Source: Tribonema minus (Eukaryota; Sar; Xanthophyceae; Tribonematales; Tribonemataceae). From it: a DNA stretch of 64,000 nucleotides. The stretch is from the NCBI GenBank assembly GCA_017506865.1, contig JAFCMP010000535.1:62001-126000 (forward strand), in the 5' to 3' direction. A model generated the notes under the pieces. The model saw only the letters and a list, made by a program, of their open reading frames with translations. It had not been told where the DNA came from and did no database searches. The translations under genes were made by a program, and so were the position numbers. Below, in pieces: positions 1 through 64,000 of this stretch. Position 1 is the stretch's first letter, and each line of letters opens with the position of its first letter.

Positions 1-2344
1 GACCGCTCTTATATCGTAGCCGTCCCTGCAAGTGACAGCCTGAGGGGCCCGGTATTGAGTTTGCATAAGGTGCCGGTATGGTAAGGCTCGCCCTGCTGCC
101 AGTGGGTCAGAATTTTATCCTTCAATCTCCACAAACATGATTGTGTGCTGCAGACTGAACGAATCTAGAAATGTAGCCAGTGGAGGCGCTAGACTACTAG
201 GCTGTTCATTCATGATTATCGTAATAATTGTGGCAGGTGCAAAACAGCCCAAAATATAAATATGGAAAGGATTGCCCCACTATTTTTGTTTATCTAACAA
301 AGTTACATTTTCAAGAACAGCGTGAACAGCCTGAGGGCAGATGGCATTGCGCTACAGTACGGGCCGTGCTGGCAGGCGCTTTTTGCGTGATTTTCACGTC
401 TTCAGAAAACACATGAAGACGATGGCATGTTCCACATGGATTCCCAGCGCCCTTTGGAGGGCTGTGAAGTGCATGAATAGGAAACCAGCCATTGGCAATC
501 AGATTGCGTCGCGCTTGTGATGAGGTCGCAAACACGGCGTCAATCAGCTCATGGAGACATGGCGTGAGTGGCGCCGTGACTGCCAGCCTGAGGCTTCAAG
601 CTGCCCCTGCCTGGCAGTGCGCCACGAGCGGTAATACTATGCTGAAGGGCTGCACCTGCACGATTTGCTGACGCTGCAAGTGACGTCGCGTTGGCCACTT
701 ACGTAAGATTACATACTATTAGAGCGATGTTACAGTACAGAATGGTTCAAATCTCACGCTTGGATTCATAGTGCAAAACTCAGTCTGGCTGTGCAGAACG
801 GGTCTGACTGTAAACACATAAAAGTTGATGCATGAATTTCAAACCTAAGACTTTCACAAATCATCAGAGTACAACAAGTACACATGAATACCTTTGACTA
901 CAGAGCAGGAGCGGGCTCAGGTGGAGCTCTCATCACAGCTGGCCGTTCGCTGCCTGCCTATGAGGCTGCCGCAGTGAATGCACCACAGATAGTGAAATAG
1001 TGAATTGCCAATCAGTGACTTGAGTAATTAATCAATATGCCACAAACAATGACTGCACACAATGCCTTACATACACCCAACAGCTCAGACTCTCAAATTC
1101 AAGATGGCACCTGCATGCTGTTGCGCACTCAAGCAAAATGCCACAACTGTGGAAGTCACTGAGTGGCACTAACGTCTGTCATGTCCTTGAGGTTCACATG
1201 ATGAGGTGGGGAGGGGGGGTCAGATTCAGACTAGACGATACTGTTGTTGCTAATTTTAAGATGATCTATTCGAACCACTGGCGAACATGATTTAGCTTCA
1301 CAATACTGATTTTATAAACGGTAGTATGTCATTGAGTTGATTGAGGCACTTAAAGCTAATATGGGAGAGCAGTACATTCAGGGTGACTTGTAAAATAAAA
1401 TATGTTACTGCTAGGAATACAAGCACAACTGAGCATGGAGACAGCTCTCAACGAGTGCTCGTCCCTCACTGGCAGGCTCAGCCAGCTGCTGAGCACCTCA
1501 AGTCGCTGCGCATTTGCTGCAGATTGTAGAGTTTAAATGACGGCTATGCCTAGTCTAGTAGTACTTAGGGAGTCATCGACAAGTCCCCATGGACTGCTGC
1601 AGCTGCAGACACCATGCACTGCACACAGTCCCTCAAGTTGAAACAACTGCCGAATTAGAAGTGCGGCACCCTTCTGAGACATGAACTTGAAGGGGCTTCA
1701 AGCGCATCAGAAAACAGTTACTGTTGCACCGCCCTTGTGCCATTGGACAGTGAGCACTCACTCCCAACAGCCGCGGAATACAGTGATGCGAAGAAATTTT
1801 GCGACGACCTATAAGCAAGTGCTTCAATGTTCACAATGTCATCATAAATTACATCAGGATAACGATTACCTCAAGTTTCACTGCATTCAATTTGTTCCCA
1901 GAAAAACCAAACGCCAAAAAAACAAAACAAAAAACATCGCTTGAAGTTGCTTGGTAATACGGCGTAGCAGAGCTTTGACATTTGAAGCTCGCCTGCACGT
2001 GAAATGCAGTTCGTGCAACGCCCTACTGGTAGTACCGCGTTGATATTCATACAATTGATGTTTATGAAGAGATAGTCTAAGAGCTTCACCATTGACACCC
2101 TGTATATTGTGTTATGCTGTGAATTCATACATTATAGGCTATGATGTTGAATCTACTGCTGCTGACACGATCGCATGCTGGCCAGACTGTGGCATAGCCT
2201 TTCACAGGTTGTGGTCAAGCCTTTGTGAAGCAAAGTTCAACTTTAAGGCTGATATCATAATGGCTTGACAGCTCCAATTTAAATACTTACATGATGAACT
2301 GGGACTTGGCTACAAGGTACAGGCGATTACAGTAAGTATCGTCT
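1..2344. other. No gene recognised
   Basis: This stretch is less GC-rich than the rest of the window. Reading frames are short and none shows a recognisable domain or a consistent exon series. No tRNA-like or rRNA-like segment was noticed. It may be intergenic or long-intron sequence of a gene lying to the left. Confidence 0.4.
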
Positions 2345-3000
2345 CTTCTCGGGTGCAGGACCCATTTGCAGGTTGAGGCACCAGCAATAAATAAGTATCT
2401 GTTTTTTAGCTATTAGTAATTGCGGCAGCCGCAATTTTAAGTGGAAAAGTTTATCGCTCTGCATATGATATGATGATTTTATTGATGTACTGGCACGTTT
2501 GTTTTTATTGCTGCTGGTCCAGGACAAGAAGTCTCACAACAGGACATGCCATAGAGAATGTTGTGTCAAATGTAAGTTGAACTTTGCATATGTTTGCTTG
2601 GTAATGCAGTTTTTGCTTCAATGTTTGATGATGACACACGATAGGGAGCTAGGGCTGGTTCATAATGTCAGTTTATTGATCGATAAATCACAGCCTTGGG
2701 GCTACTAGGTAGTTATGACTGGAATTATTTTTCAGAAATTTGTTTGATTGCATCTGGACTGATTTAATGCTAGCCCGAAACGCACAACAGTAAGCTTACT
2801 ACTGCACATTGAATGCAATATTTGGACACTGTGACAATGATTGGCACCGGCTGACATGAGGCGCTCCCGGATTTTTGATTTGCTGGCCCCGCCACCTCGA
2901 CTTGTATTGTAACCCAAATTGTATGATTATTTGACGCACAGCCTGCTGAAATCCAGGACACTGTCAAGAGGCCTCATGTATCATAATAATTATTAACGCT
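2345..3000. repeat. Copy 1 of a diverged tandem duplication
   Basis: The stretch matches 3298-4030 in the same order and orientation. Shared landmarks are a GCAGGACCCAT start, a CTGGTCCA-GACAA block, a GTTTGCTTGGTA block, a GATAAATCA block and GCTTACTACTGCA near the end. Divergence and small indels indicate an old duplication with a period of about 1 kb. No coding potential is evident in the duplicated part. Confidence 0.7.
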
Positions 3001-3063
3001 GCACCAACAGGGAGTGTAGCACTACGTTTCACAGCAAGACTGTCACATTCTCTCTTCGCACCT

Positions 3064-3330
3064 ATGTATGGCGCCTTCATACATCTCGGCCATGCTGCCG
3101 AGTGGCAGCTGGAACGCGTCCTCATGATGGTCACTGACGTCCAAAAAGCCATGGAGGACCACTGGCAGATCATCACCGCTGAATGTGGGGCCGGCCTGAA
3201 AAGGCTGATGACTGACTGTTGCAAGGCCATGGCGACCAATCTTCCCCAAAACGGTCGCCACAATGAGAGGCAGGCGAGTACTACTCTCGTTGTAACTCAG
3301 GCGCAGGACCCATCTTCAGCTTGTCAATGA
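3064..3330 (+). CDS. Uncharacterised open frame, possibly one exon
   Basis: An ATG-started frame of 88 codons lies between the two copies of the tandem duplication. Its first 65 residues look amphipathic and protein-like (for example LERVLMMVTDVQKAMEDHW). No family is recognised. The last residues run into the second duplication copy, so only the first part is a coding candidate. It could equally be a chance frame. Confidence 0.18.
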   Translation: MYGAFIHLGHAAEWQLERVLMMVTDVQKAMEDHWQIITAECGAGLKRLMTDCCKAMATNLPQNGRHNERQASTTLVVTQAQDPSSACQ

Positions 3331-4030
3331 GCCCCCCAGCAACAAATCTGCATTTACATATTAGCTAACTGCCGCAATTCACCTTCTGGCACTACAATTT
3401 GTAGGGAGAATTTATGGACTTGCTGGCACCACCTGTTTTAATGCGCTGGTCCAAGACAAAAGGTCTCACAACAGAACATGCCGTAGACTACGCTGTCTCA
3501 ACATGCAGTAGACTACGCTGTGTCAATTGAAATTGACTTTTGTACATGAATGTTTGCTTGGTATGTAGTTTCTGTTGCTTGATAATGACACTGGCAGGGA
3601 GCATGGGCATGCCACTGGGTGATTTCACTATGATCTACTTGTTGATATTATGGTGATTTCACTATGATATCTACTTGTTGACACTAACAGGGGCCAAGGG
3701 CATGCCTTAGAGTAAATTCACGATAATTTTTTTAATAATGGATAAATCATAAACCTGGGCTAGCAGCACCTAGTGCAATAACTGCGAGCACGTAATCATG
3801 ACTTGATCAATTAGAGAAATTTTAAATTGAATTCGATTACGTCTCAACTGGTCTGAGGCCAGCCTAGTAGGCACAACACTACGCTTACTACTGCAAATTG
3901 AATGCAATGATCCAGCAAAATGATTGGTACCGCCATGTATGGGGCATTCCACATTGTATATTTGCTGGCCCCACCACATCAATCTTTGATCATTCTTTAA
4001 TTGCTGAGCCTGCTGGACAATAAGCCTTAC
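3298..4030. repeat. Copy 2 of a diverged tandem duplication
   Basis: Second copy of the 2345-3000 segment in the same orientation. It carries an extra local duplication of a GATTTCACTATGAT-containing segment near 3625-3680, which the first copy lacks. Confidence 0.7.
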
Positions 4031-5531
4031 ATATGCTGCACCTGCCAGTGGTGCAGCAGGAATGCTACAGGAGTACCATGTCAGGTAGTACGATCCACCT
4101 GACTCTCGTTGCTTGATGTCTCCTCACCAGTTGGTGCAAATTGCACACATAAAATGAGGAGCTGCGTGAAACCGGCTACCGTTAGTGACACCTTACATTT
4201 ATATCGCTTTTGGAAAATCCTATTAAATTAATGTCCACAATCTAATTTATAAATAAACATTTTGATTCGTTTTCATGCTACGGTCTTTTGATTCGTTTTT
4301 ATTGACGAAGAATTAATTTTGTAGCAGCCAACCATCATCTGCTTGTCTCACACATAGTACTACATGGCACACATATCCTAAAGCAATGTTGTTGCTGATG
4401 CCTGTCCGAAACTGGTCATATACAGAGATACAGCACCTGCAGTGCGACAACTACCCCCGGCGTGAGCCCCCGCAGGGTGGTGTGCTGTCGAAATGGAGGT
4501 GCTTCAGTTGCTTGTGCGCTATTAAAGTGACGTGGACATTGACATCGTGTGCCAACGCATATTCCCCTTCACGACAATCGGAGGCTTGGGGCGCTCTCAG
4601 AGGCTCATCGTAGGCTTATCACGCTGCAGAAAATTGTGGCACGCGACCTGCACCACTGGCGGGGGGCAAGTGTCTCTACAATGCTCGCACATTGATAGGA
4701 AATGGTCGGAAGAGGTCTCACTCACCAGCACACAGCCCTCCGGGCCGGCCTCAGCTCCCAAGGATTCTTTTCCCGCAGCTCCGAGTCAGGCGGCAGAAGG
4801 TTGCGGGTAGCTTTTCCCCCCACAGCAGCAGCAGCTGCGCGACCTGCCAAAATCCCTTCACCATCCATCCATCGCTAGAGCAGAGAGCGAAGAGTGTGTC
4901 ACAACAAACAATCCAGAGACTCTGGCACTTCACTCGATACGCGATACTCGTCATGCCTGAGTAAATAGAGATGAGTAGCCGGCATCATCCGCGTTGTCGC
5001 AACACCGCGTTGAGAGCTGCCCTGGAACCATGACAGGTGAGCAAAGCAGCTGTTGAAGTCCGCCTGTGCTGGCGCATTCGACCAGAAAACCATGCACCAT
5101 GCAAGAAACTCCTACTGCGTCTTTGTCATGCAAGATCCGACGTTCCGGGATCAGGCCAACGAGGCCGCTGTGCAGTGCGATCCCGTGCCGTGACTCAATG
5201 CGCTCCTCTGTGGCACTTTACTAGCAATCAGAGGGAGCTGCTGCAAGCGCATTGACATCTCAGTCGTGCTGCGACGATTGCGCGTCTTGGCTAGCGGATA
5301 AGATTCAGAGGATCATGTTCTGATCGAGCAGCGCATGATGTGCACGTGGGATCCCCAGCTGCAACATCTCTTGAGTTCGCTGCCATTGCGGTGTTCCCTC
5401 ACTCCGTGTTTTCGAAGCAACCAAGTGTATTGGTCAGACCTGCTATTTCAATCATTAGATGTCGTTCACGCACCAATTTTCGCTCGAATGTGTACGACGA
5501 TTTGCAAGGTGCTCCTTGTCACATTCTTTCG
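4031..5531. other. Intergenic region upstream of the GPI gene
   Basis: No convincing coding exon was found. The stretch should contain the promoter and 5' UTR of the isomerase gene that begins near 5532. No recognisable TATA-like or other core promoter element could be assigned with confidence. Confidence 0.35.
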
Positions 5532-8500
5532 ATGCCCCACTCAGCCATGCCGCTTCCCGTGAGTACTGCAATTTTGTGACCGTCCAGCTGACAGAGGGGT
5601 GGTTTGCAGCATGCCCGTCATCAGCAAGCCAAGCTGCACTGCAGCATGCACGCTGCACTTCGGTAACAAACTGCCTGACCGCCGCCGCCACCGCCGCGCG
5701 CAGCCATCTACCAGAGCGCGGCGTGGGCGGCCCTGAAGGAGCACGTCTCCACGGTGGACGCGCTGCACCTGCGCGACCTCATGCAGGACGAGGCGCGCTG
5801 CGCGGCGCTCACGGCGCAGCACGGCGACATCCTGCTCGACTTCAGCCGCCAGCGTGTCACGAGCGAGACGATGGACATGCTGTTCAACCTGTGCGAGGTG
5901 GGTGCGTGCGCCGCGGCTGAGCATCACCAGCGCTCCGCTGGTGCAGGGCGTTGTTTGGTTGGTCTGGGGCCACATGTGGCGTTGCGTGAGGTGCGCGGTG
6001 ACGGTGCGCCGTCGTCAGCCGTGCGCGTGTCGCGGCGCGGCAGCACCTTGAAGCGCACCGTTTGCGCAGGAACAGCGGATGCGGGCGCGGCTGCGTCCGT
6101 CCCTTGGCACCCTCAGAGTAGTGGTACATGCGCTTTTGTGTGTCGTTGAAACTGCTCAATGGAACGCTCGCGTGTAGGACACCGTGATTTCGGTGGCAGT
6201 TGTTGGCCGCGCGTGCTGAGTCGTGACAGCGCTCCAGATGAGCCACGCTGCGGCGGCGCACGGTGCAAAGTTGTTGCTCAGTCTGCGGGGGCGGGCGGGC
6301 CTGCGCGCTAGCTGCGTTTGTGTCGCTAGCGCCTGCGGAGCTGTGTTTCGAACACCTGATGGGGTATGGATGCGCACGAGTGTACGGTTTGGTGCTACAC
6401 ATGTATACTGCGATGACATCAACAAGGTGTTGCCGCAGCAGCAGCAGCAGTGATCATGAGGGTGTTCGCGCAGCGCATGCCACAGCGGTGGCGGCACGCA
6501 CAGCGCAGCATGCGTGCACCGTGCAAGCGGCGACACATGTGTGTTGGCTTATCATGGCGTGCCTGACAGCAGTGCGCAGTAGCTCATGAGCGCGCGCAAC
6601 TATTTCGGGCAAAGTGCTCGTGTCGGCGGCGCCGCGTGACGGCTCGTGCGCGTTGCACGCGCCTCTGCAGCGCGCAGCGGCGCCCGGCGGCAGCGTGCAC
6701 TTCGTCATCCTTTGCTGCACCAGCATGCATAGCAGCAGGAGCCAGGAGAGCATGTACCCGGCTCGCCACCTGCATTACACCGCTGCCGTGATGCGGATAA
6801 GCACTGCTGTCTTGCAGTAGCAGCGCTGCGCGTCAGTCCTCCTCGAACCCATTTCCGCGCGCGCGACTAGACTAACACACCGACTGCGGCGGCGCGCGCG
6901 CAGGCAGCGGACTTGGAGAGCAAGCGCGCATGTTTGGCGGCAAGAGGATCAACACCACGCTACAATTATGATGAGTAATACAAAAAAAGCTAAAAGTATG
7001 AGTAAGATTTTAACACCAAAAGTTTGAAACCTGTTGATTCTTCTTTTCCTAAAAACCATCCTTTTCTTCTTTACTCCAGTCAAGGTTTTGAAGATTATTA
7101 CTTTCAATGTTTTTGCAGGCGGCGGACCTGGAGGGCAAGCGCGCGGCCATGTTTGGCGGCGAGAAGATCAACACCACGGAGGGGCGCGCTGTGTTCCACG
7201 TGGCGCTGCGCGCGCCGCGCGACGCCACCATGTGCGTGGACGGCAAGAACGTCATCCCCGACGTGCATGAGGTCCTGGACAGGTGCGCTTGCGGTGACTG
7301 CACTTCATGGTTGAACATTGCTAACTTCAAGTTGAGATGTGTCGCGCTGCGCGCGCCGCACGATGCCACCATGTGTGTGGACAGCAAGAATGTCATCCCG
7401 GACGTGCACGCGGTGCTGGACAGGCATGTGCGCCAGCGTGCGGCGCCGCGCGCGTACAGTATGCGCACTTTAAATTTGAGTTTTGCATATTCACTTGAAG
7501 TTTTTGACTTCAAACTTCAAGTTGAAGTGCACGGACGGCAAGAACAAGAACGTCATCTCCGATGTGCACGAGGTCCTGGACAGGTGCGCCGTTATGCTGC
7601 GCGCGCGGCGGCTACTCTGCAACTTCGAGCTTTGCATTCGAAAGGTCGGTGCGCGTGCCATCCACACTTCAAATTTTAAGTGGCATTGAAAATTCAAGTT
7701 GCATTTGATGGTCTCGCGCGCCCTCAAGGTCGCTTTTTACGGGCATACAGTCCTGCCTTGCGGCGAGTGTTGTGTGCAGAGAGCGGGAGGGGATGTGGGC
7801 CGCAAATGCCGCCCCCACGCATGTCGTGAACGGTGACGCGCACGAATCACCATGCTCCCGGACAGGCGGCGCACATGGCTGCGTTACACAGGTGTGCGCG
7901 CTTTGACCAAGTCGTCAAACCCGCGGCTTACCCCCGTGTAAAGTACGCACCATGCAACGCTGCACGGTGACTGCTGCACATGTCGCTCCAGAAGTACACG
8001 AGCAGCGGCGTTCGCTCACCTGTGCTGAGCAGCGACGTGTTGTGATCTTGTGTCGTTCTCAGCCACCTCTTCTTTGTCATTCGTGCCCCCCCCCCCCCCC
8101 CCGCAGGATCGGGGACTTTGCCACGCGCGTGCGCAGTGGCGAGTTCAAGGTGAGCGCTACTGTCGCTGAGCGCTGCTGTCGCTGAGCGCTGGTGTTCGCG
8201 TTGCATGGCCGTCCTTGCGCGCATGTGTGGCTGGGCGTCAGCGAGTGAGAGAACGCGCAGCAACGCAAGCGTGTGGTGGTGGTGTGGGGGGGGAGGGGGG
8301 GGGGGGGTGGCACGCAAGCATGTGATGGTGGTGGTGGTAGGGGGGGGGGGGTTGGGGAGGCTGGGGGGGGGGGGGACTAAGCTGGCATGCGCATGTGCGC
8401 CCGCACGTGTGCGAGCAAGAGAGTGAGGCGCGCGCGTAGGTATGCGTCGGTACGCGTGCCTTTCCATGTCATTCAGTGCCTGCTCCCTCGCACGCTGGTG

Positions 8501-11500
8501 TGATGCGAACATGGGGGGTAGGCGCACGCAGGTGCAGGTGCGCGGATGTCGCTTTGTGCTCTTGTCATGAAGTGCACAACTGTTGTGGTGGGGTGCTTCG
8601 TCTCTGCCCGTAACTGCCATTCTTCGGTGTAACTGCCGCTTCACGATGGGTCCTCCGTGTCATCGCTCCGCAGGGCTGCACCGGCAAGCCGCTGAGGAAT
8701 GTGGTGTCGGTTGGCATCGGCGGGTCGTACCTGGGGCCCGAGTTTGTGTATGAGGCGCTGCGCACGGACAAGGAGGCCGCCGTCCAGGCTGCAGGTACAT
8801 TTGCAGTACATGTGTACTCTGGCGAGATACACAGCAAGTACATGCGTTCATTTGCAGGACATGTGTACTCTGGCAGATGCCACACAAAATGGGCACATGA
8901 CGTCACTGAACTTGCGCTAGGAAGCCTTCACCAACAGTTACAGCAGTGCCGCACGCATATGATGCCACCAAATATGGCGGTACATGCGAACATTTGTTGT
9001 ACATGTGGACCCTGGCGGATACACGGCGGTTCATGCGTACTTGTGCAGTACATGTGTACTCTGGCGGACACATGGCAGTATGTGCGTACTGCCGTGGGCT
9101 GCAGTGGGCACGCTGAATTGTGCATACATCTGCGTACAGTGGCGGATACACAGCAGTACATCTGAGAACCGTTTTGGACATGCAGCAGTACACGCGTACC
9201 GCAGCTGCGCGCGGATTGACGCATGCATTCACCTGAAGGGCTTTTGCGCGCCACAAGCATAATCCACTCGTAGTACAGTTGATGTAGATTGAATCATCTA
9301 TGTAGCTGTTGTGCCAGCCTTGCGCTTCAGACAGATTGGCACAAGTGTACAAGTGTACCCGCGTAGATACGCGGCAGTACACGTGCAGTACATAGCGGGC
9401 ATATGAAAGCGTGGGCACATTTGACGCGCTTTACGATATTGAAAGCAGAAATGGAAACGAATCAAATGAACGTAGAGCGCTAGGTGACAAAAGATGATTA
9501 GCCGCAAGTGCCTTCCACCAATAATTGTGGCCGCTGCTGCTGCAAAGAACACATCTCTGTAGAGGCTCTGCCAGACGTGTGCCGCACGAAAATGGCAGTG
9601 CATGTGAACTCTGATATATATAGCAGTACACGGGGCGCTTATGCTGAAGTACACTTTTCTTACTGAGCTAGCTTCTCTCACTGAGCACTGATGCCCTCCA
9701 CGCGCGCGCACGGCCGTGTGTGACGCTAGCTTTTCTTTCTAAGTACTGTTACGCCTCGCTCCTCTGCAGGGCGCCGCCTGCGCTTCCTGGCGAACGTGGA
9801 CCCCGTGGACGCGAAGCGTGCGCTGGAGGGGCTGGACCCGGAGGAGACGCTGGTGGTGGTGGTGAGCAAGACGTTCACGACGGCGGAGACGATGCTCAAT
9901 GCGCGCACGCTGAAGGACTGGCTGGTGAGCCACCTCAAGGGCAAGGCGACGACGGAGGCGATCACCAAGAGCCACATTGTGGCCGTGAGCACGAGCGTCG
10001 AGAAGTGAGTACGCACTGTGAGGTGTACAGCGTAGTATGATCAGCATCAAGGTACGCATGTAGTTCTGAAGTATGTATGTATGCATGTCTGCATGTTATC
10101 AAAAGACTGGGAACGAGGCACGGTGGCCGCAGTGGCAATCATCATGAGCCACATCTTGGCCGTCAGCACCGGCGTTGAACAGTAAGAACAGCCTGCCACA
10201 TCACAACGCGCTGTGTGGCGAAGGACGTGCTGAGACGTGCGCACGCTTTGAATGCCTGCGGCAACAGTTGAAGTTGAACTTCACCTTGCCGCCGCCGCGC
10301 GGCCGCCGCTGCCGCCGCCGCCGCTGCTCTGCAGGTGCCAGGCCTTCGGCGTGGACGCCGCCAACATCTTGCTCAGACGCACGCACAAGGCACTTTGAGC
10401 GCGGCAACAGTTGAAGTTGAACTTCACCTTAACGACGCGCCGTCGCCGCCGCCGCTGCGCTCTGCAGGTGCCAGGCCTTCGGCGTGGATGCGGCCAACAT
10501 CTTTGGCTTCTGGGACTGGGTCGGCGGGCGCTACAGCGTCTGCAGCGCCGTCGGCGCGCTGCCACTCGCGCTGCAGTACGGCTACGACGCTGTTAAGGCC
10601 TTCCTGGCGGGCGCGCACGACATGGACAGGCACTTCCTGGAGGCGCCGCTGCGCCAGAACCTGCCCGTGCTGCTGGGCGTGCTGGGGGTGTGGAACTCGA
10701 CGTTCCTGGGGTCCGCGTGCCGCGCGCTGCTGCCGTACTCGCAGGCGCTGCTGCGCTTCGCGGCGCACATCCAGCAGGTATGCAACACATGCCATGCATA
10801 CCTACCTTGGTCTGTGGAAGTCCACCTCTTCTGCGCCTGCATGTGGTCGGCCTTATTTTGTGTATGGCGATGGGGCGGTGGCTTAGGGAAGCTGGTTCGC
10901 GCGCGCGTGTGATGACCTGCTAGTGCCTGTGCATGCCGTCGTGCGCACAGTGCGAGAGTGAGCCGCGTGCAGGTCAAGTGGGTGGCAGAATGCGTAGTCC
11001 AGAGGACTAGACCATGAGCAACGTGTAGGCAGCATGCGTACGCGTGCGCGCGCCCCCGCAGTGCAGTGGATGCAGGCGGAAGTTGCACACGACGACTGTG
11101 CCGGATAAAGACCTAAAAGTAAGAACCGAGCATGTGCGTAGTGGGAGGAAGCGCATGCTGAGCGCTGCTGCCGTACTCGCAGGCGCTGCTGCGCTTCGCG
11201 GCGCACATCCAGCAGGTGCGCATGCGCGCGCGGGCCACTCAACCTGAGCGCTGGCTGACACATCACTTCAGCGCTGGTGTCCTGAGCACTGCTGCGCTTG
11301 TGTCCTGAGCGCTGATGATGCGCTAATGTCCTGAGCACTGCGCGTCTACGCACGTGCGCTCATGCGGTCGTGTGCGCACCTCGCGAGAGTGAGTCGCATA
11401 CAGGTCAAGTGGGTGGCAGGATGTGTAGTCGAGGGGATTGCGGCTAGACCGTGACCGACGTGTGCGCAGCGCGCGCTGGGCGCTGCTGCCGTACGCGCAG

Positions 11501-14500
11501 GCGGCGCCGCGCTGTGCGGTCCGCATTGCAGCGGGTGCGCTGTGCGTGTACGCCCCCAGAGTGCAATGGACGTAGGCGGAAGTTGCACACGGCGACTGTG
11601 CCGGTTCAGGACTTGACAGCGGCAAGCGAGCAAGTGTGTGGAGGAAAGGAAGCGCATGCTTAGTGCTGCTGTCGTGCTTGCAGGCGCCTCTGCGCCTCGC
11701 AGCGCACATCCAGCAGTTGCACGCACTCCGCTTTTGCGCGCTTCGCAAGAATGGCGAGCAAGCAGTAGGTAGTGGGGGCAGCGCATGGGTGCATCAGAAC
11801 GCGCGCGCGCGCATTCCGCGCAATGCACGTTTTGCAAGAGCAAGTCGGATGCGGGTAGAGGGGGGTTACAAACGCGTCGAGGCATGTATGTATGCAGTTT
11901 GGCTCTGAGCCCTTGCCAGACGGCGCAAGCCCGCTTGCGATCTCTCGCGGCAGCAGATGCGTGTGAAGCATTTGTGTACGTAGCATTTGGGTGCCACGCA
12001 CACCGTGCTTGCCGCCCTTGCGCTGCCAGACGACGCAAGCCTTGCGATCTCTCGCAGCGGCAGATGCGTGTACAGCGACTGTGTTTGTAGCGCTAGGTGC
12101 AACGCGCACCGTGTGCATTCATCGATGATGCCGCACACTCGCCGCTTCAAAGGTGCGCGTTTGCTGAGTCTCTCACTCACTCACTCACTCGCTCACTCAC
12201 TCGCGTACTCGCTCGCCCACGCGCCGCAGGTGGACATGGAGAGCAACGGCAAGCGCGTCGCCATCGACGGCACGGAGCTGCCCTTTGAGGCTGGAGAGGT
12301 GGGTTAGGGTTAGGGCTAGGGTTGTGGTAGAGCAGTTGCGTGACGCTGTTGCCTCAAAAGGCGCTTCACATGCAGTTGCAAAAATTGCGGAAAGGTTCAG
12401 AGTGGGGGCTCAACAGCAGTTCATGACCCCAATGTTTCCAGATGGACACGTATTGCGTGTACAAGCGCACGGTGACGGGCGGGCTGCACGAGGGTAAAGG
12501 CGAGGGTTAGAAGTTGAATTAGGGTTAGAAGTAGGGTTAGGGGGCTGCGGGCTGCGACCGTCAACCCTGCCCCCTCTGTCCCTGAGTTGGGGGCAGGAGC
12601 AGGGCGAGGGCGGCGTTCTCCTGGTTTGCATGGCATCGTCACAGCTGTACATAGCGTGGCTGCATGCGAGGCCACAGAGAGAGAGCTTGGTGCGAGTAGG
12701 CGATCCCTAAAGAGCTGCCAGACTACATCTGTCGCGTGTGTAGCGTGCAACCAGATGCGCACACAAAACTTGATCATGAGTGGAAGGTGAACTTGACACG
12801 CCGTGCCGGCTGTCACGTGCATGATACGCGCCTGTGGCGAATCGAAGCCCTTGTTCTGCATGCGGAAGTTGACGCACCTGCAGCGTACGGCGTGTGAGGT
12901 CGCCGTGCGGATGCTCAACTGCCCTCACAGTCTTTTAACGGTTAGGGTAGGTCTAGGGTTAGGGTTAGGGTTACCTTGGGTTAGGGTTGAGGCGCTTGCA
13001 GACTGCATGTGGTTCATTTGTGGCGTGCGCCATCTCGGTGCCGCAGCGCACGTGTTACTCGTAATACAATGTCGCCCAGCATCAACGCCACTCATGCGCC
13101 GCTGCAGCTGCTGGCACCGCGCTGCATGCGCGCATGCCTACCACGCTCCAATGAGCGGAGTCTCGAATACAGCGCCTCGGCGCACGCCATTCATATGCCT
13201 GCCTGGGTTTCTCTCCCCCAGGTGGACTCTGGCGAGCCTGGCACCAACGGCCAGCATACCTTCTCGCGAAGGAGCCGATTGAAGAGCTACGCTGAGCGCT
13301 GACGCCACCTGCACATACATACCCCTGCCTGGTGCCCCCCCCCCCCGAGGTGGACTCTGACGAGCCCGGCACCACATATACATACCCTTGCCTGGTGCCA
13401 AGGTCATGTTGAAGGGTGCGTCACGCGGTGGGCGCCGCGCGTGGAGAGACGACTCCATTGCGTTCCGCATTCACCACGCTCCATTGCACTTATGCGAACA
13501 TGCGTACGTATGTACCTCTGGTTTCTCTCTCTTGCCAGGTGGAATCTGGCGAGCCCGGCACCAACGGCGAGCACACGTTCTCGCGGATGAGCGGATTGAA
13601 GCGCCAGGCTGAGCGCTGACACCGCCAGTACATACATACCCCTGCCTGGTGTCCCCCCCTCCCCCCCCAGGTGGACTCTGGCGAGCCCGGCACCAACGGC
13701 CAGCAAACTTTCTTGCAGATGAGCAGATTGAAGCGCCATGCTGAGCACTGACGCCACCCGTACATACATACCCCTTCGTGGTCTCTCTCTTTTCAGGTGG
13801 ACTTTGGCGAGCCCGGCACCAACGGCCAGCACAGCTTCTACCAGCTGATCCACCAGGGGCGCATTGTGCCGTGCGACTTCCTGGGGTACTGCGAGAGCCC
13901 CGCGCCGGTTTCGCTCGCGGGCGAGCCCGTCACCAACCACGACGAGCTTATGAGCAACTTCTTCGCGCAGGCGGACGCGCTGGCGTACGGCAAGGTATGT
14001 ATGGTACTGCTCAACAATACATACATACCGTAGTGAGGTCATGAGCGCTCGCGGGCGAGCCCGTCGCGAACCACGACGAGCTCATGAGCAACTTCTTCGC
14101 GCAGGCGGACGCGCTCGCATACAGCAACGCATGTTTGGTGCCGCTAGACGATGCATACCTGCCTGCCAAAGTGAGGTGTAATGAGCGCTCCCGGGCAAGC
14201 CCGTCGCCAACCATGACGAGCTCATGAGCATTTTCTTTGCGCCGGCGAATGCGCTCGCGTGCGGCACGGTGTGTATGGTCTCTAGACTATACATACCTAC
14301 CATACTTCGAAGTAGTTTACGTAGTGAGGTCATGAGCGCTCGCGGGCGAGCCAGTTGCGAACCACGACGAGCTCATGAGCAACTTCTTTGCACAGGCAGA
14401 CGTGCTGGCGTACGGCAAGGTATGTACTCCTATGTGGGTATGTATGGTGTACACACTAGCCATAGTGAGCTAGAGCGCTCGTTTGGGACCCCACTGTACC

Positions 14501-16157
14501 CACGTCCTCTACACTTCATGTGCCACTAAGCGCAGCTCATGAGCAACTTCTATTTGCAAGGGGGCGGATGCGCTCGCGTATGGCAAGCTACGCAGGTGTC
14601 CATCCTGGCACACAGACCAGCCATAGCGAGCTCCTGAGAGCGATCATTGGCAAGCCTGCGTCGCGAACCGCGATAAGCTCACGAGCAGCTTGTCGGCGTA
14701 GGCGGACGCGCTTGCGTACGGCAACACACTCTTATCACTCACTCTTATCACGCCAAGTGCTGAGCGCTGCAACATCTTTTTCTGCGCGCCGCCGCTGCAG
14801 ACTGCAGAGCAGTGTGCGGAGGAGGGCGTGCCCGAGCCGCTGCGCCCCCACAAGGTGCGTCTCGCGTCGCTGTTGAAGTTGTAGCGTTCAGCGCGCACGT
14901 GTGCTGCTCCTCCTCCACAGCCGCTGAGCCCCTATGCGTGTTGGCGTAGGCAGCTTCCGCTGCGCCCCCATGCCGCAGACACTCCGCAGCATTTGCACTG
15001 CCGTTTGTCGATGCTGGCCGCTGTAGCCGCTTTGCTGACATTGAGCATGTGCACGGTGCCACACACGCGTGGGCGCAGGTTCACTGTTCCCCGCATGTGT
15101 TGTATTCATAGCCAGAGCAACCGCAGAAGCAGGCGAGCGCAGCGGACGAAGCAACGTTTGTGCCGCAATGCCAGGCGCATCAGCAGCACTTCAGTATCAT
15201 CATGCATGCCATGTATTTGCATATCGGGATGCGCGTGTGAACGCTGCCCGGCTGCCTGCGGCAACGCTCTGCAGCAGCTATTGACTTCGTCCCGATGTGA
15301 CTGGTGGACATAGCCGGTGTACGCAATGGCATGCGTGTGTTTGTCCCCAATGCACAATGTGATTTGGTGACATACTGCCACTTCACTTCAAAGTATGTGC
15401 AATGACAACTGCGTGTGTGTGTGTCATCCGCGCAGGTGTTCCCCGGCAACCGTCCCAGCTCGAGCCTGCTCTTCCCCAAGCTCAACGCCTTCTCGCTGGG
15501 CCAGCTTCTCGCGCTGTACGAGCACCGCACGGGCGTGCAGGGCTTCATCTGGGGCGTCAACTCCTTTGACCAGTGGGGCGTCGAGCTCGGCAAGCAGCTC
15601 GCCTCCAAGGCAAGTTCAACACTTGAAGTTCAAAATTATCAGTGCCATTGTATTGGGGCGCATGGGAGGGAGGCACCGTCAAGGTGCTGGCATTTCAGTG
15701 TTGTTGTTGAACTGCGACCAGTGGGGCGTGGAGTCGGCAAGCAGATCGCCTCCAAGGCAAGTTCAGACAGCTGACCGATTTCTTCAATCACAAAATAAAC
15801 TTGCGCAACCAACATGGTGTTGTTTCTGCTGATTGCTGCTGCAGGTGCGCACGGAGCTCTCCAAGGCGCGCAGCAGCAAAGCCGTGCCCGAGGGCTTCAA
15901 CCCCTCCACCACCGCCATCCTCGCGCACTGCAACATCACACGATGACTGCCTAACCAAAGAATTTTCTATCACAAAATGACGTTAGCGTTTCTGCTGATC
16001 GCTGCTGCAGGTGCGCACGGAGCTCTCCAAGGCGCGCAGCAGCAACGCCGTGCCCGAGGGCTTCAACCCCTCCACCACCGCCATGCTCGCGCACTTCCTC
16101 AAGCACAGCGCTGCCGGCAAGCTCGCCGCTGCGGAGGAGCTCGCCACCGCCAAGTGA
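5532..16157 (+). CDS. GPI: Glucose-6-phosphate isomerase, cytosolic plant/algal type, 12 exons
   Basis: Interconverts glucose-6-phosphate and fructose-6-phosphate in glycolysis and gluconeogenesis. Exons are 5532-5558, 5715-5897, 7119-7282, 8107-8149, 8674-8794, 9770-10004, 10468-10777, 12230-12298, 13797-13994, 14801-14854, 15436-15609 and 16011-16157. All phases agree and give about 574 residues, the normal family length. The SIS-type core is visible as [10 protein letters not shown] (exon 5), [13 protein letters not shown] (exon 6) and the family signature DWVGGRYS near residue 274. [14 protein letters not shown] lies near residue 390 and the second signature, [16 protein letters not shown], ends exon 11. 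No targeting peptide is seen, and the resemblance is to plant cytosolic PGI rather than the animal form. The start is ATG 5532, with an alternative in-frame ATG at 5547. Intron 11 uses a GC donor (gcaagt at 15610). Introns contain many partial exon copies, listed separately. Confidence 0.93.
6904..6960 (+). pseudogene. Partial copy of GPI exon 3 (5' end) in intron 2
   Basis: About 57 bases repeat the first part of exon 3 (7119 onward), including the preceding CAG acceptor. The copy has small deletions, including loss of a codon-sized piece, that break the frame. It is followed by AT-rich intron sequence. Confidence 0.85.
7341..7423 (+). pseudogene. Partial copy of GPI exon 3 (3' end), first ghost in intron 3
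   Basis: About 27 codons of the exon 3 3' part are repeated and stay open in the exon frame. Counted by hand, seven codons differ synonymously and three non-synonymously from exon 3. The exon-end donor context has become GACAG followed by GCATGT, a possible GC donor. Confidence 0.85.
7527..7582 (+). pseudogene. Partial copy of GPI exon 3 (3' end), second ghost in intron 3
   Basis: The copy covers the last 17 or so codons of exon 3 and ends in the same GACAG/GTGCGC donor context as the true exon. A six-base insertion duplicates an AAGAAC element. Confidence 0.8.
8797..9215 (+). repeat. Degenerate tandem repeat of about 45-50 bp in GPI intron 5
   Basis: Units share GCAGTACATGTGTACTCTGG followed by a GCGGATACAC element and a GTACATGCGTAC element. 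At least five degenerate units occur. Scattered single units reappear near 9340-9400 and 9595-9640. The array starts directly at the 5' splice site of intron 5, whose own sequence (GCAG|GTACATTTGCAG) resembles the unit. Confidence 0.75.
10112..10182 (+). pseudogene. Partial copy of GPI exon 6 (3' end) in intron 6
   Basis: The segment repeats the end of exon 6, around the residues [15 protein letters not shown], and reaches the position of the 5' splice site. The GTGAGT donor has changed to GTAAGA in the copy. Several substitutions are present. Confidence 0.75.
10262..10403 (+). repeat. Tandem copy of intron 6 end plus start of GPI exon 7
   Basis: A unit of about 141 bp is repeated just upstream of exon 7. 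It includes a GTTGAAGTTGAACTTCACCTT motif, the GC-rich acceptor tract, the CAG acceptor and the first 36 bases of exon 7 (ghost exon 10335-10370). The true unit follows at about 10404-10510. Confidence 0.85.
10955..11720 (+). repeat. Tandem repeat of about 430 bp in GPI intron 7 with three ghosts of the exon 7 end
   Basis: Copies of the 3' end of exon 7 (residues [17 protein letters not shown]) lie at 11161-11215, 11470-11534 and 11662-11716. The first is nearly perfect and keeps a GTGCGC donor, the second is scrambled, and the third is substituted. Flanking intron motifs such as GGTCAAGTGGGTGGCA and GGCGGAAGTTGCACAC also recur, so larger units were duplicated. Confidence 0.85.
11915..12115 (+). 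repeat. Short tandem duplication in GPI intron 7
   Basis: Two copies of about 95 bp share CCAGACG-CGCAAGCC, TTGCGATCTCTCGC and GCAGATGCGTGT, then a GTGCCACGCACACCGTG-like end. The motif GCGATCTCTCGC is also a small palindrome-like element. Confidence 0.7.
12299..12545 (+). repeat. TTAGGG-type interstitial telomeric motifs at the start of GPI intron 8
   Basis: Exon 8 ends at 12298 and the intron begins immediately with GTGGGTTAGGGTTAGGG, so the donor is embedded in a telomere-like tract. A second degenerate cluster lies at about 12505-12545. Confidence 0.85.
12936..12990 (+). repeat. Second TTAGGG-type tract in GPI intron 8
   Basis: Several TTAGGG units separated by degenerate variants occur here, on the sense strand of the gene. 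Confidence 0.85.
13205..13720 (+). pseudogene. Four ghosts of the GPI exon 9 start in intron 8
   Basis: Copies of the exon 9 5' end (residues [12 protein letters not shown]) start near 13222, 13350, 13540 and 13671. Most carry a pyrimidine-rich tract and a CAG acceptor, while the second has GAG. Between them recurs a spacer with GCTGAGCGCTGACGCCACC and GTACATACATACCCCTGCC, so the unit is exon start plus intron. The true exon 9 follows at 13797. Confidence 0.9.
14048..14728 (+). pseudogene. Five ghosts of the GPI exon 9 end in intron 9
   Basis: Copies of the last 27 or so codons of exon 9 lie at 14048-14128, 14188-14268, 14339-14419, about 14532-14586 and about 14651-14725. The first three are fully open in the exon frame. 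The copy at 14339 ends in the same GGCAAG|GTATGTA donor as the true exon. The first ends before GCATGT, a possible GC donor. The fourth and fifth have an indel or stop. Spacers share GTGAGGTCATGAGCGCTC. Confidence 0.9.
15712..15756 (+). pseudogene. Ghost of the GPI exon 11 end in intron 11
   Basis: Repeats the coding end around [14 protein letters not shown] together with the unusual GC donor (TCCAAG|GCAAGTTC). A small deletion breaks the frame. Confidence 0.85.
15845..15946 (+). pseudogene. Duplicate of GPI terminal exon 12 with its own stop (possible alternative last exon)
   Basis: The acceptor GCTGCTGCAG and the first 30 or so codons are almost identical to exon 12 (16011-16157), with two amino-acid changes. 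The copy then diverges and ends after LAHCNITR at an in-frame TGA (15944-15946). Use of this exon would shorten the enzyme by about 15 residues. It is either a decayed copy or an alternative terminal exon. Confidence 0.8.
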
Positions 16158-17394
16158 GCGCAGCGCTGCCGCCGCTGCTGCCGGCTGAGCTCAGTGCTGC
16201 TGCTGCTGCCAAGTCAGCTGCCGCTGCTGCTCGAAGCTGAGCGCTGCTGCAAGATCAGCGCAGCGCTACTGCTGTCAGTCCTGGGCACGGCGCACAGCAG
16301 CCCTTGCCAGCCGGCCCACGCAGGCTGCAACACACCTAAGGTCTGTTGCTTGGTGTGCGGGGGGGGGGGGGGGGGAGGGGGGGGGGTGCACTGCGTGGGG
16401 CCATCAGGCCCTTGCGGCCCCACCACCCTTGTGCAAGAGTCGCGGTAGTATTGGTGGATTTTGAGATAGGGGGAAGGGAAGGGGGAGGAGGTACGATTGG
16501 CAGCAGTGCATTGCGCCAAGACGGCCAGCAGGTGTTCCTGAGTTCAAGTGCACACTTACCGGCTGTCTGCAGCCATTGATACAGGGCGGTGCCATAAGTA
16601 AATGCAGCGCTGATTTTGTCCATCGTGCTTTTGCCTGGTCAGTGTCATGCTGCTGTTGGTCGTGGTTGCTCCATGCTGCTCGGGTCGAGCGCGCTTTGCC
16701 ACGCTCTGCATGGCATGTGTGGGCAAAATTTGTCCAAGTCTCTGGTCCGTGTCTCTGGTACAAGTGGGCAAGAAGATACCGCCTTGCGCGCTAGACTAAG
16801 ATCTGATGTCTTTGACATGACAATGAAGCAGCTGGTTGCATGTTCAAAATGGAAGATGGGGCCAGCCTTTGTTCGACTTGAAAAGGTGACTCAAAAATTC
16901 TTGTTCAACCAAGCCCATCACGGTAGATGCAGCTGCATCAGCTGTGAGGACAAAGCAATATGCTTTGTGCCACAGAATGGTCACAGACCCCGGATGTCGA
17001 TGTGCATTTACAAGTAGGGCCAAGAAGTTGCGAGCGCGCGCACCATTCTGCTGCAGCAGCTCGCAACTGGGACACAACAACTGCTCATGAGCTGGAGAGC
17101 TGCATGAATCAACTGCTACTGTAATGAATCATCACACTGCAAAACGCAGCATTGTGCGTACAAAACTCGTGCGTGCCAGTATCGCGCACAGCACGCCACT
17201 CGACAGCGCTGCAGTGACTGCAGCAGGTTGCGCGAGCGCGCTGAGAACGCAGCAAGCGCATCGCCCCTCTGTCAACGCAACTCGGACAAGCATCGACCTA
17301 GCTCCCCCGCATTCGTCCGTGTTACACATCTGCCCGACACACACTAAGGTGCGGCCTTCATGCTAAAGATAGGGTTAGGGCTAGGCAGCAGCGC
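16158..17394. other. No gene recognised; G-rich tract
   Basis: Lies between the 3' ends of two convergent genes. It contains two long G runs at about 16359-16387. A frame of 133 codons at 16616-17017 (+) has no recognisable features. A short TTAGGG-like motif lies at 17370-17385. The 3' UTRs of both neighbours probably fall here. Confidence 0.4.
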
Positions 17395-20118
17395 TCAGTC
17401 GCTTGCCGGTAGCGACGCCACGCTCTCCGCCGTGAGCGCACGCAGCACGCGCCGCTTCTGCTCCAGCATGTCCGCGATCGCGCGGCGCGCGCGCGCGTTG
17501 AGCGCTGACGCCACGCTGCCGCCGTGGCCGGTGGCGCCGCCGCCGCCGCCGCCGCCGCTGCCGCTTCGGCGCCTGCTGCCGCCGCTGCCGCCGCTTCCGG
17601 CGCGCCCTTCTCGATGGCTTTCATCAGGGCCCTCAGACCCGGCGTCACCAAAGCTGCGTACGCTGCCGCCGCCGCCGCCGCCGTTGCTGTATCGGTCTCC
17701 TTCCTCGGCACGGTGATCATCGGATCTGCGGCGGCTTGTGGCTGCAGCGGCGGCAGCAGCAGCGCCCGAGTGGCGGTAGTGTCCGCCATGGTCTGCTGCG
17801 CCGCCGGCGCTGCCGCCGCTGCTGCGCCTCCGCACCCACTGCGGCTCCTGGTCCCCTCTGCTGCTGTGCTCTGCATATCCTCTCCGGTGCTCATCCCTCC
17901 CCACCTCTCGGTCAATGTACATGCCGTCGTATTCAGCAGAATCATCACCCCCCTCGCCGCCGTCGTACGACTGGAAGCTACTGGCACGGCGGCGGCGACC
18001 GCGGTCGGCAGCGGCAGCATATTCATGCTGTGCATCCCACGGCCGAGGGCTGCGGCGGGCGCTGGCAACGACAGCATTGGCGTGCGTGCCGCGCCACGCT
18101 GCGCTGTCCTCCACATCATACATAGGTCGTCCATGCGCATCATTGTCGTCGTTGTGATAGTATGTGGCGACGGAAGAGGACCGCCGCTGCCGCCCTCTGT
18201 GCTCCCCGCTCGCAACGCCGCCGCCGCCGCCGCAGCCGCTGCCGCGCCTGCTCGGCCAAACGTCTCTGCGGCAGTCCGCAGCAGCGCGCCGCTCGACGGC
18301 GCCGCCACCGCCAATGTCTCCGCTGCTGCGCCGCCGCAGCCGCACCGTTGCATCCGCGGCACCGCCCACAGTCCGCCACGCCTCGCCTCGCGCCGCGCCG
18401 CTGCTGCCGCTGCTGCTGCTGCGGTGCTGCCGCGGCATGTGCGCTGCAGGCTCGCTCGCACGCCGGCTGCTGCTGCGCATGCCGCCACCGCTGCCGCCTC
18501 CGCTCGTCCTCCTGCGACGCGCCGCCGCTGCCGCCGCTGCTGTGCCTCCCTCCTCGTCCTGCTGCCGCTCGCGCTGGATGCGCGCGCGCACGCCCGCCGG
18601 CGACAGCGGCGACACATACGCCGGCCGCTCCTGCGCCGCCGCCGCCGCCGCTGCTGCCGCAGCGGTGCTGCCGCCCCTCTGCCACGCACCCTGACTCACA
18701 CGTGCCGCCGTCGCTGCCGTGTCACTGGCACGGCGCCGCGCATGGCGGTCGCTCTGCGCAGCCGCCGCCGCTGCCGCTGCCGTCGCCGCCAGCGCCGCGC
18801 CGCTGCCGCCGCGCGGGCGCCTCCACAGGCTGCTGTCGTTGCGGCCGCCATCGCCGCCGACGCCGCCGCCGCTGCTGCTGGGGCGGCGGCGCGGCGACGG
18901 CGTAGCGTCCGCGCGCACTGCGCAGGGGCTTGCAGGGGGCGCTTGGGGGCGCCACTGGCGGTAGGGGTCGGGCGCGTCGATGCTCATCGTGTACTTGAAG
19001 TTGGGGTGACGCCTGTGGGGAGGTGGTTGAAGTTGGCGGGAGGGGGGTGAGACGCAGGGGAAAGGGGAGCATGTCCACAGACACGGAGTGTCAAATCGTT
19101 CAACACACCGATCATCAACCTTACATGTCATATTACCTCCTTTATGCATTTCTGTTTACACACGGACATCATCCGACAGCTTCATTCCTCTTCAAATCTT
19201 TACTCGCTCCTCAATTGACAAGGCGGTACACACGAACCGCACCCATACTGCACATGTGGGGTAAAGTGTACTGGCGATTGAGCGCACTATGAATTCATCA
19301 GTAATCTTGTTGTAAATTGCAACTCAGTACGCATGTACAGTCAGAGTCGTGCTTGAGCAGCAGCGCTGGTGCCAGTGCGTTCTGCCATGCAGCTGCGCTG
19401 CTCAAGGCTGGCTGTTGGAGTCAACGGCACCACATGCTGCAAGGGCTTGCCACCGCGCGCAACCAGACCATAAACGATGAATGTATAGGTGCGGTTATCA
19501 CGTAGCGCACGGGCTGCCAAAAAGTGCGAACTTCACCTGGAATCTGATCCGCTGCGGTGCGCCGCCCGTTTCGCCCCCTCCCCCGCCCCCGCGCTGCTGG
19601 AGCGCCGCCGCTGCTCCTGAGCATCCGCCTTCCCAGGGCTGCTGGCAGCACCGCTCCTCCTGCTGTGCACAGTGCTCACACTCCGCTGCTGCTGCTGCTG
19701 CTGCTGCTGCCGCCGCTGCTGCTGCTGCCGCTGCGTTGCAGCTGGCGACGCGCCAGAAGCACCGCTGCCGAACGGACGCTGCCCGACGAGCGTCGCCGCG
19801 TTGCAGAACCCCTGCGCCGACGAGTAGCAGTGCTCCGGCGACGCAGAGGCGCGGCGCTGCTGCCGCTGCCGCCGCATGCCGCCGCTGCTGCCGCCAGGGC
19901 TCGCGCGCGCCCTCGTCAGCCGCTCTGCAGAGGCAACTGCGCCCAAGCGCGCAGTTGTAGTCGCGTACTGTCCATGAGCCTGAGGTGCTCGCGCGGTGGC
20001 GGCGGCAGCGGCGGGAGCGCTGCGGCTGCCGCTGGCTGTCGCGCAACGCGGCGTAGGCGGCGGCGAGCACGCGTGCGCGTGGCCCGCTGCTGGCCTGCTC
20101 TGCGCCCGGTGCAGCCAT

Positions 20119-20151
<33 letters not shown>

Positions 20152-21767
20152 AGATGGGCAGAGGCCGGGATACCGCGCAGAACATCGTGCGCAGCCACTT
20201 TGCCGCCGCCACTGCCGCCCCCGGGATCGCCAGTGTCAGCGGCAGCAGCTGCAGCGGCAAACGCTGCGCCGCGGAACTCGTTGAAGCGCGCCGCGTAGCT
20301 GCCGCGGCACGTCGGCGCGGCGGCGGCAGCGGCGGCGGCGGCGGCGCCGCTGCGCTGCAGGCGCGCGCCGTCGAGCGTCTCCACGTGCGGCAGCAGGTGG
20401 CGCATGGCGACGCGGTACCCTGGCGCCGCGGCGAGCGCGTTGCCGGCGAGGCGCAGCGCGCGCAGCGCGCCGCACAGCGGCAGCGCGCGCACGTCGACGG
20501 CACGGCGCAGCAGGTTGTGCGAGAGGTCGAGGTCCGCGAGCGCGCGCGCGCACTCGAGCCCCTCCACGCGCCGCAGCCTGTTGTGGCTGAGGTTCAGGAC
20601 GCGCAGCCGCGACGCGGCGCCGCCGCCGCCGCCGCAACACACGCCGCGCGCCGTCGTCAGCGCGTTGCGGCTGAGGTCGAGCATCTCGAGGCGCGGCAGC
20701 GCGGCGCCGAGGCCGCGCGGCGACGCGAGCAGGTTGCGCGAGAGGTCCAGCGCGCGCAGCGCGCGCAGCGCGCCGCACCGCGGCGGCGCCGTGAGGCAGT
20801 TGCGCGCCGCGCTGAGCGCCGTGACGCCGCGCCACAGCCGCAGCGCGCCGTCCAGCTCCGCCGCCGACATGCTGCGGCCGCACAGATCCAGGACACCGCC
20901 GCTGCCGCCGTCTCCTTCGTCGGCGAGACCGTTTGTGTGCTGCCGTGCTGCTGCGGGCGGCGGCGATGGCGGCTCAGATTCGTATGCCTGTTGATCGGCG
21001 TCTAGGGGGTCCTGCGATGGGTACTCGGATTTGGCATCGGAGCTGACGTCGGCTGCAGGGAAGGTGGATTGGTCGTACTGGCGGTGGTTGGACGTTGAGA
21101 TGTCGTGCGGCGGCGCATGTCGGTATGCGCTGTCTGAGACGCTGCCGTCGTCGCGTGGCGAGGCATCATCAGCAGCATAGTCACTGGCGTCGCTTTCGAA
21201 GGCGTCGGCATCCCTTCTGCTGCTCGCGTTGTGATGATGGTAGCGTTTAGAGTCCTCACTGGTGTATTTGGATGCAGTGTCCTGCTGCTGCACGCCGTTG
21301 TAGATGCCTTGGCCCATGCCTTGGCCCAAATCTCTTTCGGTGGCGTCGTCGTAATTCAACGACTCATCATCGCCGAACCTATGCGGCGGCGGTGGTTGCT
21401 GCTGGTGTTGTTGATGGTGCTGGAGATGTTGGTGGTGGTGCCGTTGCCATTGCTGGTGCTGCTGGTGCTGCTGCTGCTGCTGGTAACGTTGTTGGTGCTG
21501 ATACCGCTGCTCTTCGTGCATATCTTCGCCACCCCGCTGGCGGCTGGAGTATTGTCTCTCCCGCTGCCATTCGTCACTTTCAGTGACCGACATCGTTGGC
21601 GGCGATGATGCTGCAGGGTCAGATGCTGCGTGCACTGTTGTGCCGCTGGTGCGACGCTTGTAAACATGTTTCCCACGCTGCAGCCTGGCCTCCATCTTCG
21701 CCTGCTTGTGGGCGAAGTAACATCTGAAGAACGATCCCTGACGCCGACTCTCATGATGCTGCGCCAT
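17395..21767 (-). CDS. SDS22-type leucine-rich-repeat protein with long RRxS/Ala-rich tail, two exons
   Basis: The exons are 21767-19537 and 19012-17395. The donor is AG|GTGAAG and the acceptor CACAG|G, and the split AGG codon keeps frame, giving about 1,282 residues. The N-terminal 290 residues are hydrophilic and rich in His and Gln. Residues 292-467 form leucine-rich repeats (ALDLSRN, MLDLSRN, VLNLSHN, DLDLSHN, ALRLAGN), closed by an LRR-cap-like LLPHVETLDGARL. After that come poly-Ala and poly-Gln tracts. Exon 2 begins RHPNFKYTMSIDAPDPYRQW and has many RRRSS or RRxS motifs that suit basophilic kinases. It ends in a helix (ARRAIADMLEQKRRVLRAL). SDS22-like LRRs are common in phosphatase-binding and ciliary proteins, so a scaffold role is only inferred. 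ATG 21767 is the first in the open frame, and an upstream exon is possible. Without splicing, the first exon would end at TGA 19533. Confidence 0.7.
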
Positions 21768-21989
21768 CACGTGTGTGGTGTCGGCGCTCTCAACGCCAGT
21801 AGCGCGCAGTGACACTCAATGGTGCTGATGTGTCCTGCTCTTTCGGGAGGCCTTGGTGCCAAGGGGAAATGGCGGTTACGCAAAAGTATTGAAGTTTTTG
21901 CACGTCTTTAAAAGTTCAAGCGCCGACGCTGACACTTCAAGTTCAGACATGGGGGAGACAAACCAAAGGTGTCAGCCCCATACGATGAC

Positions 21990-22190
21990 GCTCTTTGCTT
22001 GAGGTGCGCTCTGCTCTGTTCTGACAGCTCTTGGATTGGAAACAGGGCAGGTGTTAGCGGTGCACGTGCCAGCGTCGCCTCTGCGTGCACGAGCTCATGA
22101 TACTCCAAGGCATGCAGGGGAATTCAATACAGGCCTGCCTTCAAAGCGCAGCCGGTTGCCAGGCCTGCAAAGTGTGAGGGCTTAAAGGCA
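21990..22190. repeat. Dispersed repeat of about 190 bp, copy 1
   Basis: Matches 28866-29057 in the same orientation. Shared blocks are TTGGAAACAGGGCAGGTG, AATACAGGCCTGCCTTCAAA and GCGCAGCCGGT. The two copies flank the pair of Cys/His-repeat genes. No coding potential is evident. Confidence 0.8.
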
Positions 22191-22341
22191 ATGCGTCTTG
22201 AGCAGACACAGGCAATGGCGACATCTTGACGTCATCACTGGCAGTAAAGACACCAACAAAGAAAACAAAGCAGGCTTCATAAATCAGAAAGGCAGTGGCT
22301 GATTGTAGCACATGCAAGTGCGACAGACCAAGATCGTGCTG

Positions 22342-22486
22342 CCAAAGCGACTTCATGTAATATGGCACCCGCAGTCGTTGCAATGGTTGCGCCGCTTGCG
22401 TGGTCGCAAATGTCCGAACCACCACACTCCTTGCAGTGGTGTCACTGCCTGTTGTGCTCGCAAATGCCCGACCCCCCACAGTGCGT
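22342..22486 (-). pseudogene. Decayed C-terminal repeats of the first Cys/His-repeat gene
   Basis: Directly downstream of the stop at 22487, the minus strand still encodes recognisable repeat pieces (CGGSGICEHNR and CKECGGSDICDH). They are interrupted by the TGA at 22487-22489, a second TGA and a one-base deletion. The paralogue at 25791 is open through the equivalent region. The 5' splice-like AG|GTGAAC at the first stop leaves a small chance of splicing instead. Confidence 0.75.
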
Positions 22487-24148
22487 TCACCTGCGGCGCT
22501 CCCGGCCGTGTTGGCATATGCCCGCGCCGCCGCAGTGCTTGCACTTGCGGCGTTGCTTGCCGTGCTCGCACATCCCTGCACCGCCACAGTCCTTACAGTA
22601 ATAACGGTTCCTGCCGTGCTCGCATATGCCCGACCCCCCACAGTCTTGGCAGTAATAACGCTTCCTGCCGTGCTGGCATATCCCCACGCCACCACAGTCC
22701 TTACAGTAATAACGGTTCCTGCCGTGCTGGCATATCCCCACGCCACCACACTCCTTGCACTGGTGCCGCGGCCTGCCATGCTGGCATAGCCCTGCGCCCC
22801 CACAGTCCTTGCACCTGGGGCGCTCCCTGCCGTGCTCGCACATCCGCACACCACCACAGTCCTTGCACAGATAACGCTGCCTGTCGTGTTCGCATAGACC
22901 CGCGCCGCCGCAGTCCTTGCACCTGCCGCGTCGCCTGCCGTGCTCGCACATCCCCGCACCACCACAGTCCTTGCAGTAATAACGTCGCGTGCCGTGCGGG
23001 CACAGTTTCTTCTGCTGCTCCGGTCGCGGTCGCTTGGCACCCCCTTCGCCATTTGCCTTCGCTGTCCCGGCTGCACCGCCAGCGCCGCCAGTGGCAGCGC
23101 GCGATCGCACCGCACTGAGTGCAGCTGCTGCACGTCGGCGGGGGATGCCGTTTGCGACACCGGCGATGCGTGCTGACTTCCTCACCGGCTTGGACTTGGC
23201 GCTGCTGTCCGAGTGCCAGACGTCCCTGCCGGCATCGCTGCTCGCACCCGCGTCCGAGCCGCCGCTGCAGGCGTCACCAGCGCCGTCATTCGCCTCGCTT
23301 TCATGACAGCTGCTCTCAGCCACCTCTTGGCTGACGTCGGCATCAACGTCCAGCGAGTGGATGCTATACTCATCGCCGCTGTAGTCATCATTGCCTCCGC
23401 CGGCATCACCGGCTGAAAACGCCTCCCCACCCCCTCCGTTGACAGTCCCTGTAGGAGCGCCGCTGTCACCGCTACCACTGGCGGCTCGCGTTGGCGGCTG
23501 CGGTGCACGTATACGCTCACGTTGTGGCTGCTGCTGGCTGGTTGCAAATCCGTGCGCTGTTCGCGCCCCGTCCGTTGTTTGTGGCGCTTCCGCTTCCATC
23601 GCCGCCATTGCAGCCTGTCGCTGCATCGTGTCTTGGCACTGCATGTTCTGCTCAACCTCCATAGCGCCCCGCTGACTGGCGATTGTGACCCTCAGCTGCC
23701 TGTTCTCCTCCTCAAGCTCCCGCACCCTCTCCTGTTGCCGCCCGTTCTCCTGTTTAAGCTTTCGCATCGTGACGCCGGGCTCATCTTTCAGCTGCTGGAT
23801 TGTGATGCCCTGCTGCCGGTTCTCTTCCTGCAAAAGGCACAGTTGCTGTTGTTGTTGTTGCTCCTGTTGCGTGTACTGCTGTTGATGCCGCTGTTGCTCC
23901 TGCTGCTGTAGCTGCTCCAGCTCCTCTTGCTGCTGCAAGAGGTCCGCCAGCTGCACCACAATCCTCCTCTGCTGCTGCAACAGCGCACGCTTCCGACCTT
24001 GAGTCACTTCGATCGCTCCCATACGTGCACTGGCGGCGCCCGTCGCCGACACCATCTGCGCTGCGCCTGGCAACAGAGCTGGAAGTTGGCGCCGAATTGC
24101 AGGCAAGCCCGCCTCAGAGGCCTGCTGACCCAGCGTGAACCCACTCAT
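22487..24148 (-). CDS. Cys/His 18-residue-repeat protein with Gln-rich coiled coil (paralogue 1)
   Basis: Single open frame of 553 residues from a true ATG. Residues about 50-165 are Gln/Glu/Leu-rich and should form a coiled coil. The middle is acidic and Ser/Gly-rich, with the motif YSGDEYSIHSLD conserved in the paralogue. Basic clusters RKSARIAG, IPRRRAAAA and KRPRPEQQKK suggest nuclear localisation. Residues 381-553 hold nine full 18-residue repeats, C-x-H-[GD]-x5-C-x2-C-G-G-x3, and part of a tenth. With three Cys and one His per unit, each repeat could bind a metal ion, probably zinc; that is inferred. Similar C-x-H-G repeats occur, as I recall, in unicellular algal proteomes, with no function I can name. 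Compared with paralogue 2 it has more repeats but loses its last units to stop codons. Confidence 0.8.
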   Translation of the reverse strand: MSGFTLGQQASEAGLPAIRRQLPALLPGAAQMVSATGAASARMGAIEVTQGRKRALLQQQRRIVVQLADLLQQQEELEQLQQQEQQRHQQQYTQQEQQQQQQLCLLQEENRQQGITIQQLKDEPGVTMRKLKQENGRQQERVRELEEENRQLRVTIASQRGAMEVEQNMQCQDTMQRQAAMAAMEAEAPQTTDGARTAHGFATSQQQPQRERIRAPQPPTRAASGSGDSGAPTGTVNGGGGEAFSAGDAGGGNDDYSGDEYSIHSLDVDADVSQEVAESSCHESEANDGAGDACSGGSDAGASSDAGRDVWHSDSSAKSKPVRKSARIAGVANGIPRRRAAAALSAVRSRAATGGAGGAAGTAKANGEGGAKRPRPEQQKKLCPHGTRRYYCKDCGGAGMCEHGRRRGRCKDCGGAGLCEHDRQRYLCKDCGGVRMCEHGRERPRCKDCGGAGLCQHGRPRHQCKECGGVGICQHGRNRYYCKDCGGVGICQHGRKRYYCQDCGGSGICEHGRNRYYCKDCGGAGMCEHGKQRRKCKHCGGAGICQHGRERRR

Positions 24149-24631
24149 GCTGGAGACGCAGCAGCCTTGCGATGCACTTGCGTGTGCGTCGTGCGTCCAT
24201 GCAGCAAACTTTGGTCCAACTTCAACTTCAAGCAGTGAAGTTGAAGTTTTTTTGTTTGATCACGGAGAAGATGGCAAGGCGACTTACAGCACCATCTCTG
24301 TGCGCCTTATTGCTTCGAACAGACAGGCGTGATGGGGGTGCGCTCGGTTCAGAAGGGCGGCGCCGCAGCCGGCTGAATGCTGCGATCTTGGGGCCCCTGC
24401 TATCCTCTCCCCTTGACAGCAAAGTCTACTGCCTGAAGGGCTGTCCGTACAGAAAGGACGATGCGCAGGAAACTTTAAGGGCCTCCAGGGCAACTGTCAG
24501 ATCCAGCACAACCAAGAAGGCAGACTGATGAAATGCTGTCAGATGCCAATTTGAAGTGATTTGAACATCTCACAGGTTGTTGCATATGCATATGATGTGC
24601 ACCGCACAGCACGATGGCAGTCACCGCTTAA

Positions 24632-25118
24632 TCAAGTCAAAGCGGTGTCAATTTGCCGACTTCTGCAAAAAAGCAATGAATGCTTTTGCACGCCTTAATT
24701 CAAGCTGATTTGTAGTTCTGCCTTGCGTGCAAATGGCTCCAGCATCCATATGGCCAGTTTTGACCCGATCACCTCAGAATCAGTGCTCAGAGTTTGACTG
24801 ACGCCTCACGCCATAAGAAGATCTTACCTGCTCAATATACGCATTGCAACCCTGCAGCCCCCCCCCCCCCCCTCCCCCTTGTGCCGCGCTTCGCATGACT
24901 GCGCTGACATGCTGTGCAATTGTGCCGCGGCTGGAAGGGGGAGTCCTCTCCCCCCCCCCCCCCTATCCCACCCACCCCCAGACCTCATCACGCCAGCGCG
25001 TGTGCTGCCAAGCCGCCCCTCACCTGTGCAGTGACCCCGCATCCAGCGCCTCCATCTCCTGCTTGCAGAACAGGCCGCAGCGCTCGAGCGCAGTGCGCAA
25101 CAGTGCCGCGGCAAGCAT
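24632..25118 (-). CDS. Possible small three-exon gene, or 3' part of a larger one
   Basis: Exons 25118-25024, 24851-24828 and 24662-24632 join in phase to give a 49-residue product (MLAAALLRTALERCGLFCKQ at the start). The donors are GTGAGG and GTAAGA. The third exon follows a good TTTTTTGCAG acceptor. The second acceptor follows a G run instead of pyrimidines, which weakens the model. The first exon looks helical and protein-like. No family is recognised. It may continue upstream. Confidence 0.28.
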
Positions 25119-25790
25119 TGTAATGGGTGTGACCGCTGGTCATTGACTGGAACAGTGCGCCCTCCAATGAGCTGCTTTTGATGACTGCTCATGACGACCC
25201 TCCGCGAGTTGCTTAAAGCAAGACCATAGAGTGCAAATAGCAAATATCACAGCCGCATATTGAGGTACACCTGTGACAGCAGGTGCGTCATGGCGACGCT
25301 GACCCTTGTCACCCTTGCACGGGAGTTAAGCACGGTCGGTGAAAAGCAGCTACAGTATACTGAAGTGAACTCACAGCTGAGACAACGCCTCCGCGCTTGC
25401 ACAAACGTTAGTGTCATGTATGTGATTGGCAGCGCGTCTTTGAGACTCTCTGCGTCGTAACTGCGCAGCATGTCACTTGTTGCCAGCACGCAAAACATGC
25501 ACCACGGTCAGGTCACATGTGCTTAGCAATGCCATGCAGCTTTGAAAGAGCGCACAGGCTGGTGGCTCACACAGCAGATGAACCTGGTATAATTCATGTA
25601 CTTCATGGGATGCACGCAGCAAAGCAGGCAACACAAGGCCACTAGGGCCGGTGCGGGTGATGGCGGCATCCTGACACCAGTGTGGCAGACGAGGAACAAG
25701 AAGTAAAAAGCAGGCAGATTTTGACTGAGGCAGTGCAGGATTGTGGCACTCCCGGAAGAGATAGACCAAGTGCATGATACTGGAGTGCCT
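25119..25790. other. Spacer between paralogues; 3' flank of paralogue 2
   Basis: No gene was recognised. The part at about 25520-25790 resembles the 3' flank of paralogue 1 (about 22140-22340), so the duplication extends beyond the coding region. Confidence 0.5.
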
Positions 25791-27185
25791 TCATGTACCG
25801 CGGCGCTGCTTGCAGTCGTTGCAGCGGTCGCGCCGCATGCCATGGTCGCATATGCCTGCACCACCACACTCCCTGCAGTAGTATCGCCGCCTGTTGTGCT
25901 CGCAAATGCCCGACCCGCAGCAATCCTTGCACCTGCGGTGCTCCCGGCCGTGTTGGCAAATGCCCGACCCCCCACAGTCCTTACAGCGGCCGCGCCGCTT
26001 GCCGTGCTCACATATGCCCGCGCCACCACACTCCTTACAATAATGACGCTTCCTGCCGTGCTGGCATATCCCCCCACCACCACAGTCCTTGCACACAGCA
26101 CGTCGCCGGCCGTGCGGGCACAATTTCTGCTGCTTCTCCGGTCGCGGCCGCTTGGCATCTGCTCCGCCCTTCGCCGTCCCTGCCCCAGCTGGATCTCCAG
26201 CGCTGCCAGTTGAAGTGCGTGATCGCGAAGCACTGGATGCGGCAGCAGCACGGCGGCGAGGGATGCCATGCGCGGGACCGGCGATGCGCGAGCATTTCCT
26301 CGACGGCCTGAAGTTGTTGCAGCTATCGGAGTCACAGGCGTCGCTGCTTGCGCCGCTGCCACCGTCGCCCGCATAACGCCCGTCGCATGTGCTTCCAGCC
26401 CGCTCTCCGGAGTAGGTGTCGACGTAGGTGCTGTGGCTGCTGTAGGCGCCACCAGCACCAGTGTCTGCCTCGCTTTCTTGACGGCTGTTCTCGGCTTCCT
26501 CTCGGCTGACGCTGCTGTCAACTTCAACTTCGGCGTCGTCGTCCAGCGAATGGATGCTGTACTCATCGCCGCTGTAGTCGCCATCGCTGTAGGCGTCCCG
26601 CGCAGTGAACGCGCCCTTCACCGGTCCGGTGACAGCTGCTGTAAGAGCGTCGCCATTGCTGCTAAGAGTTGCTTGTGTTGGCGGCTGTGGTTTACGTGTC
26701 TCCATGGACGGTAGCGGCCAGAGCTGAGGGTAGCCCCGAACACCCCCTCCGAGCATGCCTGCACCTTGCTGCGCCATGGTGTCCGCCCCACGCGCCATCC
26801 GCACCTCTGTTGCCTGCCGTGGCTGCTGCTGCTGAGCCTCCGTCGCGCGCTGCTGCTTTCCGATTGTGGTCTCCAGCTGCCTATTCTGCTCCTGCAGCTC
26901 ACGCAGCCTGCCCTGTTGCTGCTCGCTCGCGGCTCGCTGCTGCTTATTCACCTCCTCCAGCAGCCTTTGCTCCCGCCGATATCCTGGACGCAGGTCGACA
27001 ACAGTGATGCGCTGCCGATTGTCCTCCAGCACTTGGCACGAGTGTTGCAGCTGTTGCTCGTGCTGCTTGCATTGCTGCTGCTGACGCTGTTGCTCCTGCT
27101 GCTGTTGCTCTTCCTGCTGCTCATGCATCTGCAAGAGCTCCGCCAGCTGCGCCAAGATCGCCCTGTCTTGTTGCACCAGCGACAT
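25791..27185 (-). CDS. Cys/His 18-residue-repeat protein with Gln-rich coiled coil (paralogue 2)
   Basis: Single open frame of 464 residues from ATG 27185. The layout matches paralogue 1: a Gln-rich coiled coil (residues 5-125), an acidic middle with YSGDEYSIHSLDDD, basic segments RKCSRIAG, IPRRRAAAA and KRPRPEKQQK, then six C-x-H-G-x5-C-x2-C-G-G-x3 repeats (residues 355-464). It ends naturally after CNDCKQRRGT. Upstream of the ATG, sequence similar to the N-terminus of paralogue 1 (EAQMMPAMGDG versus GAAQMVSATGA) continues but is cut by a TGA just before the start. This copy seems to have lost its original N-terminus and to begin at an internal ATG. A DNA- or protein-binding nuclear role is only a guess. 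Confidence 0.8.
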   Translation of the reverse strand: MSLVQQDRAILAQLAELLQMHEQQEEQQQQEQQRQQQQCKQHEQQLQHSCQVLEDNRQRITVVDLRPGYRREQRLLEEVNKQQRAASEQQQGRLRELQEQNRQLETTIGKQQRATEAQQQQPRQATEVRMARGADTMAQQGAGMLGGGVRGYPQLWPLPSMETRKPQPPTQATLSSNGDALTAAVTGPVKGAFTARDAYSDGDYSGDEYSIHSLDDDAEVEVDSSVSREEAENSRQESEADTGAGGAYSSHSTYVDTYSGERAGSTCDGRYAGDGGSGASSDACDSDSCNNFRPSRKCSRIAGPAHGIPRRRAAAASSASRSRTSTGSAGDPAGAGTAKGGADAKRPRPEKQQKLCPHGRRRAVCKDCGGGGICQHGRKRHYCKECGGAGICEHGKRRGRCKDCGGSGICQHGREHRRCKDCCGSGICEHNRRRYYCRECGGAGICDHGMRRDRCNDCKQRRGT

Positions 27186-27389
27186 TGCGCCCTGTCACGC
27201 TGAGATGAGGACGCCGTCACCCATGGCTGGCATCATCTGCGCTTCACGGCCTGTGAGGTGTTCCAGCACTAGTCACCCCCCCCCCATTGTCAGCGGCGCC
27301 CCGGTCCGCGACTAGGAGATCTCGAGAACAAAGTTCAAGCATGTGTATCCGCAAGTTGAACTTTCGAACAGCAGAAAAAAAAAGCAAAA

Positions 27390-27411
27390 GCATGCTAGCT
27401 AGCTAGCATGC
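27390..27411. repeat. Perfect 22-bp palindrome upstream of paralogue 2
   Basis: A GCATG(CTAG)-type palindrome with three CTAG steps lies about 205 bp before the start codon, next to an A-rich run. It could be a cruciform or binding site, or just a simple-sequence accident. Confidence 0.9.
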
Positions 27412-27589
27412 ACCAGCGCCAGAATTGATAGCGAGCGAGGCGCAGTGTCGGCGACAGCGGCAGGAGCAGTGACAGCAGCTGCAGCGCGCAGCAGTAGCAC
27501 TTCATCGGCCGTCGCATCAGAGCAGCAAGGTCGCAAGCGACGAGGTGCCAATTGGTGGCTAGTCGTGGACACCGCGATAGGCAGTGACC

Positions 27590-27950
27590 AACGGGTTGCT
27601 ATTGACCCGTGTTCGTCTATGCGAAAGACACCAGCGCAACGTGAGCAACGGTCTGCCTGTTGACCGTGCTAGGCGGCGTGCGAGAGACACCAGAGCAACG
27701 TCAGCAACGACTTGCTCGGATCGTGCTAGGCAGTCTGATGCTCGTGCGCGAGGGACACACAGCAACGTGAGTGGCGGCTTGCTGCAGAACGTGCCAGGGC
27801 GGCTGCTCGTAAAGGTCACCGTGCTCCTCTGGACCAACGCGCACAGAGGGTGGCTGAACGCGAGAGGCAATCCAATCCAAGAGCTGCAACCATTGCAAGT
27901 CATCGCAACATTAATGACACGACAGTGAATGCCTCACCCAAGGACGCATT
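27590..27950 (+). pseudogene. Relic of an Arg/Glu-rich tandem-repeat protein
   Basis: Degenerate units of about 57-66 bp recur, each with a GAGAGACACCAG-AACG core. Read across frames they spell RKTPAQREQRSA, then RARRRARDT, then RARQSDARARDTQQREWRLA and RAQRVAERERQS. The frame must change twice and one frame is blocked by TGA at 27736. Repeats of this kind (R-x-R-x5-ET-x-EQR-x2-RL) are, as I recall, often found in proteins linked to transposable elements. The last frame stays open to 28344 (…DFLESPHFLGLAKEFYDRF), so part could still be coding. Confidence 0.4.
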
Positions 27951-28344
27951 TAGTCCTGGTAATTTGTCTCATGCGGCGCCTCAAATTGCACATGTGCAGT
28001 TGCCACATGGGCAATCAGCTACAGGAGGATCACCGGATGGGCTGCCACCACATGCAGATTTTCTCGAGAGTCCTCATTTTTTAGGGTTGGCGAAGGAGTT
28101 CTACGACCGTTTTTATTCCTTCGAACTCATTTGTGCATCGTGGTGCATTGCATTGTGCAGCTCTGGCCTGCTCACTGCTATGCCATACGCTCTCACATGG
28201 CCACCTGGATTTCTGTATATCTTGCTGTTTGCTGCATCGCGATATGCTTTCATACACACCACCATGCTGCCCTCAGTCTGCCTGTGCTTGACTGCAATGT
28301 CCTCGGTGTTACATGCCTGCTGCTTTCGCACTGGTGGTGCATGA

Positions 28345-30268
28345 CCTACATCAATCTCTGCCAGGTTGACCGTAGACTATGACCTTGTGCCCTCCACACC
28401 CAACACCATTGCCGTCTACTACCATTGCCGTTCACACTAAATCATCTCCGAAGGACGCAAAACCCATACTTTTAAAAAACACATTTATATATACTTCAAA
28501 GTACTATAAATTATAACTTGACCTGCAATAGGCAGCAGAAAATGATGACTCTTCAATCTTGTCGAACTCGGCAAGTTGAAAGCTCATGTTGAACGTGCAT
28601 GCACAATCACTAGTCACGCGTGAGCTACAAGTCACTTAACCCTGCCTTGTGCTCAAGCAACAAGCCGGCGAAGTGCTGATGCATCCCCCAGGGTGCTACG
28701 ATTTCATGTGTGCATTTGTATGTGGCATCTTGGCGCAATGCGGATGCAACTGCTGACAGTAAATGACGCAAATGGAATGCAGCCACCACTTCAATTTCAT
28801 GTGCTGATGCTGACACATAATCAAGTAGCCAGTGATTTGACAAAAACGCAGTCTTCATACAATGACGCGCTTTCCTAGAGTTGCACTCCGCTCTGATCTT
28901 GACTGTTGCATTGGAAACAGGGCAGGTGCTATGTACCGCCGCCAGCACTGCCTTTTGTGCAGGAGCTCACGAAACTCCGAGGCACGCAAGGGTAATCAAT
29001 ACAGGCCTGCCTTCAAAGCGCAGCCGGTAACCAGGCCTGTATAGGTGTGACGCCTTAATGTAGCCTTGTGGAGAGCCAGCTCATGGAGCATGTAGCGGAT
29101 GCGACCACTGGCAACTTGAATGAGTGAAATCAGGCTGAAATGACCATGGGTGAACTACCAACGATGCCCGCCACAGTAAAAGCAATACCGTGTATCACGC
29201 CACACAACTGCGAGGGCGCACAGGGCTGAGCGCTGCGCACATCATCGTGAATCTGCTTAGTAGTAGCACACGCGGCGAATGCAGAGAGACACGGTACGAG
29301 CACAAAGTGCATTGCGAAGCCCTTGAGAGTGTGCGAAGCCTCTATTCATGTCTGGCGTATGCACAACTAATTACAATCATTGCGGGTGGCGGTCATGACG
29401 CCACCGCTGCTGCCGGCTCCTGCACGGGCAGCACAGAATGGCGAGTAAGACAGCCGCAGGCACAATGAGTGGGGCTAACACAGGCGCAACACACACAACT
29501 GCAGTGGTGACGCTTGCGCATTCATTTCATGTCCGTGAAGCTGCGCCACACGATACTTGGGCCAAGCAGCGACGAGTCAGGGTGTACAATTCACGCACAG
29601 ATTCAACAAAGTGTCGGCCGCTGGTTGCCTGAGCGTTGCTGCACGCAATCAACCAACATAATATGCTGAACATATGCTCATGGTTGCAGAGGAAATAGGT
29701 GCACTGTGCTCTTGACTGCCATTGCCTGCGTCGCAGTGCCTGTACACAGACAGGTCTAGAGATGATACACACGATGATATGCATCGACAGCACCCACGTC
29801 ACGAACCAAGAAGCACAAAACTTACATCAATAACGCCGTCGCGCACATCGCTTAGCAATTACTGCTGATGACACTGACAGCATTCATCAGCACCATGAAT
29901 GAGCCTGCAGTCGCCCCGCCACGTGGACGCTTTAGCCCGCAAAAGCCTTACAGATCCACAACGCTGGGTACAAGATTATCGGAAAAGTGTAGCACCCTGT
30001 GGGCTTCGCGAGCCAGCTGATGACATGGAGCCCCCACGTAGGCTTTGTCACACCAGTGATGGCTAAGGAGATTCTGTCTTTCGAAGAGGAACAATCCTCC
30101 TTGCCAAGACCACTGCATTGCGCACGTCTTCAACCTGCAGATCACATGTGAAAATCTTGACATGCTGACTTCAACTTGCTAGTATCACACAACTTCAACT
30201 TTCTGATTGAAAACTAAGATGCTCAAGCAGTCATATGCGGCCCATGCAGAAGCTAGTCGCAAGGCTTC
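28345..30268. other. No gene recognised
   Basis: Only short, featureless frames are present. The dispersed repeat at 28866-29057 lies inside. The downstream end may hold the last exon or 3' UTR of the minus-strand PUB-domain gene. Confidence 0.4.
28866..29057. repeat. Dispersed repeat of about 190 bp, copy 2
   Basis: Second copy of the 21990-22190 element in the same orientation. Both end shortly after a CCAGGCCTG…GCCTTAA motif. Confidence 0.8.
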
Positions 30269-30413
30269 ACACAACTGCGACAACTGTGGCCTGCGCCCGT
30301 CCTGCCGTCCTCGCAGCCTTGCATGCCGCAGCAGCGCCGCTGCGCTGCGCATGCTCCGCCGCATAATGTTACTAAAGATCACATCACTTACACAACAGCA
30401 ACCAGTGACTCAC

Positions 30414-33400
30414 CGGCGTAACGCCCAGCCCCACCAGCGCCGTCCCCGCCGCCGCGCCGCTGCCCTGCTCGTGCTTCAGCGCCGCTATCGCATGGCCAAG
30501 CTGTGGTTGCTGCTGCTGCTGCTGCTGCTGCCCTGTTGCACCTGCCGTGTCATTAATGTCGCTTCCCGCATTCGCTGGCTTTACACTGCCCGCGCCGCCT
30601 CCGCTTTCGCTCTCCGTCACCGTCGCTGCTGCCGCGCCGTCCGCAGCTGCCGCCGCCGTGCTGAGCGCTGATGCCGCATCTGCTGCTGCTGGTGCTGCTG
30701 CTACATCGCCCGCGCTGCCGTCGACTGCCGCACCGTCGCCGCCCACCGCGGCGGCACCACCGCCAGCAGCACTTGCGCCACTGCCGTCGGCATCTGCGCC
30801 ACTGGCAGCGGCAGCAGCGGCGGCGGCGGCATCCGTCGGCTCCACGCCTGTCGCGACCGCTGCGTCCTGCCGCACAATGTTGGCGGCAGTTTCCGGCTTG
30901 GCAGCGCTGGCAGCGTTCGCCGCTGCCGCCGCTGCCGCAAACGTTGACACTGGCGTGGGGGGGGCAGCTGGAGCGGAGGAGGCAGCAGGCTCCGCAGCAG
31001 CGCTGGATCGCCCTGCTAGAGCATCGTGAACACCGGGTTGTGCTGCCGCTGTCGGTGGCTGCGGCGGCGGTGCCGCCGCTGCTGAGGGCGGCAATGCGTG
31101 CTGCGCAGGCAGCTGCGGCGCTGCAGGAGCTGCGGGCGGCGCGCTTGCGCTGGTGGCGGCGACGGCGGCCGGTTGCTGTGCATCTGATGGCGCGTCAACG
31201 CGCCCTTCCAGCGGGTCCTCCTGCGATGCACGCATGCGCAGCGCTTTGAGTGCGCCGGACCACGATTTGGGCAAGCACGCACTGCCCACCGGAGCTGTAG
31301 CAACTTGTATCCGCGCTTGAGGAGCCGCATCACCAGCAAAGCCACTGAGACATCAGCGCTGTGAAAGCGGCAGTGCTCGTGGCGCAGGTTCACGCACATA
31401 CCTGAACATCCTTGCGCTGCATATGCATATTCCGCTTCCTGAACCTGGGCTTCCACTACTACTACCTGCGCCATTGTTGTTAATCACATACTTGAACTAC
31501 AAGCTCAGCCGCCCCCCACTGAGTAATATTGTACAATAAGCATGGAAAATTGAACTGTGCCCGCTCAGCATCGCTGAGTCATCACGCTTTAAAGGTCTCA
31601 AACAGATCTGGAACAAATTTCGAACAAAAACACAAAGGAAACTACAGCGTCAAGTGCGCAACTCGAAGTGCAACCTGACTGCACACCAAAACAGTGCTCA
31701 TTGCAACAAGGCTGCAAAGGTCAACGCTCACTCACCCCCTTCATCAGCCTCTCCAGCCCCGCCACAGCCTCCTTCAGCACTGCCTGCACAGTCTCCGCGT
31801 CCACGCCTTTCCCGTCCTCCGCCGCGCCGCCGCCGCCGCCGCCGTGCTGCGCGCCGCTGCCGTGCCACCCCCACTCCATCTGCGTGCCGCTCGCGCGCTT
31901 GAACCCCACCGCCTCCAGTAGCGCCGTGTGCCCTTCGAGCGGCGCCACGAGCGTCGTGTAGTTCTGGTTGGAGAGGCTCAGGCGCCTGCGCGCGCGTGCC
32001 GGGGCGACGGCGCGGTGAGAGCCTGATGCCGTGCTGTACTTCAACTTCAACGTCTGCCAGAGACAGGGCCATATCTTGACATGAGAGGATCGAGAAGAGC
32101 TGGCAGCGGGCCTCGCGTCAACGCACGGCCGCCGGCATGCGCGGCGCACGGACGATGCGCTGTGCGGCTGAGGCATGCGCCACGGGCGGCACGAGTCTGG
32201 TCTACTAGTAGCTACAAACTGTCGTGGTGCAGCTCAACTTGGGGTTGATGTAACAAGAGCTTGTAGCTTGACGCACTGCATGACTACAGCTCTCTAAAAG
32301 CACCAGGTGGCCCAGTCTCGGGTGCTCACGTGCACAGCAAGGTGTTGCGGCGCGACGCGGTCAAACCTCTGTGCATACTGCCTACAAATCGGAAGCGTCC
32401 GGCCGCAGGAGCGTCCCCCTGCGAAGTTGCAGTACACCTTGACACGCTCCAGCGCTTTCCAACGGTCAACAGCCCATTCACCGCCAGCACGTCGCCGCTA
32501 GCGCGGTGACAGCGCTTCTTTTTCTTCTGGCAGCCCCAGGAGCCCCCTTGGAGGGGGGCTACGGTGGAGCACTGCTTCATGCCACGGCGCCCCATAAACA
32601 AAACAAAAAACTTATGCAGCAACGCAATCTGACAAAAACTACCAGATTGCAACAGGCGACGCGTGCCCTGCACGGTAATCAGATGTCAACGCCTGTCCCC
32701 GATTGGGTAGATGCCTACCCCTGCTGATATACATACCCTGCAGGCAGGGCTCACCTGTACCGCGGCACGGTGGGGTGCTGTATCAGGTTGCTGATGAACA
32801 TCTGCAGAGGAGGGCGGCGCACACGGCGCAAAGGACAAACATGTGTGAGTTCACGGTGACACTACGGGAACAATCGGCAAGCTCGAAATAGTGGTCGACT
32901 GAGCACAGTGGCGGTGCACGTCGCACGGCAGACCACGGCAGACGTTGGTGTGCGACGCCCTGCCCTACACGGTGAGGTTTCAGGCGCACTGCCGCGGTGA
33001 AAGCCCAGGAACGCTGCCGCGAGGTGCTTCAGCGCCCACATTGTGAATCCCGAGGTTACCCATGCCACGGCATACGAAATGTGCTGACAAGAACACACCA
33101 ATGCGACTCATTATTTATGATTGAGAGGACGAAAACGCTCACTTTCAGCATGGGCACGCCAGACTTGAGCTGAGCCGCGCTGCTGTTAGCGTGCAGGTCC
33201 CTGAGCGCGGCGCGCGCGGCTGCGAGCTTCTGCGCGCGGTCCTGCTCAATGCGCGCTCTCTCCTCCTCCTCAGCCGCCGCTGCTGCCGCCGCCGCCGCGG
33301 CCTCATCCACTGCTGTCTTTGCCGCTGCCTCCACCGCCGCAGCTGCTGCGTCCGCCTCCGCGCTGCCAGCCTGCTGTGCGTGGCCCACGGGAGAGCATGC

Positions 33401-33451
33401 ATTCGAGTGAGCTGCTCTCGCCTGCAATGGGTTCAAGGCTGCGTGCGCCAT
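30414..33451 (-). CDS. PUB-domain protein with long Ala/Gln-rich tail (may be the 3' half of a PEX14 fusion)
   Basis: Exons are 33451 (or 33373)-33143, 32801-32755, 31985-31736 and 31220-30414, all in phase. The first has an Ala-rich run and then a charged helix (EEERARIEQDRAQKLAAARA). Together exons 1-3 form a PUB domain, with MFISNLIQHPTVPRYR encoded by the 47-base second exon, then RLSLSNQNY and ALLEAVGF. PUB domains bind the C-terminal tail of the AAA ATPase p97/Cdc48. The tail exon is Ala/Pro-rich with Q8 and ends at a GTGAGT donor (30413), so at least one more exon lies downstream. A weak candidate ends at TGA 30269. ATG 33451 gives an independent start. If acceptor CGCACAG at 33374 is used instead, the phase fits the end of PEX14 exon 4. 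The 31220 acceptor has a poor pyrimidine tract. Confidence 0.7.
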
Positions 33452-33844
33452 GACATCGAGTGATGTCGTATGCAGCGGTTGTCATGGGCCTCCCCCTGTG
33501 TCTGCGCTGCCGTCACCGCCACCGCTGCTGCCGCCGCTGCTGCCGCCGCTGCTGCTGCCTCCGCTGCTGCCGCCGCCGCCGCGGCGGTGTCAGTGAATAT
33601 GCTAACAGCATGCCGCACACCACTGGTCAAGCAAAGCAACCTGCCAGCACCAGCAGTTGACACAAATTGTGCTGCACATCGGTGCAGCACAATTCACTAA
33701 CTTTGTCACATGTTCTACTTCGCCTGCTGCTGCTGTGCCTTGGGCTGCTCAGCGTGTTCTGCAGACGAAGCGCTGATCTCCTGCTGCACATTCAGACTCC
33801 CCTGCGTATGCTTCGTCGCGGTTGCTCTTGCCGCTGCACGCACT

Positions 33845-33882
33845 GTAACCCCAACCCAACCCCTAACCCTAGCCCTAATTCT
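33845..33882. repeat. CCCTAA-type telomeric motif
   Basis: A short run of CCCTAA-like variants lies between the PEX14 and PUB exons, so the TTAGGG sense is on the minus, coding strand. Confidence 0.8.
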
Positions 33883-34087
33883 GCTGCCGTGACCGCTCTG
33901 TACGCACTGTACGACACCCGCGGCACAATCACCACAGCATGCAGTGATACAGGCTGTACGCTTCTGTCATGGTGAGAAGCGCCCTCGAGCTTATTCACTC
34001 TCCACGCCGTCTGTCTCCGATGCTTCAGCCGCAATCGGACCATCACGGCACACTGGTCTCGCCGGCTGGCACGTGCGCAAGGCAACG

Positions 34088-37000
34088 CTACTGGATTGCC
34101 CTTGCCTGCTGGTCTGCGCCCGCGCCATTGACAGCCGCGTCCCCATCGCTGACAACTTCAACTTCAACGCCCGCCGCTGCGGCATCGCCTGCGTCAGTTG
34201 CCGGCGCCGCGCCCCCGATTGCGGCGCTGCTGTTTCCTGCCGCCAGCGCCGACGCGCCAGTGTGCATGAGCAGCAGCTGCTTGATGGTCGCCAGCTCGGC
34301 GCGCAGCTCTGCTGTCTGCGCGTTCACCTGCGCCGTCAGCAGCGCCTGCAGTGGTAGGGAAGAGAAACATTGGAGCTTCGATGGTGATGAAGTTGAAGGT
34401 GTGAGGTGCATGTGGAGCGTGCATGGAAGTGTCGACACGCTTCAACGTCTAAGCTGGTGCCAGCTCGGCGCGCAGCTCCGCTGTCTGTGCATTCACCTGC
34501 GCTGTCAGCAGCGCCTGAACGGTGGCAGCGCAGGTCAAAGTTGAAGCTTTAATGATGATGAAGTGAAAGGGTGTGAGGTGCGTTCGGTGGCAAAGAGCAA
34601 TGTTGTAAAGATTTTCACTTCTGAGAAGCATGGTGATGAAAATCAGGGTGTAGCGCAGCTGTGATAAGGTTTACAAGGCTGTGAGGTGCATTTGAAGGCT
34701 GTGAGGTGCGTTTCAAGCGGGGTGGTATTGCATGGACAGTGTCAACACACTTCAACATTGATGTTAGTGCTAGCTCGGCGCGCAGCTTTGCCGTCTGCGC
34801 ACTCGCTTGCGCCGTCAGCAGCGCCTGGTGGCAGCTGCACAGGTGATGTTGGAGTATGAAGTTGAACTTGGGGATGGGGAGCTGCTTTTGCGAAGGGTGG
34901 TGGCATCGATCGGACAGCAATGACGCCTGTCTGCTTTGAATGAAGAATGAAGCCCCGAGTGCGCACAGACGTGCAGTCTTGCAGAAACGATATGCGTACA
35001 GCGTCACCACTCAGAGCGAGGCACTGGGACTCGCCTTGTCGTCCTTCTCGCGCTGCGCCGCGAGCGCACCTTCATGTCACAGCTGTGCACTCTTTGCATG
35101 AACGATCTATGCGTACACACAGCCACGACTCAGGCTGAGACTCAGGACTCGCCTTGTCGTCCTTCTCGCGCTGCGCCGCGAGCGCCTTCATGCTCACAGC
35201 CGTGCAGTCTTGCAGAAACAACCTGTGTGTGTACAGTGCCGCGACTCGGAGACCGAGACTCGGGACTTGCCTTGTCGTGTTTCTCGCGCTGCCTTCATGT
35301 TGCAGTCTTCTGGAAATGATCTGCGTACAATAGCCACGACTCGGACTGAGACTCAGAACTCGCCTTGTCGTCCTTCTCGCGCTGCGCGGCGAGCGCCTTC
35401 ATGTTCTCCACCGCCTCCCCCAGCGCCGCGCTCTGCGCCTGCATGGCGCCGCTCAGCTTGCCAAACTCCTCCGCCAGCCTGAGCGTTGCTGACGCGCCGT
35501 CGGCAGCGTCGTCGGCATCGCCCGCGGCATCGGCACCGGGCCTGCACGGATGGATGCGCGACACGACGGTAGCGGCGGGCGCGGCACGCGTTGTAGCGTC
35601 AGCAGAGCATTGGCGCGTCAGCAGAGTGGTACTGCCGATCGCGGTGACGGACACGTCCGGTTCTGCCAGTGGGGCGTGTGCGGCGCGTGCAGCGGCGTCG
35701 CCGTCACCCGCAGCATCGGCGCCGGGCCTGCGATTGCAGGAGCTGATGGTATGGCCTACTGTTGTAGTTTCAGTACTCATATGGCGTCAGGAGTGGCCAT
35801 TTACCTGCACGGATGCGCGCAACGGCCGCGGCGCGCGCGGCACGCATTGCGGCGTCAGCAGAGTGGCAGTGACCACGGTGACGGACTCCTTCAGTTTCGT
35901 GGGTAGTGGCGCGTGCAGCGCGCGCGCTGAGAGTTGCCAGTGGAGCAAATGATGCGAGTCCGTGGTGGCGACAGCGGCCTAAAGGGCCCTTATAGAAGTA
36001 GTACAATGTTGACGTGTGCCTTGACAAATTTGGAGTTGCAAATTTGTTGTGGCTATGCAAGTCATTAATCATTTTCTTTTGACAGTATGGTGGTATGGAT
36101 TTTGTGTGCACAAATGGGCATGGATGTGCCGTGCACGATGGCCATCCACAGTGTTGCTGACACAAGGTGGCGGTGCCATCGGCGCTGTCGTGAGCGCTGA
36201 CCCTGCCAGCGGCAACGTGTAATCGAGGAGTGATCGCTTCACCCCTAGCGATGACGCACACCTTGCAGAAGGTCCCGCCTACAGAGAGTGATGAACCACG
36301 GCCTGTGCGAATGACATGGCATGTGTCACACATGATGTGTGCGCTGAGTGCTGCCGACAATGTGCCGTGCTGTTGGACAGCATCAGCCGCCTCACCACGG
36401 GGGGGGGTGCGGGGTCGTTTTGCAACTTGGTGTGCACTGCAGGCCGACTGACGTTTTGAGCTCTGCACTTGCACCAGACATTGAGAGTATACTGCCTCGG
36501 GCATCAGGAGCGCAGGACGGTACGGTATGCACCGCAGTCGCCACATGTAGGCGACCCTACCCCAACCCTACCCCTAACCCCCACCTACCCCCTACCCCTA
36601 CTACATTTGTCGCGCATTAATGTGCTTCTAGCTGACCTCGGCGGACGCCCCCCCCTCCTCCGGCTCGCGACCCCCCCCCCGGGCGACCGGCCCATGGAGG
36701 GGCTCTCCAGCTCGTGCGCGGCACCAGCAGCACCAGCAGCGCCAGCAGCAGCAGCGTCGCCGTTCTCCAGACGCCGCGGCGACGCGGGAGCGGGGGGGTG
36801 CGCGCCACCCCCCTCGCGCGCGCGCGTGGCGCCGACCACCCCCAGCCCTGCCGCCAGCAGCGCGCCCGGCAGCAGCAGCTTCCGCCACAGGGGGTCGGAG
36901 TCAGAGTCGCCTGTGGGGGAAGCGGTTAGGTGGGGATCATCGGCGGCGGAGAAGCCGCCGACGCCGGAGCGCGTCATCGCCTCGGAGATCTCCTCGGGGG

Positions 37001-37478
37001 TGAGTCCCTTCTTCTCGAGAAAGGATATGCGCTGCGACAGCGGGGACGCGCGCACCTGCGGGTGCGAGAGGAACTTGACGCCGCTCTCGACCTGGGGGGG
37101 GGGGGGGGGGGGAGCGACGTGCGCATGCGCATGGAGTGTGACAGAAGGGTTGGCGATATGTGGCAGGTTCAAGATAGATTACTGATTCAATAGCCATTTC
37201 GGTGTCACGGACAAAAAGCCACATTGGCAGCTTCTGGCAATCAGGCAGAATGCTAAAGCTGGGGGCGCCAACAGTAATGACCCATCGCACATCCTTTGTT
37301 GCAATCCGCATGTGCAAGTCGGCAGCAAGGCGAAGTTTGCAGGCACAGGAACATTGCACTGGGCCGGTCACGTGGTGCGCTAGCCTCGACATCATACGAA
37401 AATGGCAGCCCTCTCACGCGAAAGATTTTTGTTGAAGTTGGTCATGTTGTGGGTGCTCACCTGAGATTCGCGGACCAT
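34088..37478 (-). CDS. PEX14: Peroxin-14, peroxisomal import docking protein
   Basis: Docking factor of the peroxisomal matrix-protein importer; its N-terminal domain binds the cargo receptor PEX5. Exons are 37478-37461, 37091-36637, 35541-35364 and 34345-34106 or -34088, all in phase. The 18-base first exon encodes MVRESQ. Joined to exon 2 it gives the PEX14 N-terminal domain (residues 6-49: VKFLSHPQVRASPLSQR, then FLEKKGLTPEEI). A Gly/Ala-rich hydrophobic segment, LLLPGALLAAGLGVVGA (about 78-94), is the expected membrane helix. Exons 3 and 4 add coiled-coil sequence (FGKLSGAMQAQSAALGEAVE and AQTAELRAELATIKQLLL). Exon 2's acceptor follows a C run of 18. Intron 3 has a GC donor (gcgagt). Exon 4 can end at TAG 34088 (about 302 residues) or use a GC donor at 34105 (gcaagg) to reach the PUB exons. 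Exons 3 and 4 have ghost copies in nearby introns. Confidence 0.85.
34456..34825 (-). pseudogene. Two ghosts of the PEX14 exon 4 start
   Basis: Copies at 34456-34515 and 34771-34825 repeat the exon 4 start (ALLTAQVNAQTAELRAEL). Both keep a CAG-type acceptor context; the second reads ALLTAQASAQTAKLRAEL. Both stay open through the copied part. Spacers share a TTGAAGTTGAAC-like motif and a GTGTGAGGTGCATTTG-like motif. Confidence 0.85.
35033..35300 (-). pseudogene. Three ghosts of the PEX14 exon 3 end
   Basis: Copies at about 35033-35078, 35156-35200 and 35271-35300 repeat the exon 3 end (MKALAAQREKDDK) and the GC donor context (GACAAGGCGAGT). The third is shortened. They form a tandem array with a period near 120 bp whose most upstream member is the true exon 3. 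Confidence 0.85.
35575..35940 (-). repeat. Tandem repeat in PEX14 intron 2 with a ghost of the exon 3 start
   Basis: The exon 3 acceptor and start (PGADAAGD) are repeated at 35693-35735. The surrounding intron sequence (CGGCACGC, GCGTCAGCAGAGTGG and GGTGACGGAC blocks) occurs again further upstream at 35840-35940. Confidence 0.75.
36548..36603. repeat. Degenerate CCCTAA-type tract in PEX14 intron 2
   Basis: CCCTACC, CCCTAACC and related units run for about 55 bp, starting some 35 bp after the exon 2 donor on the gene's strand. Confidence 0.75.
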
Positions 37479-37709
37479 GGCTGCTGATGAGCGACCTACT
37501 CCAGAGCGTTCTCTTCTGTCAATGCTGCGCTGATGCCAGGGCTATGATCCTCCTTCAACAATTACCTCTCGAAAACCTCAAACCTCTGAGCGAACTTCAA
37601 CCTCTCCTCCAACTGGCGAAACTGTCAGGACTTTTTCGCTTTTTGTTTTGATGCGCATGCAGGATTTGGGTCCAGCCGATCGCGACTGACTGCACAGCAG
37701 ACAGCAGCT
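37479..37709. promoter_or_regulatory. Shared divergent promoter region
   Basis: Only 231 bp separate the start codon of PEX14 (minus) from that of the RPxSA-rich protein (plus), so both promoters and 5' UTRs must fit here. Both strands use TTCAA/GAAG-rich stretches. No core element can be named. Confidence 0.55.
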
Positions 37710-40355
37710 ATGGTCGTGAGAAAGAAACTGGGCAAGGGAAAGGGGCGCAGGAAGAAGCGAGGGAAGAAAACCCAGCAGCGAGGTGTGCTCGGCGATCGCG
37801 TCGTGACCATCGTAACAAGCTACTATGGAGCAGTGGCTGTCGATCGCTCCACGCAAAAGCCTTACACGCTGGAAATACCAGAGCTTCCCGCCAACACCTA
37901 CGCGCCGTATGGGGCGCACCCCCACAGGCCGCCACCGCAGCCTACACCACCTCCTGCTGTGCACCCACTGCTGAGCGCCAAGGCTCCATCTCAGGAGCTG
38001 CTGCACTTGGACTCACAGCACGTACTGAGCATACATGAGAGCATCAAGCAGGAGCTTGGCAGGTGGGCGCTGATGCGCGCGGAGAGGGAGGCGAGGCTGC
38101 TGTGGAAGATGGAGGCTGCGCGATACGGCTCCAGCTCGCGGCTGGGTCACCACCCGAACCACCCTGTGGGCGGCAGCAGGCCCGTGAGCGCCGCCACGTA
38201 CGCCAGCGCGCCCTACTGCGGCAGCGCCAGCGCCGACTTGAGCGCCGTTGCAGGACTGCTGCCGCGGCGCCCGCAGACGGCGCTGCCGTACAGCACTCCC
38301 GCGCAGCGCGCGGACGCCGCCGCAGGCGACGACGTCATCGCCGCGGCCGTGAGCGCCCGCCCTCGCAGCGCCGCCGTCGCGCCTGGCAGCGGCGCGCACC
38401 ACAGCGCGACTACGTCTCCACCGTCCGCACCCGCGGTCAGCTCTGACGCCGCCGCTGCGGCAGTGCTCGGCGGCACCGCCGCTGGACGCCCGTTCTCTGC
38501 GGGGCGCCCGCCGCCGTCCCCCGCCTCAGCGCTCAGCCGTGGCATGGGCGGCGCGCCGCCGCGGTCCGCGGCGCGCTCCTCCTCCCTGGCCGGCGCGCGC
38601 GTAAGCGCCGGCCTGCTGGAGGGCGGAGACTGCGATGGCGATGATGGTGATATTGACATTGATGATGATGACGGCTTCATCCAGGAGGACGACGGCGAGG
38701 GCGAGGACCACGAGCTCGACGCGCTGTGCATCGCGCACTCGCGCACGGTCGCTGCGCTGCACCCCGGCCGCCGCCGCGCCCACCGCGGCGGCGCCGGTGG
38801 CTTCGAGGAGGCGGGTGCGCTCGACGGCGGCGGCGATGGCGGGGGGGGTGCGGGGACGGGGCGCCCGGCATCCGCGCCTGAACCGATGCGCCCCTACAGC
38901 CCCCTCAGCAACCCCCTCACGCCGCGCCGCCTGGTCCTCTCCCTCGCCGCCGTGCGCCGCCGCCGCCGTGAGGAGTCCGACGCCGCCGCCGCGGAGCGCG
39001 GCCGGCAGCAGTCCGCCGCCGCCGCGACTGCGGAGAAAGCGGCGGCGGCGGCGGCAGCGGCGGCGGCGTCTCAGCGCGCAGCTGCGGGCGCGCCCCTGTC
39101 GCCGCGCGCGGCAGCAGCGGCGGCGCGACGGCGCGCTCCCGCCAGCGCCGCGGTGCGCTCGCTGCGGCCGCCGGCCTCCGCGGCGCCCTCTGCCGCCGCC
39201 GCCGCCGCGCCGCCGGCATCCGCGCGCACCGCCGTCGGCAGCTGGCGCGGCGGCGGCAGCGCGTCCTCGGCGCACACAGCGGCGGCAGAGGCGGCGGCGG
39301 TGCGCTCGCAGTCCGCAGGCTTCGCGGCGTGGCTGCGGCGGCGGCCGGCGGCGGCGCGCGCGGTGAGCGCCGTGTCGTCGGCGCGCACGGAGGGCCTCGA
39401 GGACCCGCTGCTCGCGTACCAGCAGCTGGAGCTGGAGTCGCGGCGCGCGCCGCGGCTGTCGGCGGCGGCGCTGGCGCGTGTGGACGCGGCGTACTCGGAG
39501 GTGCGCGTGCGTCAACGCTCCGCGCGGCGGTGTGTGTCGTGTGGCAGCGCTCGAGGCAGTGATGGCTGCGGGTGCGCGTGCCTGGCGGTGCTGCGGTGGT
39601 GCTGCACGTGCTGCTGCCGTGCGGTGGCTCCCGTTCGCGTTTCACCCCCCGTGTCTCACGCGAGTATCGCTTTGAGCGCCTGCTGTTTGTTCACAACAAG
39701 CCTTAGTGAGCAAGCGGAGATCGTTGTTGGAAGCGGGCGGGCGCGAGGTACCGCTGTGTGCGCCAATGTCATGCGCAAGGGATGAGAAGAGCGGACAGCT
39801 AAAGCTGTGCTCAATGCTGCTTTTTGTAGGTTCTTCACCAGCACGCCAGCATCAACGCTCATGAACGACACCGCTGTGCTGCCTCCGAGCTAGCCTCATA
39901 CTCATGCTGCACTGTCCCATATCACCTGACCCCTTCTTTCGGCCTTTCTGTCTCGCCTCTGCTGCGCATCCGCGCAGCCCGCAAGCAGCGCTCAGCAAAG
40001 CAAGGGCGCCGCCGCCGGCAAAGGTCGGTCTACTCCCTCCAGCGCTGCAACAACGCGAATAGGTGCGCCCACTCCTCGAAAACCGCCGCAAGCGCCATCG
40101 AAACCCAGCCAGCGGCCACCGCCACGCCCCGGCCCTGGCCGCGGGCAGAAACCGTCGCCGGCGCCGCGGCAGCGTGGCGCAGGCAGGCCCGCAGCAGCAG
40201 CGGCAGCAGCGCCGGAACCCGCCGGGCCGCGGCGCTACGCCTCCGCCGAGGACTTCATGCTGCACCACTTCCCCGACGGCGCCGCCGCGAGCGCGGCGGC
40301 AGCAGCGGCGGCAGCGGCAGCGATGGACGCCGCAGACGGCAGCGGCGACGCAACG

Positions 40356-40397
<42 letters not shown>

Positions 40398-40616
40398 GCG
40401 GCGGCAGCGCTGCTGTCGCCGCTCGCGCTGGTGCAGGAGGCGGAGGCGGCGGCCGTCGCGGAGCGGCTGGCGCGGCTCGGCGTCAGCGCTCAGCCTTCGA
40501 CGGAGGCAATCCGGCGCGCGCTCGTGTTGCCGCAGGACCGCGCTGTTGAGCGCTGCCTGTGCGGCGGCCGCGCGGAGCTCGCGGAGGCGCCGCTGGGGGG
40601 CTGGCCGCGCGGCGCC

Positions 40617-40656
<40 letters not shown>

Positions 40657-40724
40657 GTGGCGGCGCGAAGAAGCGCGTGGCCAAGGGCGGCGCTGCTGCA
40701 AAGCGCGGGCGGTTGGCTGCGTGA
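37710..40724 (+). CDS. Low-complexity protein with RPxSA motifs and acidic patch, two exons
   Basis: Exons 37710-39500 and 39978-40724 join at phase 0 (TCGGAG|GTGCGC and CGCGCAG|CCC), giving about 845 residues. The N-terminus is strongly basic (KKLGKGKGRRKKRGKK), followed by a Pro-rich segment. A helical charged segment (HESIKQELGRWALMRAEREA) lies near residue 115. Motifs RPQTALP, RPRSAAV, RPFSAGRP, RPASAPEP and RPYSP recur. An Asp/Glu-rich patch lies near residues 305-340, then long Ala tracts. Exon 2 has ARRYASAEDFMLHHFPDG-type sequence (from 40230), a helix (LVQEAEAAAVAERLARLGV), a run of prolines and a basic end. No family is recognised. Repeated RPxSA/RPxTA motifs are familiar to me from algal flagellar proteins, so a cytoskeletal role is a weak inference. 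Confidence 0.72.
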
Positions 40725-42151
40725 TTCGCGCACGGGCTCGTCTGTGCTGTCCGCACCGCGGTCTTGTAATGCGGTATCCAGGCATACTATTTTCTTTGTT
40801 TCGAGTGCATGCGCTGATATCATTTAATGTACTGATTTATGTACATGAGTCTGGCCCCGTGCAGGCTGCTGTCTGGTGTCGCTCTCGCATGATTCTGCGC
40901 TGTGCTCCTGCTGAACCGCTCGACAGAGGTCACTGTCGCCACCCTGTGTACATCTGTGGATGTGCACGGCAGCCCGTGCATGACATAACATCGCTCTGGC
41001 AGAGCCTCGCTGCCTTGGCACACTGGTTATCCTGACGCTCAGTAGCTTTGTGCCCATGGTGTCATTCACCGTTGCATGACGTGCTAATTTCATCTTGACT
41101 GCATGTGCTTGTTGCGGTCGTGTGAGCCGAAGCGCACTGGCAGTCACTTTCATGGTCATTGATGGGCTGGAACTGTGTGAGCCTGATTGTGCACATGGGT
41201 GTACGCATACAACAACCTTCCTAGCTTGATTCAGATGTGCAATTGTGTCCGATACCATTCACTCTCAGTGAAGCTCAACACAGAGTTCATGGCTTGAACT
41301 GCAAAGAAAGCGCTCATTGCCGCCCAAGTGTGAGTATGCGACCCTCAAGCATACAGTACCCGCTGCTCGTTAGCACCGAGAGGTGCGGCAGCGCTCGCGG
41401 TGGCGCTGATGGTGGCGAGGGTGCATCAGGCAGCAAGGGGATGGGAGATGCTGGCTGTGAGCAGGAGCTGCGGAGTCGCGTGTGGTGAGGATACGGCTTT
41501 GCGCAGCAGCAGGGGATATTGGAACATGGGGATACGGATAGCATCAGGGCACACTGTAGATCGTTTGCTTGAACACGCAAGAAAGAGAACCTCGGCCAGG
41601 CACGTCAGCGGCGTGCTTAGGCAAGGAATCGAGGACCGGGCGCCTCTGGCCCAAATGTGTACTAGAGGCATAACCGCGGTCCTCCGGCGTTTTCGCTCAA
41701 GAGATGGAGACATCGGCTACGATAGGTGTGGCTCCGACTGGGTGCCGCTGTGTCTGCCCCCCATGAGTCTAGTACAAGCCTGCAACGCAGGGCTCTAAGG
41801 GCCCGTCCGATTTCAGTTTTTTGCAATCTTATCCAACGATCAAGCCCACCTTGGGGCTGCTATAAATACAAGATCATAAGTACGTGTAGAGTCAGAAGTA
41901 GGTGTAGGTTTTCAAATCTACATTTGCATCATATAGCAAGTCAAGTCGAGCAAGGCGGACATGGGCACGTCTGTGTGCTGACGAATGCCGCTGAGACATG
42001 TCAGCATACACCCGACTGCTTTCAAAGGCCCAGACCTAACGTGCACTGAGAGCTACTTCTCAACTCACAACTTCAACCGACGTTACATTTCGCGAAACAG
42101 TTAGAAAAGCTAATACTGCTCCTCACGAACGTCACAGAAGCTCGCGGCACC
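40725..42151. other. No gene recognised
   Basis: Intergenic stretch between two plus-strand genes. It shows only short frames without recognisable features and should hold the 3' UTR of the first gene and the promoter of the next. Confidence 0.45.
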
Positions 42152-44408
42152 ATGCCTCGCAAGGTGCGCCCCGTCTTCGAGCAGATTTTTGAGCCTGGCA
42201 TCAGCCTGCACACTCTGGGGCTGGATGCCTTCGTGGACAGGACGCTGCTGTCGCCACCCATGAGGCCTCGAGTTAAGAGAAACAAGTCGGATAGCCTGGA
42301 GGCAGCATGGGAGCTGGCGTTTCATCGCAGAATCAACGGTGAGTCCATCACCGCCTATTGCAGGCTGTGCGTCACCAGCAGTCAATCGCCCTTTGTGCAT
42401 TGCGACATAATCAGTGGACTGCACGAGCTGCAGGACCGGCAAATATGATGCGAAATGTGGGCCTCTGTCAGAACGTCGGACGGCAAAGTGTCTACTATGA
42501 CTGGAGATGCACTCTGGCAAGCAGCGACTGCAAAACCAACCAGCAGCCTCTGTTGCTGCAGATACTTCGTACAGCGAAAACACAAAGCGATAGTGCGTTT
42601 TGTATTTAGTCTACATGTAGCATCCACTGTTTGATCCTCAATGAGAAGATGCCAGCTCAGCAGCAACAGAGGCACTGCAGGCCTGGGCCTCAGCTTTGCA
42701 TCACCACCGTGCCACCAGATGTTGGTTCATCAGCTACGGCGAGCTGCGTCACCTGAGGGCCAGACACTGGCAGCTTCAACATGCTATACAGCAATCACTT
42801 GCAGTTTGAACACCAATTCTGCAACTGCACTACAATGGTACGCCTGCCTGAAGCCACAAAGCTCTTCTCATGTTTCAGCTCATAAACGTGTACATCAGCA
42901 GGCAGGGAAAGGAGCGTTGCTGATGGCAGCGGATGGTATCGCTCACATTGTAGTTGACAATGCGAGCACGTGATGCTCACACAAGCGCAACGCCACTGCC
43001 CGCAGTCATCATCATCGTCGATACACAGTGCCGCGCTTGCACGCGTCCTGCAGACAGACACCTACCCAAGGGCTACACCACGCAGGACTTCGTCCACTTC
43101 TCGCGCCGCACGGCTGCGGCGACCGTCACCAACACGGCGCACCACGAGCGGCAGCAGCAGCGCTGGGGCGGGGCTGTCGACCAACCCCCACTCAGCGGCC
43201 GCCCCGCCACTGCAGACAGCGCCGTGAGGGTCAGCGCTCAGGTGATGCCTGGAACGCGGCCCAGCACTGCGCCGACGCTCGGCAGCAGCGTGTGGTCGGA
43301 TACTGACTCGGAGCCGCAGGCGGCGCCGCGCGAGCCTCAGCGCCTGCAGCAGCAGCAGCAGCAGCCGCAGCAGCGGGAGCAGCAGCAGCAGCAGCGGCGG
43401 CAGCAGCAGCGGCGCTGGTTGGGACAGCGGGAGCGACGGTGCGAGGAGCAGCAGGAGCTGTTACAGCAGCAAGCGTACGTTGAGGAGCCGCATGCAAACC
43501 ATCCTGTGCCCGAGCAGCAGCGGCAGCAGCTGCAGCAGCAGCACCACCACAAGCACCGACTGCAGCTGCAGCAAGTGCCGCCGCAGCGTTCAACACCGCC
43601 GCCGCAGCCGCGTTGGCATGATGCAGATGACTGCGTGCACGCATCAACCGCACCATCCAGTGCTCGCAAACCAGCAGGACAGCTTGCTCAAAGCAGCAGT
43701 CACTTGCGCCGGTGCGTCACGTGCTGCAGCAGCAGCAGCGGCGGCGGAACAGGTGTCGACAGCGGCCGCGGCAGCGCTGCTCACTGCGGCAGCGGCAATG
43801 GCAACGGCGACGGTGGTCATGGCTGCAGCAGAAACAGCAAGTGCGATGGCGCCGCCGACAGGCGGCAGCAGATCCGAAACTGGTGGCGGCTGCAGCCGCC
43901 GCTGCTGCTGACGGAGCGCAACACGTGGGCACGCAGCGGCGGCAGCAGCAGCAGCAGCGCGCAGAACGAAACGGCTGCTGTGCCGACGAGCGCCGGCCCG
44001 AGGCGCGCGCTGCTGGTGACTGCGCACCGCCCGCGCTCCGCTGCGCTGCCTCGCACACGCTCGGACGGTGGCGGTCTTGCAGGGCAGGCCCGGTCGGACC
44101 ACGCCAGCAGCAAGCGCCGGCCGGCAGCTGACCAATGCAAGTCGGCTTCTGCGGCGGCGACGGCCCCGCTGCGGCCGCGGAGCGCTGCTGCGCGCGCTGC
44201 GGCGGCGAGCGCTGCTGCGGATGCCGTGCCGCTCGCCGTGTACATGACACTGGCGGACAGGACGCGGGGGCTGCTGGGGCGGCAGCAGCAGCAGCAGCAG
44301 CGGCGGCGGCGGCGGCCGCAGACGGCGCCGCTGCAGCGCTCAGCCGCGAGGGACGCGCCGGTGACATTGCGCGCACGGCCTTATAATGTGAAGATGCTGT
44401 GTAAATGA
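42152..44408 (+). CDS. Gln/Ala-rich protein with RPxTA motifs, two exons
   Basis: Exons 42152-42338 and 43054-44408 join across a split GAC codon (AACG|GTGAGT and CCTGCAG|AC), giving about 513 residues. The N-terminal 63 residues look conserved and unlike low-complexity sequence (MPRKVRPVFEQIFEPG, then LEAAWELAFHRRIN). Exon 2 opens with DRHLPKGYTTQDFVHFSRR, then Gln-rich stretches. RPATADSA, RPSTAPTL, RPRSAAL, RPRSAAA and RPQTAPL motifs recur. It ends PYNVKMLCK. The RPxTA/RPxSA style and strand match the gene at 37710, so the two may work in the same structure, though no sequence homology beyond the motifs is clear. Function unknown. Confidence 0.68.
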
Positions 44409-44954
44409 TAGACATACTTCTATGAGCCGGAAATGGCTGAATCGGCACGGCCCCGGCTAGTTGGCACAGCCGAAGACGGAATCTCGAGGGACAGTCTTGT
44501 TTCAGAAATGCCTCGCACAGCTTACAAATATAATGCAGCAGCAGTTGTATGGCTCACGTACAGTGGCTGTCCCCGGGGGCCCCCCCAAAGGTATCACACC
44601 AACTTGCCCAAAGGTCAAACAGACGTGAGGAACGCCAATATCCAATTGTACCAATGTAATGCAGTCGTACGAATGCACAGGTCGCCATGTCACTACCATG
44701 CAGTGACCGTGGGGTTGGCCTGCATCAGCATCCCAGCTCTTTGCAATGGTTGGCAAGAATCTAGGCTAAGGCTATACGTTGCGACAAAATGCATTGCTGC
44801 ACCCCAGTTCCAGCATCAAGACTGCCTATTTCAAGCAAATTTTTGCGCTGCATCTGCCACTTGCAGATGCCATGCCGTACCCAGCTAGACACATGTATCA
44901 ACAACAGGGCGCCATCTCAAAGTCAGCAGACATCAGCAGCAAGTCGGGCGGTGC

Positions 44955-45094
44955 AGACATACCACTATGTCTGGTGAACAAGCACTCCATCGCATTGCAC
45001 TGAGCCTGGTCACTGGCAACAGCAAGACATACCACTATGTCTGGCGAACAAGCACCCCATCGCATTGCACTGAGCCTGGTCATTGGCAACAGCA
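44955..45094. repeat. Tandem 70-bp duplication inside copy A
   Basis: Two nearly identical units start with AGACATACCACTATGTCTGG and end with TGGCAACAGCA. Copy B has a single diverged unit near 48266-48330, so this doubling postdates the segmental duplication or was lost in B. Confidence 0.9.
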
Positions 45095-45757
45095 AGCTGT
45101 CCTGAGCAGCTCACATAGCAGCTGTCTAGACCACAAGCAAAACGCTTGCAGCTTGCCAGTAATACGCGCTGTGATGTACTAGTAGAGCGAAAGTCACCAG
45201 CACGCTGGTGCGCACACCACAGCGAAGGCGTGGAGAGCAGATGAGCGTCACAAATCCAGTGATGAAGGTGCATGTATGATGAAACTTGCATGAATGCACA
45301 GAACCCCTAGCCACATTGCAATTGCCCCACAGCTTGGCTGTCTCAGTGGCTTCTGCTTCTGAATATGTCGCGATAGTCATGAATGCCGCAGCTGACAATC
45401 GTCAATGTGATGCCACTTCCCGCCTGAAATCTACACAATGCCGTGTGCTCACTTCCCCTACACGCCGAGCCGCCGGTGCTGCAATCGCAACCTGCATGCG
45501 CACCTGGGGCTCCTCGCTGCGATAACCTTCATGTGTGCCGCCTCTCCAGCTGCAGCGCCGCGAGTGGCTGCTGCGACAAAACGCGTAGCCTTTGCCACGC
45601 CCGCTGTCACCATAATTGTGCGTATGGCGCCGTGCCCGCCTTCGCTGCATCCATACACCAGCTCAGCCGTTGCAGCTGCCTGCGCCACCGTTGCTCCCGT
45701 TAGCTGCTAGCGCGGCAGCAGCTGTTCTGACCCCCCTCCTGCCGCTGCGCTACACTG

Positions 45758-47298
45758 TCACGTCGCATGGTACTCGTACCTCACCTCCACGTGCCTCCCT
45801 GGCATGTGCAAGGGTTCTTCCAGCGCAGTCATGTCGACGTCCATGCCGAGCTGCACGATGCGCGGCGACGCTGGCAGCGCCGCCGGCAGCGCAACTCCTT
45901 TGACGCAGAGCTCCTGCACGCCCTGCGGCAGCACAGGCAGCTGAGCATTGCTGCTATAGCTATCCTCGTCCTGCTCATCCTCTTCATCCTCGACGTTAAT
46001 GGGAACCAGCCAGCACGTGAAGTGAGTGAGCGTGGCGGGCAGAGGACCGATGGCTGAGCGCAGGCTCCCGCCCGGTGACCAGCCCAGCAGTGACAAGCGC
46101 TGAAGATTGCCGCCGCTGGCAGTGGCAAGCGCGTCGCGCACACGCTGCTGCTCGCTCCACTCACCAATCGCTAGTGCCTCCAGAGAGGGCGGTAGCGGCG
46201 CCGGCAGCGCGTGCTCGTACTCGCCAAGCGTCAGCTCGCGCAGGCCTGGTGGCAGCGGCGGCAACGCTGCACAGCCTTCGGGGTGGTCAAAGACCAGCGT
46301 GCGCAGCGATGGCGGTAGCGGGCCCAGGGGGCCACTGAACGCGAATTCCGGCTCGCCGACTCTCTCGCATGTGACGCGCAGGTGCTGTATGTTCGGCGGC
46401 AGCGTCAGCATCGGGTGCTGGCGACCGTGATCGGCAGAGTACAAGCACTCCAGCTCTGGCGTGATGAGGCTGTCAGGAAGCACAGGGAACTGGTTGATGC
46501 GGCCGCCATTCGCGTCCGTGCCGCCTCTGCCGTCCTTCATCAAGCGCCAGTTGAGGCTGAGTTATCCAGACACAGCGTGCGCAGGTCCCTTGGCAGCTTT
46601 AGATGTGGTCCAATTATGTAGAAGTCGAGGGTCAGCTTGTCGAGGCTGCTCGGTAGAACGGTATCTCCGATTGGCCGTGAACTGCATCTGTATTCAGTTT
46701 CTCAATTCTGCCGCAGCGTCAGCTCCCTCAGCCGCGGCGGCAGCTGCAGAGGCTGCGGCAGTGACTCCAAGCTGAAGCAGTCTAAGTCGAGCGAGGCCAG
46801 TGTGGGCGGCGCTGCTGCAATGAGCGTTGCCATTCGCGCCTGCCGGATGTCAACGGCGTCGTCACCACTGAAGTTCTCGTTGCAGGATTTGTGTACAGTG
46901 AGTGAAGTCAGGCTCGGAGGTAGCGGGCTGGCAGCGAAGCCGCCTCTCACGCTAACGAACCTGAGGCGTGTAACAGTAGACGGAATTGGTACTTCTGCGA
47001 AAGAAGAGAACCATCCCTCCGCCGTCAGGCTGACTACATTGCGACGCAGCAGCAGCTGGCCGATGACACCGGCAGGGGTGGCTGGGCTGATCACCCTGTA
47101 ATCCAGAAGGCTGCGGTCGCGACGCCTGCCACTGCCGTCTAGGTGTACTTTGACAGGGGCATTCTCAGCGGCTAAAGCGAACAAGGTGCTGCAGGCCCAG
47201 GCCTCCCTAGGCAACAGACTTTTCTATGCAGCGATCTGCAAGACGCCCAGCAGCAGGTCGTCGCGAGCTCGCTGTGCTTTGCTCCCTCTTGTCGCCAT
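45758..47298 (-). pseudogene. Leucine-rich-repeat gene, copy A, disrupted
   Basis: Homologue of the gene at 48957-50497; both spans are 1,541 bases. The repeats are LPPSLRTLVFD-, LPPGLRELTLGEY- and LPPSLEALAIGEW-like, a pattern with -PLPP- turns seen in FNIP-type and other protist LRR proteins. Copy A has a TAG at 47224-47226 where copy B has CAG, a TGA at 46702-46704 where copy B has TGG, and a frameshift near 46545-46580. The second half (46543-45758) is open in the shifted frame and ends RYEYHAT. The reading frame is otherwise well kept, so the inactivation looks recent. Annotating it as an intact gene would need introns, for which no sites are evident. Confidence 0.75.
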
Positions 47299-47660
47299 TT
47301 GCTAAGTTATTGTTGTTGCTACGCCAGGCCAGGCTCTCTCCGCCCTCCTTTCTCATCTTAGAACCTCAATCACAACTTGAAGTTGGCGGCGTTTAGAATC
47401 TAGATCTTGCGCTGCGCTGCGTGTAATCCCGCCGATGCTGACCATCATGTCGTACAATGTCCACGCACTGCTGCGTCTCCCAGGTTGAGAGCCACTTATT
47501 CGTGGGGCATCTGCCTCGACCTTAATCGCACCGCATCGCTGCTGGACTTTCATGCATATGCTTGACTCATCGCCGACATCCTCGCATGCACCGTGTCTGA
47601 TGGCGATGCTGTTTGACGTTTCAGCCCAGACATCAGATCAGAGCGTCCCGCATCAGAGTG

Positions 47661-47899
47661 AGAGTCGTAGTCCCCCTGACACCTGGCGCAGACAATTGGA
47701 CAAGCAATGTCAATGCTTGGGATAAGAATTTATCCCCAAGGTCAATGTCACACTTAAATAAATAAATGTCTATCCCAGAGAGTCGTAGTCCCCCTGACAC
47801 CTGGCACAGACAATTGGACAAGCAATGTCAATGCTTGGGATAAGAATTTATCCCCAAGGTCAATGTCACACTTTTATAAATGAATAAATGTCTATCCCA
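47661..47899. repeat. Tandem 118-bp repeat containing an inverted repeat
   Basis: Two almost identical units begin AGAGTCGTAGTCCCCCTGAC. Each contains GGGATAA-GAA-TTTATCCC, able to form a hairpin, and ends TAAATGTCTATCCCAG. The second unit has a small insertion. It may be a short non-autonomous mobile element. Confidence 0.9.
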
Positions 47900-48009
47900 G
47901 GCCCAAAAGTATCACTCGCCCAAAGCTCGCTCCCCAATTTTCATAACATCAATTTTCCGTTGCACCAAGTGATGTCTGAAGCAGGTGTACACATTTTTGG
48001 GCCGCCAAG

Positions 48010-50540
48010 TCACTAGCATGCATGCAGAGACCGTGGGTCCGACCTGCACCGCCATCCCTGCTTTTCAAAGTAGTCTGCAAGAACCTAGGGTACTGCTATA
48101 GGTTGCGGCAAGATGCATTGCTGCACCTCGCTGCCAGCATCAAATATGCTCTCAGATGAAGAGGTCGTACTGCACCTGCCACTTGCAGATGCCATGCCGT
48201 GCCCAGCTAGACACATGCATCAATTACAGGGCGCCCAGGACATGCATGGACAAATCGGGCGGTGCAAACATACCACGCCTAGCAAACACGCATTGTGGTG
48301 AGCCTGATCATTGGCATCAGCAAGCTGTACTGAGCAGCTCATATAGCAGATCACAATGAGAACGTGCATATGGTAAGCAGCTGGCCAGTAGCACGCTTTG
48401 TGATGTAGAGCGGGGGGTCACCAGTACGCTGGTGAGAACACCGCAGCAAAGGCGTGGAAAGAGCATCCAGTGGTGGATGGTGCATGTATGATGAAACTTG
48501 CAAACCCCTAGCTGCATCGCAATCGCCACGGCCCCGAAGCATGGCTGTCTCAGTGGCTTCTGCTTCTGATGTATGTTGCCACACTAATAAACAGCACATA
48601 TCACCGTACCTGATGCCACCTCCCGCCTGAAATCGTCACACGCCCGCTGTGTGCTCACATCCTCTACACGCCGAGCCGCCGGTGCTGCTATCGCAACCTG
48701 CATGCGCGCCTAGAGCTTGTTGCTGGTCATGTGTTCCACCTCTCCACCTGCAGCTCCGCGAGCGGCTGCTGCTGCACACTCCGCAGCCTTTGCGGCTTCT
48801 GTCACCACAATGGTGCGTACGGCGCCGTGCCCGCCTTCGCTGCCTCCATGTACCAGCTCCGCCGTCGCCGCTGCCTGCACCACCGTTGCTCCTAGAGGCT
48901 GCTGGCGCGGCAGCACCTGCTCTGCGCCCCCCGCCCCCTGCCGCTGCGCCACTCTGTCACTTGGCGTGGTACTCGTAACGCACCTCGACACATCTCCCCG
49001 GCATGTTCAAGGGCGCTTCCAGCGCGCTCATGTCGACGTCCTCGCCAAGCCGCACGATGCGCAGCGACGCTGGCAGCGCCGCCGGCAGCGCGACTCCGTC
49101 GACGCACAGCTCCTGCAGGCCCTGCGGCAGCACAGGCAGCTGAGCATCGCTGCTGTAGCCACCCTCGTCCTGCTCATCCTCATCCTCGACGTCAGCGGGA
49201 ACCAGCCAGCACACCCAGTGAGTGAGCGTGGCGGGCAGAGGACCGATGGCCGAGCGCAGGCTCGCGTCTGCCATCGGGCCAATAAGCGTCAGACGGCGGA
49301 GGTTCCCGCTGCAGGAACTGGCGAGCGCGTCGCACAGGCGCTGCTGCGTGCCCCAGTTGCGTAGCTCCAGAGCCTCCAGGGATGGCGGTAGCAGCGCCGG
49401 CAGCTTGTGCTCGTACTCGCCAAGCGTCAGCTCGCGCAGGCCTAGCGGCAGCGGCGGCAGCGCTGCACAGCCTTCGGGGTGGTCAAAGACCAGCGTGCGC
49501 AGCGATGGCGGTAGCGGGCCCAGGTTGCCACTGAACGCGAGTTCCGGCTCGCAGGCTCGCTCGCTTGTGATGCGCAGGTGCTGTATGTTCGGCGGCAGCG
49601 TCAGCATCGGGTGCTGGCAACCGTGATCGGCAGAGTACAAGGACTCCAGCTCTAGCGTGATGAGGCTGTCAGGAAGCACAGGGAACTGGTTGACGCGGCC
49701 GCCGTTCGCGCCTGTGTCGCCTCTGCCGCCATTCAACTCGCGCCAACTGAGGATGCAGTTTTCTAGACACAGCGTGCGCAGGTCCCTTGGCAGCTGTAGA
49801 TGTGGTCCAACCATGTAGAATTCGAGGGTCAGCTTGTCGAGGCTGCTCGGCAGAATGGTATCGCCGATTGGCCGTGAATTGCTGCTGTAATCAGTTTCCC
49901 AATACTGCCGCAGCATCAGCTCCCGCAGCCGCGGCGGCAGCTGCAGAGGCTGCGGCAGTGACTCGAGGCTGAAGCAGTCTACTCAAGCGAGGCCAGCGTG
50001 GGCGGCGCTGCTGCAATGAGCGTAGCCATTCGCGCCTCCCGGATGCCAGCGGCGTCGTCACCACTGAAGTTCCCGTTGCAGGATATGTGTACAGCGAGTG
50101 AAGTCAGGCTCGGGGGTAGCGAGCCGGCAGCGAAGCCGCCTCTCACGTTAACGAATGTGAGGCATGATAGGGAAGACGGGAGTGGTACTCTTGTGGAAAA
50201 GGAGAAACATCCTTCTGCCGTCAGGCTGACCACTTTGCGGCGCAGCAGCAGCTGGCTGATGACTCCAGCAGGGGTGGCTGGGCTAATCACTCTGTACTGA
50301 GGAAGACTGCGGTCGCGACGTCTGCCATTGCCGTACGGGTGTACTTTGACAGGCGCATGCTCAGCGGCTAAAGCGAATAAGGTCCTTCTGCAGGCCCACG
50401 CCTCCCTAGGCAACAGACGCCTCTGTGCAGCGATCTGCAGAGCGCTCAGTAGCAGGTTGCCGCGAGCTCGCTGTACTTTGCTCCTGGTTATCGCCATTTG
50501 GTAATCGACTGTTGTTGCATACGTCCGCCGCGCTGCCTGC
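48010..50540. repeat. Segmental duplication, copy B
   Basis: Second copy of the 44690-47380 segment in the same orientation. It covers the LRR gene with its 5' end and 3' flank. Confidence 0.9.
48957..50497 (-). pseudogene. Leucine-rich-repeat gene, copy B, single frameshift
   Basis: Starts at ATG 50497 (MAITRSKVQRARGNLLLSAL) and ends RYEYHAK at 48957. The only lesion found is a one-base loss near 49979-49985, where copy A keeps frame through LDLDCFSLES; it leaves a 172-residue front part and a 320-residue open remainder. The helical N-terminus precedes LRRs with -LPPSL- and -LPPGL- turns, an acidic loop (EDEDEQDEGGYSSDA) and a short C-terminus. No signal peptide or membrane helix is seen, so an intracellular binding protein is likely if expressed. 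One assembly error would restore a full-length gene of about 513 residues, so it may be functional. Confidence 0.7.
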
Positions 50541-53500
50541 CCTGACTGCCTGCCTGCCTGCTGCCGCTGCTGCCTGCTCTCTCTCTCTCTCTCTCTCCGA
50601 CTTTCACGAACTTCAATACCGATTTGAAGTTGATCTTCTCTCTTTTTCTAAAGTTTTTTAAGAGTGCCGTACCCTCATTCCGGCGATTCTTAGGCTGAGC
50701 GCGGTCGCTAGGGTTAGCGAACCCTAGCCAGCGCGGCAATGTGCTTGACGCGCGTTGTACTCCAAAGCGGGTGACAGCGAGACGTGGTCGAGTCGCCTTA
50801 GTTACATTCGTGCTAGCCTACCGAGCGCTCCACCCCAGAGTGGGCGCTAGCGGCTAAGAAACCATTTTTCGTGTTGGGGCCTCTCGGTGTGAACAGCAAC
50901 GTTGATGCACACCACTCCTGCTAGAGGCCGTGCGCTGCATTGCTACCGCTACAGTTGGGGCATTATACATTCATGCTAGCTACTGCCTGACCCCCGGTCG
51001 CCGCCGTGCCTCACAGCGCGCGCCATGATCACTTTTCAAGAAAACTAAAAAAAGTTGCGCGCACTGAAAACTTATCAACTTCTCTGCATCGGGACGGTTT
51101 GCGGCACTGACTGGCGCATTAGATAGCGCGTAGTGCGTTCCGCAAGACTACGTATGGGCTTGGCCTAAAGCCACCGCCATCTTGGTGCTAGCTTAGGAAG
51201 AACTGATTTTTGATTTCTAGTTTTAACCCGTTCTCGAAGAGGCGGGCCCGAACGGATACTTGTAGCCCATGGTGCATACATGAGTTCCCTGTTAAGAAAC
51301 CTATAGCTAACTCCTCAGCTGTAATGAGTTGATTCCTTTGGCGCAAATCAATAGCAATTGGTTCAAAAAGTGCGCGCGCGCGCGCGCGCGCGAACCGCCC
51401 GCCAAAGAATCGCCGGATTTAGGGTACGTGGTGACCTGGCCTGCATGAAAACTTTGAGATGGAGTCTGCGTGGAGCTGGGTGGCCCTAAGACGGGTCTGT
51501 CTGTGGGGGGAGAGTCTTGTAGCTTTGTTCAGTATCCCTGCTAGTATGTGGGGGACAGTCGCTTGCGGGTGCTTTGTTCGGGGTGATGTGGAGCTTTGCA
51601 TGCTACACCCAAGAGTGAAAGACAAGGCGACACACCTACAACATGGCATTTCCACAGCCACAAGTGAAATATAATAAAAGTACATCATGCCATTAAAATA
51701 AAAAAATAAAAAACAGCATGGATTCATAACTGAAAATCTGATCTTCTTGCGGCTGCAATTCTGTTTGGGGGGGAAGCCGCAAATCTAGTCATTGAGCCCT
51801 TGGTGGTCGCTGACCACGCGTCAGCGCCAATAATTGAACCACGAGCGTGCATCACAGCACCTTGGCTCAACCTGGTATTGTACGTACTCTTCATTAGTTC
51901 TGGACTCCTAGCACGCGATCACAGCCTACCCTATGAGATGAGTCAAAGCCCTCCTTGTACAACTGCGTTTGTTCTCGTTGCCTGCTTCTGGTTGAGTGCC
52001 ATCAATTGGGCTATCTGCTGTTCTTAGGAGCTTGCCATCTTGGCACAATGGCATGCGTGGTGCAAGACTTTGGGTGGCCCCAAAGGACATTGACAATGTT
52101 TGCGCAGAGTGTGCTTGAACGCCTGCACTCAGGTGCGCATTGAGCACTGGGCACACATTGTACATGACACGCGCCAACAGAGAATCAGTTCACGACAAGA
52201 TGTTGCAGGTACCACCACTAAGGCATACCAGGCATGCGCGTCGCGCAAGGCAGGCGCACGAAGACGCGTGAGGCAGCGCACGTGCGTAGCTAATGTCATT
52301 GCACGCAAGCCCTAGGTCATCGACTGTCAAAGACGCAGGCTACACAGCAAGCGCTCGGTCTGTCTGTAATGACCACAATGGAGGGCGTGAGCCACATGCC
52401 CTGCCTACGCAGGCATCAGTACACCATCACCGTTGCGCGTGTAGACCTCCAGCCGCGATCGCACTCATCGCACGTGTCATCTACGCCTTCGAGTGGTCAC
52501 GTCAATGCACGCAATGATGGTGCGCCTACAGGCAGAGATTGGACAAGACATCGCCTTCTCTGCCGGCGTCCCTCTCAGGCCGCGTGCGGAATGGCGCGCT
52601 GGAGGTCAATGCGCAGCGAGACGCCCCTTGTCAGGCACTGCGCTGCTGATACAGTGGCATCTGCTGCCACGTGAGGTGCCGCGAACGACGGAGTCGCAGT
52701 ATGCGCCGGCTCAAGCAGCGCCGGCACCTGCAAAGCGGCTACGTCTGCCACTGGGTGTAGCGCCGCCGAGGTTTCGACGCTGAGTGCGCAAAGCGCGCAG
52801 CTCACTTGCGCACCCATTCACAACCAGAAGTTGCCAGTTATCCGAGCGTGAGTCGCCCCCACCGCCTCCACCCCCCAACATACCGCTCCCCCGCACTCTA
52901 GGTCTGCATTCGCTGGCGCTGCCGCTGTGCGCGAGACCGGCGGGCACGCCGCCGCTGCCGCCGCCGCCGGCGCCGGCGCCGCATGTGGCAAACTGCAGCC
53001 GTTGCCTGGTGCCGCTCGCAGACTGCAGCCGCAGCGTCTTGTGTGGCGTCTCGCGCAGCTGCCGCTGCTCCCTCGTCTGCTTCACTTAGCGCTGACAATC
53101 TTCAAGCACCCAACGTCAACAGGCAACTGAACATCAACAGCCCTGAGCAATGTGCCAGAACAGCGCCGTTTGGTCCATGCAGGCGCACCTGCGCCAGCCA
53201 GCAATTCTCCGGCGGCCAGCATTCTATGCCGCCGCAGCCGGTGAGGGTGCGTATGTCTGCGCGCCGCAGCAGCGCCAATCGCGCACCGCTTGCCACTCTC
53301 GCCCATATTCACGAGGGTGACTGCGGCGGCGGCAGCGACAGCGGCAGCACAGCAGCCGTCTCCGCGCCAGCGCATGACCACCGAGAAACCGCATCTCAGG
53401 TCCATTGCAAGTCCAGCTCGGCACTGTCCCGCCCTGCCCGCCTCGGAAATTTGTGCTACAAACAAGCCTTCGGTGTGAGGCTCGTGAGTGTGCGAAGCCG

Positions 53501-53551
53501 TGCTGCCGCCGGCCTTCGGAGCATTGCTGCCGCAAGCGCTCCGCACGCGCG
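50541..53551. other. No gene recognised; (CG)n run
   Basis: Contains a CT run at 50579-50597, a (CG)n stretch at 51371-51392, and a mixed-composition block at 50600-51720. Frames near 52493-52783 and 52784-53089 (+) have no recognisable features. It lies downstream of the 3' end of the minus-strand helical-repeat gene. Confidence 0.4.
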
Positions 53552-56500
53552 TCAGCGCAGCACCACACGTAGCGTCCGCTCCTCCGCGGCCCACCGCAGC
53601 GCCGCGACCGTGACCATTTGTGGGCCCTGATCCTTGTGCTGCGCCGCTGCTGCCGCCGCCGCTGCCGCCGTCAGCTCCTGCAGCAGCGACGTCAGGTCCT
53701 GCCCCTCGCGCAGGCACACCGTCACTTCTGGTGTTTCCGCCTCCACCGAGGCTTGGTCTGGCAGCGGCGGTGGCGGCGGTGGCGGCGGCGACATGCGCGC
53801 GGCTTTCGACAGCAGCAGCGCTCCGCAGCGGCGCATGTGAGCGGCCGTGCGGTCCGGCGGTATGTCCGCGCCGTCGCTGACCCAAGCGGGCCGGTGCTCT
53901 GCGTGCGTAACGACGGGGGCAGGGGGGGAGCTGAGTGATGAGCAGTCACACACTCATCTTGCAACTGTGCGCAACACGGTGCTTTAAAGGGGTACGCAAG
54001 CGGGCCGCTTGGAGAGCTTACGCCCTCCCTCCGGCCTGCCGTGATGGGAAGCGCTATTATTTGGCCGCGAACGCTGCGGAGGCGCGCAAGATGAGCTAGG
54101 GTTAGGAGTAGCATTGGGTCAAGGTTGGGGTTCACGTGAGGGTTAGGGTTTGGTTGAGGGTTAGACTGGGTCAGAGCTGGAGATGGCCCGCAGACGGCCT
54201 GCACCTTGGATCAGCACCGCAGTCTGACAGACTTAAGATGTACACAGCTACACTTACTCAAAGGGAGACTTTTGTAGGTTGTTAAAAGCAAGGTGTGCGT
54301 AAGGGTGAGGGCGTGGTGTAGGGAGGCTGGGGCGCAAGTCAGAGCTAGGGTTAGCCCGCAGTCGGGCATGCGCCTTGGCACAGATCGCGGTCGGACAGAC
54401 TTTTTTGAAGCCGCACACGACTATATTAGGGTTACAGTAAGGTCAGATTAAATTGTATCGCCTGTGGGGTGAAGCACAACCGAAAGCCGTTTCATGCACG
54501 TCCCAACAGAGGTGTCAAGTCCTGTAACTAGTGCGTGCCTCGTCGCATGCCTGCTGTGCTGGGTTAAGAAGCCAAGCATGCACGACATGCCTGAATGATG
54601 CTCCAAAGTGCGCACATGTGACAAACAGCTCGCATGGTCTAATCAAACCCACAGTGAGCGGCGCTCTGACGCAATGAGAGGTGCCTGCTGCTGCAGGCAA
54701 CAACCGCCAGTGCTTGGCACCCCGCAGCATGCGTGCGGCTACTGTGAAGTGATGCTCAGCAGCTGCCCAGGCCGGCAGTCGAATGGCGCATGTGTTCAAT
54801 CCAGCACTTCGGATTAGAATCATAACCCAACCTAACCCTCACCCTACCCCTAGATTTGAACTTACCTGATCCTGGTACAACCCCTGAGCGTGGCATGCCT
54901 ATGCCGCATGCAGATACGACACCCAGTGTGGGGTGTGCACATCGTTTTGTACACAGCACACGTGCATAGCACATATCGATTTTCTTAGCGCCACCCACGT
55001 ATGTGAAGTACATGTTCGTCTTCTCGAAGTATACAAAGTAATAAAATCAAGCATAGCCGGGAACATGCATCAACTACTGCAGCAGTTGATGTGGTGTATT
55101 TCTTATCTGGCGATGGCTGACACCTCATACCAACCCCAACCCCCAGCACTGACCTTGACATCTTTGGGGGGGGCTGATTATGTGCTGAGTGCGGGGTACG
55201 ACGCATGCACAGCGAAGGCCACTCACTACTCACCCAGGCGCGCGCGGAACCACGGCAGCATCGCCGGCGGCAGCTGCGCCGCCAGGTGCTGCGCCAGGCT
55301 GGAACTGACGACCTGCAACGCCGAGGCGAACAATCGCAGTTAAGGGCCAGCATTTAAGTTTGATGTCGATGGGCCGCATGCAGACACAACCCAAGCATTT
55401 GTGCCCACAGCGCATTGCGTGCGACGGTTGACCGAAGCGCGAAGGACGAGGGCACTATTCCTAACCCCAACCCTAGCCCCTTACTACAAAGAAAGAATGG
55501 TGTGTCATGATGCTACTACTATGATGGCCGACGTACGGGACCACCCGTGCCTTCCGCTGCTGCACGTGGCAAGTCACCTGCTGCTGTACCTACCGCAAAC
55601 AAGGCATTGAGCGCAAGCTGCAAGGCTGCACGCAACGCGCGTGCAGCGCGCTGCTTACCCAAAAGACGACACACGAGCACGTGCCGCGCCGCGGTTGAGC
55701 GCTGATGTTGTGCAGCAAACAAATCAAAGCTCATCGGCGGCTGCGCTTCTGTTGCACAACAGTGGGGTAGCCCCTGAAGCGTCGCCAACGCACGAGTGCG
55801 AGCAGTGACAGCACTTGCAGTTGCACAAGAGACACAAAGTGCAGCAAGGCGACGCGCACACGCGCGCGGCGCGCAGTGTACCCTGCAGAGGCGCTGCAGC
55901 GCGTACACGCCGGACGATATGGCGGGCAGCGTCGGTTGAGCGCTGATGGTGCGCAGCAGCGCTCGCAGCGGTTGCGCTTCCCACTACGCAACGCGGGCAG
56001 TCCTTGGCCAGGGTTAGGGTTAGGAGTAGATTCAGCGCGCAGACAGCGCCGCGCAAGCAAATGCCGCGGTGCGAGCGTGCTTGCAAGGGGAGAGCGCGTG
56101 CAGCGCTGCCGTGTGGCCAATACAGCGCATCTCGGTACCTATCGTACAATGTACGGAGATGCGTCGTGTCGACAACACCTGGGCGGCACCTGGGCGCACA
56201 CCAGCGGAAGTTTGTGAGCAGTGCTGCGGTGCGAATGTAGTGCAAGCAGAGAGAGCGCATGCAGCGCGCAGCGCACTAGCCGTACCTGGCAGAGGTGCTG
56301 CAGCGCGTCTGCGCCGGCGGACACGGCGGGCCAGCAATTGCTGCGAGGCGGCACAAGTAGCGGAGGGCGCACAAGGAAGGGTCATCAGCACCTAGCGCAC
56401 GCGCGTCGCGCACAGAGCGAGCCCGAGACCGGTCGTATTGCTGTGAGAGATCACAGTGTATGAGCTTCAGTAAACAGGCGCGCACAAGGGGACTGGGCGG

Positions 56501-59500
56501 ACACAAAGCGCATGCCTCGTGCACCTTAGGGTGAGTGTTAGGCACCACTTTTGTTGGTCGCGGCATTTCATCCTCAAGAACGCTGCTGAGCTTCTCCAGG
56601 AGTTGAGGCCTGGAGAATCTGTTCTTTTCAGGAGCGAGCGGCGCGCACACACTTGGCCTGCAATTGGCCAAGCCAGCCAAGGCAGCAAGCTGCATGGATC
56701 TCAAACTGTAAAGCAGCTTATCTACGTTCCCAACTGTGTCTGCAAGATCCACCTGTTGTGCTGACGGCCCAAAGTATGTGCTTCAATGTTGCAGATGAAG
56801 ACTCGATGCCAGATTGTACGCAGGTATTGTTCTCTCCCGGCGCTTCTACTCCGCCATCCTGGTCGCCTGCCTCTAACCCTAACCCTCATTTAACCCTTCC
56901 ACCAACATGTGAGTGCACGCATGACCACAGCTCTCGCAGCCTCTCCAGGCGCGCTTTTGTGCAGCAGCTCAAGTGCTCGGCAGGGGGGGTTGGGGGGCGC
57001 GTGGGCGCCCGCGATATCCGCGTGCTGTATCGCAGAAGCTATCGCTATAACAGTGCCATCGCGGAGCGCCGCCGTTGTTGTGTGCTGCGGAGCGTCACAC
57101 TTGCAGACGCGTCACCACAGAGCTGAAATAGCGCGTGCGGTGCTGCCGTACCTTGAGAAACAGGCTGGGAAGACGCACGCGCACGCGCTGCGCGCAGCCT
57201 CGCCATCCGCGTCGGGCGCAGCCACCACGATCTTCAACAACTGCATGTTCAAGAACACACGGCATGGGGTGGGGTGGGAGGGCAGAGGTCCTGCAATTGA
57301 GGTTATTTTCATACTTCCCAGTTTGGGCCCTTCTTCTGGCACTCGAATGGCCGCAAGATTACATTGGGTATTCAGGACACAAGGCTGGCAGGCAGCTGCA
57401 TAAACATTGGACTGAGCCGTTAGCAAGCATCAGAGCTGTGCCGCATCAAGGCATATTCGAACATGCAAACGTTGGAGTCAGCGCCGTGCGCATCAGGTCA
57501 ACAACGGTCACCTGCCGAGCACAAAGATGCAGAACGATATCAGGTGGGTGATTACCTACCCATTCGACACCTATTCAATATGCACCCAGCTAATGCAACA
57601 ATATACTTTAAGAAGTACTTCACATGTGAAGGTCTCACCTGGCTCAGCAGCACGAGCGCTTTGGGGTGATCGCAGCCGGTCGCGGCCAGCGCCTTGGGCA
57701 CGAACGGCAGCACCTGCAACATGAGCAGTCACATACATACGCTGTCAGATGCTGCGTTGAGATGCCGCTTAGCACTGCTGTCGTGCAGCCAGCGCCTTGG
57801 GCACAGAGGGCAGCACCTGCGTGATTACCGCAGCGCAATGAGCGGCCACATACATAGGCCGTTGGATACTGAGTTCGGCTGCCGCCGAGCACTGCTGTCG
57901 TACATTACAAGCAGGTGACGCTCCGCCACACAAGTAGTTGGAAATGCGATGAGTGACGCGTTTGGCCGGATGGGACTGGTGAGAGCGGGACACAAGCAAG
58001 TGCACGACAAGCAGTAGTTGGGCGTGCCACATACAAATGATCACATGCGCTGGACGCCTGACAGTTTGCGAGGCTACGTGACGGTGTCGGCGCATAATGC
58101 TCAGCGATTGCCTGAGCTGTGTGCGCTGTGGCCTAACCCTAACCCTAACCCGGTCACAATAGCATGGCAGCACTCAGCAGCGCCGCAGTACGGCCCCACA
58201 CCGACAGACGACTGTGGCGGCTGGCGCTTGCCCGGCGGTGCGCGCGTCATCATGATGCTTGACCTAACCCTAACCATAACCCTAGACCTAATCCTAATCC
58301 TAACCCTAACCCTAATCCATTACCTGAGCGCTGTGACCCGCCAGCCACCCCGCCCCAGCCAGCTCCAGCAGCAGCCGCGCCAGCTCGATGACGCAGTCCG
58401 CGCCGCTGCCGCCGCCGCCGCCGCCACCGCTGCTGCTGCCGCCGCCGCTGCTGCCGCCGCTGCCGACGCCGCTGCGACCAACGTCGGCGCCATACGCGCG
58501 CAGCACGGGACTCCCTGGCTCCGACGCCTGTTCAATACGCAATGCACTCGTGACTCAGAGCTAGAGTCATGACTCAGACTCAGGTGAAACCTGATGAGGC
58601 CAGCGCTCAGCTCAGATTGAACTGTGCAGGGGCCATGTGTTGCAGTCACAATACCTGCCCATACTTATTAGGGTTTGTGCGCTATCAACTTGCGTGTGAG
58701 GTGCGGCCCACGCGCTAGGGTCTGATCCTGGACTCGTGGACTGCTGCCTGGGCGGAATACGATAGGTACATCGAGGCATGATGCGTGAAGTACGATGCAG
58801 CGCGTGCGCAGCGCTCGCTCACTTCATCCGCAGTGATGATGCTGCGTCTGTGTCTGCGCGGACCCGGAGGCATCCGCGGCGCCTCCGTCAGCCTGCGGCG
58901 TCGACGGCGCAGCTGCTGCCGACCGTGGCCAACAGACTTCATGGTGTCGCATCAGAAGCACACGGCGAGCACCATCCGCATGCCGCGTGGCACATACGAA
59001 TAGGTACGTCAAGGCATGGTACGAAACAATGATGCAGTGCGCGCGCAGTACTCGCTCGCTCCATCCGCAGTGGCGATGCTGCCTGCGTCTGCGAGGATTC
59101 GGAGGCGTCAGTTACCCTGTGGCGTCGACGGTGCAGCTGCTGCCGACCGTGACCAGCAGCCTTCGCGGTATCACACCAGCAGCACGTGACGAGCACCATC
59201 CGCATGCCGCGTGGCACATGGCAGTGCAGCTATAAGGCCTCCAATGAGCAGCCATGAACAGCGTGCACGTCAAACCAAGACCGCGGAAATGATTGCGCGC
59301 AGCTGCCCGCTGAGCACTGCGGCGACAGCGCACAGCAGCGCGCGCTGCACGGCAGAGCAGCAGCCGGAGCGCACAGCACGCAGGGGGTTCATGAGCCCTT
59401 TCACGACGGCAAGGGGGGGGGGGGGAGGCACACCCCCCTGCAGCAGCGCTCAGCAGACTGCCGGCTCACCAGGCTCAACGCGCAGCGCACCAGCGCCGCC

Positions 59501-62500
59501 GATGGCGCGCTACCGCAGTCGACGCAGTGCTCAGCAATCGCAGTGAGGCCGCGCAGCCCCGCGGCGAACGCCGCCGCCACTGCCGCTGCCGCCGCCGCAT
59601 CCATCGCGGGCGGCGCGCCAGCGGCGGCGCCTGCGCGGAGCACCGCCTCTATGCACACCGCCGCCGCCGTGTCTGGTGCGCCGTCGGCCCTGCGGAGGCA
59701 GCGCGGCGGCGGCGTGTGCGTGCGTCTTGAGCGTTGATGCGGCACACATTAGGTACTGACTGGTGATGCTCGGCTGGGCGCTGCCCGCGGCACACAGCGC
59801 TGGAGAGAGAGGGCTGCAAGGCGAGCGCTGGGACAGTCGGCGCATGCACGCATGGCAAAGAAGTTGCTGTGGAAGAAGGCAAGGTGGGCAGCGCTGCAGA
59901 GGGCGCGCTGTGGTCGAACCCGGAGACGCGGCACGCTGCCTCCGTGCGTGCACTCTTGGGCCCATCTCTGCCACACGGAGCAAATAAGTATTGTGTGGCG
60001 GCCAGAACTGGAGCTTCAGGCCTGAGGATGCTGCGCGCTTCCGCATCACGCGCTGGCGAGGGGTTGAAAAGGGCATCAAGGGCGCTGCGCATTACTGCTC
60101 TCAAGGAACTGGGCGGATGAGTACAGCATTGTGCGTGGCGTAGCCTTATATGCAGGATCACTCAGTGTTTGTAGCAGTACAGGGTCTCGAGATGACGACC
60201 TCAGAACGCCACATAGATTACATCACACCTTCAACCAAAGTTGCGTTTTTTTTTATTGGAAGTCATCCAATCAACCCATTGTCAAGCGTGACCGGAATGC
60301 AATTCTAGGTGCAAGCGCAGGTGTCATTGCGGCGGTCATTCAACACGCCATTTTGACACACTCAACATGCGCGCGCGCGCTCGCACACACAAGCACACAG
60401 GACCCATCGCTGCGCAACAGTCACGATTGCTGACTGCACAGTTCCCCATCCCAGGCGCAAGACAACACGACGTGACTTTGTGTGGCGCTCACCTCGCGAG
60501 CAGGCGCAGCAGCCGCGGCTGCAGCGGATGCTCAGCGAGCGCGCCGGACACTGCGTCGTGGAGAGCGCGCAGGTCCTGCAGCGGCGGCGCAGCGGCGGCG
60601 CCAAACACAAGCCTCTCTGCGGCCGCCGCCAGCGCTGCGCGCAGAGCGCGTGGTATGATGGACACTTTGAGGGCGCGCTAGAGAGAATGGGGTGAAGTTG
60701 GGTTCAAGTAGTTCAAGTCGTGCGAAGAGCGCGGCACCGTGCGCTGCGCAGGGGAGGGCGCTCGCGTGCGCGTGAAGCGCCGCCGCGCGGCTTCTGAAGG
60801 TTGTGGCACAGACGAGGCCTCAAGCCCTAAGTTTAATCGTAACCCTAAGGCGACAATCGCGATCCACAACAGGGGGCACCAAGGCAGCAGCAGCACATTG
60901 CCACAGCTGCCGTGTAGAGTACAGGGCACGCGAAAGTGCGCTTGCTAGAAGTACGTCGTCAACGCCTGAGGCTGGGCTAGCTCCCCCCCCTCCCCCCCTT
61001 AAAAACACACACAAGCCAGGCATCGCACAACATCGACCGTAGCCCTGGCCCTACACAAACGGGGAACAGGCCATAGAGTGTGTGAAGCTTTTGCATAGAG
61101 TCTGGGGGAGGCAGCAGCATGTGCATCACTCCCTGCTTGGCACCGACCAGCAAGACTAGGCGCACAGTGGTAGCAGAGAACTTGCTGGTAGGCTAGCATA
61201 GAACGCATCGACCAAAGCCCTAGCCCTACTTAACGCACCGTCCGCGGCGCCGGCCTGGGCTTTCTCGCGCCCCAAGCGAGACTTGATGCAAAGTACTGTG
61301 CTTACATGTAAATTGCCACAGGGTAGTAACAGCCAGGCCTCGCACGACACAGCGTTAGCCCTAGCCCTACTTAAAAACGCACCGTCCGCAGCTTCAGCCG
61401 CGCACGTGGGCGCCGCCGCGACGCCGACGAGCATCGCCACAAGCGCAGCACGCGCCGCGCCGCCGCTGGCGTCGTACAGCGCGGCGGCTGAGCACTGCCA
61501 CAGCTCGCGCGCCAGCGGGTGCGCGTGCGCGCAGCCGCGCAGCACCGCCACCTGGCGTCGGCGATGGAGGCGGCAGAGTTCAAGTTCAACTGTGGCATTG
61601 CGGTTGCTGTATCATAGAGGTATATATGACAACTACTACTTCGAGGTATACTCCTCTTCAAAAATTGCGGCACAAAGTTCAGTTGTGGCATTACATGAGG
61701 TTGCTGTGTCAAGAAATATGTATGATTGCTCTTCATTGATTCTCGCTTGAAGCGCAAAAGAGCCCAGACGATCGATGTCCAGCTTGCTGCCAGAATCTAC
61801 ACAATAAGCGAACGGTGCCGCGGGAATTCAAGAGGCATGGTGTTCAGCGCAGGCAGCAGCATCCAGCTCATGGGTTATGCTATGAATTCGCTGGGCGGGG
61901 GGGGGCACAGGTAGCGCTCGCTGTCATCCTCCGTGGAAGCCCCCCTGGACGTTGCCAATGCGCAAAAGATGCCGCTCGGGGGCGTTTGACCACGCGCAGT
62001 GCGGTGCACCAAAACACTGCAGACGAGTCGTTCGAGCGCGGCGGCAGTATATATACCCATATACATACATACCTGCATCGCCGCGCAGTCCTCCCGCGCG
62101 AGCGCGCGCAGCGTCGGCGCCAGCGCGCGTTCCGCGGCGTGCTCCACGAGCGCCAGAGCGCGCGCCCCGTCCCCCTCCCCCGCCAACCCCCCCTCCCCCT
62201 CGCCACCGCCCCCCAGAACCGCGCCGAACAGCGCGCACGCGTGCGCCTCCAGCCACCACATGGCGTCGCCGCGCAGGCGCGCGGGCAGCAGCGCTCGACG
62301 CCCCGGCGCCGCCGCGTTGAGGACGCGCGTCAGCACGACGACTGCTCCCGCGGCGGCGGCGGCAGCGGCGGCGCCCTCTGATGAGCAACTGGCGGCGGCG
62401 GCACACGGCGGCGGCGGGGTGCCGGGAGGGGAGGGGGGGTGTGGGGGTGGGCTGGGCTGCAGCAGGTGCAGCTGGCCGTCCGTTGCGTGGCGAGCGCCGC

Positions 62501-63668
62501 TGCGGCGGTCCAAGTGGCATACGGGGCAGGGGGGGCGGGGGGGCACGTCAGATCAGCGGCCCACGCATCGGGACAGGGCGGCATCGGCATGGCATCACGC
62601 GGATTCTGGTGCGCGTGCGCCATGATCGGTGCGAAGGAGGGTGGTCGTCTGTCTGCGCAGACGGCCGTCAGCAGCGGCGCGCCGCCGGCGTGCGCGGCTG
62701 CGGCGGCGGTGCACGGCCCGCAGGGGGGTCGCGTCAGAGCAGCAGCGCGCACATTGGGACAGCAGCAGCGGCGCGCAGCGGTGCCGGTGGGGTTGGCGGC
62801 GCCAGTGCATTTGTACTGCTACTGTAAGAAAAGGCTGGTCTGGCAGTGCAGACGGCTGCTGCATTGTGCGGCGCGCGTGCGACAGCCCAGCTGCGCCGTC
62901 CGTCTTCGCAATTCTACTTTGCGTCAGCTCCACGATGCGACATGGACTCTTGAGACGCCTGCGTCTGCGACGGACGCGTGACTTCTTTGTCAAATGGACA
63001 TCGTGCTTGGCGGTGCTGGCGCCTGGCTGGGAGGTTAAAAGAGGCCCAGGCGCGTCGTGAAGTCATCTACAGCGCCCTGGGGTAGGGGGTTACGGCTAGG
63101 GGTTGGGATTGGCGACGAGGAGTGCCGCGCTCTCCAGACATGCAAGTGCGCTGTTTTGCCTCAAGGGATGCCTAGGTAGTACATAGAGGCACGCGCACAG
63201 GCTCCCCCGCCCGCTGCGCGTCACGCCGCGCTCATTGACACCGCTGAGGCGCCAGCTGAGAAGCTCAACTTGAAGTGCACGCACAGCGCACCAGGCGCGC
63301 CCCGCCGCTGAGGAGTGCCGTGGTCTATGCCCGTGCAAGTGCGCTGGTTTTGCCTCAATGGATGTGCCTCGTTCGTACGGCTGCGCGCACAGGTCCCCTC
63401 GTCCGCTGCGCGCCGCGCCGCACTCGGTGGTACCGCCAGTTGAGAAGGTCAACTTGAAGTGTGAGTGTGACGCACCAGGCGCCCCCGCCGACTGCGGGAC
63501 TCACCTGTTGAAGCACTGACACTCCTCGCCCCCGCAGCACGCGTCCGGCGGCAGCAGCGCCGCGACCGCAGCGTCCAGGAGCTTGGCAGCAGTGCTCACC
63601 AGGACCTCCTCCGGCGGCGCCGCGCCATCGTCGGCGGGCAGGCACAGCCAGTTCAGCTGCTCCCGCAT
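53552..63668 (-). CDS. Large Ala-rich helical (ARM/HEAT-like) protein, at least 12 exons, partly resolved
   Basis: Supported exons are 63668-63505, 62499-62073, 61551-61383, 60677-60493, 59689-59470, 58527-58324, 57713-57639, 57240-57152, 56752-about 56540, 56340-56286, 55312-55234 and 53898-53552. Phases agree at most joins. The links 61383 to 60677, 57152 to 56752 and 56752 to 56340 are unresolved and probably need extra exons. The first exon begins MREQLNWLCLPADDG and may not be the true start. Predicted helices with spaced leucines fit an ARM/HEAT-like solenoid (VVVLTRVLN; LQPRLLRLLAR; VIELARLLLELAGAGWL; VLPFVPKALAATGCDHPKAL; NVDKLLYSLRSMQLAALAGL). The last exon has P8, then EVTVCLREGQDLTSLLQEL, and ends LRVVLR. 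No family can be named. Several introns carry ghost exon ends and TTAGGG-type tracts. Confidence 0.6.
54094..54170. repeat. TTAGGG-type degenerate tract
   Basis: Several TTAGGG or TTGGGG variants lie on the plus strand, antisense to the surrounding helical-repeat gene, in its last intron. Confidence 0.75.
55882..55940 (-). pseudogene. Ghost of the exon at 56340-56286 in the helical-repeat gene
   Basis: The minus strand reads LPAISSGVYALQRLCR, matching the exon's WPAVSAGADALQHLCQ. A changed donor context follows. It could also be a genuine additional exon, since the helical repeats resemble each other. Confidence 0.5.
56010..56034. repeat. TTAGGG motif in the helical-repeat gene
   Basis: A short run with two TTAGGG units on the plus strand. 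Confidence 0.8.
56870..56900. repeat. CCCTAA motif in the helical-repeat gene
   Basis: Two CCCTAA units and a related CATTTAACCC. The TTAGGG sense is on the coding strand. Confidence 0.8.
57783..57814 (-). pseudogene. Ghost of the exon at 57713-57639
   Basis: The acceptor CGCAG and the first codons (VLPSVPKALAA, against VLPFVPKALAA in the exon) are repeated in the intron just upstream on the gene's strand. The copy stops after about 30 bases. Confidence 0.85.
58133..58153. repeat. CCCTAA perfect triplet
   Basis: Three perfect CCCTAA-type units in an intron of the helical-repeat gene, with the TTAGGG sense on the coding strand. Confidence 0.9.
58262..58320. repeat. CCCTAA/TCCTAA tract beginning at a 5' splice site
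   Basis: The exon 58527-58324 ends at CTCAG|GTAATGG on the minus strand, and the intron then runs directly into ATTAGGGTTAGGGTTAGG and variants for about 60 bp. It parallels the start of GPI intron 8. Confidence 0.9.
58765..59235. repeat. Tandem duplication of about 235 bp in an intron of the helical-repeat gene
   Basis: Copies at about 58765-59014 and 59015-59235 share CATCCGCAGTG, TGGCGTCGACGG-type, GCAGCTGCTGCCGACCGTG and GAGCACCATCCGCATGCCGC blocks. Confidence 0.85.
59560..60492. other. Intron-rich region of the helical-repeat gene
   Basis: Between the supported exons at 59689-59470 and 60677-60493 no additional exon was resolved. Phase continuity (AG|G) suggests these two exons join directly. 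Confidence 0.45.
61231..61260 (-). pseudogene. Ghost of the 3' end of the exon at 61551-61383
   Basis: The exon end GCTGCGGACG|GTGCGTTTTTAAGT is echoed as GCCGCGGACGGTGCGTTAAG, followed in both cases by GTAGGGCTAGGGC. Exon end, donor and telomere-like sequence were therefore copied together. Confidence 0.8.
63085..63500. repeat. Tandem duplication of about 190 bp downstream of the first resolved exon
   Basis: Copies at about 63110-63310 and 63311-63495 share TGCCTCAA-GGATG, CGCGCACAGG, CCGCTGCGCG and GTCAACTTGAAGTG-like blocks, plus CGCACCAGGCGC. A TTAGGG-like degenerate motif lies at 63080-63110. Confidence 0.75.
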
Positions 63669-64000
63669 GACGTGTATGCATCAGCGCGAGAGTGCAAGCA
63701 GACAACGGGTGTCAGGCATATGGGCAGCAGCAGTGCGCGAGCAACACAATGATACTTCAACATGTGTGTCGTGCACAGACTGCCGGTTCAGGTGCTCCCA
63801 GGTAACGTGTTTTCACATTCAGCACAAAGCCAGACGCGACCGTGGTAGTGGAGGTATCAGGGGTGCAGCTGCGCACAGTCACACAAGGATGTACTACTTC
63901 AAGTGTTTAGCTCAATAAGTGTGGGTGAAGCTAGTGATGCGCAGCCAGCAGCCATTCAAACAGCAAAACATGGCTGTTTGCTGTGAGTGGTACGGGTGAC
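63669..64000. other. No gene recognised
   Basis: Upstream of the first supported exon of the minus-strand helical-repeat gene. It may hold its promoter or an intron if more 5' exons lie beyond the window. Confidence 0.4.

Follow-up and report, generated by a model that had tools for sequence, protein, structure and literature searches.

In the yellow-green alga Tribonema minus, introns of the glucose-6-phosphate isomerase (GPI) gene, and of several further genes in this genome, contain partial copies of neighboring exons that in nearly all cases reach the exon edge. The copies, their polarity, adjacency to the parent exon, spacing and codon pattern, and their presence in other genes and in sampled DNA, are direct observations. 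The explanation we consider probable is short tandem duplication acting genome-wide, such that duplications within introns or across a single splice junction would survive, others would be purged, and the surviving copies would decay without constraint.

The GPI gene and the exon copies in its introns

The window, a 64,000-nt stretch of contig JAFCMP010000535.1, encodes GPI at 5–16 kb. Exons 2–12 of the 12-exon model give a single unbroken alignment to a solved GPI (query residues 22–569) with two small gaps only, both within exon 6, and the protein shares 99% identity over 97% with the public Tribonema minus sequence P0002. With the start placed at ATGACAG (5030–5036, encoding MTA), the model matches P0002 save for six residues (ASSTLE) that follow exon 11 in P0002; therefore, GPI starts at 5547 and 5611 are probably wrong. 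The six-residue P0002 insertion falls where the model places the GC donor of exon 11, and its source is the beginning of intron 11 rather than any copy. GC donors are apparently used by two genes, at window position 15610 in GPI and at the downstream edge of exon 35364–35541 of the PEX14 gene, and copies of both of these exons retain the GC. Rfam gave no match within 5000–16500. The exons of the model are as follows.

5030..5036, plus strand: exon 1, probable first coding exon, ATGACAG before GT
5704..5897, plus strand: exon 2, no copies found
7119..7282, plus strand: exon 3, parent of 3 copies
8107..8149, plus strand: exon 4
8674..8794, plus strand: exon 5
9770..10004, plus strand: exon 6, parent of 1 copy
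10468..10777, plus strand: exon 7, parent of 4 copies
12230..12298, plus strand: exon 8
13797..13994, plus strand: exon 9, parent of 9 copies
14801..14854, plus strand: exon 10
15436..15609, plus strand: exon 11, GC donor, parent of 1 copy
16011..16157, plus strand: exon 12 (last), parent of 1 copy

A BLAST comparison of exons with introns (E ≤ 1e-3, search space fixed at 2e7) identified 19 significant partial exon copies, where the original prediction had counted at least 18 and had named the same introns as copy-bearing: intron 2 (1 copy), 3 (2), 6 (2), 7 (3), 8 (4), 9 (5) and 11 (2). It had also held that each copy adjoins its parent exon and that nearly all include the splice junction. Both points were borne out, as all 19 copies lie in the intron adjoining the parent exon, all 19 are on the sense strand, and 18 extend to within 3 nt of the exon edge, the remaining one ending 14 nt short. 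As a control, 100 dinucleotide shuffles of the GPI introns gave a mean of 0.03 matches at the cut-off, with a best E of 4e-4. Identity to the parent exon ranges from 79 to 98%, in agreement with the earlier view that copies of different age coexist. The statement that these introns are built largely from exon copies, however, was too strong: recognizable exon copy accounts for 1090 of 8745 bp of intron (12.5%), and local duplication of any kind for 2796 of 8745 bp (32%). The copies are not all independent events; most of those around exon 9 belong to arrays whose units repeat at 132 and 134 bp, and grouping by overlap yields nine junction-type and three intron-only groups.

Exon copies found by BLAST (exon positions in brackets, with identity to the parent) and two intron-only duplications are listed here.

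6904..6959, plus strand: copy of exon 3 start (1–60), 85%
7341..7423, plus strand: copy of exon 3 end (82–164), 88%
7545..7583, plus strand: copy of exon 3 end (126–164), 92%
8797..9068, plus strand: intron-only local duplication, intron 5
10134..10178, plus strand: copy of exon 6 end (188–232 of 235), 80%
10335..10370, plus strand: copy of exon 7 start (1–36), 94%; upstream intron co-copied (10258 on)
11152..11215, plus strand: copy of exon 7 end (247–310), 95%; 54-nt identical run; conversion candidate
11470..11519, plus strand: copy of exon 7 (247–296 of 310), 82%
11665..11716, plus strand: copy of exon 7 end (259–310), 87%
11914..12113, plus strand: intron-only tandem duplication (110 bp), intron 7
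13222..13264, plus strand: copy of exon 9 start (1–43), 91%
13350..13374, plus strand: copy of exon 9 start (1–25), 92%
13539..13581, plus strand: copy of exon 9 start (1–43), 88%
13671..13722, plus strand: copy of exon 9 start (1–52), 87%
14046..14127, plus strand: copy of exon 9 end (116–197), 93%
14186..14266, plus strand: copy of exon 9 end (116–196), 84%
14337..14419, plus strand: copy of exon 9 end (116–198), 89%
14534..14587, plus strand: copy of exon 9 end (149–198), 80%
14649..14724, plus strand: copy of exon 9 end (124–197), 79%
15716..15756, plus strand: copy of exon 11 end (133–174) with GC donor, 93%
15845..15929, plus strand: copy of exon 12 start (1–85) with acceptor, 98% (97.6%)

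The exon 12 copy (15845–15950) retains the acceptor and the reading frame; judged from its sequence, it would terminate GPI prematurely at an in-frame stop and is a candidate alternative last exon. Intron 5 also carries an interspersed 95-bp repeat (window 9450–9545), found at 80–92% identity in either orientation. This repeat accounts for 41 of the 42 matches listed in a whole-gene DNA search of the genome (39 of 889 candidates scored) and is likely a small mobile element.

Exon-edge copies in other genes and close duplications across the genome

A PF00342 profile search gave 22 matches, at the window GPI and two other loci, and the introns of the two GPI paralogues also carry copies derived from exon edges of the same gene, 6 in one paralogue and 11 in the other. 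Nine copies are present in a pheophorbide a oxygenase (PaO) gene in one sampled locus, five in the PEX14 gene within the window and two in an RRM gene. These three genes were identified by Pfam and were chosen after duplications had been seen beside predicted exons; the window gene (GPI1) was likewise picked in the knowledge of duplications there. Together, the six genes contain 52 copies, all adjoining the parent exon and on the same strand, and 50 of the 52 end no more than 5 nt from the exon edge. No copy among the 52 comprises a complete exon together with its two splice sites. A 53rd match was left out of this count, being a non-adjacent, minus-strand (antisense) match in PEX14 with an E of 4e-4. 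Exons were counted in genes backed by the GPI alignment, PF00118 or Pfam. The gene finder or paralogue alignment supplied boundaries of PaO exon 2903–3109, the last exons of the GPI paralogues L039 and L040, the exons of both chaperonin genes considered below, and the PEX14 exons outside the Pfam domain. The PEX14 copies are as follows.

35689..35727, minus strand: copy of the start of exon 35364–35541
35153..35195, minus strand: copy of the end of exon 35364–35541
35035..35077, minus strand: copy of the end of exon 35364–35541
34769..34824, minus strand: copy of the start of exon 34171–34345
34455..34514, minus strand: copy of the start of exon 34171–34345

Exon-edge copying is therefore shared among genes but uneven. 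Two chaperonin genes, picked by homology alone and supported by PF00118 matches, gave no exon-to-intron match at the cut-off over 12 exons; the first of them, whose best match is CCT eta, shows one junction-type cluster by self-comparison despite having no BLAST copies.

The two GPI paralogues resemble each other in where some copies begin. Copies of one exon start at exon positions 95–97 and 97–99, and those of another at 184 versus 167, 180, 181 and 197, while the intervening intron units differ and look unrelated. Any of three causes would account for these similar breakpoints: chance, a hotspot, or old duplications that conversion has held similar. Within L040 (reverse complement 6663–7450), three of four exon copies keep bases of the paralogue exon that are absent from the present L040 exon, and the sequences suggest that these copies may record an older state of the exon.

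The genome from which the window is taken comprises 158 Mb in 554 contigs. Twenty 10-kb loci (200 kb in all), evenly spaced on five long contigs, were sampled without regard to content. Close direct duplications number 109 in this sample; they form 50 clusters and occupy 18,418 of 200,000 bp (9%), and three of the 20 loci lack any close duplication. Spacing peaks at 100–200 bp, with 91 of the 109 under 350 bp, whereas the same loci hold six direct duplications more than 1.5 kb apart and one inverted duplication. Among young duplications whose homology fills the unit (n = 5), the surplus homology at the joint is 1, 1, 2, 3 and 40 nt. By the calls of an imperfect gene finder, which merges genes and takes some copies for exons, 32 of the 50 clusters lie clear of every predicted exon. 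The original prediction that duplication across splice sites recurs thus stands in part: co-copying of intron flanks, short spacing, direct orientation and varied ages all speak for recurrent duplication, but the process is tied neither to splice sites nor to GPI.

Other repeats and motifs were seen in passing. Arrays of a 54-bp repeat occupy window 22365–26094. Across the window and the 20 loci, dispersed short TTAGGG-type stretches, the motif TTGAAGTT/AACTTCAA and the pair CTGAGCGCTG/CTGAGCACTG are strongly over-represented, and TGAGC[AG]CT is sense-biased in predicted introns (50 vs 24). The motif TGAGCGCT has strand counts of 12 versus 0 in the GPI region. As a breakpoint marker it was considered and set aside, being over-represented across the whole sample, and its positions give no clear support to a role as a branch point.

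Proposed origin, survival and decay of the copies

We propose that the genome makes frequent short direct tandem duplications, with units mostly of 60–350 bp, and that these can arise anywhere. They would probably form by fill-in and end joining at staggered breaks, a route suggested by their sizes, direct orientation and mostly near-blunt joints, which resemble those of staggered-break duplications. A duplication within an exon or of a whole exon would harm the protein and be lost, presumably through selection, which would explain why only junction copies are seen. One that falls in an intron or spans a single junction would be absorbed by the intron because splicing still has one intact site. 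Such a junction event would leave an acceptor with the exon start in the upstream intron, or the exon end with a donor in the downstream intron, and later events would multiply the same unit into arrays. The copies would then decay without coding constraint, presumably unused in splicing, and the intron-derived parts would decay roughly two to three times faster than the exon-derived parts, which would inflate the apparent share of junction events. Gene conversion of copies by their exons may also play a part.

Exon edges as a preferred target were our first suspicion. A process that favors them, through breaks at the boundary or an RNA-templated step, would produce copies that stop at the edge, and by our own reading 6 of 10 units in the window GPI gene lose homology no more than 10 nt from the exon edge, compared with 8 of 60 and 4 of 48 in simulations with equal decay rates. 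Junction clusters also exceed what those simulations predict. Random duplication followed by purging and equal-rate decay gave a junction share of 24% (86/354) or 26% (76/296), whereas the eight genes contain 28 junction and 19 intron-only clusters and the four genes picked by homology (L039, L040 and the two chaperonin genes) contain 11 and 10. Junction copies are thus commoner than the equal-decay simulation predicts, and simple decay fits poorly. The similar copy start positions in the two GPI paralogues, despite differing intron units, would likewise suit targeting. However, of 26 exon-copy pairs from the GPI-gene array families, 17 show homology in the intron flank too (p ≤ 0.05 each, uncorrected), as do 19 of 33 copy-copy pairs (p ≤ 0.05, uncorrected). 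Against untargeted duplication, the intron part is detectably homologous in only four of nine primary units of the window GPI gene and not in the other five, though the exon part is. Against targeting, duplications confined to introns or lying away from predicted exons are plentiful, and the two chaperonin genes have no exon-to-intron matches at all over their 12 exons. When introns decay two or three times faster in the simulation, whose outcome depends on the ages and unit lengths put in, junction events make up 36% and 47% of those detectable, and 13 of 34 and 24 of 33 units, respectively, end within 10 nt of the edge. Faster intron decay would therefore cover both the junction excess and the stopping at edges; more indels, biased detection or conversion from the exon could each lie behind it. 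Since it explains the figures similarly, we demoted exon targeting to a rival that we regard as quite unlikely, and we retain untargeted duplication with unequal decay.

The fate of the copies bears on whether they serve a function, as alternative or poison exons or as decoy splice sites under selection. By alignment, in which a few placements are uncertain, 40 of the 52 copies keep the splice dinucleotide, and with 12 lost a systematic loss of decoy sites is not evident. The exon 12 copy, at 97.6% identity, has a good acceptor and runs to an in-frame stop. Retention of this kind would be expected of functional copies, yet the 19 window copies differ from their parents at 29 of 363, 29 of 360 and 61 of 361 sites in codon positions 1, 2 and 3, and the equal change at positions 1 and 2 speaks against coding constraint; no coding selection on these copies is seen in the codon positions. 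Of their 119 mismatches, 63 are non-synonymous and two create stops. The synonymous share is 0.454 against 0.291 expected without constraint, and in our own reading this excess, like that at third positions, would come from synonymous changes in the parent exons themselves. Copies are also less similar to each other (mean identity 0.819, 33 pairs) than to their exon (0.872, 26 pairs), as expected if they drift. Given also that no copy among the 52 spans a whole exon and that the one difference from P0002 has its source at the beginning of intron 11 rather than in a copy, we hold selected function to be very improbable. Still less credible is an assembly artefact, in which alleles or reads were misjoined. 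A perfect 456-bp tandem duplication in the sample (L017:7633–8547) is either very young or such an artefact, but the window GPI copies are partial and only 79–98% identical to their parents. Misassembly had been named at the outset as what would overturn the finding, and it is unsupported: the copies are decayed and graded in age, and three separate GPI loci carry copies of their own, as do three other genes.

Unconstrained decay may be locally reset by the parent exon. Two exon 7 copies lie in mutually duplicated blocks whose flanks are identical at 89 of 113 sites, and over their 52 exon-derived nucleotides they show 0 and 7 private changes; from this comparison, exon sequence may have replaced that of the clean copy (11152..11215). 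Across 33 of the 36 GPI-gene copies, mismatches show no general clumping (p = 0.50), and exon-to-copy conversion therefore does not appear to be general. A more speculative extension, which we think unlikely, is that exon-edge copies form a self-renewing compartment, with duplication feeding the introns and conversion from exons keeping some copies fresh. If so, they would be a reserve of near-functional splice edges for new introns, alternative ends and repaired exons, and the similar breakpoints of the paralogues would be old duplications that conversion kept similar even as the intron parts were replaced.

Significance and relation to known systems

Few source sequences for introns have been found, according to PMC4974935. 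Most known cases of intron DNA arising by tandem duplication concern single genes; in Tribonema, a single small algal genome seems to offer enough oriented, age-graded duplications for their rate, size, joints and survival by position to be measured. The evidence bears on the growth of existing introns, and the birth of an intron is not demonstrated; the same duplications could nonetheless show how often a junction duplication leads to a new intron or an alternative exon. The Tribonema minus genome is therefore a good place to study intron growth. For annotation, the copies call for caution, given that they keep plausible splice sites and that several were called as exons by the gene finder.

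Tandem exon duplication, as in mutually exclusive exons, also repeats exon sequence beside its parent, but 0 of the 52 Tribonema copies contain a whole exon. Introners represent another recurrent growth of intron DNA. The Tribonema copies differ in being local to the parent exon, with no dispersed family found (39 of 889 candidates scored).

Closer parallels come from duplications that turn exon sequence into intron. In a potato gene, a duplication across one intron-exon boundary became intronic (PMC4974935), and there as here an exonic piece becomes intronic and inherits the splice signals of its parent; that case is one event that made a new intron, whereas in Tribonema many events of varied age enlarge existing introns. 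Introns of the Rogers model or of segmental duplication, described for ATP2A1 and fission yeast (PMC4974935) and for Drosophila (PMC2891723), likewise convert exon to intron sequence by tandem duplication. As those accounts present them, they need an AGGT within the duplicated exon stretch, while the Tribonema unit contains an existing splice site.

The duplications themselves are most like products of break repair. Small tandem-duplication insertions of 10–1000 bp from break repair are described in rice (PMC7407515), and fill-in by Pol alpha-primase followed by end joining yields small tandem duplications (PMC8355091). As far as these sources describe them, such duplications are, like ours, direct, adjacent and tens to hundreds of base pairs long, and here the joint homology is low in four of the five young cases. 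What sets Tribonema apart, as far as the genome was sampled, is the density of the duplications and their retention in introns. Searches of an open literature collection showed no report of exon-edge copies in Tribonema introns. The process is thus of a known kind, and, as far as we have searched, its density and its retention as exon-edge copies across the introns of several genes are new.
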